Assembly (NCBI GenBank): GCA_949317995.1
Contig: OX439046.1
Coordinates: 35,748,002 to 35,812,001 of the forward strand
Source: Acholoe squamosa
Taxonomy: Eukaryota; Annelida; Polychaeta; Phyllodocida; Polynoidae
Reading direction: 5' to 3'
Length of the DNA: 64,000 bases
Of this stretch, positions 1 to 64,000 are shown piece after piece. The position numbers and the translations under genes were made by a program. Positions within the stretch are counted from its first letter, which is position 1, and each line of letters starts with the position of its first letter. The notes below the pieces were generated by a model. That model did not search any database, was not told where the DNA came from, and saw only the letters and a program-made list of their open reading frames with translations.

Positions 1-157
1 TCCTCATTGTCAGTGCAAGAGTCCTGGAGGTGTAAGAGTCAATTGAGAGTTAATTCTGCTTAGTAGCAGGAGCAGGAGTAGTGGTGGGCGGTCGTATGGT
101 CGGTTCCTTTATGGGGGGGGGCGGTGACTATAGGTGCCGTAGTCACATCCCTGAATT

Positions 158-415
158 CTAATTGTTATGACTGTTCCTCGGGTTGTCGCTGTCGGCGTCA
201 GATTGTGGCGCTGTATAGCTCCTACCAGGGGTGGTGTTCCTTGGGGTGTCGGGTGGGTATAGCTGGGTCATTTTGAAGGCGTCAGGTGATGAAGTTTGCC
301 TCTGGAGGTGGTGTGTAGTATCACTTGTGGAATGGTTGGGCGCGTCTAGCCCAGGTGATGTAAAGGTGCGTTGTTCTGAAGCTGGCTCCTTAGGTGATGT
401 CTCACTATTGCTCAT
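158..415 (-). CDS. Possible coding exon, polar Ser/Thr/Pro-rich tail (unrecognised)
   Basis: An 85-codon open frame from an internal ATG to a stop. The product is rich in Ser, Thr, Pro, Asn and His, with no hydrophobic segment and no recognised domain. The frame stays open about 13 codons upstream of the ATG to a TGA near 450, so it could be the 3' end of a last exon starting at an AG in that interval. The composition resembles a disordered C-terminal tail. The opposite strand is also open across this stretch, which weakens the call. No function can be assigned, and chance openness is a real alternative. Confidence 0.18.
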   Translation of the reverse strand: MSNSETSPKEPASEQRTFTSPGLDAPNHSTSDTTHHLQRQTSSPDAFKMTQLYPPDTPRNTTPGRSYTAPQSDADSDNPRNSHNN

Positions 416-1380
416 GTTTAATGAGAGGTTGGTAGTGGGATATTCTTGGAGGGTTCATCCACCATCGTGTCAACGGACGGTTACATGTGGTGAAGTGAAT
501 GTACACGGAATCCAGGGAAGTTCAGTTGATCCTTTATTGCATAGCTGACATGAGTGTTTCATAAAGGTGGTAACAACGATAACACTCGCCAAGATCTAAG
601 CTCTGCCTCTGATCCTATAGCTCAACCTGTCGTAGGTTCTAGGTATAGGTGTAAGGTGTAAGTTGGGAGAGAGATGATAGCTTAGAAAAGATAGCTTAGA
701 AGAGATGACTGGGAGCTGCTCAAGCTACCTTATATACTGAGGGCTAGAGCAGCTCACAGTGTTGTGAAATGTTCTGTACATGTGGCTCAATAGAATAGTG
801 ACACATGTCATAAGGAGAGAGTGCCACCTGTGGGTAGATTATGTTAATGAGGATTGAGAGGAGATTGTGAAATATCCTCTCATTCCAAATATGGCACCAC
901 GGGTGAGTCACACTTCCTCCAGTTAGACTGTATGTGTGTAGATAAGGTTGGAATGTTATTACATCCTTGTACCTTATGTCACAGAGTGTCATGGAGGAAG
1001 TGTGTTTGTGATGAGTAATGGATCCTGGTTCCTATTGGGGAATACAGGAGACTATTGAGTGTGGATCATGGGCAGAGCTTAGGCTTTATATGGCGAAGAC
1101 TGTAGTAAATATGAGAAATAATAATAATACCCAGAATGGTCCATTGACAATAGTTAACCGGGGGCTTAATGTCAGGGGTTGAACTGTCAGGGGGCTAAAT
1201 GTCTGGGGGGCTAGATGTCTGTGGACCTTGTAATGTTGTTCTCAAATATCCCTCATTTTGTAAAAAAAGAGTCACATATATGGCATTGAGGTATAAATAT
1301 TAGTTATACTCCACCTGGCTCTCCGCCCCATTGTTCCGACTGTAGGTTTATTTCCACATTCTACAGTTGTGAGGGCCAAG
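416..1380. other. Gene-free stretch
   Basis: No supported gene. A short G-rich passage at about 1160-1220 repeats a GTCnGGGGG-like word three times. Otherwise this is unremarkable sequence. Confidence 0.5.
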
Positions 1381-1490
1381 AAGAGGTTTTATGAATTAGG
1401 CCAGTTCTGGCAGGAGGTTTTGTGAATTGGGTCAGGTCTGGGAGGAGGTTTTGTGAAACAGGTCAGGTGTAGCAGGAGGTTTTACTAATT
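1381..1490 (+). repeat. Short tandem repeat, about 40 bp period
   Basis: About three imperfect units, each with GAGGTTTTGTGAATT followed by GGTCAGGTCTGG. The units differ by substitutions and small indels. The array ends just before the tRNA-like cluster. Confidence 0.6.
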
Positions 1491-1530
1491 AGGTAAATTT
1501 TGAAGAGCAGATGAAATTCTTGAGAAAATA

Positions 1531-1616
1531 CTGTCCCCCAATAGGATTCGTACCCATGCACCAGACAGTGCTGGGATCCTGAGTCTCATGTGCTAACCAT
1601 TACACCATGAGTCCTC
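1531..1616 (-). pseudogene. tRNA-like sequence (Gln-like D-arm)
   Basis: On the minus strand, an A-box-like TGGTGTAATGGTTAGC is followed about 45 bp later by a B-box-like GGGTACGAATCC. The D-arm reads like animal tRNA-Gln. The two acceptor halves do not pair well and the anticodon arm is irregular, so this is either a tRNA pseudogene or the head of a tRNA-derived SINE, not a working tRNA. It is the first of three such sequences within about 430 bp. Confidence 0.5.
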
Positions 1617-1720
1617 AGCTGATACTGTGGGTGTTAGAACAGCTACTGAATGGTGATGTGCTACCACTATGACTGAGTAATAGATTATAGATAAACAGGG
1701 TACTTTCACTTTGAAAGTCT

Positions 1721-1797
1721 GACCAGTCAATGTAGTAAAGTGGTTAAGGCCTGGGACTAGAAATCTAGACCACACAGGCTCAAACCCCTGGTGTGAT
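1721..1797 (+). pseudogene. tRNA-like sequence (Ser-AGA-like)
   Basis: Plus strand. The A-box-like TAGTAAAGTGGTTAAGGC is typical of tRNA-Ser. An anticodon stem-loop follows in which CTAGAAATCTAG places AGA at 1759-1761. A weak B-box, GGCTCAAACCC, lies downstream. The long variable arm of a true tRNA-Ser is missing and the acceptor ends do not pair, so it is a degenerate copy or a SINE head. Confidence 0.5.
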
Positions 1798-1884
1798 TTT
1801 ATTTTCATTCTCAGTTGGTCACTGTCAATTTTGCAACAAATTCTAAAAATAATGCTTTTGCTTTGTATTTGTATGTTAAAAACA

Positions 1885-1955
1885 TTGTCCCCATGCAGTC
1901 TTGAACCCATATTCTGTGATTGAAAGTCAAACTTGCTAACCACTATACTATTGGC
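1885..1955 (-). pseudogene. tRNA-like sequence (Glu/Asp-like)
   Basis: Minus strand. TAGTATAGTGGTTAGC matches the D-arm/A-box of tRNA-Asp or tRNA-Glu. The arm around TTGACTTTCAATC carries a possible TTC anticodon, and GGGTTCAAGAC serves as a B-box. Stem pairing is incomplete. It sits about 30 bp from the adjacent (AT)n tract. Confidence 0.5.
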
Positions 1956-1981
1956 ATTGCTGGTGGTTGTAACCTGGAAGA

Positions 1982-1983
<2 letters not shown>

Positions 1984-2037
<54 letters not shown>
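1984..2037. repeat. (AT)n microsatellite
   Basis: Uninterrupted AT dinucleotide run of about 27 units, next to the tRNA-like cluster. Confidence 0.98.
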
Positions 2038-2039
<2 letters not shown>

Positions 2040-5000
2040 TAGCTTTGATTCACAGCCAGTATAGAAGATTCAAATCCTCTTCTAGGCCTCTACAGTTTAT
2101 GTCAAAATATGCTTATATTCATGGTTTTACTGTTGTATAAACTCCTGTGGATGGAGTATAGGTAAGAAAACCTCTGCGGAGCTGGAGGATTTGCCACAAA
2201 AGGTTTTGTGGGAAACCCTCCAGCTCCAATATGAAGAGTACAATACAGGTATCTGGGGGGTGTTGCTTGTACGCTAAATGAGCTTGGGGTAGGTGCCCTC
2301 TTTTCCACAGAAGTTCCGCTCTGCTTCACCATTCAACTTCCACTCACCATATAAATCTGAAAAGGCACCAAAATAGATACTTTTGTCGCACACTGTTTCA
2401 AGTGCTCTTGATTGTGACCACTTGTGCACAACACAAAAAAAGTTAGCACTGCAAAGAAAGAGACTACTGCAGGTGAGGCACTTCTTAGACAAATAGGAGC
2501 AACACCCTCCTGATTAAAGTGTGGTGAAGAAGAGACGTATACTGTCTCAGTTAAACAGGGAACTTATATTGTATAAAATAGTACCTCAAAGAGAAGGTGT
2601 TAAATGAGTGTGTGAGAGAGGGAGAGAGAGAGACCCGTGAGCAAAAGGTTCATGTTTTATACCAGATGCGGAACAGATGTCACCCAGCTGTTCTTATAAC
2701 CAAGGAATCCAAACGTCAGTGGGGGTGCCAACTCATCCGAATGAAGTAGTTTTTCTTCTAGATTACAAATTAGATTGGACAGACAATGTTAGATTGATTT
2801 GCCTAAAAGATGAGCGTTCTTTTTTATATAATGTACAAGCGTGACAATGGTTTCTCTTTTATCATTTATCTACTCCACTGTGTGCATCGTGAGAGTCGAG
2901 CATGACTACGGTATACACTGTTAAAAAACTCCGTAGATTTAACAGAGAATCATTGTTAAATCTTATGTTTTTTCACCATTATTTCTATTACAATGATACA
3001 CCCTTAGATTGAGTCATGGTACAGTGAATCTGTGTAAGACACTACAGGAAAGTACCTTTATTTCTTTTACAGTGAATCTTTGTGTTTTTGGAAGTTTCAT
3101 ATCTTCCCACTAGGTAGCCTCAGGCTCATTTTGAGACTTTCTACATTGTCATAGACCCTAAACAGATGAAAATGTCAAAATCAAAGAGCTTTCACTTTGG
3201 TTTATCTACCATGTTATCAAAGTGCAAGTATATTTTATTATTTTCACTATGAGAAATCTGTGAAACTACGACCTATCTTTATAGTGCAAAGAAGAGTAGC
3301 GGGGATATCTTAGACACCCATTATGTAGGAATAGATAAATACATATAGGCATACCACTTGAACTATCACAACTCAGAGGAAATATATGTTCTTAAATTGT
3401 AACTTTATCAAGGGCATGATGGGTCTTCCAGAGACTCATTCATGATCATAATGATTATGTTGTCCTGACACTAAGATATCCTGATGAATTGTATGTGGAG
3501 CCAAAACATTATATGAAGATAATATAGTCCATTGTGGATTTATAGTGAAATCCTTAGAATTATGTATCACATGCTGAAATTCATATGAAAAGCCAATTTT
3601 GGATGGCATTTAAGTCAAAGCAATGTGTAATCAATTACCCTTGGTCATTGTTTAGATATAACTGTGAAAGTCTGTCAAAATTATGCTAACTATCAGAAAA
3701 CAGTGACCGATAAAAAAATGATGAAAGATTGGCACCCGTTGTTGATTCTGAGTTTTTTCTACGGAAGATTTTTAACAGTTTACAAGAAGTGCGTTTGGTG
3801 GTTTGGCCATTTCCCGGTTTCCTATCTGTCACACATAAATCTCATTCACATGCACATTTATTAGATAAGGGTTTTGCAATATAGGAACAGCTCACATTTT
3901 CATTGTACTTGAAAATGTGACAACAACAACACCGTGTTAAAGAAGGTGTTCTGCTGTAGCTCTTTATGGCTGTTATCTTATAATTACTAGTATGTGTGAT
4001 ACCTAGTTGGTCACATATGATATTCCTCATTTAGGAGTAATCAAAATTATTCTTCAAAATGTTTTTTTACTTCATTTATTATCCTATTTACCTTTTCTTT
4101 TGATGTAGGTGACAATCCTTGTGGTGTGTGGTCTATGTTTCAGTGCAATGGGGACATATGGGGTGAATCCTGAGGTGAAATATGGGTCAGATCTCATTGT
4201 ATGTGAATGATATTACAGAAGAAATGTTGGGCTTTCTCCTTAATTCAATAATTTTGAGTTTCTTTATGAACACATGGTGTAATACAGTGCAAATGTTGCC
4301 CAACTTTGGTGACCTGTCACTAATTAATTTACCAGTAATACAACCCAGAACTAACACAGGATGTACCTCTAACATAGCTTTTTCAACCCCATTATTGGAT
4401 TCCCACTTGGTATTACCTCATTTTGCGTCATAGATATGATGTGTACCCTATAATACCGTGTATGGGACCACCCCTGCAGTAATGCACCCAGGCCTGGGGC
4501 AGTACCTGCAGTGAGTGGTGAGTGGACTCAGTCTGTGTGCCAGGCACCTGCACACCTGACACTGGTAGTATAGTGAAAATGACAGACACTGAACACACAA
4601 AAAAGCAGACAAAAAGCTCCGCAACTCCCTAGTATTACAATGGATGTCCATTATCTTTATATGATATCTTTTCATTGACATGACTTTTGCTTTCAGTGTA
4701 ATTATCCACCTCCTCAAAAAAGAAGATAAATATCTTTTTATTTTTGCTCAATATTATTTTGACAAAGGCTTCCTACTCACTTCCTTTGTCATCGTAACTA
4801 TTCTTACTTTAGAGATCAGTCAGCTTTAATCTGCGTAGTATAGATAACAAAGGACGTATAATCATAATCCATGTATACATTGCATTATTTATCCATGTTT
4901 GTGCTCAATGCCCAACTGGAGGCAGAACATATCCCTTTGAGGAGCAGCACACATGGTAAATGATGAACGAGATCTAGCTGCAATATTTGCATCAAACTGC

Positions 5001-6494
5001 AAAGGAAAATCAGAGCTGAATGTGAAAGCGTACAAAGGCTTGTCTGAATCAAGGTAATCTAATACCGTTTCCAATTTTCACTGATATTTCCCTTTGATTA
5101 TCACAGCGAAAATAAGTTTCTTTTCATGTGGCTTCCTTCCTTCCATCAGCCACTCTCCTGTACATTAATAGGATTAAGTTCTTGTTCAGTCATATCCATC
5201 ACACCGTTTCCTACCTTACTGCCAGAGTGGCCTATGTTAGGGACCCTATGCTGTCATGTTACTGTGAGTTAGTAGTCTGACCTCTGTATGTACCAGAGTA
5301 TGCTGGAGTTGTGTGAGGGCATGTTGTGTAGATTTATTACTACAACAACATGCCAACTAACACCTACTTACTGCCCCAGGCTGCCCTGACCAAATATGCC
5401 ACTCAGCATGAAGATTGGAACACTCTGAATACAATGCAGGTCTGTAAAATGAATCTAGACAGCCAGGTATGGTGTGGAAAGACTCTTTTCAGTAAGTTCT
5501 TATTTATAAGAACTCAATCCTCTAAAATTTTACAAAGGTCATCCTTTAACCAATTAGATAAGAAATGATCTTAATCATGTTTAATGTGTATTTGTATTAT
5601 AATCTATGTGTGCATTTATTATAATTATATATACGACAGAGGTTACTAGTACATGTAACTCCCACCTGAGACCTCACTGGTCACTGTGTGTGGGGAGGTG
5701 TCCCACCTCCTGACCCCTTGGGTTAAACCTTTATGACAGTAAAACCTAAATCGCGTTACCTTTATAATCCAGAAATCCATTTTGGAAATCAAAAACCATT
5801 CCCATTCAATCGTATGCCTGATATGAGTAGTATAGGGACAGTGGTGTTTTTGTCTGGTGAAGTTATTCCCCTGATTAAATGTTGTAATTAACTGATCCAG
5901 CATGTGTATCGGCATTACACATTAGATTGTAGGTTATAGCCACAATGAACCTTGCAAATGCACTTCCCTAAATAGGGGATGCACATAACTATATGTAGTA
6001 TTTGGCACATAATTTGTTTAGTAAATACATTGTATAGGAGATGAACTGGTTCAACACAAACTGATAATGGAGCTTCTTGACATTTTCTTGGTTAAATTAC
6101 TAGTGCGGGCCATCATCATCATCATCAAATGCTCAATTATTAAGTGTCAATAAGTGAAGAGTAGAGCAATGTGGCAAAACTAGATCTCGACTGGCTGAAA
6201 CCATAAGGTCTTCCACGCCAACTCCCCAATGCCTACTCAGAGGTATATCCTATAAAGTAGAGAGGTCCAAGACACTGTGAAATACTCGGATTGATGTCTC
6301 CCACAAGTACTAGGTGCAGGCACAAAGGAGATCAGCCTAAGGAGATCCTGATTGGGAAATCAAAGCAAATTCCATGTGAAGTGAGAGTTGGCATGTTGAT
6401 AAAGGTTCTATGGGTATAGTGCGTGTGAGACCAGACAACAATTACCTAGATCAAGATACTGGTGGAGGCCAGACCTGACATCCTGGTAATACTA
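2038..6494. other. Intergenic stretch
   Basis: Only short chance reading frames are present. A minor feature is a purine-rich GA stretch near 2618-2632. A CACTGTTAAAAAA word at 2916 faces TTTTACAGTG at about 3066-3075 and could be a tiny CACTG-ended element, but no target duplication was found. A short (ATC)n run lies at about 6113-6127. Confidence 0.45.
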
Positions 6495-7217
6495 GGGTAA
6501 CTCGCCCCTGACTCGACCACTGGGCATCTTAAAGCTGGGACAAGATCTGAAATATATAGATTTTCCAATTTCTGCATATCTAATATCACCCCACTTGTGA
6601 AAGTGTCCTGCCAAAATCTCAATCTATACAGTGTACTCTGACCATGTCAAATTCAAACATACATGTGTGTAGAAATAAAATGCTTCCAGCATTTTATTCA
6701 TGTCAAGAAGCAGTCTTGATTTTACCAGCACAGTGGCTCCATCTGAAGCCATAGAGCAGAATATTCTATAATGGTGGTGAATTCAATTTGGATGCCTGGC
6801 AGCAGAGCAGACACCACTCAGTGCTGCCGCCAGGAGGCTGTGACCAGAACTAATTTACCAAGTGGTTTCCCTTTCCACCAATGATGATAGACCAGCTGAA
6901 ACTAAAGTCCAATGGTGTGCACATAATGAGCCATACTGTGTCATAACCAGTGGCACCCTATGACTTGGGAAGGGCTATATATGCATATCAGACAATACTA
7001 TATTAGCTTTTATACCAGCTTTAAGTCGACCAACCTGGGTTAACTTCTGCCAGACAGTAGATGGCTACCAGTTGACATCGCACCATTAACTGCAGTATGA
7101 ATATCCTTCATTTGATGCCAACTATCCTAATATTTTGTGAAAGGAACTCAAAATAATGCTGGATGGTCGACTCAAGGTACCAACATGTCTATTGGTTGAG
7201 TCAGAGGCGAGTTACCC
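6495..7217. mobile_element. Non-autonomous TIR element
   Basis: The left end GGGTAACTCGCCCCTGACTC and the reverse complement of the right end, GGGTAACTCGCCTCTGACTC, form terminal inverted repeats. With a few mismatches they extend for roughly 30 bp, including a GACCA/AACCA word. The element is about 723 bp and has no coding frame. No convincing target duplication was seen (flanks TACT / TTCT). Class undetermined. Confidence 0.7.
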
Positions 7218-8070
7218 TTTCTGTATATGCCATTAGTAGTAATATAATTTTATACAATGGGAATTCAATTCACACACAATGCTAACTTCTTCTTAGAATA
7301 GAGTCTCCGGGATACGCAAATAGCATATTTCCTGTGTAGAATTAATTAGAGGATTCATTTTGTCGAATGCTTGCCCTAAGTAAATTAAAGTTCTAATGAA
7401 AATAGTACATTCATGGCGTCAAGGAACTGCCAATAGGATTTATCTACCACACCGCCTTTTTGAGATTTCATTTGGAGTCTTGATTCCAACTGTCTAGTCT
7501 CTGTTAATGCCATAATTGATATCTTCTTTTTTAAGCTCTGTTTTTATAGTATTAATAGTCTGAGCATACTCAGAGCAGCTTGGTTCACATATCATGTGTC
7601 ATATTCCCTCCAAAAAACATCTTGAGTCTTAAAATAAAGAATGGGTGTCACTCATGTGAATTTCCAGTACTGTGCCTACCGGAATTAAAGATGTGTTGAA
7701 ATTAGAACTTTTTCATTCCTAAAAGGTCATAACTATATAACATGTTGAACTATGATTTACCCTCCCCCAGACACCTTATAGGGGCACCAGAAGGGGTGCG
7801 GGTAATGGTAATAATGTGGGTGGAGAGGAATAGAATAAGAGATGAGGGCTTTATGATAAAACATATTTAACTATGTTTTACCCTCCCTCCAGACACCTTA
7901 TGAAGACAGGAATGATCCTCTCAACCCAAATTATACTAATGCCAGAGTTTTGTTATAAGAGGATTGAAAATTTGGACATTATGTCCTGTATGTCTTAATA
8001 ATTTCAAATTTCGTGGTGATCGGATGATAATGTCCAGTGATATAAGGTTTACAATACCGACCTACATGTA
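7218..8070. other. Gene-free stretch
   Basis: No gene is supported. A roughly 40-bp passage beginning AACTATG.TTTACCCTCCC and continuing with CCAGACACCTTAT occurs twice (about 7747 and 7871), a small local duplication. Confidence 0.45.
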
Positions 8071-8544
8071 CACTGAAAGCACCAAGGTCGTCAGACTGAC
8101 GATACCCAAAACTACAACCTTAGGTACTCAGATTGAGCACCCAGGGTAGTCAACCTAATGGGTTTAGGTCAAGAAACTTACCCAAGGTAGTCAAACTGAT
8201 TACATAATGTTGTTAGAGTGACAACCTTGGTGCTGACTACCTTGGGTCCTCAATCTGACTACCTAAAGCTGTAGATTTGGGTATTGTCAACTTGAGCACC
8301 TAAAGTCCTCAGTGGTGAACACCTTCAGTTGAAGACTCAAGGCCTGATCATCAATCGTGAGTGGCACATACCTGCCACCTTTTGAGTATGTTACATATTG
8401 TCAACAGAATGCCATAGACTCATACTAGGGAGAGGTAGACTAAGGGATTTCACTCCCTGTAAGGTGCTGCCCCCTGTCTGTACCTCTTCCGACGACTCTA
8501 GGTCCTCAATCTGACAAGTTTAAAGATCTGCAGGGTTTTCAGTG
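8071..8544. mobile_element. CACTG-ended non-autonomous element with subterminal repeats
   Basis: The left end reads CACTGAAAGCACC and the right end, reverse complemented, CACTGAAAACCC. Both are flanked by TA, a 2-bp target duplication. The interior carries many related short words in both orientations, such as GGTAGTCAA, ACCTTGGGT, CTCAATCTGAC and TCAGATTGAG. Dense subterminal motifs of this kind are typical of transposase-binding regions in CACTA/EnSpm-type elements. No coding capacity. Superfamily assignment is an inference from termini and duplication length. Confidence 0.65.
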
Positions 8545-9198
8545 TAGAGAATTCAAGTTCAAGTCCAAGTTCAAGTGGAACTGCATAGGTCATAGGTATC
8601 ACCTTATAGTGAACTGTATATATATACAAGGCCAAGCCTTATGATCTTAACCTTGAGCAAGGTCACCCATATTACATTCAATTATGAGGGTCATATCAGC
8701 TGCATATAGCATTACCAAATATCAAGATTTGATAAACCTAGGCCAAGCCATTATGGAAATATGAAGTGAAGACATTCTAATTCATATCTATATAAACTAC
8801 ATACCTATGCATAGATAAGCAGACCCTTTTGAACAATAAGCGATATCTTGGGAAGTTATGTCTCCATGACAATGAAACTTTGCATGCACAAACCTGTATG
8901 ATAGTTTTCCAAATCGACTAACTTTTGAATACTAGGCACAAAGGTTTCTAATAAAATGATCAGATTCATTTTTCCACCATTTTTTCAGATTTTGTGGTAA
9001 TTTGGTTGCCATGGCAACCATACAAAAATTGGCTGGCAACTTCATTTTGGAGTTATATGGAATATTTAAGGGATGAACTTGAAAATATGATTGAAATATA
9101 CCCCTCCTCTTATTTACCAAAGAGGAGGGGTATGTGTCCTTTATGGTACTGTAAGTGAGCTACATGTAGGTCGTTAGTATAATCTGGGTTAACTGGTA

Positions 9199-9548
9199 TT
9201 GCAGCTACTCTGGGTGTAGTATATAAAGGCTGGGGCAGTATTTCCCCTATATAACATCCCATTCTATTCCTTATTTAAGGTTCCCCCCCCTATTATTCTC
9301 ACCAAGTAGTGAAAGTGAACACATTCATTGGAAGGGAATCTATTTTACTGCTTATTTAGTGACAAATAGTCTAACTAGGGTTCTATTCTATTCTATATCA
9401 GTAGCCCTGCAGAACAGGCTTCTATGCTACATCACCACTTGATCTGTAGTATCTAGAGTTCTATTTTTATATACATGGGATAGAATGGAATGTTATATAG
9501 GAGAAACACTGCCCCAGCCTTTATATACTACACCCAGAGTAGCTGCCA
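9199..9548. mobile_element. Foldback MITE with long TIRs, TA duplication
   Basis: A 350-bp element. Its ends match for about 70 bp as inverted repeats (TTGCAGCTACTCTGGGTG on the left, TGGCAGCTACTCTGGGTG from the right), running through TATATAAAGGCTGGGGCAGT and on to TATATAACAT. It is flanked by TA on both sides (9197-9198, 9549-9550), which fits a Tc1/mariner-type MITE. The loop of about 210 bp is non-coding. Confidence 0.75.
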
Positions 9549-9797
9549 TAGGAGAGGTGTTCTAGGATATAGGTTGTGCAATTCCAGTCAACAGGATCAG
9601 GACTGTTATGATTAATCTGGTGAATAGACATTGCCGGATCCAGAGGCCACTTTCTACCTGCCCCTATACTACTAACTAAGGAGGGGCCCGTAATTTGGAT
9701 CATGCAGGCCTTTAAAGTGTTAACAAGAAAAATGCGGCAAGGACCACGGATAGGAGTTGCGCTCATAGATCATGGCAACATCGCTAGCCACTGCGGG

Positions 9798-9836
9798 TGA
9801 CGTCACTGAGGCAGCATGACGTCACCAATGACGTCA
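9798..9836. promoter_or_regulatory. Cluster of three perfect CRE palindromes
   Basis: TGACGTCA occurs at 9798-9805, 9817-9824 and 9829-9836, all exact. This is the consensus site for CREB/ATF-type bZIP proteins. A related GCTGACGTGG lies at about 9899. Just downstream, GGAGTTGC at about 9869 pairs with GCAACTCC at about 9911 as a potential hairpin. There is no convincing gene start next to it, so it may be an orphan promoter or enhancer, or part of an unrecognised mobile element. Confidence 0.55.
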
Positions 9837-9839
9837 TAG

Positions 9840-12290
9840 GTAACAGGGAGAAAACCGAAAACATTATGGAGTTGCTACGGTCGCTACGCTCCCGGCCGCT
9901 GACGTGGCTTGCAACTCCAAAAAATTATGGATATGGCCATTTCCTCCAACCGTTATCCTGGACATAGACCTATGTTTCTAGCTGCACAGTCTTTTCCCCT
10001 ATGATGTAGACTCATTATCAAAGGAAATATAGCATTTTCTCAACTTTGATACATTTACTCATCTCACGTTTTTGTTTGATTCCCTGTGACTTGTATACCC
10101 GTGGCTGGATTTTGTTGGTACGACTAGACCCCTTCAAATTGTAGTGGTATCCCTTACTCTCATGCCCTTACGGCCCTGAATATAGTCGTTATCGATTGTT
10201 AGACTGGTATATGACTGCCTGACCAAACCCCATGTAATTACTACAGTGCTGATTGTATGGGGCAGTTGAAGTGCAATACATTCGACTACCCACTCTAATT
10301 TTCAGGGTTTAAGACCCTAGTAGGTATGTGCAATCAGACCATCTTGAGGAATGCCCACCCGATCTATGAACATCAAACTATCGATACTCTATCTAGACTT
10401 GCTGCAATGGGGACAACATGGATATTCAAATTTATATGACTGACAAAACTGATATATCTGCCCATAAATCTGTATAGAAAATCAAAAAAGAAACACGAAA
10501 AGTGATAAATCCGACCTACCGACCCTAGATCTTGGAGTCATGTTACTGGAAAGATGCAATAGCTTCTTCTTTGGCTAACCATGGTCCCTGAAGTAGATTG
10601 GGAGAAATTCACAAAATCAGGCTCAATGGAAGTCTGGGTTTGTGTCTTTTTTTCTTTTACGTTCTATGAATGTAGCAGCTGATGATGGCTTGATGCCGCA
10701 TCTGTTATATACTGGCCAGATGCAATGATATAATGCTTAGGGATTATAACAAAAGGCATTGCATTGATGAGTTTACACTTATAACTCTTATTCACCATAC
10801 TATTTCACTGATTGTACTTTTGCCTATCTATTTCTCACCCTTTCTTGTACATCGAAATGTTTTGGGATAGTGAAAAGGGGGAAGAGATATTACAATCAGG
10901 GATGGCGGGCATTTGATATCTTATATTGACAGAGTAATTTTTTCATCTAGAAATCTCGTGTCACAAGTAAGTAGAGCCGAGTGAGGCCAGTTAGGTATGA
11001 GTATGAGTCCCCATTCATACAACGGTCCTTCACATAAAAGTGGAGAATGAAAAAAGGACTTATAAAACCCTTAGAACCTTTATGTGGCGATGTTTAGATT
11101 CACTTGGGTGGCTTTCAAATTGACAAAGATAGAAGAGAAAGAGACAGAACCGTTTGATGATGAAGTCAGCTTTTTCGCAAGTTTAATTAGTTTTAGAAAA
11201 TGGTGTCAGGTGGCACCCAACCCTGTGACTGCAACACTGAAACGTCACTTCCTTCTTCACACAGCAATGTACTAATGCATATAGATATAAACTTTTAGTA
11301 TTCATTTTGAAACGGGATGTGTTCACTTCTACTGCTCTCCATACATTAATTGGGCTAAGGGGATAGTTCATTAGAGGACCGTTTGCAGGCCCTATGCAAT
11401 ATCATGGTCCCCTTTGCAAGTGTTATTCTCATGCCTCAGATAAGTCCATTGCAGGGATTCTCTACACTCTCAGTAAAGCAGCAATTAAGACCAGTGCACT
11501 CATTGCATTTGTACTAACATCAGGTCCTAGTGTTTTCCAAAAATACACTGTATCGTGCTGTAAATAGAGAGTGTAGGTGCAGATTGCGATCTTAACATTT
11601 AATCACAAGGCGTCTGAAAAAGTCTTGAGGAATCTAGAGGAATTAGAAAATTTATTTTCTAACCTCCAATCCAATTCAAATCAGCTCGTTTCTTTTGTAA
11701 TTGGCTCTGGTGGACAAATTCTTCACACCTAAGCCTATTATATATAAAAGAACACTTTGAACTTTCCCTTTCTAATTTTGTAATTCCACAAATGTCTACG
11801 ACCACCCTGCCAAGCTGTTCATCTCAGGTGTTGACCAAAGGCCTATGTGATTTTCTTGGTTGAATGGTCTAATATCATTACGTGTTATAGAACACTGTTA
11901 CTCTCTGTATGTGAGTGTTAATATATTTTGCACTATATTAACCAGAGTAGGATTATGCCTGGAGAATTGACCGATAGGTACAACAATCTAAAAGAGAGAC
12001 TCCCTGAAGCCTAGACAGAGATTATAAACTATTCTTGATCTAGATAAGGGGTTGCCAAATAGAGAAGTTTAGATTCCAACCTGGCAGCAACAACGAATCA
12101 CTTCAATCCTAAGAGTGTTGATTATTTGACTGTGTCATGCTATGTATCTTGTCAACACACTTTATTCCCTACTCTTATTCCAAGTGTTGATACTACCAGA
12201 AACGAATGTATATATATATTTATTACACGACCTTTGTGATTTTGGGTGCTTTTTCTGGATATTCCCGTTCTGATACCTGTCGATATTGCT
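9840..12290. other. Gene-free stretch
   Basis: Short chance frames only. A passage at about 10309-10365 (AGACCCTAGTAGG, then ACCATCTTGAGGAATGCCC) recurs in diverged form at about 25344-25400, so it is a dispersed repeat of unknown type. No other structure was seen. Confidence 0.4.
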
Positions 12291-12293
12291 GGT

Positions 12294-12333
12294 CCTAAGA
12301 GTGCTGATATCCATGGATATCTGCACTCTTAGG
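12294..12333. repeat. Near-perfect 40-bp palindrome
   Basis: CCTAAGAGTGCTGATATCC is followed directly by its inverted copy with a single mismatched pair. The centre is ATCCATGGAT. The stretch could extrude as a hairpin. No element ends were recognised around it. Confidence 0.8.
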
Positions 12334-12520
12334 AGTGCTGATCTTGATATCATACAAAGCCTGGGGAGGTCACTCACATATAACTACTATACATTCAAAG
12401 TGTGAAAATCCCCGGCAGTCTGGGTTGTGACCCCCCAAGCTTTGTCGCTACTGCTCGCATAACGGCGACGACTGCGGGACGCGTTCAAACCAAATCAAGC
12501 CAAGCCGGGCACCGAGGTGT

Positions 12521-12700
12521 GCGGCCTGGTGGTCTAGTGGTTAGCGCATTGCGCTCAGCTTCTACAGGTAGGCGGGACGAGTCCGGGTCTGGGCGAATTT
12601 TTTTTTCCGCGTCCAAGCCAAAGCAACCTGCTGGGCGCCCAGGTGTTTGTACCGTTTGTGTACAAACACTATGGCAGGCTTCGAGTTGCGGTGGAGGGGA
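12521..12700 (+). mobile_element. tRNA-derived SINE
   Basis: The head reads GCGGCCTGGTGGTCTAGTGG, in which TGGTCTAGTGG is a good pol III A-box, continuing TTAGCGC. GGGACGAGTCC at about 12574-12584 serves as a B-box. The body after about 12600 is non-coding and starts with a T-run. The 3' boundary is uncertain. This is the most GC-rich part of the local region. Confidence 0.65.
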
Positions 12701-12843
12701 ATGATTTTTAAACTTGAATTTATTGATATTCTATTGATTATTTCATTGATTATACGTGTAATAAAGACAGTAAGGAATGGCCTATGGCCACTTGTTACGA
12801 TATCCTACGATACACTGAATTCGGTGCCCATTCAATACTCTCT

Positions 12844-12846
<3 letters not shown>

Positions 12847-12904
<58 letters not shown>
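12847..12904. repeat. (AT)n microsatellite
   Basis: Uninterrupted AT run. It abuts the isolated CAGGAG..TTAATTC terminus at 12906-12924. Confidence 0.98.
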
Positions 12905-12905
<1 letters not shown>

Positions 12906-12924
12906 TTTTTGAATTAACCTCCTG
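12906..12924 (-). repeat. Isolated terminus of the CAGGAGGTTAATTC family
   Basis: Read on the minus strand this is CAGGAGGTTAATTCAAAAA, identical over 18 bp to the left terminus of the element at 33809 and over 17 bp to that at 32235. No partner end was found nearby, so it is a truncated element whose inner side has been replaced by the (AT)n tract. Confidence 0.55.
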
Positions 12925-13751
12925 ACCAAGGCAGACAGCATGTACAGTTCACCATTACAGACCGAATTCCAATGGTTTTTAGGATACTACAGAGGAACCC
13001 AGAATGTAACATATAGGGCAATATAGTCGCTGGATGTCTTCTGGTCTTGGGTCTCCATTCTTACGTCTATGTGGACAATACCTCTCACAGAGAAGGGGGC
13101 TATTTCAAAACAGCCCAACATTACACCCTGTGCAATGTTAACTGAAGGTGTATCTTGGAATTACAAGTTCTAACAATGATTTGACTGTACCCAGCAAATT
13201 ATCCTGTAATGGTAGAGCTATGGTAGAAGGGAGTTGCAGATCTTCTACCAAGCTCCTCTGGGAAAACATAGTTGGCACACTCTATATAGAGCTGAATAGA
13301 ACTCAATGCTAGAACAAGCCATACTAACTGCATAGTGCAGCTCATTGTACTGTCACTGCATAATTCGTATCGCAATTACATGCTTGGACGAGTGTAGAGT
13401 AGCTCACTATGATTTTCCATTACATATATAACCATCTATAAGGTATAAAAAAAGAAAGTTATGTATAAGTCAACCAAGCCTCCGTCGACAGATTGTAAAA
13501 TTATAGTCCTGATGCATAGAAATCGTGAATAGATGATAGCTCATTGTTTGAGCTTACCAATGGACCTGCAGGTATAGATAGCAGTGGTTGGTATCTTTTG
13601 TGTCCACGTAGATGTCTAAACTGGGCCCAACACTAAAGTGGTAGAGGGTGTGGAATGGTGATGTCATGCCAAATTGAAATTGAGACAGTCGTAGTATGTT
13701 AAACTGACCATCAGATAGTTTCAAATAACCCTCTGCGGAATCAGAAATTAT
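12925..13751. other. Gene-free stretch
   Basis: No supported features. It ends at the start of the 84-bp tandem repeat. Confidence 0.4.
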
Positions 13752-13915
13752 ACTGCCCCAGTGAATAGCTGATAGTGAAATTCGAGGTCCTAGCACTAAA
13801 ATTACTGTCTAGGACTTTATTTAGAATCTTAGCGTACTGCCCCAGTGAATAGCTGATTGTGAAATTCGAGGTCCTAGCACTGAAATTACTGTCTAGGACT
13901 TTATTTAGAATCTTA
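13752..13915 (+). repeat. 84-bp tandem repeat, units 1-2
   Basis: Units start at 13752 and 13836 with ACTGCCCCAGTGAATAGCTG and end ..TTAGAATCTTAGCRT. Unit 2 stops after 80 bp at TTA, where the Harbinger element begins. The missing four bases (GCAT) lie directly after the right-hand TTA at 19552-19555. Confidence 0.9.
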
Positions 13916-13936
13916 TGGGGGTATTCCACCGAAACC

Positions 13937-14160
13937 GATTCTTGGCCGATAGTCCATCTCCGATGCATTTCCGATGCATCGGCGACAGAAATAGAGAATC
14001 GGAGACGATCGGACCCTTATCGGGTGTAAATCGGGTATCATCGGCCAAGAATCGGGTGCAGTGGAAGAGGTCATGAAAAAAATCGGAGACCATCGGAATC
14101 ACGTCGGGAATGCATCGGGAATGATCGCTGACGGTTTCACTTTGGACCCGATTTTTTCTG
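13937..14160. repeat. Left subterminal CCGAT/ATCGG motif cluster
   Basis: About 15 occurrences of ATCGG/CCGAT or one-base variants (TCGGGAATG, GATCGGAC, CATCGGCC, GACCATCGGAATC) lie within about 220 bp inside the left TIR. They are a likely binding array for the element's own transposase or MADF protein. Confidence 0.7.
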
Positions 14161-14314
14161 TTCAGACAGAAAAAATCGGCCATGAATCGTTTCTATTTTT
14201 TGTCGGCCCGGCAATTTTAGTTTCCGGGGAAGGCGGTAGGGGGGCGTACACGTCGCCGATCACATGGAAATCATGTGACCTGCAGTTCGGCTGTACTAGA
14301 GGAAAACATCCAAG

Positions 14315-16701
14315 ATGGCTCCACGGCGTGCAACTAAGCGCAAGATGCAAAGAAAACCCGTAAATACAACAAATGACGAGGGGAATGAGGGCCAACAGCC
14401 TGAGGATACCTCGAGGAAGGGACAGGGTACACGTTTCACGGCAAGAGGTAGGCCTAGGCTTGAAATAACAAAGGAAGATGAAGAATCTGCTCGACGTCTT
14501 CTCGACCGTACTACCGGTAGTAAATCTGGGGCAGTGGAGGAGTACAATGAAAACAATGACAATGATGAGCCCCAAGACCTCAGTTGTACACCTTCCTCCC
14601 GTTCCAGGGGAGGCTATTCTGACTCCAAAGGTCACTACTCACGGCTAGGTATGGGTGGCAGCCGCCTAACCAAGAGAAAACTCATCCCCGATTACGATGA
14701 AAACAATGAAGATGAAGAGGAAGAAGGCAGTCCTTGTCCTGCCAAGTCTCTAAAGAGCCCCCCTACCTCTGCAGGTACAGAAATCATTATTGATCACGAC
14801 GAGGATGATCCCTGGTATATGGACCCCGATTATGATTCACAGGAATTTTCTTTGGACAATGAAGAAGAAGAAGAAGACGATCCCCTCCCTACCATAAAGC
14901 CACCCAAAAAGAAAAGACCTGTAGCCCCCACAAACTTCGACATGACTAAAAGAAACCAGGAGGAGGCCAAGGTCACCAAGGTCACTCCTAAGAAGACTGT
15001 TAGGGAGGTTACTCCTAAAAAGAGCCAGGTTACTCATAAAAAGACTATAGGTCAGTTAAAGTCCAGACCAGATGCCCCTGGAAGTGGCCGACAGTACTTC
15101 AAAGACAATGCGGTGTTGGAAAGGTTGTGTGAGCTATGGGAGGCTGTTCCATACCTGTATGACAAAAATCACAAGCTGTATAAGGACCCGACAGCAAGGT
15201 GGGCCGCCCTACGAAAAATTGGCTACGACTTAGGGATACCAGGTAATTTATTCAAGATTTTCAAGAAAATATATTTTATCCTAGACCCACATATTTCAAA
15301 TCGTCCTAGACAACAGAAAAAATCCAAGATAAAAAAGGGAGAAATAATTCGGATTATTAGAAACAGCTTTGTTTCATTTCTACTTGCTCTTGTATTTAAA
15401 ACAAATCTGAATTAAAATGAAAATAAAAAAAATTCTATTTTTTTTAACCTTCTTTGTGAACACAAGGATGAATTCGCTGAGGACAGACTATCAAAAAATA
15501 GTCTCAGGCAAGGTCAAGTCGGGCTCTTCTGCAGCAGACGGGAAGCTCCCATACAAGAAAGAGTTGATTAAGTGGCTTTGCTTCTTCTTGGATCCGTATT
15601 GCAAGAAGGAAGCAAGCATAACTAACTACAGGAAGGTAAGTTCTCCCCTGCCTTTCTTGATTTTTAAGGCCAATGATGCTCGCAATGGATTGAAAATCCC
15701 AAATAAAATAATCCCCAACAAAAAATTATCCCAAATAAAATAATCCCTACAAAAAATTATCCCAAATAAAATAATCACAAACAAAATACCCAATAAAAAA
15801 TTTGATTATCTATTTGCCTGCTTCCTTGATCAATTAATCAATCAACGACAATTATAAAGTAATGCATCTTGGATAATTTTTGCTTGCTATTACCCTGATT
15901 AATATAGCAGACTTACCAGGCTACCTTCTCTGCTCATTTACTTTTCCCCCTTTCTTGTTTTTTCAAGCAAACCCAGGTAGAGGAGGAATCACCAGAACAG
16001 GAGTCTGACAACGCGGACCAGGACCAGGGCCGTAATGAGGAGGAAAACTTGGAGCCTGATGAAGGAGGGTTGGAGGAAGCTCATGTAATCCCAGATGAAT
16101 ACGAAGAAGAAGCTATTTCATCCAGGACGCGTAGTTCTCCCAACAAACAGAACATTGGTAAATCTAAGACCCCCCCCTCTTCTGGCAAGGGCAAAGGTTC
16201 AGGTAAAAGCTCTACAAAAAAGCCAACTCCTGAGGCTACCACTAAACCCCCCCCCCCAGAAGGGCTGGCAGCACAGGCAGTTCGACGGTACAGCGACCCT
16301 CCTCCTCTGACGGCCGGAGGACATACAGGACAGATTACCTGCCTGACAAAGATAAATTCTATGCTAATAATGAGGAGGTTTCCGATGAATATTTCAGGAA
16401 CAAGGAGCCTCAGCATCTCCGAGAGAAAAAAAACAAGACTGTCGCCGAGGTCCTTGAAAATCGAGAGCAATATTTTGAAAAGTGCACCAACTCTGTGGTA
16501 GAGCTGATCCAGCTTGCTGCAGCACGCCATGCTCAGCCCCCTCCACCTCCTCCTGTGGCAGAACCTGAGACGGAGGACTCCCACTGGAGTAAGATGATCT
16601 TGTTCCAGTGTCAGAGAATGAACCAGAGAGTACGAGAAAAGTTTAGGCTACACGTGCACAGCTTGGCTTTAGACGCTGTGAATGGGGATTGGGGCCCTTA
16701 A
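14315..16701 (+). CDS. Harbinger MADF-domain DNA-binding protein (three exons, frameshifted)
   Basis: This is the accessory protein of the Harbinger element. In this superfamily a Myb/SANT- or MADF-like partner helps the transposase reach the nucleus and the TIRs. Exon 1 (14315-15242) opens with AAGATGGC, a good Kozak context. Its first 260 residues are a charged, disordered, Lys/Glu/Asp-rich region. The MADF domain begins at about residue 265 (LERLCELWEAVPYLYDK). Exon 2 (about 15448-15635) continues it with NSLRTDYQKI and ends at a strong AAG|GTAAGT donor. Exon 3 (15968-16701) is acidic, then Pro-rich, and ends in a helical segment (WSKMILFQCQRMNQRVREKF) reminiscent of a BESS motif. Two defects: the acceptor that keeps MADF in register reads AA (15446-15447) instead of AG, and the 11-C run at 16247-16257 is one base short of joining the two halves of exon 3. 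AATAAA lies at 17169. Confidence 0.82.
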
Positions 16702-17335
16702 AGACATAAAAAAACTGTTTTGCTCGCGACGAATTATCCCACATTTGTAGTTAAAAGTTATATATCCCAGACATTTTTTATCTAGGATCCGAGCGATGAT
16801 CTCAACCAATATTTTACTTAAGTGCACTTGACTCAAAAGACTTGATATTTCCTTTTGCTATATGTTCTGTTTTTATGCGCAATTTTTCATTTACCATATC
16901 TCATCAGGATATAAAGAACTATATAAGCAAGGACTGACGACAAGGCTTACATAACCTGCTTTGTACTTTCTTGTAGAAGGTGATTATCTCATGGAAAAGG
17001 AAAATATTTTTTTTTATTTCAAGGAGAAGTAAAAAGCCTTCTGGTTATCATGGAAACAGACTTGACGACTTTATTTCTAGTTTACTACATGGTTTTTATA
17101 TCAAGTTAAAAGTTGCTTCGTCTGGAAGAGATCATAAAAGTTAAAAGTTTGTCCACTGTGGTGTGTTCAATAAAAACAGGTTTCTACTTTTATAATTAAT
17201 TCTTCCCTTCAATGACTTTGATAACATTTATATTCTCCATAACAGAAAACAATACATGGCGCTCATAAACCCAAAAGTCCTCATCACAGATTTGTTTGTC
17301 CCCAATAAAATTATCTTTGACTTTTTTTGCACAGA

Positions 17336-19274
17336 TTAGTCATCCTCCTCTTCCTCAACTTCTGCTACAGCCTCCATCCGCCTTTTGCGCATGTACTTGT
17401 CTTGCCATGGTACCTTACCGTGCCTGGAGTTGAACCAGCGGCACAGGCTTTCCCGCATGGCTTTCGCACTCTGAGGCATGTTCCTCCCATGGTGAGACCT
17501 GTCAAGTCCATCCAGGCCATGATCTTCATCCCGCCACTGTCCAGGATGGACCTCGAGCTCTGGCCCTTCATAGTCGACGGATCCTGCTGGGATGTACTCT
17601 GATGGTGCTCGAGTGCGAAGGAAGTTGTGCAGGGAAACTGCTGCCATGGTTACCATTTTAATTCCCTTCGGTTCCATGTCCTGTGTACGCAGGAAGAGGC
17701 GGAATCTGGTAGCAAAAATTCCGAAAGCATTCTCAGACATGAGACGGCCCCGAGATACTCTGTAGTTGTACACTATCTGCTCATCTCCCTGGTCTTTTAC
17801 CGCATACGGCTTCATGAGATTGGTTGCTAGTGAAAACGCATCATCCCCTACCATGAAGTAAGGTAGCAAGTCCCGCATGCCATTTATCTTAGACGCTGGT
17901 GGTATGTTCAGAGGGTTCGCTGGGTCATTAAGGTCAGCGTAGAGGGGCCCTTCCTTCCATATGCGGGAATCACCTGCCTTGCCTTCTGACCCTATGTCTA
18001 CATATATGAACCGGTAGTAGGCGTCTACGACAGCCATTAACACTACACTAAAATACTTCTTGTAATTGTAGAAGGTGGTTCCACTCTTCCGGGGTTGGCG
18101 AATACGAATGTGCTTCCCGTCCACTGCCCCGATCATGTGAGGGACTTGCCACTCCTTCCAAAATCCATCTGCGATTTCCTTCCATTCCGCTTCTGTTTGT
18201 GGGACCTGGAGGGAGGAAAGGGAAGCTTATAGAAGATGTAAATTATTTAATATATATTTTTCTTGTATATATCCCAGATTTTTTTGTAGCAGACAAGACC
18301 TTCGGCTAGGTGAATTCCAAGATTTTATAATTGAAACACTTGATACCCCATAGAAAAGAAAACAAAGAAACAAACCTTCAAGAAATCTTTAAGAACGGCA
18401 GTCAGGGCAATGCAGGTGTCTCTTATTATAGGGTAGACTGTTGACCCCCCCCACTAAATGACCGTGGTGTAGAGTTTGACTGCTGTCTCCTACAAAATAA
18501 AAAGGAAATTAAGTCAGGTGTCTCAGATAGTTGAAATCCCAATAAAAAAGACGCTTTATTAAAATACACATTTCATCATTGATATTCTACCTTTGTAACT
18601 TCACGGGATACTTTTTATATTTCATACATTTTATAGAAAATAAAACAAAAGCTCACCTAAAGCCAAATACCGTAGGGTTATGTCTAGGCGTTCCTCTGGC
18701 TTTATAGACTCTCTGAAGTTTGTGTCACGCCTGTATATCAGGGGGTAGACCTTGCTCAGGAGCTCTTTGTATTCTCCAGGGCCCATCCTCAGAGTGTGGC
18801 GAAACTCATTCACCTCGTCCATCTGAAATTATTTTATAATATTTTTATCTCTGATAAATTTTATCCTGGACAAATAAGGACTCACATCTGTTTTTTTTAT
18901 GACCACGAGCTGCTCTTCTCCTCTTGATCTCTTTAAAATAAGTGAAAACACCACCACCCCATTGAGCTCTACTCCTGTCAGGGGAACATGAAGCCACAGA
19001 CTGGTACCCCTTGACTCCTACCCCCCCAAGTAAACAAAGAAGACAGAGTACTACTTACTTCCAGTAGGTCCCTGTGCAGTTTAGTGAAGGTATTTCGCTG
19101 CAGATTGTCTGTCCGGTCCTTCAAGTATGGAGCCACGTGGTACTTGTGCTTCCTCTTCTTGCCCTGAAGTATGTCAGCATCTTCCTCATCCAGTTTCATG
19201 AGCATTAAAGTGGTGTGAGCGACCACGAGCACATCTGTGGGCTCCATCTTGGATTTGCTCAGTATGTAGGTCAT
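17336..19274 (-). CDS. PIF/Harbinger DDE transposase (five exons, one frameshift)
   Basis: This enzyme is a HARBI1-like nuclease that cuts and joins the element ends. Inferred exons on the minus strand: 19274-19059, 18930-18886 (45 bp), 18822-18657, 18489-18376 and 18205-17336, joined in phase by GT-AG introns, giving about 470 aa. The N-terminal half contains FRHTLRMGPGEYKELL and TLRYLALG-DSSQ, the usual helical region before the catalytic core. The last exon has GAVDGKH, MAVVDAYYRF, EGKAGDSRIW, MVGDDAF and SRGRLMSENAFG, which supply the conserved acidic residues, and ends in an acidic tail. The 18445-18452 homopolymer (8 C on +) is one base too long to join TLRYLALG..HHGHL to STVYPII, so the copy is frameshifted there. 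The start could instead be the second Met at 19247. The small exon 2 is the least certain. Confidence 0.88.
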
Positions 19275-19289
19275 ATGGTTGATATTAGG

Positions 19290-19530
19290 TCATCGCCGAT
19301 GAAGAGGCCTCTGGTGGAAGAGGGTGGAACCATCCGCGATGACTGTCGGCGATGACAATCCGACAATTTTGTCCTCGGTGGAAGAGTGAATTTTTTGGTG
19401 ATTTTGAGACCCGATTTCACTGTCCCCGATAAAATTTGACTATCGGGCCGACAAAATTGTCGGCCCGACAGGCGCCCGACGACCGTCGCCGATAGCAAAA
19501 ACCCACTATCGGGCCGACAATTCTGCCGGT
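19290..19530. repeat. Right subterminal motif cluster and palindrome
   Basis: It mirrors the left end. Repeated CGATGA, CCGAT and TATCGGGCCGACAA words occur, plus GGTGGAAGAG twice. Positions 19443-19468 form a perfect palindrome (12-bp arms TCGGGCCGACAA with a 2-bp spacer). TATCGGGCCGACAA recurs at 19508-19521. These are probable transposase-binding sites. Confidence 0.7.
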
Positions 19531-19551
19531 TTTGGTGGAATACCCCCATTA

Positions 19552-19723
19552 GCATACTGCCCCAGTGAATAGCTGATAGTGAAATTCGAGGTCCTAGCAC
19601 TGAGATTACTGTCTAGGACTTTATTTAGAATCTTAGCATACTGCCCCAGTGAATAGCTGATTGTGAAAATCGGGGTGCTAGCATTAAAATTAAGGTCTAC
19701 GACTTTGTTTAACATCTTAGCCA
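19552..19723 (+). repeat. 84-bp tandem repeat, remainder of unit 2 and units 3-4
   Basis: Units begin at 19556 and 19640. Unit 4 is the most diverged (GGGGTGCTAGCATT for GAGGTCCTAGCACT). With 13752-13915 this makes four units split by the Harbinger insertion. Confidence 0.88.
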
Positions 19724-20031
19724 AAATCAGGATATTTTGTTTTCTGAATAAAGTTGATCTAATTGTTACTTTGGCAACAGACTTTCACACTGATGAAGCT
19801 CTGCAGTATGATATCTAACAGGTTTGATTTGTACACGGCAAACTCCTGTGAGTTATGGTGAGCTGAGATTCACAGTGCAGCAGGGAACAAGATTAGCATT
19901 GTTGCAGTTGATGCAAATCATCACTGAAATCTCATATTTATCACCTTAAAATGTCAACGACCTATACAATAGACATTGCTTGTACTACCCTTTATGAGAA
20001 TGTACCAGGAGATCGGGTTTAATATATACAT

Positions 20032-20988
20032 ACACTGAGAAAATTCTTCCTGACAAAGTGACATGTATACCCATGTCAACTTGATTTGACACAGAGAGCA
20101 CAGGTCATTGGGACATGTGCACATATGTCACCATGACAACTGTAGCACACAGTAATCCTCATATGATTTGACATGCCTTAAAATGCCATGTCATCTGTGA
20201 GTTGACCAGGGTCACGGCCATGTCGAAGGCACTTGACATGTGATGGTTTGACATACATAATTGTTCTAGGATATTCCACTAGATGGAGCAAACAACCATT
20301 TTGGTACCAGGACTAATCACTACCAAGAAGTACTACCAACACTTGAGACATTTGATGTATCTGTGTCATTTTGTTTTCATGAAGAATAGATCACTAAGGT
20401 CTGTAAATACTATCAATAAATGGTAGTGAATTCTATTTCGTTGTTAAATCTGCATTTGTTATTGAATATCAAAATAGACACCCACCATCCTGAATACTCC
20501 AACTGGAGTGGTTAGACACCTTATGTGTGGGTCAGTGAAAATACCAAAGGACTGTATTCTAACCCACAATCTATAATCTCAGTATCTACAGTACAGGGAG
20601 ACATATGGCATTGCCATGCACCTCCATGCCCTTGTCTTATGGACTGCATAGAGGTCCTCAGTCAAGTAGGAGTTCTGTAGATAGGAAAAAGTGCCTTAGT
20701 GTTGCAGGCCTGTGGGACTATGATATCCCCTGCCTTCTATTATAGGCCTCCCTTGATTGAACCATTGGTACATAGTTATTGACTGCTCTTGACCCTTACA
20801 TAATTGTCTCACAGTATTACCTAGCACTCAGGTGAATGGATCAGAAATATGTGACGTGTCTTTATTACGCATGTCAAATGGAGTTGACAAACCAAATATG
20901 AGAGGGTCAACCTCATTTGACATGCCTTCATACATGTCATCTGGGAGACAAATTGTGACCTGTGCAGTATGTGTCAAAGCGATCAGTG
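20032..20988. repeat. TGACATG-rich region, possible CACTG-ended element
   Basis: Words related to TGACATG/CATGTCA cluster at 20055-20265 and again at 20850-20945, with few between. CACTGAGAAAATTC starts at about 20032 and GATCAGTG ends at 20988. These could be the termini, but the flanks (TA versus TT) do not give a clean duplication. It resembles the architecture of the elements at 8071, 27753 and 30850. Confidence 0.35.
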
Positions 20989-22843
20989 TTCTTTCCTCTG
21001 TGTAGTGGAGCCTTAGTGAGATTCAGGATAGGCTATGTAATCGAGCATCTCAACTTTCCCCTCTCTAGATTTCACTGCTTCATAAATAATACCCTACTGC
21101 ATGGGAAGGCTAGACAGACATCTGATTATGAAGCTTGCACAAAAAGAAAGAAGAGTTTGATTCTGTGGTTTATTGTTATAAACAGTATGGCGGCCAGGTT
21201 AGGCTAGCAACAGGAATGGCGTTTTAGTAGGGGTTTATGGAGATGTGGATGCCAATCTCTCTGTGCAGCTGTATGCGTTATTGATGGTGGAATTGTGAGG
21301 TTGTTTCAAAACTGGCTGTACAAGATATATAGGTGTTGTCTAGTACATAGACATAGTATCAGCATAACCATGTCCATCATTCTTTAGATGTTTAAATTAC
21401 GTCATCTTACAAAAGGTCACATCACCATTTTACAGTGACACAAAGTGCAATCATGTTATGGAATTCCTGTGGCAACAATTTGGATTGTGAGCTATGTATT
21501 TTATAAAAGGTACTCCCTATTGCTCCATCCACAGAATAAATAGCACCACAGCTCATTATACGATAGTCTTATAGTGAAGGCCACGGAAACTGGTGGAATT
21601 TGTGAACTGATTGACCAAGATGAGACGAAACATGGGGTTGATCGCATCATCACGAAGGGATCATAAGATCCCGTGTTTGAGCACTGAGGTTTGTAAAGGA
21701 GCACCATGATCTTGCCTTACATAGGCAGGAGGCAGTGACCAAAAGGGGTATACTGAAAAAGGCGACCTCATCTGACCCTGGTGAGCACTGTGTATTTATC
21801 ATGTGGTCGGTATAGCCCCATGCATGGTACTGATATTCTCTTGGGCACACCTCCGAAAAGCTATAGGTTCCATTACCTAGGAGTCTCACAGTCGGTGACA
21901 CTGAGTTATCTTCAAAACATCTGCTGGAATAAAATGATAGATCATTTTATAGACAAAATATAAACGTATAGATGCTTAGAAATCAGTTCAATTAATCCAA
22001 GAACTTTCTATTGTCTTCCAAATTATTCTGTATTTCGAATGGCGGATCATCACATAACTTTTCATCCATCCATGAGGTATGCATTGGTGTGTCTCATTAT
22101 TTTCAGGTAGAGTCCTTTGGGCCTTTTATACCATTTCCTGGTGCATGTAATACACAGGAGAGTCACATGGGACCCAGTGTCTAGGTTAGATATGGGTGCA
22201 TTCCATTTATCCCCTATACAAACATCGCAAGGAAGTCTACAATTGATCTCGATATTTCGTTTGTAGGTCTTTTTGTCCTTTGTAGGATTTTGTCCTTTGT
22301 GACCTTTAGTTGCCTTAGATGACTAAGCGTCCAGTCTGCAGGACATCAGAATGAGCAGGTCTGAATGGTGGTGGGTTTATAATCGACCTACACATTGACA
22401 GCACAGGGACAGCTTGGGTCATTCCTAGCATCATTTTTTGTTCTTGATGCAGGCAGTCGTTTACCTTGGCTCCCTGCTACGGTGAACTAGGCCAAAAACC
22501 TACTAAAATGGATTATTGAGATGTCTATTGGAAAGTCCTGTGAATAGCATGACTGCAAACGTAAGCTTTATAGGTCCATCGCACTATGCACAAAAAAAGT
22601 AAATTGGCTTGTCCCCTTTTGGTAATATAAAATTGGAACGAGCAGTTTGTCTCGTGATTAACTTCATTAGATGTGCTGGAGTGACAATGGCGGTATGGAA
22701 CTGTATCTGCGCCATGGCTTATACACAGAGGTGATGCAAAATGAAAATGGAGTATAGGTCTATGTAGAATATGAGAATGGCTCTTCTATGCCCAGACAGC
22801 ATCTGTTAGTGCCTCTCTATTTGTCTTCTGTGCCCATGCACCA
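20989..22843. other. Gene-free stretch
   Basis: Short open frames on both strands (for example 21650-21901 -, 21781-21963 +) lack domain similarity or splice context. Nothing else was recognised. Confidence 0.4.
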
Positions 22844-23128
22844 TTGGTGGATGGCGTGATGACAGGTCTATATCAACCACCAGGACATAGGCTAGAAGTG
22901 GAACAGAAGGATCGGGAAGTATGTGACAACTATGGCCTTGATGATGAGTTGCCGGAAACCATATATCTGGGGGTTCACTTCTATCATCTTCCTGCCCTCT
23001 CAGAAGGCAGTGTCGTTAAGCATCAAGAATTGCTACAATACTTGGCATATGCCATAATGATACACATTATCATGATGCACACCTATACTCTCTCATCTAG
23101 TCGATACTATTCCTGTTTCAATAAATAA
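22844..23128 (+). CDS. Candidate exon or ORF, unrecognised
   Basis: A 94-codon open frame from ATG to stop. The first two-thirds has ordinary soluble-protein composition (YQPPGHRLEVEQKDREVCDN, then DDELPETIYLGVHF). The last third is hydrophobic and low complexity and looks untranslated. A pyrimidine-rich stretch ending in CAG lies at about 22982-23004 inside the frame, so an exon could begin there instead. There is no known domain. It ends less than 20 bp before the TIR element at 23147. Confidence 0.22.
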   Translation: MVDGVMTGLYQPPGHRLEVEQKDREVCDNYGLDDELPETIYLGVHFYHLPALSEGSVVKHQELLQYLAYAIMIHIIMMHTYTLSSSRYYSCFNK

Positions 23129-23146
23129 CTTTATAATAATAGGTCA

Positions 23147-23711
23147 GGCTCCACTACGCGATTTTTGCAGAGAATCGCAGCAATTCTCAGAAAATGGGAG
23201 ACAAACATGGGTTAAACAGTAGTATTTGTTACCATTACAAGGTAGAATGTGTATGTTGAGGGAGCTATTTGTTTATCTGGGGATGTGATTGTGTGCGCTC
23301 TCAAGCATGCTTGTGTTGTCAAAAAGATGTTTTTGTTTACTAAATCAAGCTGATGTTATGTAAACATTGCAGATTTTCACATTGGGGAGTCTCTGCAACT
23401 CAATATCAGACAGGTTTGATTTTTACAGTACAAGACCCTGTGATCTGTGTGACTGCTGTGTTGTTATTTATATTTTGTTGTGTTGTTGTTTATATATTGA
23501 ACTCCCACCCAATCACAGAGTCTATGCAGGTGCAGGTTAGTTTGTAAATATGACACACAAGGAGAGAGATCACCCATGAAATAACCCCTGAAATCTCATG
23601 TTTACGTTTTTGATCTCATGTTTACAATATAGGAATGTTAACACCCTATAGCTTAGGCACTATAAGGATAGCAGTTAGTGAGAATGTGCCGAAAAATCGC
23701 GTAGTGGAGCC
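23147..23711. mobile_element. Non-autonomous TIR element (GGCTCCACTACGCG ends)
   Basis: Both ends read GGCTCCACTACGCGATTTTT inward, about 20 bp identical. The interior is non-coding. Part of it (about 23390-23600, ACAGGTTTGATTT and CTGAAATCTCAT) is related to sequence at about 19820-19940, so the same interior may exist there without its ends. Target duplication not resolved. Confidence 0.72.
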
Positions 23712-24050
23712 ACCACTTATGTTGGAAGGCGTGAAAGCAGTGAGAATCCGATTTCTATTTTGTTTGGACCTTAATGAGTCTACACAAATATACTAGTTAT
23801 CACAGTGATCGGCCAAAGGCATCGAACTGTGGGGTGTTTCACAAGAAATATTTAAAATTGGTCATTAGAAATGCATCAGATACAACTAAACGTAAATCTC
23901 CATTACAAAACAGCCCATGGGCAACCTCATACATTACTAGGGCCTTCAGTGAATGACATCCTGACATCGCGCATATCCCTGTCGTGCATTCGGTCTGCTA
24001 AATCCCAGTTGTGGTTTGTATCTCCAAATCGTCCCTATAACATCATTTAA

Positions 24051-24197
24051 AGGGGGGCTAGCACGGCAAAGTACAACATGGGTACCGACCCAAAGATCGT
24101 TGGTAAACTCGCAGGAACCAGCAGAGTGCCCTGATTGGTCAATGGGTGGTCATGTGACCTTTTAATGCGGGCATGCATTTGCCATGCCAGGGTCTCT
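24051..24197 (+). mobile_element. TTAA-type MITE, copy 1
   Basis: A 147-bp element flanked by TTAA (24047-24050, 24198-24201). The ends AGGGGGGCTAGCACGGCA and (reverse complement of right) AGAGACCCTGGCATGGCA form imperfect TIRs. A TTAA target is the hallmark of piggyBac-type elements. A second copy lies at 25694-25840 in inverse orientation. Confidence 0.8.
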
Positions 24198-24874
24198 TTA
24201 AAATCATTTTGTCCTGTTTCTATCATGAACGAAAATTAAGTATCCCTCAGGAGATATCAATGTTACATAATAATTCCTTTGGGAACACCTAACAAAAGGC
24301 CATATTCTATCATAAAAACCTATAAAGGAGGAGTGTGTTTACATTTTAAAATCGTAGTGGTATGTTTCAGAACGGGAAACGATTTGCCCCCAATTTTCTG
24401 CTTCAAACAAACATCTTTTATATGATTGGTCCAACAACATTATGTTACCGACTGCACAACATTTAATGGTTAGATATTCACTAAAATACATGAAAAAAGG
24501 GCCTTGAGCAGTTTCAGGCCTAGGTCAGTCGTTTCTGAAACCTCCCCTGGCGGGAGGGTGATGTGGACAGAGGCAGTGGGTAATAGAAAGTGACAGAGGA
24601 ATTTCTCAAAGTCACAAAATCATTGATAAGTTGGAAGGAAAATTTACAAAAAAAATCTAATCAAATCAGGAATTTAAACTTGAGGAAATGTAGAAGAAAA
24701 AAAATCAGCCTACTTCATAATAGAAATTACCTCTTTAAGAAAAATAGAGAGATTTGTAAACCAGGGGTCAGAAGTAGAAGGCCTCAATTGTACCCTTATC
24801 TTATGTCCTATCTCCGATCTTCTAACAACTCCTCCCGACTGACCACCAACTGAGTTTAAAACTATAGTAGAAAT

Positions 24875-25176
24875 CATGGGCTTGGACTGGTTACCAGGTT
24901 TAGTCTGTGTAGGTGTTATCCATATATGCTAGAGAAGTGTGAGAAACTAAAGGGAACAGTGCTGCCCTCTGGTGCTTTTATTTGCAATGCACAGAACTTG
25001 ATTATGGAGGTGAGGGGTTACTTTGGCAAAGATCACCACTCACCTCCGTAATCAAGGTCTGTGCATAGCAAATAAAAGCACCAGAGGGCAGCACTGTCCC
25101 CTTTAGTTTCTCACCCTTCTATAGAACATGGATAACACCTACATAGACTAAACCTGGTAACCAGTCCATGCCCATG
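24875..25176. mobile_element. Foldback hAT-like MITE, 8-bp duplication
   Basis: 302 bp, almost entirely a palindrome. The arms start CATGGGCTTGGACTGG and CATGGGCATGGACTGG and pair for about 130 bp around a short centre near 25025. It is flanked by GTAGAAAT on both sides (24867-24874, 25177-25184). The 8-bp duplication points to hAT-type transposition. The transcript would fold into a long hairpin. Confidence 0.85.
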
Positions 25177-25693
25177 GTAGAAATGGAACAATTGTACACA
25201 TCTGTATCCAAACCCGGTAGAATACCGTTTATAAATTATATTAGGAGGTAGATCCCTTAATTAAGTCAGATTCTGTGATTGTAGTGGTATTTTAGTAATC
25301 GTAGGACTATTAATTTGGTGATTGTATTTTGTTTTGAAATAGACCCCTGGTAGTGGATGCGTGCAGTCGTACCATCTTGAGAAATGCCCTCCAGCGCACA
25401 TTATATGCTATTACAGAGGTACATTGGACATAACTAGGGCTGCACTAGTATGGGTGAAATAGTAGTTGCTATTTTGAGGGTGCTAAGATCACTTCCCACA
25501 GAGTGGACACTGGTCCTTATCAAAGTCACAAATTTGGCCAACACTTACATTACCTCCTGGAAGTGTCATACAGGTCTAGGCCAATCTTGCAGTCATTAGT
25601 CTCTTAACACTTCACCCCTCATTTCTGAGGAACCGCTGACAAAAGCTATCGTGTGCTTACAGGATGCACTTCGGGGATCCTGTTCGTTCTTAA

Positions 25694-25840
25694 AGAGGCC
25701 CTGGCATGGCGAATGCATGCCCGCATTAAAGGGTCACGTGACCACCCATTGACCAATCAGGGCGCTCTGCTGGTTCCTGCAAGTTTACCAACGATCTTTG
25801 GGTCGGTACCCATGTTGTACTTTGCCGTGCTAGCCCCCCT
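25694..25840 (-). mobile_element. TTAA-type MITE, copy 2 (inverted)
   Basis: Reverse complement of the 24051-24197 element, the same 147-bp length with a modest number of substitutions, flanked by TTAA at 25690-25693 and 25841-25844. The open frame across it (25653-25844) is incidental. Confidence 0.8.
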
Positions 25841-25844
25841 TTAA

Positions 25845-26719
25845 TGGTGAGAGTAGTAGATTAATTAACAACATTTTAATGGATGTCCTCCATTATGTGT
25901 CTCCAGACTGGATTAACGAACAATACACATGGTGATTTTTACATACTGTGCTTGCAATTTATAAAGAAGACAAAACGAACAGCCCTGATGAGAATGAAAA
26001 CATTTCCCTGGAATTGTCTCTGGTGTACGCACCGGAAACATTTGCACTCAAGTAGATGCTCCAGCTATGAAAGCAGTATGCTGCCTTACCAAAGTCACCA
26101 CCCTGTCCCTTATATCACCCTGTGTCCTCATGAAGGCCACTGTAGTCTGCTGATGTAAAGGCTGACCGCTAGTGGAGGGCGACATTGGTCCAGGAGGAAG
26201 AAGATTACAGGGTCAGGAGGGACATGGAATAATAAGACCACTCCTCTTTTTGTACCACACATAAACGGAAAAAGCTTTTATTACATGGTGATTACAGTAA
26301 CTCCATAGAGTTAACCAACAGCTGAAGAAAAGAATGCGATGTCCTTATATGTTCCATGCCCATGTCGCGTGATGTCATAGGGCCAAGATGCAGATGTAAA
26401 CAAACTGTGTGCAACATTTTAAATGACCCCTCCCTATTTACATAAACCATAAAATAAATGCAAATGTCCACTCCCAGGTCACATCCCACTCAGCGATATA
26501 ACAGCTTTCATGGGATATGTCAGTCCCATCTAGGGGAATACGATGAAAGATATTCTATAGTTATGGAAATTTGTTTACTCATTCCCAAATGTACCATCAT
26601 GAGTTTTCGGTATTCATTGAGATCGGAGGATCTGTGATTACCAAAACAAGAATACAGAAAAGTTGATGGTAGGCCGGTAGGTCCTATTTCAAATTCTTCG
26701 TTGTAGATGTCCCATCTGG
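25845..26719. other. Gene-free stretch
   Basis: Only short frames (25883-26158 +, 26292-26489 -), with no recognised similarity or splice context. Confidence 0.4.
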
Positions 26720-27123
26720 AGGCTGTTGCGAAAAAATTTGGAATTCAATTCTCACTGTAACTAATGCATCTTCCAGTTCCTCCCGATTCTCCACCCAGGG
26801 AGACCAATTCCCACCTTATACTGTAATGGAATTGAATTACTCTGAATTAGACTGCATTGCAAAAAGTTGAGGAACTGGTTCCATGATCAATTCCACCTGA
26901 ATGCTTCCCATAGTCGAAAGGCCAGGGAATTGGAGAAAGGAACTGTCTGGGAATTGGTTCTTGATTAGGAAGCATTCACCAGTTCCTGACCACTCCTAAA
27001 CTACTTCTATGACCAATTATCTTTTGGCAACTCAACAGGGAATTGATTCCCTGAGGTCAGTCAGCTCCATTTTGGGAATACCACCTCCGACAAAATCGTT
27101 TCCAAATCTTTTTGCAATAGCCT
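26720..27123. mobile_element. Non-autonomous TIR element with GGAATTGG words
   Basis: Left AGGCTGTTGCGAAAA and, from the right, AGGCTATTGCAAAA are each followed by ATTTGGAA. The interior repeats words such as CAATTCC, GGAATTGG and GGAACTGG many times in both orientations, which suggests subterminal binding sites. No clear target duplication. Confidence 0.6.
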
Positions 27124-27752
27124 GCTGATTAGAAGACTGGAATGCCTCAACTGTCTAATATCCACGGCACGGCATGCTCTCCAGTGGACTAGTAAAATAT
27201 AGAAGAGTGTTGTGTGACATGTACAAAATTATCAATACCAAAATCTCCAACAGAAAGCAATCTCTATTACTGCAGCAATCCCACTGAATGGTAGAAATAG
27301 GCAGATAGAGTGGTCCTGTGGTTTCCGGCTGGTGGTGGCTTATAGCAAGTTAATGGGCGTGCCCTGGAGTGGGGGAATATCAGTTAAGTGTGTTCTAGAG
27401 TGGTTTTTATTGATTGGACAATAAGTCACTGATTACAGCTAAGCAGAAAGAGTCAGTGAATATTTATATAAATAACTACTGCAACTGAAGCAGCACTTTA
27501 CAATACATTATTGCACGCCTGTTTTGTCAATGTCATCATGCCGAGTGTGCTGTCTCATATCTATGGACATAATTAGTACTTGCCTCATCAGCAAAATATC
27601 AATTTTCATAACTGAATGCTTCCATTAATCCTAGTAAAGTGTCCTTATATAAGATGAAATTCAAGTATTCTTTCTCCTACACACTTTGTATAAATCGATG
27701 AACCATGCACGACTGGATCATCAAAGGATTCATGCTTCATTAAAATATTGCA

Positions 27753-28489
27753 CACTGAAAATATAGACTAGTGGAAAAGTGATCAGTGCAGATAAGTTTA
27801 GGTGATCTTTCCCAATAGATGACCGAAGGTGATCATTTTGCTTACCTCATTTCTGCCACCAGGGGGCCCTACTATCCAACTGTTATAATATATGACTCAT
27901 GCCCAAGGATATATATTGTTTTAAAGCTATCCTGGGAGTATTGATAATTGATTAAACACATGACATTTGAAATGTGAACATGTAGAATTCCTTTTACAAA
28001 AAAATATCTTATTAAAAGAGAATGAATCTGAGACAGATACATTAAGAGCTTAGACACCTTTTCTGTTTCAAAAGTTACATCTAGAAATGAGAATTACCAC
28101 CCATTCTGCATTGGTAAAATGCAAACCTATACCATATGGGGTCAATTCCAAAAGGGTGGATGTACTCCAATGATGTTCCTGCATGGATGGGGGGGGGGAG
28201 GAATTCAAGAATAAATCTATAACTGTATTGTTTAAACCAACTAGCAGTAAAACAAAAGGAAAAGTAATCAAAGTGATCACCAATGTCATCAATTTGATGA
28301 CCCATGTCATCATTTTGATGACTCTGTGTTTTGCTTAAAAATATGGAAAATAAACTAATTAATTTGATGACCCTAAGTGATCACATTTGACCACCCAAAA
28401 ATGACAAGGGTGCTCCCCCAGTCCTCGTCATATTGAGCACCCTAAAGTGATCACTACTGATCACTTATTTCAAATGAATATTTTCTATG
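27753..28489. mobile_element. CACTG-type element with GTGATCA subterminal repeats
   Basis: The left end CACTGAAAATAT and right end (reverse complement CATAGAAAATAT) each lead to AAGTGATCAGT. CA on both sides (27751-27752, 28490-28491) is a 2-bp duplication. Words GTGATCA, GATGACC and GGGTGCTC recur near both ends, and the centre is non-repetitive. The right tip is mutated from CACTG. No coding capacity. Confidence 0.55.
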
Positions 28490-28491
28490 CA

Positions 28492-29393
28492 TTCTAGTTT
28501 TCTGCTAAAAATAAAACATAATCATCAATAATGACAACATACCCATTAATTGCTCTATCATTCCCCCAGTAATCCGTTCTCCATATGGTATTTTTTTTAT
28601 TTAGTACACATCTGTATACATATATACCTAAGGCAAAGCCATTAAGATAACGCGTGGGGGCGAGCCTGGTCGACTATATTATAGGCTGTATGAACAAATG
28701 AGACTATAACTGACCATAAGATGCCTATATAACATAACACAGCTGATTTTAACACATTTATGATGACATCTATTGGAGCTCTGCAAACCATGTCCCCATG
28801 GCCTGAGATAATATAATTGTGTTTTTTTTTCAAGATTGTTCCAAAGAGCTTGTATCTTAGCTTCAGCCTTGACTCAGTGGGTCTGAGTACCGGTTCTGAC
28901 CTGGTTCATACCAGGTCGTAAGCCAGGTCAGGTCCCTTTTTTCTTTTTAAAACTATGTTCATGCTTGTCCATGATCAATACACATCCACAAGCATGATTC
29001 AATTGTTAGACTATTCCGACCGATTTTATGCCTGTGGAACCTGCACTTTAGCTGAGCTGTATGTACGGACACCATGCAATGGGGTAAATAAAATAATAAA
29101 CAGACATGATGTTTAGGGACAGGGTATAATGGTAGGCAGATAAGGTGTGCCAAAGTGACCACCATCAGACATTGAACTTCCTGTACAGTGTCTGATGATA
29201 AAGTATATATGATGGATTGCTGTGTAAGTAGGTCTGGTTAAACAACCTTCTGAGTGTATCAACATAATTATATTATTATCATTCTGGAATCAAGTAACAT
29301 TAATCAATGTAATGGGTCTGGGTTATCAGCCCTCCGGAAAATCAAAGCCATAAGACTTCTATATCATAAATATAATTAAGACCACATTATTAA
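28492..29393. other. Gene-free stretch
   Basis: No gene or element recognised. A short CCAGGTC/ACCTGG-rich passage lies at about 28898-28932. Confidence 0.4.
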
Positions 29394-29659
29394 TGTCGGA
29401 ATGTGCTTAATCACAAGAACGCTATGCAATGCTAGTAGGCAAACACACGTATATATTCCTTCTTATGCCGCCATTCTTGACAATCATAAAATAATTATAT
29501 ATGTTCAAGACACGTTCCCTTTTGTTCAGCTACATTGTAGTTGACTTTTCTTTTCTTGTCATAGGCATATAGTTTACATCAGGGTTGGTCGGCCCATTGT
29601 TGCGACGGAAAAACTTATTTTGAAGTCAGCAATAAAAGTTTCTTGAACTTAACTTGACA
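29394..29659 (+). mobile_element. LTR-like sequence (5' LTR remnant or diverged solo LTR)
   Basis: It begins TGTCGGAATGTGCTTAATC and ends ..AACTTGACA, giving TGTC..GACA inverted tips as in LTR retrotransposons. AATAAAAG lies about 30 bp before the end as a poly(A) signal, and TATATA words occur upstream. The next bases, TCTGGAGCCTCAACC, could start a primer-binding site (TGG...), but no specific tRNA match can be asserted. No second LTR copy and no gag/pol frame were found in the window, and the flanks show no 5-bp duplication. Confidence 0.42.
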
Positions 29660-30849
29660 TCTGGAGCCTCAACCAACCTTATTGGCAAGTGACTTCGGCA
29701 CAAGAGCCAGCCTGCCAAAAATCTATCCATCAGATACTATTCTATGAATACTCTGCGCAGCTGAAAGGACTGAGACGACCGATTTAACTTTCTTTGAAAT
29801 CCCCCCACCCTGAGAAGACTTTCGTCTGTAGGAAAGAGTTCACAGAAAATGCCTGTAAAACATCTATTTCTCTACTCTTCTGCAAGAGTACGGTCTAATG
29901 CATTACTAGGGTCTACATGGTCCACAAGCCAGGCTTTTACCATGGAAATTATCAGACATTTAGATTTTATTCTCTTTTGGAACTTTGTTCAATGGGCAGA
30001 GCCAAGCCTCATACTTCCACTAACCCATCATTCTGCATTACTCTCAAATTGCTCTGCAGTAAAAATCCCCAACCAACGTGGAACAGATTATTCACTGAGG
30101 GCCTATCTCCACTCTTTGACTATAACGACTCATGTAGGAATCGGAAACGATCGATATTCCACTTGAAAGACTGACATGTTAGATTTTTTCAAATGATTTG
30201 GTACCGGTCCAGCAACTGAAAGGTCTTGTATAGAGGTACCCCACCCGGGTACCCCACCCGTACTCACACAGTTATAGATACCCACAGCACCATGCCGATA
30301 ATTCATACCGATGAGTTTGCATTGGGCTTGATGAGAGTTAGGCAGCCCCATGGACACATATCACGGCCCTGAAACATGCTGGTGATGGTGACACCCTGTG
30401 CTTCAAGGGCTGTGACAGCACACTGATACCCTGCTTTAGGTCTCGGACCACCAAAACATTTCTCACTATAATTTATTATAGCTCAACCACCGATAAACCC
30501 CGCCTACAATGATTCAAATCGCACAAAACTATCACAAATCTTAAGATACATCTTTTATACTTAATCTGAGATGAAAAAAAAAATATAGGTTTGACCAATC
30601 CAGTTTTTTTCTATTGGCCTGCATGCATACCTACCTACATTTTGACCTATTCTGCACCTAATAATTCAACAGTGCTTACAATGTTTTAATGCCACCCACC
30701 AGTGCCTAACCAAAGGGCCAGTGTGTCACAATTTATATTCTTTGAATCAGTACAGTTTAGTGATTCATTTGATGCCTTATAGCAAAGCTGGCAATAATTT
30801 CCACACACTAATATAGACCAATCAGGTGCCACTATCTCTTAAGTGCCTG
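29660..30849. other. Stretch after the LTR, unrecognised
   Basis: Two overlapping open frames on + (29849-30166, 29917-30174) have no similarity to gag, protease or reverse transcriptase that I can see. A tandem GTACCCCACCCG word lies at about 30235-30260. Confidence 0.35.
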
Positions 30850-31741
30850 CACTGCAAAAATGATGTTTAGATCCTAAACACAATTCTAAACATATTCTTG
30901 CAACATTTTTGTAATCACATTATTTTCCTAAACATGTTTAGCCAAACAATGTGCTTAGCTCAAGTGTTTAGAAATATAGGTGTTTAGGTTAAAACTTTGT
31001 GTTTAGATATCTATGAATTTTTGTGTTTAGGTGTTTATAAATTTTTATGTTTAGATGTTTAAATGATTTGATGGAGAGTTAAGGTTTGCAGACATGTATG
31101 CATTAAAAAAAGAGATATATTTTGTTTGTTTTCTCATTTACTGGGGGGGGGACATCAGCAGGTATTTACTTGTCAAAATCTCCAAAAATGTCAGCCACAG
31201 CTATATACGTGTACATGTATTACACACTGCATCAGAATGAGAGACTTGAGAAAGTACAACAGCTTGGCAGGAAGGGCATTGCCTTATCTATTCCAGAATA
31301 ACATCATATAGGTGTCAGGCATGGAGATTATTGACTATTTTATGCTAATTCATAAGGTGAATCTAGTCAATTTTCTATTGCCCTTTCTATTCACATGACA
31401 TTCTATGAAATGAAACCATGATAAACATGGGATTTTGGGACATTTGTCACAACAATTGATTATAACTATGTGCAGATAGTCCATTCAAAGGTAGTGCTGC
31501 TACCTGGTGTGGATTCAACATCCAAGTATCTAAACATATTGATGTTTAAATCTAAACACCTATTATTCAACTGTTTCAACTCTAAACATCTAAACATGTT
31601 TAGCGTAAACGTTTATGTAGTTAGAATAAAAGTGTTCATTTCCTAAATGTGTAGTCGATGAGACACCTAACTGACCTATATGTTTAGGTTTTAAACGTGT
31701 TTAGACCTAAACATGTTTATCTATACACCATTTTTGCAGTG
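30850..31741. mobile_element. CACTG-ended element with TGTTTAG subterminal arrays
   Basis: 892 bp. The ends CACTGCAAAAATGATGT and (right, reversed) CACTGCAAAAATGGTGT match at 16 of 17. TG lies on both sides as a 2-bp duplication. Within about 220 bp of each end TGTTTAG or CTAAACA occurs more than ten times, largely pointing outward to inward on each side. The central 400 bp lacks it. This matches the layout of CACTA-type elements, where such arrays bind the transposase complex. No coding frame. Confidence 0.75.
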
Positions 31742-32233
31742 TGCATTTACTGTATGATCGACGTCACTGTGGACCTCTATGGTGGTCCGAGATCTTTAGG
31801 ACAGTGATGGCGGATAGCCTCATTTTGAGTCCAATTAGGTCATGATGTCACACACAGTGAAGGTGGCTGCCCGCTGGCTGCCCGTCAGCTGATGGTGTCC
31901 GGTGATATAATGGAATCTAAAAGATTTGGAATGAATTGGGAATCATTATAACATACTCCAAGCTGTAATAGAACTAGAAAGTCGGGGACCGTAAAGAAAC
32001 AGTAGGAGTGGTCACGTGATTTTGCTGCATTGTCAGGGGCCAGAGACGTGCTGTCAGTGCACTGTCACCAGCATGCTTCAAGGCCTTTACAATGTGTCCA
32101 TAGGAGACAAGTAGGGGTTGAAACCATGGTGTGCACATTCCCTCATCTTTGCATTGACATACTCTCTTAGTCTCACACATCTATACAGATCTATGTTCTG
32201 TGTCTAGACTTGTTAAATTGGCATCTGTATGGA

Positions 32234-32985
32234 CCAGGAGGTTAATTCAAAACATCCTGGGATCGCAACCTCAGTGATCTTAGGAATTATTCTACCTTAT
32301 CCTATTAAGTGATCTTAAGATTAGACTGCGTTCACATTTCCTAGCCAGCACTAAGATTGCATCGATCTTAGCCTCAGCCCTCCTACTCTATTCCAAGAAG
32401 TACTGACTGGGCACAGGGGTAAGAGTCCCAAAATAAAGGAATAGCTGTGGAGCCACTCTTCTTCACAACAGTGTTTATACCATCATTCCCCGTCCCCATA
32501 TGGGCTAACAAAAGAGCACAGGATGCAGTTGACCCCAGTACAGTATTCAAGAGTTGTTCCCATGAATGTATGATTTATGTTTGCCTATTAGAAGCATTGT
32601 GCCCTCCCCCCAGGACAAATATAGAGAAGGGAAGAATTACCTTACAGTGCACTTAACGCATGAGTAGCCCTAAGAGCCCTCAAGGACACTCAGCAAACGT
32701 CCTCCCTCCCCTCTATATGGATGCAGCAGGCTATTCACTTTTTCGATCAGGAGTGTTCCCTGTAAGTGCTCTTGTACTCAGGTGAAACCACTATGTAATT
32801 CTTTCACTAAGATTGCAGTGATCTTAGTGCTGGAAAGGACTAGTGAAGTGATCCCAGGACTTGCTATTCCTGAAAGGCCTGCAACCACTGCATTAGATAG
32901 GGTAGACCGGCCAGGTCTTATGATATGTGCCTACACTAAGATGGCTGGGGTTGTGATCCCAGGATGTTTTGAATTAAGCTCCTGG
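32234..32985. mobile_element. Non-autonomous TIR element, CAGGAG family A
   Basis: The ends CCAGGAGGTTAATTCAAAAC and CCAGGAGCTTAATTCAAAAC continue as near-identical inverted repeats for over 40 bp (..ATCCTGGGATCRCAACCYCAG). An inner inverted pair with CAGCACTAAGAT lies at about 32345 and about 32835. No clear target duplication. Related to the element at 33809. Confidence 0.75.
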
Positions 32986-33808
32986 ACATGGACCGAAGAA
33001 TAAGCTGCTGCAGAGAATGGCCTGACAGACCACTCATCTCAGTGATGGGTTGTCAGGAACCATGTACGTGAAGGTCCTTTTCCCTTTGCCTTAAAGTGAT
33101 GGCCTGTCAAGAACGCTGTTGTACAGAGCCTAAAGGACAGCCACGTGATCTGCATACAAACCTGTTGTAAATGTGACTTTCTGTGAGATGTGTTCTCTTT
33201 CCTAGCGACACCTCCTCATGTGGCCTGTTGGCGGCCTACAGTGTGAGGAATGATCATAAGGAATAGTGACAGAAGGCAGCCTTTCTTGCTGTATTTGCCG
33301 TGACACCTTTCTGTATTCCTTTGTGCTTGTGCATAATCCTCCACTGGACCAGATGGTATGCATTTCTTTGCAGCTTGAAATACTCATTCATATCCCTTTA
33401 CTCTGGTGACCTCTCTGGACAATTGCTCTTTTTACACACCATCCCTCAAAACACCTCCTACCGCTCATTATGACATATTTTGGTCGTATTTTCTTAGAAG
33501 ATTTAGGCATACTTTTTAACACATAAGCTCCTGTAAGTATAGGGAGGAAACCTCTCTATTTCAGAGTATGATGTCCAATAGACCTGGTGCATCAGGTGCT
33601 GCATTGTCTGAGCATGGAGGTGTTACAAAATACGTTTGTCATGGTGAAAGTAAAGTGAACAACAACCTTATCATGCAGGCTTACTCAATGGGACTATTTA
33701 GTGCTAGTAATGAAAGGAAATATGGAAGCATGTTTGAAGGACACTTGTAAGCAATGACAGTATCTATTTGTAGAGAGTGAGTACTGTGCAGTTTATCCTA
33801 GACTGCAT

Positions 33809-34959
33809 CAGGAGGTTAATTCAAAAGGCTCTGCCATCGCTACCTATGCGATGTTAGTGTAGGCACATCCCATACCAGTGTTACTACAATAAAATAGCTT
33901 GTGGTGTTAGGCCAGTACTATGCAGTCCTTCACTATTCCACTTCAGTACTAACACCCTGAGAAACGATAGTGGTTCCCCCCGAGTGCAAGTGCACTTGGG
34001 TGGGGGGACATTCCTCATCACAAAAGTGAATGGATCTGCGGATAGTCCTTGGGGGCTCTTGAGGCTGCTCATGTAATAGTAATGTCATGCTTCCCTTCTC
34101 TCTGTTAGTTGGTGTAAGGAGTGGACTGTACTTCTAAAATACAAACTATAATTTCATGGTAACTTCCAGTAGATTTATTTTCCCCCTGTACATATAGGTG
34201 GGAATAGACTTAAACTTACATGCACATTAACATTTGGAAGAGCTGGGTTACATGTCATATGGTGTTCCCAAAATATTTTATTTCTTTCTAGACTATACAT
34301 CAAATATAGGAAGCTTTCCCCCTTTTATAACGGCTTCTCTTTATCCATTTTCCCTTGCCTCATAAATTTCTTTCTTCGTCCCCCTTCCTGGCTTACATTT
34401 GGTATTTATTTTATATTTCAATGTTTCTCGCTGAAATAGCCAAATCTCGCATTTCATGTAGCCTACCAACAACAGTGAAGGTTTTTAAGGAAGCCCCCCC
34501 CCAACCCCGACCTTGGGATCCTCTTGATGCATCCGTGGTATTTCAACAGTATGACTTCAGGTGAGATAATTATCCTTTAACCCTTTAATATTCCTAGGCC
34601 CAATGTGACTGACCAAAAGCCGTTATGCACGTCTTGGTCTCTTTCAGCCCTCCTTGAGAAAAACCCTTCTAAATATACACATGGGGGATTGACTTGAATA
34701 CATTTCAGGGTGAAGTGCACCTAACAGGGTAAATATAATTAGCAGAACCCCAGTTTAGCCACTCTTGAGAGAATGAGTTTTTCCTCTGCTATTGTTTACC
34801 TTCCACTGCTATTTTTTCTCTTTGGACCTATTACCACTCTGCAAAGTTATTAGCTGCTTGGAATAGTGAAAGGAGGGCTGAGGCTAACATCAAATATGGG
34901 AGGGAAATCACTAACATCTCATAGGTAGTGATGGCAGAGCCTTTTGAATTAAGCTCCAG
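33809..34959. mobile_element. Non-autonomous TIR element, CAGGAG family B
   Basis: The left end CAGGAGGTTAATTCAAAAGG and right end (reversed) CTGGAGCTTAATTCAAAAGG pair on through CTCTGCCATCRCTACCTATG. The outer 18 bp is shared with family A and with the isolated end at 12906. TTAGTGTAGGCACAT is also shared with family A. The interior shows no reliable coding frame. Confidence 0.72.
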
Positions 34960-35253
34960 GTTAATTGTGGCGTACCACACTGTATCAGATAGGTCAGTTT
35001 CCTGCCCTAACAATAGTAGATTTGTCAAAAATTATGCCTGAATCTGTTTATCCAATGTGGATACTACCAAAATAAGTCATTATAAAACTAGGGTTGTCTT
35101 TCACTTTAATTCTACAGAAGAATATGGAAGAACCAAGAATTCACGATGCTAACGCCAATACTAAGGCAAGGTAGGCTTGGTTTGCACAGTCCTCTTACTA
35201 TACCTTATTTCGGAACTAGCAGGTCTTCCTAGAAGTCAATTACAAATTAAAAA

Positions 35254-35659
35254 AGTGGACAGATGAAGGGAAAGGGTCCTTTTGGGCATAGATATGGAGC
35301 TAGAAGTGGTATCTTTATGCTTTTTTTTCAGTGTATGAATCTCCATGAATCATTCTGTCGGTTGATATTATTTTATTTTCTATTTGGAATATAATTTTTG
35401 TTGCCATGGCAACACTTTTCCCTGAAATACCTTACTTAGGCCTTCTTTTGAATTAAAAATGTTCCATTAACATTCCAAATAGACCGGATGTTTCAGGAAA
35501 TAAAACGTTTTTGAGAAAACCACGTTTTTCTGTGTAAAAAAGTACATAAAAGCTATTTTTGGGCTATTTTTCACATTCCTAGCCTTTGTGGCTCCCCTAT
35601 TGGCCAAATCCAGTACTAAAAATCCCGCAGGGAGGGCCCTTTCCCTTCATCTGCCCACT
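35254..35659. mobile_element. Non-autonomous TIR element
   Basis: The left end AGTGGACAGATGAAGGGAAA and right end (reversed) AGTGGGCAGATGAAGGGAAA continue GGGTCCT/GGGCCCT, a TIR of about 28 bp with two or three mismatches. 406 bp, non-coding. Target duplication not evident. Confidence 0.7.
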
Positions 35660-36550
35660 ACATTATTACAGTCATAAGGATAAAATGTCAAATGAATTGA
35701 TATCTATCATTGCATCATTCTAACATTGGTTTACCAGTGTGAATATGCAGTAAAGAGGATTTCATCTCGACAGACAGTTGCTTTTGGGCACTTTAGATCC
35801 CTTGTATATGTAGAAAGATATGCAAATGTCACACACAGTATATAAACATGATGGTACACCGGCGCCAGTACACCATAAAACAGCGACAGCAGAGAGACAT
35901 ACATTTCCTACACTATCACTTTTATATGATAACATTTTTAGGAAAATTTAAACTTTTATTGCTGCTGTAACATGGTATCATTGTGACACTTCTCATAACA
36001 ATTGCAATAAAGTTTCCGCTGTGTGTCAGCTTTGCTGCCCATTAAAAGCAGTAGTGGCGTTTTCACATAGCCATGCTCTAAGAAATCAGTTGATTTTATT
36101 TCCTCAATTACAGCATGCAGAATAACAATTAAACATACATACCCAAGTCTCAATTTTATAGATATAACATGAGAACAAATTAAACTCATCTTATAAATCA
36201 ATTCATTTGAAATAATTCTGTTCTTAACGGGGAGTGGGGAATAGGGGGTCTTTCACAAATCTTGCAGTTTACAACAAACCCTGGGAAAGAACTTTATTCT
36301 TGAACCTTTCTTCTGCCATGTGTTCTTGAATTTGGTGGGGTCAGATGTAGCTCTCATATCACGTGGAAGATCCTTTCAATTTTCTGATAATGTATAACAT
36401 GCACTATGTTGGACAAAGGTGAACTGAGTATTAATTAATTTTGTTTCAGCCCAGCAAATTGTCGTTACCTGTTGCCATGATTGGTCATCAATGGTGACTC
36501 CTTTTTGAGTGATAACTCACTGCGTCATCTTTCGCCACTGTGTGTCAGTC
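35660..36550. other. Gene-free stretch
   Basis: No supported gene or element. The minus frame at 35956-36201 has no recognised features. Confidence 0.4.
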
Positions 36551-36555
36551 TCACA

Positions 36556-37740
36556 TGGCATGGCGATTTATCACAACAGTCACCAACATGATCTCACTCA
36601 CTGCGTGAATATATGCCACCCCTTGTCATCCCTCACGCAGAATGGCAGCTTATCACAACCATCGCCAACATGGATCTGACTCACTGTGTGATTATGTGTC
36701 AGTCCCAGTTAGTTCTCACTCAGAATGGCGACTTATCACCAACATCGCTAATATGGATCTCACTCCCTGCGTGAGTATGTGCCACTCCCAGTCAACTCTC
36801 ACTCAGAATGGCAGCTAATCACCACCATCGCCAACATGGATCTCACTCACTCCATCAATATGTGCTACTGTCTGTCAACTCTCACTTACAATGGCGACTT
36901 TTCACCTGCATTGCCATATGGCTCTCACTCACTGCGTGAGTTTGTGTCACTCCTAGTTAATCTTCTCTCAAAATGACGACTTATCACCACCATTGCTGAC
37001 ATGGATGTCACTCGCTGTGTGAGTGTGTGCCGCTGTCATCAACTCTCACACAAAATGGTGACTTATCACCACCATTGCCAACATTGGTCTCACTCAATGC
37101 GTGAGTATATGCCACCCCTTGTCATCCCTCACAAAGCATGGTGACTTATCACCACCATCGCCAACATGGATCTAACTTACTGCGTGAGTATGTGCCACTG
37201 CCTGTCAACTCTCACTCAGAATGGCGGCTTATCACAACCATCGCCAACATGGATCTGACTCATTGTATGATTATGTGCCACTCCCAGTCAGTTCTCACTC
37301 AGAATGGCAACTTATCACCAACATCGCTAATATGGATCTCACTCCCTGCGTGATTATGCGCCACTCAGAATGGCGGCTTATCACAACCATCGCCAACATG
37401 GATCTGACTCATTGTATGATTATGTGCCACTCCCAGTCAGTTCTCACTCAGAATGGCAACTTATCACCAACATCGCTAATATGGATCTCACTCCATGCGT
37501 GATTATGCGCCACTCCCAGTCAACTCTCACTCAGAATGGCAGCTTATCACCACCATCGCCAACATGGATGTAACTCGCTGTGTGAGTGTGTGCCACTGTC
37601 ATCAACTCTTACACAAAATGGTGACTTATCACCACCATTGCCAACATTGGTCTCACTCAATGCGTGAATTTGTGTCACTCCAAGTCAATTCTCTCTGAGG
37701 ATTGCATCATCTGTCACTCATTCTCACTCAGAATGGCAAC
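36556..37740 (+). repeat. 82-bp minisatellite
   Basis: About 14 units of roughly 82 bp, each with CTCAGAATGGCGACTTATCA, then CCATCGCCAACATGGATCT, then CTCACTGCGTGAGTATGTG. A 150-bp pair of units at 37215-37364 is repeated almost exactly at 37365-37530, so a higher-order duplication happened recently. Open frames crossing the array (for example 37138-37573) are products of the repeat. Confidence 0.92.
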
Positions 37741-38104
37741 CATTGCCAAAGTTGTTGAGACAGCACCACTGTTCAACATGTAGCCTATCTAGGAAGTGTG
37801 GGCATGAAGTATAAGTCCCATACGTATCAAATGTGCTTTGGTTCACACTGATTTCCATGTTGAATCAAACAAGATTATATAAAGAAAATATCAATTGAAT
37901 TTAGATAGAGGTATCTCTAAAATGAAAGCAACTATCCATAAACACCTTTTTCTCTGGTTACAGGAAAAATACATAGGGAAATATCTACATGAACACCTTG
38001 TCTGTGGTAAGAGGGAAGATACATATGGCAATACCTTCTCTGGCAAAACATACTTTGATCTGGCAGATGTGAGGCTGCATGATTACCAATGTCGATGATC
38101 ATGA

Positions 38105-38660
38105 GCTTTTCATCTAACAAGGTGAGTGATCACCAGTGTCTCCATCCATGGTGAACCTGCGCTATGACATGGTGCGCAATATATCTAGCGAGGTGAGTGA
38201 TCAACCGCCTTGCCATCCCTGGTGAGTCATCACAATCCTTGCCAACCATGGTGAACGTACGCTATGGCATGGTGTGCATTTCATCTAGCGAGGTGAGTGA
38301 TCACTCGTGTCGCCATCCCTGGTAAGTTTGGGTGATCAAGATCCTCACCATCTGTTGTGAACCTGTGCAATCACGAGGTACGCGTTTCATCTAGCGAGGT
38401 GAGTGATCACCCGAGTGACCATCCCCTGTGAGTGTGAGTGATCACGATCCTTGCCATCCATGGTGAATGTGTGTTATGATGTGGAGTGCGTCTCATCTAG
38501 CGAAGTGAGTGATCACTCATGTCGCCATCCCTGGTGAGGATGAGTGATGAGTGATCACCATCCTCGCCATCTGAGGTGAGGCCATGTGATCACCACCATT
38601 GGTATTCCTGGTGATCTTGTGCTATAGCGACATTGTGTTCCATCTAGAGACATGTGTGAG
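38105..38660 (+). repeat. About 105-bp minisatellite
   Basis: Five to six units with the landmark CATCTAGCGAGGTGAGTGATC at about 38182, 38282, 38390 and 38493, each also holding CGCCATCCCTGGTGAGT and CCATGGTGAACGT. Each unit contains two or more GGTGAGT words that match the consensus 5' splice site. It starts about 370 bp after the 82-bp array and shares the theme TGCCA.CCATGG, so the two may be related. Confidence 0.85.
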
Positions 38661-38938
38661 CCACTTCACACAGGTTGACGAGGAGTCACAACAATTTGCT
38701 GGGAGCTTTTTAATCCATTCCATTGGCGAGTTTCCCTTGCACCTGCATCAATATACTTTTCATTTTGTGACCTTTTAAACGCTGCCAGTTCCATAACATA
38801 TTGCTTTCTATCACTCTACTTTAGAACATCAGCTAACTTGTGAACAAGGTTGCTTGATGTGAGAATATCTTTTTCAGTGCTACTTTCAAAAATATATTTT
38901 GCAGAAACTGCAAGTGCTTCTTCAAGTCTACAGATATG

Positions 38939-39480
38939 TCATGGTACAAAATAAAAACCATGATCAAATGTTGGCAATATAAATGTCTTGTAGATTAACA
39001 GTAGCAAGCTATTGTTCAGGTATCTTGATGCTCCTCTTAGCTGGTATGTTCTGAACTGGATAGTTTTGATTTGGTTGGGGATGAAAGCTTTGTAATTTAA
39101 CTTAGAGTTAAGAATGACTCCTGGGTACTTATATGTGGGCTCCCGTGCCAGAACCTGTCCATTCAGCCTTTGTGAGTCATTATAACATGGGAAAAACATC
39201 ATATGTTTTGTCTTGGCTGCATTCAGTGAGTTAACTCTGCACCATTATGCATCGCTATTCAGATCATTTTGCACGTCATGTTGTAGTATATCGATGCCAT
39301 CTCTCTTATTGTGAATGACAGTATCTTTTGCAAACAAACAGATCTTTGTCATTTGACAAATATTTTCAACATCATTCATGTAGAGGAGGAAGAACAGAAG
39401 CCCCAAGCACTGAACCCTGTGGTACTCCACAACAGATCGGTTTTATGGTTGACTTGGTTCCATCGGTGAGTGTATACAGA
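38939..39480 (-). pseudogene. Decayed non-LTR (LINE) reverse transcriptase fragment
   Basis: Minus strand. GVPQGSVLG and LLFFLLYMNDVENI are followed by the catalytic-box region LFAKDTVI, and then, after one stop codon in the same frame, AKTKHMMF, YKYPGVILNSKLNY and LLLIYKTFILPTFDHGF. This order is the RT core through thumb of CR1/Jockey-like LINEs. Defects: the first Asp of the ADD box is Lys, an in-frame stop lies near 39245, and one base is missing at the 39411-39414 C-run. Endonuclease and 3' end are absent. An old dead fragment. Confidence 0.85.
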
Positions 39481-42400
39481 AAGGTTTTGATCATGTGTAT
39501 TTGGCAGTTATTTCAGAGAAATGATTGTCACTACTTGTGTGTTAACCACACAATTCATATTTTCTGGAGTCTGTGCAAAGAGTTGTGGTGAGAAATACTG
39601 TTACATACGACTAAAAGCTGCGGCTGGTGTATAATATGTGCTCATATGCAATAAATTTGGGCTGATAGAAGCTCATGTAAGATAAGAAGTATTCATCATC
39701 AGAGGAACTCTTAATGCATCACAACCATATTCCTTGACAGAGATATTGGATCATATTTGCAATGCAAGATGCAAGAGTCTCTTTAGTTTATATTGAGTGT
39801 GAGGAAAATGATTGCATTTCTATATTTAGTTATTTGGAACTTTCAAGTAGTAATCTTCAGAGGCCATGCCTCAGACAAGAGGCATCTCTACAGAGAATAA
39901 GGGCAAATGGCTGCATTACTTCCACTGGTTGTACAAAGCCTTTGAAAATTGTATGCTCACACTTTAGTGGTGGGTATTCATATCAAGTGATAAATCAGAG
40001 ACTGAACATAGACATGTGCTTTTAGCTGGGGGCTGCCATGATGGAATCCCAGAATGCTCTCTGTTATGTTTATTCAACTGTTCAAAGTCCCTGTAGGTGG
40101 CAGTGCACCAATTTCCCGCCACAGACATTACACACACCATGTGCAGTCTTAATTCACACTTAGCTTTAACTATTCCGATTGATCTAGCTTTGTCCCTCTT
40201 TGTTTTAGCCTTCATGAATAAATGTGGCCAATTAAGCTGAGTGAAATGCTGGTTTAAGCTAAGATTCAGATAGCCTCGACACATTAGGTTTGGAGCAATT
40301 CAGTTGAATCCTGTGAAGAATTTGTCTTTAGTTACAAATCTATAGTAGGGCTCATTCCGAACATGATATGAATTTAAATTGTACACAAGATTATTATGTA
40401 GATTATGTGGACTTCCCTCAAGAGAATTTGATGAAAATGCTGTAAAGGGGACAAAGACAATTGGTATAATAGGGGCCTTTAGGAATTATGTCCACTGATG
40501 TTCTATGAAAGGATGGCGTGGGCTGAGATGGATAACCAATAATATAACATAACATATGGTTGTTTTTATTGATCCCTTTGTAGGCCCGTTATTGCAGTTT
40601 CTACTTGGGTGAAAAGGGAGAGGCACTTGAGTATGATTGCTGCTACTAAACCAACACTTCGGAGTTTATTGTTGCACACATACTGTGGCGGCCCTATCAT
40701 ACTGAGTGCTGTTTCATTGTCCATGACAATTGTCATCGAACTGCCCATCCATAGGGCTCCAAGAAACCACCCTGCTCTTTAGCCCCAAGAGAATAAAATA
40801 ATCATCCATGTATACACAGCACAGAGATTCAGCAGTAACCTTGCATACTTGGAGACCCTTCCGAACACCCGTTGCATCACTTTTCACCTATTTAATATTA
40901 TCATAATAAATATTATTTATCATATAATTTTGCATAATGTCATCATATAACCTTGTGTACTCTTAAATTGAAGGCATCCTAAATGTCATAGCATCAGTCA
41001 TGATTACAAGCCGGATATTGTTTCATCTCCGACATTTGATTTAAAGTTGTATCAGCCAGCCCATCTGACCTTTGCTACCATATCTATCCTAAAGCCACTT
41101 TCCTTTAGGGATAATCATATCGGTGAGGTCTTTATAAAAGCTGCTTGGACCAGATGTAACATATGTGCTGCCCAGACCAATCCCTGCCCTTACTACACCC
41201 TGGGACTATTGCCCCTTAAGCTGCTCAGCGTAAAGCACTAACTACAGGAGCAGCTTTGTGAGCAGCTCTACCAGATATAGACAGCCCGGCAGCCCATGCA
41301 AACACCAGCAGCTCTGGTATGGAAATGTAAGGTTAGATATCAAAGGGCACCATCTTCGGTGGATAAAGCTAAGATACAGATAATCCATCCCAGTACAGGG
41401 ATTCCATACGACCTGACATGTGGGATGGAATCTGTAATCGCACTCCTAAATTCCAATCACTTAGGCATTACATATATATGGCCGTTGCTAGGACCTCTCC
41501 TTAATGCAGAACAGGAGTATAGTCTGTCAAATTACTAGATACTGGTTGAGCAGGTCCATAAGCTGGACTGTTATAGCTCGATGCAGCAAATTGGGCACCT
41601 GAGTGTTTTCCAGTTTTGGAGGCAGCTGTGCACGTAAAATGCCTTCATTCAAGGGAGATTTTTGCATATGCTGCAGAAGACAAGTCTTGTGTATGATTCT
41701 CAAAAATCTCAAAATTCATAACAAAATATGAAAAAAGAATCATTTGCTAGGCATTATTCCCTCATAATACATGTCAAACTAGACAAAATGCCCTCTGTAG
41801 GTCCCATACGGGCTGGAAAAGCACCATGCTAGTAAATGTCTTCATCATTTTCAAGATAAGAATATCTGAAAACCTGAACAATGTGAACAGGTCCATGGTG
41901 CAAAACCCTTTTGTTTCTATTAAATTCCATCATCAATTGTTGTTTTGACCTCATTGAAAAGCATATTGAAATGCTATTCGAGCCCATTATTAGGCATGTG
42001 AGGCCTATTATGATGCACTATTGAGCTATATAGCTGTAAATAGCAACAAACGCGTTGTCGGCACCAAAGACAAGAATCATAAGATGTGCCTAATTCTTCT
42101 CACAATCATTGTATCACTTAGATATTTCACATGCCTTTAAAGATAATCAAGTAGAACATAAAAATTGATAATTCTGGTATCAGTGGGTGATCATGCGTCC
42201 ATATATGATGATCTATGTGGTCCAACATCAAAAACCAAGCAGAAGTTTTGCTGAAAATCACAGTTTTTGCAAACTAACAAAAATCACATGTCTCTCATAG
42301 TGTAATGAGCCACCTTTGAGGTAGGGAAAAAAGCATACTCATTTATAAACTAGATGGGTCAGTATTATGCACTATCTACGAAAAACTGATGATTAGAATA

Positions 42401-42950
42401 TTTTTTCACAAAATATATAGGGCAAAACCTTGATTTTTAAATTTATAATTTGTATTTCAGTGGTAAACTGTGCACTTTATCAATGTAATACCATCTACCC
42501 TGGCCTGAAAGCAATGAGTTTCATCTTTCATTTGCTGCAAAGAGGTTGAGTTCTCTACTTATCACAATACCAGTATGCAAGACAGGAAAACAACATATTG
42601 CTAAAGCCCATCATAAGTAACCCAATTCATGCAGACTACAAAAAATAACAGGTGGTTGTCAATAGAGTAGGGAGACCATTCATTCAATAAATTCAATACA
42701 TGATTAATTTTAAATTCCTAACCTTAGACATTACTTAGCTTTGCAATATAGGGTTATCTATCAGGTGACAGAAATCTATCAGAAATGACTAGCTCTTGCA
42801 TTGGTTACTCTTAGAATCATGGATTTCAAATTGTTTAGGCTATGGTATACTGTTAAATGGTTGTTTGGCACTGATTAACTGCAGATGGGAGAGGGAAGGT
42901 GAGCTTTGGGTTAGGTACAGTATATATATATTCTCGTTACCAAGAGGGTG
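39481..42950. other. Gene-free stretch
   Basis: Several short frames (39762-40025 +, 39964-40284 -, 41296-41538 +) show no domain or splice support. CATTCTGGGATTCCATCATGG on the minus strand near 40040 resembles a recurrent repeat word, but no element ends were found. Confidence 0.4.
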
Positions 42951-43760
42951 CCCATGTAGCAAACCCGCTTAGGGCCAATTCAGTTTTAGCTCAGATAAGC
43001 TGGTTCAAAGCGGGCAGAATACTATTCATGGTTTTAGGTTGGGCAAATGGTGGGTTTCCAGTCAGGGCCACATTGGGTTGCCCTAATAGGGCATACTGAG
43101 CTAAGACTATTGGGCTCCTGACAGTTTTTGTCCTCAGCAAGTTGTGTGGGCCACATAAGGCTAACTGATTTGGGCACAGAGCAGCTTCAAAATGGGCAAA
43201 CACTTTGGGCACAGATTGGTTTCAAGGTGGGCACCCTGAATCAGGCATAGATCAGTTCCAAAGATAATTCCCAAGACAGGGCTGAGGATGGGTTTGCACA
43301 AGGCATACTGAGCTGGGATTTCTGAATTTTGACACTAGATGACCCCACTATGTCTGATGTACAGCTTTCCCCCTTAAGTCAGTATTGATTTTCTTTAGTA
43401 TGATATAACAGAAATATGCTAAGGAATCATATAAATCATAACAGTACACAAATTTTCTCAGAGTGTGGATCTACTGGCAAAATACATTTGAAATGTGCAA
43501 AGTAAGGTGATGTTAGCAGTTTTTAATGTGACTACACCATCCGTGTGATAATCATTTTATATTGAAGTATGCTACCCATTGGGAGGCACTATGAGCTTGA
43601 AGGCTAGTATCATATACCATTTTATTATTCCAATTATTTTAACATATTACTGTATTAATCAAAGAATATATAAGAAATTAATACATTGTACTTCCATGTG
43701 AGCATTCATGCCCCACTGCACACCAGCTAGGGCAAGGATACATAAGTTACATCACCAAAG

Positions 43761-43858
43761 AGACCGACCTCATGGTCCACTGCACAATATAATGATCTAA
43801 TGGTCAAAGCAGACCGACCTCATGGTTCAGTGCACAATATAATAACTTGTAAGTGAAT
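43761..43858 (+). repeat. 50-bp tandem duplication
   Basis: AGACCGACCTCATGGT followed by CAGTGCACAATATAAT occurs at 43761 and 43811 with a few differences. Directly after it, GTCACGGGTGCCTGGGCACC and GTCATGGGTGTCTGAGCACC form another short pair (about 43870-43917). Confidence 0.8.
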
Positions 43859-44675
43859 GCAACCAGCTGTCACGGGTGCCTGGGCACCGCTGACGCCGTC
43901 ATGGGTGTCTGAGCACCCCAACACTGAACAATAGGTTACATAAGTAACAATGCCATAACCTTCCGGTCCCTCTAGTGTCGCATCTGAGCAATCTAGGTCA
44001 AATATGAAAGCATTTATGAAAAGGCCATAATTAGACGGTCAAAATGAGCCCAAGATCAAGGCAAAAATCCCATTATTAAGGAAGTTACGCTACCTAGACT
44101 GTTTCAACCTCTAAATGCGCTACAGACAAACCAGCGCAAGTAACGTGCTTGAAAAGTAGGCGTTGGTAATTTGACATATTCAAGTTCGCGCATGCGCAAA
44201 ATGGAGGCTGTAGCTGCGTAAACGACCGAGATATGAGGGTCTGAACATGCCATACCGACCGAGACAATGGGGGAGATGGCGGCGTCCATAGGGGTCCTTT
44301 GTGCACCCAGTGACACATGAAAGACTCCCCTCAAACAATCACAGAGTTAGGCAGATGCCACTGGCTCCAGTCAGTCTGAAGGGCCAAGCCAGGAAATGGT
44401 ACTTATACCACTGGCTGCTCCCCCTAGAAGGCAGAATCACCAGAACCACCCTTGAGGTAACATCTCCAGTCAACTCTCCTGCTACCTGCTATAGCTCTGC
44501 ACTATGCTGGGTTAGACTATGCCAGACAGGCATAGGACTAGACCACTAGTGGCCAGAGGCTATCTGCTACAAGACACCTACCAGAGGGTAAAGTTACACA
44601 TTTATATTTTATCCCTCTAAGCAGCAGGTCAAGAGCTAGGTGTGGGAACCCACCTAGGACCATACTGGACAGTGT

Positions 44676-44680
44676 ATTAC

Positions 44681-44773
<93 letters not shown>
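44676..44773. repeat. (ATT)n microsatellite
   Basis: About 32 uninterrupted trinucleotide units. The poly-Tyr frame over it is not a gene. Confidence 0.98.
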
Positions 44774-45483
44774 CTCACAGGTGGAGTGGAACAGAACTTT
44801 ATACTTTATAACCAACTGTATAAGTACTGTGTGTGGAAATTACCTGCATATTAACATGTGTATGATTGATATTCTTACATGTCTGCCTAAAGCTGAATAA
44901 ACCAGAGATAACTGAAATAACACTGATAAGAGCTTGATATTCTTACTCACTATATACCACTAGTCATATGATATTTCTCATATGACAACTTGATCATGCA
45001 CAATCACTAGTATGACACTAGCATGTTACTGGACTAGGTCTGGTGGATGTGCCTTGGCCAACTAAGTTTGAATTGATGGCTCTACTGTATTATGATGATG
45101 GGGGGAGTAATACAGTATGTTTAGTCTCCCTCCAACTATGGAGGCCAAGGGGAGGGGCTAGCACCTGGAGGCTAGCAGAGCATTTTCAGGGTTCAAAATT
45201 TTAGAAAATGAGGAAAAAATAGATTTTCTATAATATCTATCCCAGATGGCACCATGTGATCAAAGTGGGCAGCCACTTTCAGCCACACCAAAAATCCATG
45301 TTGAACCCAAACCCACTCTGAGACAGATCTGTGTCCATATTGGTTTGCCCAGTGTGGCCCACGCACCCCACTGAGGACAGAAACTGTCAGCAGCCCATCA
45401 GTTAGCCCATTGTGGCCCACATCAGAAGCCACACCAAATAAAGTGTGGGCCACAGTAGGGCCACACCACCTATGCTACCTGGG

Positions 45484-46033
45484 TGGTGATGATGCCGCAG
45501 TCTCAACTCTGATATCAACTAACATGTTCCGAGAATAACCAATCGTTGCCTACTAGACTCGCCATAGTGGAGAGAGCGTCAAAACCTTTGAGAGCTGCTC
45601 AGATTACTGTGAGCAGCTCGGCTTACCTACATCCCCTGTATGTGACACCTACACAGTGGTGTCAAACCTTATCACCTAGTGCTCAGCCTGAGCCCCATGT
45701 GGCGTTGTCACCTGGTAGTGCCACTATGAGATGGTATTAGCACCTGTCAGCAGAAGCTGTAAGCAGCACAACAATATCACAGTAACAGCTAGTGGGAGCA
45801 ATGTTTTCTTTTTTTTACTGGAATCACAGGAGAAGAATAAGGGAATTTTCAGGCAGAAGGAAAACGCTTCGTAAGTGCTTTCTACAAGTGTGAATTCATA
45901 ATTGAGGGTTTATGTGTATCAAAGGAGGGGGATTAAGGTACTTGTTTGGCATTCGCCTTCATCAAATTGCATGTGCCTAATGATAATGTTCCCCGTACTG
46001 TCCAGTTCTCTATCATCAAAGCCATCTATGAAA

Positions 46034-46098
<65 letters not shown>

Positions 46099-48200
46099 AT
46101 TTCCACAGATATGCTATATCAATGAGGCAGATCGTAGGATGCCACGTAACAGACTTATACTTAGACAATGCAAAATGATGCGTAAACTACAATAACTTCC
46201 CTGATATGTTTCATGAAGATAGACCGCCGGAGCTTGTGTTTAAGGCTATATAGTGACAGTCTTGTGATCATGACATAACTCTGTACTAGCCACATCTGAG
46301 GAAAAAAAACTCTGCTGATAGTATATGTTGATAACGTAGATCAAAGAGCAATGTTCATGACTGGGGAACATGCGCCATGCCCACCCTCCTGTTCTTTCAA
46401 AGCTGTATGGGCAAAAACACCTTACAGATTCACTTTATCCACTCGATATTGATAAAAAAACAACTTCCTGTCCGGAATGTCAAGCTATAGACGATATGAT
46501 TATCTGAACGTTAGAATGATACAATCCCTCTCAGTGAACAGGTAGAAACAATTTCATCTTAGTCAATGTGATTATTAGTCCAGACGGCTAGTTCAATATG
46601 GTGCAGTTGGTGCTACATTCACGTCACCTGATCTTGCAAGATGAGGGGCGCCCCGTCCTCTCATGTTGGTTTTACCTGAACACCCATCATCTTCAATGCA
46701 AAGGGTTTATTTACCCTGAAAGCTACAGTGCGTTGGCAGCTTCTGGTTTCTTTAAAGGGTATATCCTTTTGATGTTGCCGAAACAGATGTTGTATGTATT
46801 CTTTTCTAAATCAAAGTCCACCTTTAACATCATTTCACGCTTTTATAAACCTCTCTTGGCAGTAGAGGAGGAAATATCAATACGAAAAGAATGCACATGG
46901 AAGAGATAAAGCTATGTTTTGCCCTCTTCATGTCATTAATGTTTTGTTTCAAAATGGTAAAACACTTGAAAAAATGTAAGCCATCAGAGTGATTTACTCA
47001 ACAAGCTAAGAGGATTTCTTTTTTTATATACATAATATTATAGACCCTCCCCATATATAAAACCTAAAATTGTGTTTAATGGGATATAAGAGTGCCGTCT
47101 AGCGTTAAACAGTATTCACCATGAACAGGAGCCGCCGGATAATTGGGTAAGGAAACGCCTTTTGTATTTGTGACAGGATCTGCGATAAGGGCCCTTAGTG
47201 CAGGGTACATTAAGGTCCCTATTCCCAGTACACGTCACATTTAATCAGTGTAATAGAACCTAAATTTAATGCCGAGATCGAAACCACGCGCACTCCCTCC
47301 ACTTTCTTTTCACTAAACAAAGATTAACTGCATGCCAATAAATGTACGGCACACTACGGCAGTTAGGATTCCTTTTAAGACATGGGGGTAATGAACAACA
47401 TCGACAAACATTACGATAACAAACCCAACTTAGCCTATTTGAAATCGGATCATTGAAATACATGTTTCTTTCCTCTCTACACAATAATCAAAAGAATCAT
47501 GCACAGCCCTGTAGAAATCTCATACACATGTACAGGCTTCCCATTATCATAGTACACAGAGGTGCCTATTTCTCATACGAATCTCTCGCAAGTACTGCAG
47601 GGGGCCTGTCTTTATCATCAACTCACATACACGTACTCTCTCTGATAGGCTACTCCTTAATTGGTGGGGATCCAGCTGGCCAATCAGCTGCCAGGTTCTA
47701 TTTGTGCCCCAGTGTGGGTTGGTGTGTCCCCTGGCCGTCTACTGGGTGCTGAGTGTCGGGTGCCGAGATGAGAGTAGATGTGCTCAGAGCAATGCAGGAG
47801 CAATGCAATGAATGGGAGCATAGACCAGTATAGATTCACTACATGTTGATTCACGATTTGCTCACCAGGTGGCCCCACAGTGCGGCTTTATTCACTGCTG
47901 CAAGTGTTCCTCCAGAAGGAGTGAATGACGACCGGCTGGGAGGTACACAGAGGGAGGAGCAGTGGATCCTGCACCCCCCTCTCCCACATCACCACCACCT
48001 ACTCACCCTCCTCCCCATCCCCCCTGTCTCCTTATTGCTCACGTCCCGCCGACGCTGCTGCCTGCACGGGGAGCCGTACTTCCGGTGTTGGAGGGCGGGA
48101 GCTGCTGGAGCCCCAACCCTACACCCCCAATACTTAAGCACCACGTGGAGCAATCGGCCTAGGAGTCGTGGCCACGTCGTCACCGTGGCCAGTCAGGGGA
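45484..48200. other. Gene-free stretch leading to a GC-richer region
   Basis: No supported gene. The sequence becomes GC-rich and CpG-containing at about 47,840-48,200. CCAATCAGCTG (CCAAT box plus E-box) lies at about 47,680. This interval may be the upstream region of the promoter at 48202. Confidence 0.4.
46033..46095. repeat. (AT)n microsatellite
   Basis: AT dinucleotide run with one phase break at the start. Confidence 0.97.
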
Positions 48201-48201
48201 G

Positions 48202-48209
48202 TATATAAG
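48202..48209 (+). promoter_or_regulatory. TATA box of a putative promoter
   Basis: TATATAAG in a GC-rich setting (GGGGAG upstream, CCTGGAG downstream). An initiator-like CCAAACC lies at 48224-48230 and TCATTAT at about 48240. A 5' non-coding exon could run from here to a GCG|GTATGT donor at 48340, joining the signal-peptide exon at 49722. This linkage is inferred from order and orientation only. Confidence 0.42.
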
Positions 48210-48878
48210 ACCTGGAGTTGGCTCCAAACCATCTCCTAGTCATTATCCTCTTCAATATCACCAGTTCAATTTCAAGCAGGAGAGCTGTCGGGCAATAGCA
48301 ATACACAACTGCATACAGTAGTCAAAGATTGCATTTGCGGTATGTGCATTTCTCCTAAAGTTGAGGCCTCAGTGTTGTGCTTGTTTTGATTGGAAACTTA
48401 TACAACTGGTATGAATTCTCATATTTCCCTTAGCGGTATAATCACATTGCCTCCAATTGCTAAATAACACTGAATTAGATAGACCTAACCACAGCTGGAC
48501 TTGTTTTATGGACTGAGCTCCAATACTGTGACACCGACTGGGACCAGAGCGACTCCATACCAATTCAGCTATGTACTCCCTGTCATCACACCTCTATAGC
48601 CTGTAAAATCTATCATCACAAGGAGATAAGGACATGTCACGCACAGACGCCACTGGAGGAGAAAAGATTGGAACACAAAGGAACCATTGGACCTTACAAG
48701 ATTATCCACTCCTGTCCTACTATCCATGGTCAGAGGCTCATATGCATTATGAAAGAAGTATGAAAAGTTAACCCATAGACCTTCTTGCTGCTCTCTCACC
48801 AGAGACAGTTTTGGCACCAGCAGACGTTGGTCCTGGGATGGAAGGCTTCTTTACTGGCCTTGGAGGCAGTGGTTACGT

Positions 48879-48886
48879 TCTCTCTC

Positions 48887-48960
<74 letters not shown>
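48879..48960. repeat. (CT)n microsatellite
   Basis: CT dinucleotide run with one CC interruption near the start. The Ser-Leu and Arg-Glu frames across it are artefacts. It lies inside the putative first intron of the 49722 gene. Confidence 0.98.
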
Positions 48961-48963
<3 letters not shown>

Positions 48964-49721
48964 CTACCAGAGCTAGTACATGTGTATTGACAGCAGAGGA
49001 CATCATGAAATTCATATAAAACCTAAATCTGAATATCTCCTCCTTATCCTCAGTAGCCGCTTTACGTATGGTAAATATCCCCAACACCAGCCCATTGGTG
49101 ACATTCGATAGAGTTAAATCTAGAATTTCGTGTCTAAGTTTGGGCCGTTCGTGTCCTCTGGTTGGGACTTGTTTGGGTGACTCTATGATTGAGCCGTTGC
49201 ACTTAGCGTATGGCCCTACAAGACCAGCTCTTGATAATGATTGTATTGGCAGTTGGGAAACTACCGATAAATAATATTAGGTCCAAATTATTATAGCTGC
49301 ATCCTAATTGCGGTGCCAGGAACTGTTTCTCTCGTCTTTTGATGGAGTACTACATTCTCCCGATGGACCATTCATAGCGCAGAATACAATTTCGAAAATA
49401 AATTAAAGGGATAATCATCCTAGAGAAAGGTTATATCCAAAATAACAGAATGACTTTAGAAGCAGGAACGTGTACTCTCTGCTTACACTGTACTCTCTGC
49501 TCTAGAGGTTCCCAGTCTGAAAAAGTAGGGGCATTGCTTTGAAGAAGTGGCACATGTGAATTACTTCACATACATAGATTTTACATTTTAAAACGCCATG
49601 TCCCTGCCAGATGGCAAACAATCTCAAACTGACAACCCCTATTATGCATTAGGCCTAGAGAGAATTGTACTATAGCTTTCCCCATGATTGAACACACACT
49701 ATGAGCAGTTCACTCATAAAG

Positions 49722-49830
49722 ATGTCTCGGACCCTGCTTACCCCTACTCGGACGAGAAGCTGTCACCCTGGGCTCCTGCTCCTGTTGTGTTTGTTTGCTG
49801 TGAACCATTCCTCTGGACAGGATGACATAG
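49722..49830 (+). CDS. First coding exon with signal peptide, secreted or membrane protein
   Basis: ATG in good context (AAAGATGTC) starts a 36-residue peptide. An n-region with five basic residues (MSRTLLTPTRTR) is followed by HPGLLLLLCLFAV, a strong hydrophobic core, and then a polar NHSSGQDDI. A cleavage site after SSG or SGQ is likely. The exon ends at ATAG|GTGAGT, a strong donor leaving phase 1, which is usual for signal-peptide exons of extracellular proteins. The protein would enter the secretory pathway. Its mature domain is not in this exon, and no phase-compatible next exon was recognised before 64000, so the gene probably continues beyond the window or through short exons I could not identify. 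Family unknown. Confidence 0.55.
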
Positions 49831-52800
49831 GTGAGTAACAACTAAAATCAGCTGTATTGATGACCTTCTCAAAAAACTACAGTGTGCGGGTATCAAAGCC
49901 ATGGTTGTAGATATGCCTATTCAATTGACCAGCTGATGGCAAATTGGTTATATTTATATAGCAGGGCTTATTTTTCTATAGATGTGAAGATGCTATACTT
50001 TAAAAATAGGTGTTCACTTCGATACTTAATTAGTATAGATAAATATAGAGACATCTCCATGGTAACATTCAACATTGGTCCTATACTGTTTTCATTTAAC
50101 CTCCCCAGTGTCTAGGGTGGTCTGGGGACCTACATTATCTACATTCCTCTGCCACCAACACTGGATCTGCAGCATTTGACTAGAACCATGACTGTTTACC
50201 ATAGGTCAGGGAGTAGTTCGGTCGCTGCCACCACGTACAGCTTGCAGTACGAGCGGCTCTGGGAGGAGCTCTTAGTAGTGTCTAGCGTAGGTGTGAAGTG
50301 AGTTCCACACGTCTCTGATTAGATTTAGGGACCTCCACATAACCTGCTATTAAATGTGCTAGCTGTTACTGGTGCGGCATCGGTAGACAGGGTGACTCAG
50401 TGACTTCTGGGATACGCAATATGCTAGGATGGAAACCCAGCCTCAGCAGTAGACATCACTGTATAGGCCAGCCTTCTACCCACCCATACCTCATACCATT
50501 TCAAGTTTTTCGTTTGATGAAACCTATCTGAATAATCATCACTACTAGCCCAATAGCCTATATCAATTGTCCCTGCTTACACAGAATACGCCCATGCAGA
50601 CATTAATGAAGGTTTCTATAATGGGCCTCCATCCTCCCTCTGAGCTTACCATCATTTATATAGAAAAGTGCTATGTATCTAATATAATTTCTGTCCTCAA
50701 GATCTGTTTGTGCTTTGCCATACATGAAGAGCATCCTTGTGTTACTCTGCAGCTGCCTGTGACTGGGGTGGTGTTTCCTTCAGATCGTGCCTTACACATG
50801 TTTAGTCTAGTAGATGGATATACTTTATAGTATAATCCCCCATCTCTAGGATAAAAGCCATCTTATATGTACATTGGAAGGCCTGTCTAAAATAGAACTA
50901 CCCCATACAAAATGTAGAGACATTGAAAGGGGGTGACCCTCAGGGAGATCATAGATGTAGTGGTGTTTCTAAAAAAGCTGTCCAGCCGTACTTAAATTGC
51001 TTTTGAATATTACATTAGGGTATATGTCATAGGAGCCACTGTGGGTACTTGGAACTCAAGCCAGGCTATACATTTTAGACAGAATAGACAGTAGAATTCA
51101 GTTTCTATTGGGACTTTACTTCTTGCCAGCACAACGTCATGCTAGAGACAAATTATTTGATTTGATTCAAGGCATTGAGGCATTTTGTGGTATCTCTCAT
51201 TGCCGATTGCACGTCGAACTCAATGAATAATGCAGCACCCGGAGGTTCTCCTCTCCTAAGACATCAATCATTTAGGCTGAACTGTTACACAAAGCTGAGG
51301 GGTGGCTCCACTAGGGAGGAATATTGTCTCCTTTGTTGTAGTTTTATGCATTATTGAAGGCATCACTATTTCCTAAAAACTCATGACGTGCCGCTGATGA
51401 AACACTATAACTGGGCTAATTGCAGAATGCTTTTAGTTCATCTGGCAGAGGTCGTAACTTCCTCCCCATATATCTGGGGGATATGGGGAGCGAATTACAC
51501 TGAGGTCGATATTCCAAGCTGTTACCCATGCACGCTCATTCTTATTTGAATGTGCCAACATTGCCAGGCTCACATTCCTATGCATTGGCTGGGATCCATT
51601 GACTGATATCTCCCCTTCCCATTAAACATCTCTCTGCATTTCGACCTGCCTCAACCCCTTCCCATTTATAACCACAGCTAGTTCAATAAACACAATACTA
51701 TTATTTGTGCCAGCCAAGCGTTATCGCCAGCTCTCCCACGGTGTGTTTGCATAACCATGGGTCAAGAGGCTTAAAGTGAGAGGACTTGAAGTGCACTTGA
51801 ATAGAGCTGCTGTTTGATAACAGACACTCTATCCTATATATTATTGGGAACCACTCCAGAATAGGCACAGTGCAAATCAAGTAGAGTATAGCCTTCATTC
51901 ATAGACATTTACGAACAATGCACTACTCAGCAGACATGGTTCACAGACTATAACATCATTGTATAATTCTGCCTTGTATTTTGATGGACGTAGACTGCAT
52001 GCATATTCTACTCTCCTCTGCCACATTTCCTTTTTGTTATCGCCATCTCAAGCTCTGTGAGAGCGACAAAGGCCCCACTAGGCATCCTTTATCAATATAC
52101 AGGTACATCCATTTGCCCTGGGGCTTATTGTGGCTTCTATTAATTATGTCATCACCGAATTTGGGCCTACTTCACCTTTAATGGTGTGAGGCATGGGCCG
52201 ATATAATATTGACCCAGTGCCCCCTCCCGTTACCGCCTAAGTACACAGCGTGTGTCTATATGTATAATTCATACAAGACATCACCATCCAGGCCATAAGG
52301 TAGGTTAGAGGGGAGGGTGGTGGTGAGAGATGTTTTTGTCTACACTGCGTGGTGATAATTAGTCGTCAGGCTATGGAATAGCTCTCTAATGACTACGTGA
52401 GCTGCTCGGGCAATTAGCCAAAGGATGGAATCCCTCATGGAGACTAATTGTGCTGATTGAACGGTTCTCAAACCCCTAGTACTATAGAGGGAGGGGGAGA
52501 TGCCCGGGCAGTTACGCCCTATGCAGTGCAAAAACTGCTGAGTAGGGGAGATAATATTATGATGGAATTGAGAAGTCGACAGTTGCAGCTACTGAGATAT
52601 GGGTTGGTGAGATGATTGTAGGAGACGAAACTGATTGAGGTGGCAAAAAGTTATTTAAGGGCGGTATCAGGTATAAAAAAAAGAGTGAGATATTTATGAA
52701 ATGATATAAAGTCGTTTCCAAGTCTTGCAGCTGAAACATGCAAAGATTTTGACCTATTCTGAAATTTTTGGTGCAGGAGGGTGAGAAATCGCATTTTAAG

Positions 52801-54459
52801 TGTCCTTGTTCTGTGAGAAATGACCACGTCTAAAGTGAGGTTTTGGACAACTAGGCTGAATTTGACTGATTTTGCACAGGATGTAGAATTTCCAATCGGG
52901 TCAATTCGCTCTCTGTGGATTTCAGGCAAAAGTCTCTATGATTACCCTAGTTAGCTCCCTTCCTCTAGTCCCTTCTTGCATTCATGCCTAGAATTTCTTT
53001 TCTTACTTAACATCTCTTTCATCTTCCTTCTCAAGATATCTTCTGTCACCTGGGAAGTCCTTGTTCCCCGCTTCCATCCCATAGCTAATTCCATACATGT
53101 GTTCCACCTACTCCTGATGGGCGTAATATTTTAGTGAAGTCTTTAGTCTGAACTGTTTTACTACCGCCATTGGGCAAATAACTGTTTCAGAGGCACAAGT
53201 ACTATACAAACCTAGTCCAGAGGTGCACATATATACTGCGTAAATACTAGACCTATTTAAAGAGAGATATGCCAAGATTGAGAGAAGCCACTTGGTGGCA
53301 AAAAGCAAAACTCATTGAGGACACTATCTTAATGGTGTTTATTCGCAGTCTGAATGGACCATTTTACCTGTATACATCTTTTCAGCTCGTTTCCGATCAC
53401 CGTTGCTGCATTAAAGACATTTATAAGCTGTTTGAATGTCCATAGGATACTATAGTTTTAACTTTTCATTTCAATGGTGACCCCCTCTTTTTCTTTTATC
53501 AAAATGATTATATAGATGTCCTCTTTCTATCCAGAGAGTCCTAAAGAAAAATCAGTAGAGGGGCATTTACCTTATGTCAGTGCAGCATACTGACATTTGT
53601 CCTTCATGCGATGTTATACTCATTTTGCTTATGTGTTTAAGGTCGAATCAAACATTTCGTCCTAGGCCTCGAAACTCACCTACATGTATATCTGCTATCT
53701 GCGTGTTGGTCTGTTAGTGCTAGGTACGTACACGTGTGTTATAACTCTGCTAAATATAGGGCTAGTATGCAGTAAGCCTTGTATCTTATGATCCCAACAG
53801 GATCATAGAATGTAGCAGAACTGAGACACAAAGGATTCCACCTTTAGAAATTTAGAAATGTCTTTGAAATCACCCTTTTTTAAGTTATTTTGCCCCTATG
53901 TTCCCCGGGTCTGTTCCTGACAGGTGACAATACTGAATGGTGTATCGACACTAGAGATAAATGGGTAGGAGTATGAAATAATTGTATTGGCCTTAGAAAA
54001 TCAGAAAATGGGCCGGTTTTCATCAATAAGCCAGAATGATAAGCACGCAACCACCATCCCAGAGAGCAGAGCAGTAGATCAAAACCTACGATGCGATATA
54101 CAACTCAAAGTCCTTTGCTATTCAATCCTTTGGGATAAGGTTTACTCAAGTATGGGCAAAAACCACAACAGTCCAAAAAACCGTCACATGAAAAAGCTTT
54201 TCTTTTTCCTAAAAAGAAGGGGAAAATGCTCACACTCTAGCCTTTGGTCCACCTAACTACTACACTTCAGCTATGTCCACTTACTCTACTTACTTCTGTC
54301 TATTTACAATGCCCATGTAGCATGCGTGTAACACATAGCTGTCACCTTCTGATCGTGAAGAGAAGGTCTATATGGCCTTCAGCACAGACTCTTTGCATGA
54401 TATTAAATTCATTTCACACGGTCCACTGCGCCTTGCCGACATTAGGGTATAATCTTTCT
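49831..54459. other. Putative intron or intergenic, no recognised exon
   Basis: One open segment at about 50205-50301 lies between a CCATAG acceptor and a GAA|GTGAGT donor, but it is in the wrong phase to follow the 49722 exon and has no known domain. The minus frame at 52651-52929 (92 codons) also lacks similarity. No TIR element was recognised. Confidence 0.35.
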
Positions 54460-57430
54460 ATATATTCTGATGTTTGAGCACTCTATACTTAATCCTAATA
54501 AGACAGGTAGTACCTCAATTAAACTAGGAAATAATACTAATGGTCTGAGTGTTCCGTCAAATGAGTGTGCTGAATATATAATCAGCTTTTTCACCTCTAT
54601 TGGTAAAAGGCTTGCTGAAGCTCTACTGCCTCCTGCACGAGACATTAGGGAAGAAGCTCCTTTTGGTATACCGTTACAAGATACAGACCTCCTGTACAAC
54701 ATTTCATGTATTGACCTGATAAAATTAATCAAGAGTATTATTTTAGAAAGCCATCAGCTATAAAGCATTGTACATATTTTGTTATTAAGGATGCATTTAT
54801 GTCAATCCCTGATGTTATATTGGTTTTATATAACAAGTGTATACGTGTTTGTAGTTTTCCTGATGTTTGGAAGGCTGGTACAGTAGTCCCCGTCCATAAA
54901 AAGACAAACTCCTTGTATTTTAACGACTTTAGGCCTATTAATCATTTACAGATACCTGGTAAAATATTGGGGAAATTGTGCAAGATTACAGTTGTATATG
55001 GAAAATAATGGTTTACTCTGTCCAGTGAAGCATGGCTACAGGAAGGGACACTCTACCCAGAGCGCAGTCACTCAGCACCTTATATATCATAAACAATGAG
55101 CCAACGTATATTCCGAGTTAGCAGGTTGTCCCATGGGCGCTGCCATTACTGAAGCTTGTTATCAGCGAGTTCTACTGATAACACCTATCAGATGGGTACC
55201 AGTTGGTCCCCGAGAGGACCGCAGTAAATAGTTGGTGTCATTTCATTGGCTGATAATCAAACCAGCTACGACCGTATAGCTTATAGGGTAGAGGCACCCA
55301 TTTCGGACGCTCCTGGCCATTCAAAAGGTGACCATATGTAATCCTACAACCTTGTACCTTTTAACTTTGTGTATTCCACTTTCTATTGCACTAATGGAAA
55401 CATGGTATCTTACCACTTGTATTCATGAACAAGTGTTGACAAACCTTTCCTTTACATGTGAATAAATGAACTGTACATATTGTGTCCTCAAATCATCAAA
55501 TTGCACCTAGAGACAGACAGCTCACAGTAGGTATGACCTTACAGTCGGACACTATGTTATCTAATAGATATAAACACATTGGCTGACTGTGTGTGAAATA
55601 TACTATGAAGGAATGCATTATAGCACTAGGGAAAACAAGCTAATACAATACCCCTCTCCAGAATACTCTCAGATGTTTAATTTTACATACATGTAACAGG
55701 TCCATATGCAGGCTCAAATGAACATGACCTCCGTGAGGCAGATGAGGGTTTGATTAAATATAGGTGTTAGGTACTGAGTAAACCAAACACACAGATCTAT
55801 AATCCATGATTGGTAGTTAGGATATAGTAAAAGGTTTCTCTTTTTGACAAAATTACCATTATATATTTATAATAACTATGATATAACTGTGTCCCAGACA
55901 GGGTGCAATTGGTGTCCGACTTTAGGTACACTTTAAAGGTCATATAAAAATAACTACCATAATGCAATGTTATTGGTGTATCCAGGTTGGGCAAGTAAAT
56001 TCAGTAGCAAAAATGTATATATTCCCATTGCCATGTAAAGAGGTTCTATAAGCATGGTGGTTAGGACACAACTGATTGTCCAATTAAACCAGTTCTCTCA
56101 TTCAGTCAGAATCTTTGATTACCAGAATAAAGCAAAAACACCCTATGTTAGTATACTTGTAAAATGCCTTTTAAAGGACCTCATATCTTTTTATGTGCCA
56201 TTTGCTAGAGACAATAGTATTTCAGTTTTCATATCTAGTTCATATGATACCTGAAATTATCATATTGATTATGTAATTCAATCCAAAAGGTGTCCGACTT
56301 TGGGTGTCTGTCCGACTCAGGGTGCCTTTACCCTATATCGTCTATAAAAAAGCATTTGATACAGTTTCACATTCCAAATTATTTGACAAATAAGCAACTT
56401 GAGGTCTTAACATACCGACCTGTTCCAAAACTATCAACAGAACAAGGTTCACCTTATGTCGATGTCCATACATTTGCTATATAGATTTCTGCGACAGAGG
56501 CTATGGATGTTAGCTAATGATAAGTATGCAGATGCAACACCTATTACGCATGGTGTGCCTGAGGGCTCTGTTCTGGGTCCTGTACTTTTCCTTTATGTAT
56601 AACTTCACTGCCAAGAGTTGAGATAATTTTGACATAACTTTATCAGTGTTTATCTGTTTATGCTGATGATGCTGAAATATATGTAACCACTCCTCAGTTA
56701 TGGGAAATGCCTTGGACAAAATTGGAAAATCTGATGTACTGATAACAGCTTCACCATCAACAAAAAGAAAAGAAAATCGATGGTGTATAATGATGTCCAC
56801 CATGACGACAGTGACTTCTTTTCGAATAATGCCAATTACGATGAGTGTATATAGTTTCCCCTACCTTGGTATTACTTTAGATCCGGAGTTTAATTTTTTT
56901 GAACATAGCGCTTTGGTTAATAAATTAGAAACATGAGACATAGATATACCAACTTGCCAGAATTAGAAATTCAGAAATAATAACACATCTGTTGATATCT
57001 GTTGAAAGCTATAATCCTACCTTGTTTTAATCATGGTGACTTCATTTGGGATCATAGGGATCATAAGCGTGAGAGCAAGGAGCTGCAGCTGTTAGAGAAC
57101 TGGACACTCCCTATTGCCTTTATGGTTAAGTTAGAGGAACATCCCACCATGACCACACTGCAGATAAGGGATGCAAGAAAATGTACTGAATTGGCCACAA
57201 GAAGAGATTGTCATCTACCGTTTTATGCCTTTTATCTAGCCCAATGTGATGATTTTGTTGACAATAGACGTCTACCAACAAAATTACATTTAGGGAAAAG
57301 GTGAATTTACCACATTGTATAAAACCTATTGTTATCAAGTGTGCTTGCTATAGAGCTAGAGTACGCTGGAACCTGCTAAAAGTAAGATACACACTCATAA
57401 AGGAGCAGTTTGAAAGTGAAATTATATAAT
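54460..57430 (+). pseudogene. Decayed LINE (CR1/Jockey-like) with most of an RT domain
   Basis: Pieces in RT order on +: a linker with FFTSIGKRLAEALLP (about 54590), SFPDVWKAGTVVPVHKK and FRPINHL (54850-54960), GYRKGHSTQSAVTQHL (about 55030), then after an interruption VYKKAFDTVSHSKL (56340), HGVPEGSVLGPVLFL (about 56550), YADDAEIYV (56660), FPYLGITLDPEFNF (56850) and ILPCFNHGDFIW (57010). This is the palm and thumb of a non-LTR reverse transcriptase. The YADD catalytic box is intact. The frame shifts repeatedly, stops occur, and the endonuclease domain was not found. A TIR element sits between the fingers and the palm. Inactive. Confidence 0.85.
55286..56333. mobile_element. TIR element nested in the LINE relic
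   Basis: The left end GGGTAGAGGCACCC..TCGGAC and right end (reversed) GGGTAAAGGCACCC..TCGGAC are flanked by TATA on both sides (55282-55285, 56334-56337), a TA or TATA duplication. The LINE RT resumes directly after the right end with VYKKAFDTV, which confirms that boundary. GTGTCCGACTTTGGGTG words recur internally (about 55910, 56290). Non-coding. The 195 bp before its left end (55090-55285) is not recognisable as RT and may be a further small insertion. Confidence 0.75.
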
Positions 57431-57529
57431 TGCCAAATCTATAAGTGCCATCAGTTGAGGACCACGCCACAGCCCAACGGCCTGTACTAAGTCTTGCAGG
57501 TTTGTTGGTAAGTCAAAATGGGATGCAAT

Positions 57530-58356
57530 TCTAGCAATGATTGTACAGTATAGGATAGGTCAGTCCATACAGTCCTATAGTGAAGGCCAACCCCCCTCTA
57601 CCCCCCCCATAAAACTAGGTGACCTTGTGTGTTCAGTAATGGGCCCTATATAGGATAAGGGGGTTTATGGAGCTATCATGTATCTTCCTGAAAGGGATAC
57701 CAAATGAAATGAAGAGACTTATCTAAGCCAAAAAATCCTGCTGAATCCAAAAATGTTGGTCTTTCTTATCAAAATTTGACCAAAAGTACCCGAAAATGAT
57801 GTTTGATGAGGGAAATACTTTTAAAAATGTACAAAAATGATATTGAAAATGATTGCAAATCTTTAAATATAGAACACATAAATCAGAGTTAATACCTCAA
57901 TCCTCATACCCAAATGTCTGCCTATCTCTCAGTCAGGCAAGTTCTGGGCTTGTACATTATTCTGCCTATCCCACATACAGCATATCAATTGTGTACCTAT
58001 CACTCATCCTGCCTATCTCTTCAATCTAAAACATTGACAGTTCAATCTGGTTATCTCTTAAAAGGCCTAACTTATAATGCTTACCCCTCACCTTATCTTA
58101 TCTCATTTGTTTCTTCTTTCCTTTAGTTTTCCTATCCTCAATCTGCCTATCATTCATTATACCTATCCCTCATGGTGACTATCCCTCAGACCATCATGTT
58201 TAATCTGCGCTGTTTGTCTGCTATATAAGCCTTTATTGTTTAACGGTACATTCCTTACCATGTCTACTATTTCAATTTTACCTATCCCTGATAATGCCTA
58301 TCATGTAGCCTACCTATCCCTCATTGTGCCTATCCCCCAACTCTGCACATCCCTCA
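57530..58356 (+). repeat. Left arm of foldback element (outer part)
   Basis: Pairs with 62311-63145. The final shared words are CCTATCCCCCAACTCTGC and ATCCCTCAT, after which the arm is cut by the satellite insertion and resumes at 61676. Confidence 0.85.
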
Positions 58357-58358
58357 TT

Positions 58359-58387
58359 ATTCTATGGTCTTAGACAGACCATAGAAT
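58359..58387. repeat. Perfect hairpin at the edge of the insertion
   Basis: 12-bp arms ATTCTATGGTCT and AGACCATAGAAT around a TAGAC loop, overlapping the left TTATT. Confidence 0.9.
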
Positions 58388-58589
58388 AGTTACAAGAACC
58401 ATGTTCACCGATGTTGAATCGCCCTTCTAGTGTAGACTTGCTAAGTCAAATCTATAGCCTAGCCACATATTGCCCTTTTTTTACTCATAGGATTACACAT
58501 AGGGTTGCACAGGGACCAACCTATCCTTTTAATATTGGCTGTTAGTGCTTGGACAAAGAAAGTCTACTCACCCTGGATATAGCTGTGAA

Positions 58590-59710
58590 AACCCATTTTA
58601 ACCCTTTAATGCACTGGTGTCTGTTTCTATAGGGGTATACATAGGGTTTATGATGCATTGATTCACACTGTGATCCTTACAGGATTAGCAGGCTGTCCAG
58701 GGGCTGCACATACTTCCCTATGATGCATTGATGCAATTTAACCCTTTATGGATGGCATAATGCATTGATACACAGTCAACCCTTTATGAATGGCATGATG
58801 CATTGATTCACTTTAAGCCTTTATAGATAGCATGATGCAGTGATGCACTTTTACCCTTTATTGGTGGCATGATGGATTGATGCAAAGTTAACCCTTTATG
58901 AATGGCACGATGCATTGATGCACATTTAACCCTTTATGAATAGCATGATGCATTGATGCACATTTAACTCTTTATGAATGGCATGATGCATTGATACACA
59001 GTTAACCCTTTATGAATGGCATGATGCATTGATGCACATTTAACCCTTTATGAATGGCATGATACATTGATTCACTTTAAGCCTTTATGAATGGCATGTA
59101 GCATTGATGCACAGTTAACCCTTTATGGATAGCATGATGCATTGATGCACAGTTAACCCTTTAAGGATAGCATGATGCATTGATGCAGTTAACCCTTTAT
59201 GGATAGCATGATGCATTGATGCACAGTTAACCCTTTATGAATGGCATGATGCATTGATGTACATTTAACCCTTTATGAATGGCATGATGCATTTATTCAC
59301 TTTAACCCTTTATGAATGGCATGTAGGATTGATGCACAGTTAACCCTTTATGGATAGCATGATGCATTGATGCACAGTTAACCCTTTATGGATGTTACAA
59401 AGCATTGATGCACATTTAACTCTTCATGGATAACATGATGCATCGATGCACTTTAACCCTTTATGAATGGCATGATGCATTGATGCACTTTAACCCTTTA
59501 TGGGTGGCATGATGCATTGATACACAGTTAACCCTTCATGGATAACCTGATGCATTGATGCACTTAACCCTTTATGGATGGCATGATGCATTGATACACA
59601 GTTAACCCCTTAGGGATAGCATGATGCATTGATGCACAGTCAACCCTTTATTGATAGACAAGGCATTGATGTGCAGTTAACCCTTTTATGGATGGCATGA
59701 TGCAATGTCA
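58590..59710 (+). repeat. 38-bp satellite array
   Basis: About 25-28 units of GTTAACCCTTTATGGATAG followed by CATGATGCATTGATGCACA, with variants (GAATGG for GGATAG). Regular from about 58735. The first units after 58590 are diverged. Units are AT-rich and hold overlapping ATGCAT and TGATGCA self-complementary words. Confidence 0.95.
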
Positions 59711-59714
59711 GCAA

Positions 59715-61600
59715 ATATGTAATAATGCACTATTTGTCAGCAATTAGTCAATTCATGTTAGTAATTACTCACTTTTTGTCAGCAATTAGTCAATTCATGT
59801 TAGTAATTACTCCCTTTTTGTCAGTAATTAGTCCAAATATGTCAGTAATAATGCACTATTTGTCAGCAATGAGTCAATTTATGTTAGTAATTACTCACTT
59901 TTTGTCAGTAATTACTCACTTTTTGTCAGTAATTAGTCCAAATATGTCAGTAATAATGGACTATTTGTCAGCAATTAGTCAATATATGTTAGTTATTACT
60001 CACTATTTGTCAGTAGTTGTAAAAATATATCAGAAATAATGCACTATTTGTCAGCAATTAGTCAATACATGTTAGTAATTGCTCATTATTGGTCAGCAGT
60101 TCATCAACATGTCAGTAATCACTCACTATTTGTCAATATTGAAAATTGAATTGAAAATAGCATTGAAAATTACATTAAAAACTCGGGTCTTTTAGGTCTT
60201 AGACCTAACCTGCTTCATCTTATAACAACACTTAGTCTACATATGTCAGTAATTACAATTTATCAGATATTAGTCAATATATGTCAGTAATTACTCGCCA
60301 TTTATCAGCAATTAGTCAATATATGTTAGTAATTACTCACCATTTGTTAGCAATTAGTCGAAATATGTCAGTATTTACTCACAATTTCTCAGCAATTAGT
60401 CAATATACGTCAGTACTTAGTCATTCTATATCAGCAATTATCAATACATGTCAGTATTTACTCACAATCTGTCAGCAATTAGTGAATATATAACCAAGGA
60501 ATAGCCCATTGATTCAATTGTGCATCCCCCCTTTCTCACAATTTGTCAGATATTAGTCAAAATATGTCAGTATCTATGGACTATTTGTCAGCAATTAGTT
60601 AATATATGTTAGTAATTGTTCACTATTTGTCAGCAATTTGTCAATATATGTCAGTAATTACTCACTATTTGTCAGCAATTTATCAATATATGTCAGTATT
60701 TACTCACTATTTGTCAGCACTAGTAATTGTTTACTATTTGTCAGCAATTCGTCAATATATATCAGTATAATATTACTCACAATTTGTCAGCAATTAATCA
60801 ATATATGTCAGTACTAAGTCACTCTATATCAGCAATTGTCAATACATGTCAGTATTTACTCACAATCTGTCAGCATTTAGTCAATATATAACAGAGAAAT
60901 AGCCATTGATTCAATTGTGCATCCTGCCTTGACTTGTATGTGTCAAAATATGTCAGTATATATGGACTATTTGTCAGCAATTAGTTAGTATAATTATGTT
61001 AGTAATTATTCACTATTTGTCAGCAATTAGTCAATACATGGTAGTAGTTACTTCCATTTTATCAGCATTTAGTCAATATATGTTAGTAACTGCTCACTAT
61101 TTGTCAGCAATTAGTCTATATGTCAGTAATTGCTCACTATTTGTCAGCAATCATTCAATATATATTAGTAATTACTCACTTTTTGTCAGCAATTAGTCGA
61201 TATATGTCAGTAATTGCTCATAACTTATCAGAAATTAGTCAATATATGTCAGTAATTACTCACTCTTTTTCAGCAATTAGTCAATATATGTCAGTAATTA
61301 GTCACTATTTATCAGAAATAGTCAATATATGTCAGTAATTACTCACTCTTTGTCAGCAATTATTCAGGATATGTCAGTACTTAGTCACTAGATATCTGAA
61401 ATTAGTCAACACATGTCAGTATTTACATATAATTTGTCAGCAATTAGTCAATAAATGTCAGTATTTTACTCACTTTTGTCAGCATTCAGTCAATATATGC
61501 CAGTACCTCCTCCTATGTCGGTAATAATGCAGTATTTGTGAGCAACTATTCAATAAATGTCAGTAATTACTCATTATTTGTCAGCAATTAGTTAAAGCAT
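59715..61600 (+). repeat. 21/42-bp satellite array
   Basis: A 21-bp monomer, TCAGYAATTASTCA plus a 7-bp TATATTG-like tail, alternates as a 42-bp dimer (GCAATTAGTCAATATATG, then GTAATTACTCACTATTTG). Because 21 is divisible by 3, long stop-free frames result (for example 59725-60039, 60996-61196). They are not genes. The array is broken by unrelated sequence at about 60130-60240. A segment at 60389-60535 is repeated at 60788-60934, an offset of 399 bp (19 monomers), including a shared non-satellite insert (ATTGATTCAATTGTGCATCC). Confidence 0.95.
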
Positions 61601-61675
61601 AGTTTAGCATAGCACATAGAACACAGTTGCCCATAGATCATTTTAGGGCAATGCCCTATCCTTAGACATTTTATT

Positions 61676-62310
61676 TGACTTGCATATCTGTCCCTAGGAT
61701 GCATGTTTTTTTTTGTTTTTTTTTACGTTTGCTCATCTTACAAGGTACTCTGTGCCTATTCCTTAAATTGCTAATTGCTCATACTGCCTATCCCTCTTGC
61801 TACCCATCCTTACCTATCCCCCATACACTCTATACAGCTCTCTTACCCATCTCACCTCTCTTACCTACCTATGTCACAACCAACCTTCATTATGATGACC
61901 ATTTCTTAGTCACCCTATCACCTAATATACTGGTTACAGTCCACCTTATTCATACATCTACCTATCATTCATGCTGCATATCTTTCAGTTTACCTATATA
62001 ATGATATGAATGGAGGATAGGCATAATAGAGGATAGGTATATTTTACAAGGCATAGACCTGGGGACAGGTGGAAGAAATTGAACACAAGCTGAGATATGT
62101 ATAGAGAGAGCGAGTTAGATTGACTGAGCTGACATGGTAAGAAAACCATATGGAGAGCATGAGGGATAGGTATTCAAATGGATTGGTAGCAAGGGGGATA
62201 GGTAGCATGTGCAATATCTAGTTTGAGGGATAGGCACAGAGAGTACCTTGTAAGATGAGCAAATGTAAAACAAGAAAACATGGGTGGTAGCGACAGATGG
62301 GCAAGTCAAA
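61676..62310. repeat. Inner inverted repeat of the foldback element
   Basis: 61676-61825 (TGACTTGCATATCTGTC, then GCTCATCTTACAAGGTACTC) pairs with the reverse complement of about 62165-62310. It is the inner continuation of the two arms. The axis lies near 62000. The inner 150-180 bp on each side is more diverged but keeps CCTATCC motifs. Confidence 0.8.
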
Positions 62311-63145
62311 TATGAGGGATATGCAGAGTTGGGGGATAGGTATAATGAAGGATAGGTAGGCTTTATGATAGGCATTGTTAAGGATAGGTAGGATCAAAAT
62401 GATAGACATGATAAGCAATGTAACTGTTAACCATTAGGGCCTAAATAAACAGATGAACAATACAGTTTAAACATGGTGGTCTTAGGGATAGTCACATGAG
62501 GGATAGGTAAAATGAATGATAGGAAGACTGAGGATAGGTATACTATGGGAAACTTGGACCAGAGAAGATTAGCTAAAGTAAGGAGTAAGCTTTAGTATCT
62601 AGGTCTTTTGGGAGATAGCCTTACTTCAAGATGCTTTAGATTTAAGAGATAGGCAGTATGAGTGGTAGGTAGACTAAGGGATAGGCAGTATGTGAGATAG
62701 GCAGAGTAATGCACAGTTAGAATACTTGTCAAGTTGGGAGGTAGGCAGACATTTGGAAATGTGCATTGAGGTACTAACTCTGGTTTACGTGTGTCTATAA
62801 AGACTTCTCATTATTTTGAATATTATTTTTGTACACCTTTAAAATATTTTCTTCATCAAACCTCATTTTCGGGTACTTTTAGTCAATTTCTGAGAATCAT
62901 GATGAAAAATTTGGATTCATCAGGATTTTCTGGTCCAGGTGGTTTCTTCTTCCCCTTTAGTATCACCCTGATAAAGGAATACCACAGCTCCATAAACCAC
63001 CTAATCCTCTACAGAAATCAACAATGAAGACACAGGGGCACCTAGTTTCATGGGCGGGGGTAGAGGGGGGTGGCCTGTCACACTCTACCTATAGACTATG
63101 CTCTCAGTGACCTCTCCTATAGTATAAGCTTCTTGATTCTAGCAT
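62311..63145 (-). repeat. Right arm of foldback element (uninterrupted)
   Basis: Reverse complement of 57530-58356. It joins the inner arm without a break at 62310, giving the empty site for the left-arm insertion. Its outer edge lies about 30 bp from the donor of the candidate exon at 63174. Confidence 0.85.
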
Positions 63146-63173
63146 AATAAAAAGTGACCTTCTGGAAACTCAC

Positions 63174-63399
63174 CTATTATATCTAAGGCTGGTGTGGGTG
63201 TAGGTCTCATTGTTTGGAACATTGCCAGCTGTAAAACATTCTGATAGCCCCACGAATTCCCACGTAATCCAGATTTTAGCTTGGCCCCAATTGAGTTCCT
63301 AGGTCTTCTGGCCTCATAGCCTTGACCATCCTCTTCTGCACTTCCCAATGGGTGGGTGGTATGTATACACACGGAGACAAACAACGAGATGATATGCAT
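63174..63399 (-). CDS. Candidate coding exon, possibly with a signal peptide
   Basis: Minus strand, open for 75 codons from ATG (63399) to ATAATAG|GTGAGT, a strong donor leaving phase 1. The first 21 residues (MHIISLFVSVCIHTTHPLGS, then A) could be a short signal peptide. The rest is polar and basic (EEDGQGYEARRPRNSIGAKL, then SGLRGNSWGYQNVLQLAMFQ) with a dibasic RR. Alternatively the exon starts after TGGGAAGTGCAG at about 63338 and the Met region is intron. The domain is not recognised. A small secreted protein or prohormone is conceivable, but nothing proves it. Confidence 0.35.
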
Positions 63400-64000
63400 G
63401 TAGGTCCGAACGAGAAAAGAAAGCTGTTAACTTTTAACGTTAGGGCACGGAAACTACTAAAATGATTTTGGAACCGTGGAGAACTGCCTCATGGCTAGGT
63501 AATATTTTTCAAAGGGACTATTCTGTTTCAGGGGGAAATTTAGTTGTCTGTACTGGAAAATGCCCAAACAACTCAGCATTTATAATCCCTTCACCACTGA
63601 GAAGAACCGACCATGAACAATGGCGTTTTTACCTCTCGAATATTTCTGAGCCTAAATGGATTTTGTTTTACGTCAGTTTTATTTTGTGTAGTTCTATTTT
63701 GTTTACACTAAACCCATTCTAAATTCTCTCACAATCTATGTAAAATGAAACGTATGCATGTGATTATGAAATAAAACTATGTGCTGGGTATTTGCAAATA
63801 TTCAGGGAATCCTTCATTTAAATACCAGCTTTAATGTCTCTCGTCTGGCCGTGCATGCTAACAATGAATCGCCACACTAAATATGGATGGGCCTTTCATT
63901 TTTCTGTGGTCAGATATTCACCAACACCAAATCTGGGGCGATCTGACAGAAGAAAAATAAGAATTGTGTAAAACCACGCTTAGTTATGCCAAGCAGCCAT
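63400..64000. other. Right edge, no recognised feature
   Basis: The plus frame at 63462-63722 (86 codons) has no known domain. No element ends were seen. Confidence 0.4.

Follow-up and report, generated by a model that had tools for sequence, protein, structure and literature searches.

Our analysis indicated that this structure, with a probability of about 0.7, is a Mutator/Foldback-type element with a 9-bp target duplication that was later split by an insert, itself most likely a HINE (a non-autonomous Helentron). Without the insert, alignment of the arms leaves a foldback of 2,285 bp whose loop is 23 bases long and whose borders carry, flush with the ends, a direct repeat of 9 bp, ATTCTAGCA. 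A second element carrying satellite-like repeats would have broken this foldback open, so that the structure appears larger and stranger than it is. The following features were placed in the window, meaning the whole stretch of 64,000 nucleotides that was analyzed.

57528..57536, + strand: ATTCTAGCA, left copy, presumed 9-bp target site duplication; one of two occurrences on the + strand of the window
57537..58357, + strand: left arm, first (outer) part; from the inverted-repeat alignment and counts of directed CCTATCCCTCAT-type words
58358..61671, + strand: insertion of 3,314 bp into the left arm, partly HINE-like in structure; its flanks, once joined, can be aligned with the right arm
58358..58388, + strand: 13-bp perfect stem with a 5-base loop, candidate palindromic 5' subTIR; fold z of -7.9
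58720..59704, + strand: 38-bp tandem array, 26 copies (Tandem Repeats Finder)
59731..61592, + strand: 42-bp tandem array, about 44 degenerate copies, alternative period 21 (Tandem Repeats Finder)
61611..61621, + strand: AGCACATAGAA, candidate 3' subTIR; 9 of 11 positions agree with the inverted 5' repeat
61645..61657, + strand: AGGGCAATGCCCT (AGGGC-AAT-GCCCT), weak candidate for a 3' palindrome; lies 14 bp short of the insert's 3' end
61672..61987, + strand: left arm, second (inner) part, resuming after 58357; from the alignment with 62011-62312
61988..62010, no strand: 23-base loop between the arms; from the alignment limits and the fold of 61672-62312
62011..63135, - strand: right arm, uninterrupted, 1,125 bp; from the inverted-repeat alignment
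63136..63144, + strand: ATTCTAGCA, right copy, presumed 9-bp target site duplication; direct repeat

One pair of inverted arms with a split left arm

Two diverged inverted arms were found about where the sequence-only reading had placed them (57528-58361 and 62309-63145; 644 of 815 aligned positions identical). The outer arms of the element proper (57537-58361 and 62309-63135) shared about 79% identity and aligned with a score of 820, whereas 200 dinucleotide shuffles reached at most 74 and 283 random window pairs at most 108; the best local alignment stopped 7 and 9 bases short of the outer tips of the two arms. The inner arms (61672-61987 and 62011-62312) were identical at 219 of 287 positions, scoring 206 versus a shuffle maximum of 66 (200 shuffles), and the predicted fold of 61672-62312 had a z of -13.8 (20 shuffles). 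With the insert removed, the arms formed a single alignment of 1,164 columns (849/1,082 identical). By this alignment, the inner arm is a continuation of the outer arm and not a second pair. The arms of the earlier description were thus confirmed, while its separate outer and inner pairs were replaced by one pair of about 1.1 kb, the left arm of which is split.

The joined flanks of 58358-61671 aligned with the right arm across the joint, apart from an additional T at that point. Borders at 58362-61675 fitted equally well (both choices scored 144) because TATT is found on both sides, at 58358-58361 and 61672-61675. Judged from these flanks, the 3.3 kb between the outer arms interrupts the left arm and is not a middle domain. 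The arms, the 9-bp repeat and the lack of an evident gene all agree with the earlier proposal of a foldback-type mobile element, which remains the preferred interpretation. Since the left arm is the interrupted one, the foldback came first and the insert later, an order that, like the single arm pair and the interruption itself, is carried by the aligned sequence. The structure as one 5.6-kb foldback, with composite outer and inner arms and the tandem arrays as a true middle domain, would find a parallel in Tetris-like foldbacks, whose arms are described as divided into outer and inner domains around a variable middle domain (PMC4079207), but is highly improbable: the inner left arm directly precedes the right arm and, with 58358-61671 taken out, follows on from the outer arm, and a middle domain would be expected at the symmetry center, i.e., at 61988-62010.

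The arm length of about 1.1 kb exceeds the 100 bp above which TIRs are expected in MULEs. Long inverted arms with internal short repeats, as found here, are those of the foldback class, and this class, many members of which carry no gene, needs no coding content between its arms, in line with the 23-base loop and the open frames of the foldback. A blastn search (E 1e-3) found no similar sequence elsewhere in the window. Exact-pattern scans of contig collections gave 0 matches, which say little about a eukaryotic host because the collections were viral and prokaryotic and the patterns exact.

Direct repeat at the borders and coding content

The borders of the element carry a 9-bp direct repeat that was absent from the sequence-only reading. 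On the + strand of the window, ATTCTAGCA occurred only twice, both times at arm ends. In chance controls, which were placed after the repeat had been seen, a 9-mer was shared in 6 of 4000 draws of random 25-base pairs and, at no more than 3 bases from two random points, in 46 of 200,000 draws. The repeat falls within the 8-10-bp target site duplication (TSD) of MULEs, in a single copy, and a single TSD of a single copy can be of chance origin. A local inverted duplication of a stretch of degenerate 16-bp repeats (e.g., by template switching), with a coincidental 9-bp repeat, would be consistent with the single known copy and with arms that abut, in head-to-head style, around a 23-base loop. 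Such a duplication alone, however, predicts no 9-bp direct repeat, whereas the repeat immediately adjoins the two outer ends and a shared 9-mer arose at the chance rates given above, which makes this origin distinctly unlikely.

P and hAT elements usually have a TSD of 8 bp, which argues against a foldback from a different superfamily whose duplications are similar (P/Galileo type, Merlin or hAT). We consider such an assignment unlikely, although the foldback form arises in several superfamilies and Galileo is described as a P-superfamily element (PMC3688188): the 9-bp duplication and the 16-bp step of the 12-bp word are reminiscent of Mutator-type relatives as described in PMC5225508.

No gene was evident between the borders, as the earlier reading had held; two open frames of at least 110 aa (stop to stop) lie inside the element, in the 42-bp array and the inner left arm, and no transposase is evident in it. 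No MULE domain was found in six-frame Pfam scans of 1-13502, 19721-34722 and 42001-57002. In these scans and in a Pfam run on ten open frames of the window, a Harbinger-type transposase frame alone gave matches above the curated cut-off, and weak matches below it were to MADF, HrpB2, cloacin immunity and Atrophin-1.

Under the preferred Mutator/Foldback reading, a non-autonomous DNA transposon of about 2.3 kb would first have inserted, duplicating 9 bp of its target (ATTCTAGCA), its transposase being supplied in trans from another source. In a second step, the left arm would have received a 3.3-kb element that bears a hairpin at its terminus and two minisatellite arrays; this element, most likely a HINE, may have spread by rolling-circle replication. 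The arms are 21-24% diverged and hold no gene, suggesting that this foldback copy is old and most likely dead.

Repeated word in the arms

The arms had also been described as rich in variants of a 12-bp word, and the counts bore this out. With at most 2 mismatches, CCTATCCCTCAT matched 32 times in the window against 6.4 expected, and 25 of these 32 matches fell in the arms, with 13 in the left and 12 in the right arm; one right-arm match starts at the last loop base. Exact CCTATC was present 15 times per arm in the forward orientation, versus 0.16 expected at the rate of the rest of the window, and 1 and 0 times in reverse orientation in the two arms. When up to 3 mismatches were allowed, 13 of 16 left-arm words faced a right-arm word in the arm alignment, and a 16-bp period ranked first in each arm when shifts 5-59 were compared. 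The positions of the words had hinted at a higher-order repeat of about 150 bp; this was rejected, as 150 was not among the six top autocorrelation shifts of either arm. Identity between the arms was 198/226 in motif-word columns and 651/856 in the remaining columns; this difference was set aside as a sign of function because the words had been chosen for their likeness to the consensus, a bias that by itself lowers divergence on one arm. In Galileo, transposase binding sites are reported within the TIR repeats (PMC3688188). By analogy, the 15 directed CCTATC words per arm, partly on a 16-bp step, may be sites where a transposase binds and which confer specificity on the ends.

Insert in the left arm

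As outlined in PMC4067079 and PMC7492417, a HINE has a 5' subTIR near its 5' end that is palindromic or has an adjacent inverted repeat, an inverted 3' subTIR 38-60 bp from its 3' end, a palindrome 8-35 bp from its 3' end, an insertion site in a T-rich TT that is left unmodified, and an autonomous partner that encodes Rep/helicase and has matching ends. The insert opens at its very start with a 13-bp perfect stem, the position near the 5' end where a 5' subTIR is expected. Another perfect 13-bp stem was found in one place in the window (14148-14179; loops of 3-7 bases, (AT)n runs excepted). Toward the other end, AGCACATAGAA lies 50 bp from the 3' end, although 2.7% of 3000 random 79-base stretches matched equally well, and the fold of the tail (z of -0.8) was no better than shuffles, its predicted structure bypassing the AGGGCAATGCCCT stem. 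Terminal inverted repeats were rejected for the insert, the best inverted match being 7 bases, within chance: in a free local alignment of its 80-base ends, 188 of 500 random stretches did as well. The insertion site fits a position between CAT and TATT with a 1-base difference, and a TATT duplication fits too. Collectively, the 5' end and the arrays of the insert resemble those of a HINE, and its 3' features are weak at best.

If the foldback is real, the insert might instead be another non-autonomous element with a 4-bp TATT duplication. The TATT at both joints, the equal fit of both border choices and the weak 3' HINE features favor this, whereas the lack of end-joining terminal inverted repeats beyond chance does not; moreover, the 13-bp hairpin includes the left TATT, suggesting that this TATT belongs to the inserted element. 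We regard such an origin as somewhat unlikely and a HINE as the most likely source of the insert.

Implications

The intact inverted arm serves as a built-in empty site that both delimits and orders the nested insertion, and the nested arrangement gives the appearance of a complex foldback that has a middle domain. If more copies of the present foldback exist, its 12-bp word on a 16-bp step, much like that of Muta1, an active element, would help in testing whether such words in foldback arms bind transposase. The foldback is of an already known general type, to which it would add a member. It is possible, at slightly less than even odds, that it represents an undescribed Mutator/Foldback family of near-pure palindromes, with two 1.1-kb arms, a 23-base loop and about 15 directed CCTATC-core words per arm, much of the element then being an array of putative transposase binding sites, and that it served as a landing site for a satellite-carrying HINE with two arrays of its own units.

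Comparison with known elements

The TU elements of sea urchin, with which the layout had first been compared, likewise have long, repetitive outer arms (about 0.8 kb) built of a short unit; unlike the foldback here, their unit is 15 bp and their TSD 8 bp. Muta1 of Aedes aegypti, a Mutator-like element classed as type 2 Foldback, is described as having TIRs in which a 12-bp repeat occurs 9 times, separated by spacers of 3-4 bp, and TSDs of 8 or 9 bp (PMC5225508). By that description, the 12-bp word, here partly on a 16-bp step, and the 9-bp repeat are alike in length and arrangement, whereas Muta1 has 145-bp TIRs and an encoded transposase and our foldback has 1.1-kb arms, no gene, and degenerate, partly widely spaced words.

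Tm1, a Mutator/Foldback element of Meloidogyne that has foldback arms according to PMC3169594, resembles the foldback in its composite repetitive TIRs, its TSD, which is mostly of 9 bp, its short tips, which are not the same at the two ends, and in having members without a gene and nested insertions, the last being given in a table legend; its repeat unit, however, is 13-15 bp and of other sequence, and some members encode a Phantom-like transposase. Tetris of Drosophila virilis, with foldback arms and 8-10-bp TSDs as described in PMC4079207, is likewise a non-autonomous foldback with tandem repeats inside its arms and a TSD range that includes ours, but its repeats are of about 220 bp and it has a middle domain.

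The insert departs from HINE/DINE-1 elements in its weak 3' features, with no autonomous partner seen, and from the mite HINEs in that its stem starts at the very terminus, theirs being described as 2-4 bases in (PMC4067079, PMC7492417). Its units are of 38 and 42 bp, and the oyster study covered units of 100-500 bp only. As those sources describe them, HINE/DINE-1 elements are matched by the insert in its palindromic 5' repeat, the candidate inverted copy 50 bp from its 3' end, the tandem arrays between its ends, and a possible T|T target.

Arms and original layout

Diverged inverted arms lie at 57.5-63.1 kb, near the window end, as the sequence-only reading had claimed, and in local alignment 57528-58361 and 62309-63145 are identical at 644 of 815 aligned positions. 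Limited to the element proper, this outer pair (634/799 identical) scores 820; 200 dinucleotide shuffles of one arm reached at most 74, and 283 random window pairs at most 108. An inner pair, 61672-61987 against 62011-62312, is identical at 219 of 287 positions (score, 206; shuffle maximum, 66). The K2P distances between the arms, 0.24 (outer) and 0.29 (inner), are only a rough sign of age, which would depend on how alike the arms of such a family are at birth. Nothing similar to the element was found elsewhere in the window (blastn, E 1e-3).

Features of the foldback element and its insert

57537-58357, continuing directly at 61672-61987: left arm
61988-62010: central stretch between the arms, 23 bases
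62011-63135: right arm, unbroken
58358-61671: insert in the left arm
Insert start: perfect 13-bp stem with 5-base loop, TATTCTATGGTCT-TAGAC-AGACCATAGAATA
58720-59704: 38-bp tandem array, 26 copies
59731-61592: 42-bp tandem array
After the 42-bp array: insert tail, 79 bases

The inner pair had been treated as a second domain, with the element's middle lying between the outer arms; both views are contradicted by the continuous right arm, whose left-hand partner resumes beyond the insert. The joined flanks of the insert match the right arm across the joint, with one additional T there and the usual arm-to-arm differences on both sides, and the fit is as good with borders at 58362-61675. Alignment of the unsplit arms covers 1,164 columns (849/1,082 identical), and the predicted single-stranded fold of 61672-62312 is a long hairpin, branched at its centre (z -13.8; 20 shuffles). 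Collectively, the arm alignment, the joined flanks, and the 23-base centre indicate an original element of 2,285 bp, almost entirely stem, whose left arm later took in 3,314 bp. The insert is judged younger than the foldback because it interrupts it.

Terminal repeat and repeated word

The 9-mer ATTCTAGCA stands just outside both arms (57528-57536 and 63136-63144), its only two occurrences on the + strand of the window, and we read the pair as a 9-bp target site duplication, presumed from one copy. Random pairs of 25-base stretches had a 9-mer in common in 6 of 4000 draws, and two random points shared one within 3 bases in 46 of 200,000; both controls were designed after the repeat had been noticed, with draws less than 200 bases apart skipped and scored as misses. 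The best local alignment leaves out 7 bases at the outer end of one arm and 9 at that of the other; these pair partly when alignment is forced. Tm1 is likewise described with short tips that differ between its ends (PMC3169594).

The 12-bp word that the sequence-only reading saw repeated in the arms is real: CCTATCCCTCAT, allowing up to 2 mismatches, matches 32 times in the window versus 6.4 expected. Inside the arms lie 25 of these, 13 in the left on the + strand and 12 in the right on the - strand, so that all 25 point toward the element centre. Exact copies of the core, CCTATC, number 15 forward and 1 reverse in the left arm and 15 forward and 0 reverse in the right, against an expectation of 0.16 per arm derived from the rest of the window. 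Autocorrelation over shifts of 5-59 bases is strongest at 16 in either arm. Since 13 of 16 left-arm words lie opposite right-arm words in the arm alignment, the word array is older than the arm divergence. Repeats in the long TIRs of Galileo contain transposase binding sites (PMC3688188), and by analogy the arm words may serve as such sites here.

The insert

The insert is somewhat better explained as a HINE, a non-autonomous Helentron, than otherwise. Mite HINEs are described with subTIRs at 38-60 bp and palindromes at 8-35 bp from the 3' end, tandem repeats in some copies, and T-rich insertion sites where the target is not modified (PMC4067079), and oyster HINEs with tandem arrays, after which comes a right module of ~60 bp (PMC7492417). 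The fit is good in the 5' end and arrays and weak in the 3' end. In the tail, AGCACATAGAA, 50 bp from the insert end, matches the inverted 5' repeat at 9 of 11 positions, and AGGGCAATGCCCT stands 14 bp before that end. The 3' fit is weak because that subTIR match is equalled by 2.7% of random stretches, free alignment of the insert's two ends is not above chance (equalled by 188 of 500 random stretches), and the predicted fold of the tail does not stand out from shuffles (z -0.8). TATT flanks the insert on either side, and a 4-bp TATT duplication is thus a possible alternative account of its borders.

A 13-bp stem of this kind (loops of 3-7 bases, (AT)n runs excluded) occurs at one other place in the window, 14148-14179 (CCGATTTTTTCTG/CAGAAAAAATCGG), within a Harbinger-type element.

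Other elements in the window

That Harbinger-type transposon (13916-19548; inverted tips TGGGGGTATTCCACC, flanked by TTA at either end) carries a DDE_Tnp_4 protein (17336-18226, minus strand) and an open frame (14300-15415) with a MADF/Myb-like match slightly under the cut-off. It sits within an 84-bp tandem repeat, copies of which lie at 13751-13915 and 19549-19721. An element of ~1.8 kb at 24051-25840 has inverted ends starting AGGGGGGCTAGCACGG (155-bp match including TTAA, 96% identical) and is bordered by TTAA at 24047-24050 and 25841-25844, features known from Kolobok or piggyBac types. A short MITE-like inverted pair (9197-9550; 74 bp, 93% identical) had no target duplication evident by eye. 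Adjacent minisatellites occupy 36560-37693 (83-bp units) and 38142-38590 (~100-bp units), and GC skew is -0.19 across 36-38 kb.

Comparison with known elements

The sequence-only reading of a foldback-type mobile element is partly right: its inverted arms and word stand, and its layout fails, the left arm being split by the insert. The foldback, known from one copy, is probably an old non-autonomous element of Mutator type, and the insertion nested in it is HINE-like. Among the entries listed by a literature search on structural terms, no foldback was recognised as carrying CCTATCCCTCAT, and we do not claim that the element is unpublished. The element agrees with Mutator/Foldback elements in its form, its 9-bp repeat, and its 12-bp word with a 16-bp step, and the closest description found is that of Muta1, in whose TIRs a 12-bp repeat stands 9 times, separated by spacers of 3-4 bp, and which makes duplications of 8 or 9 bp (PMC5225508).
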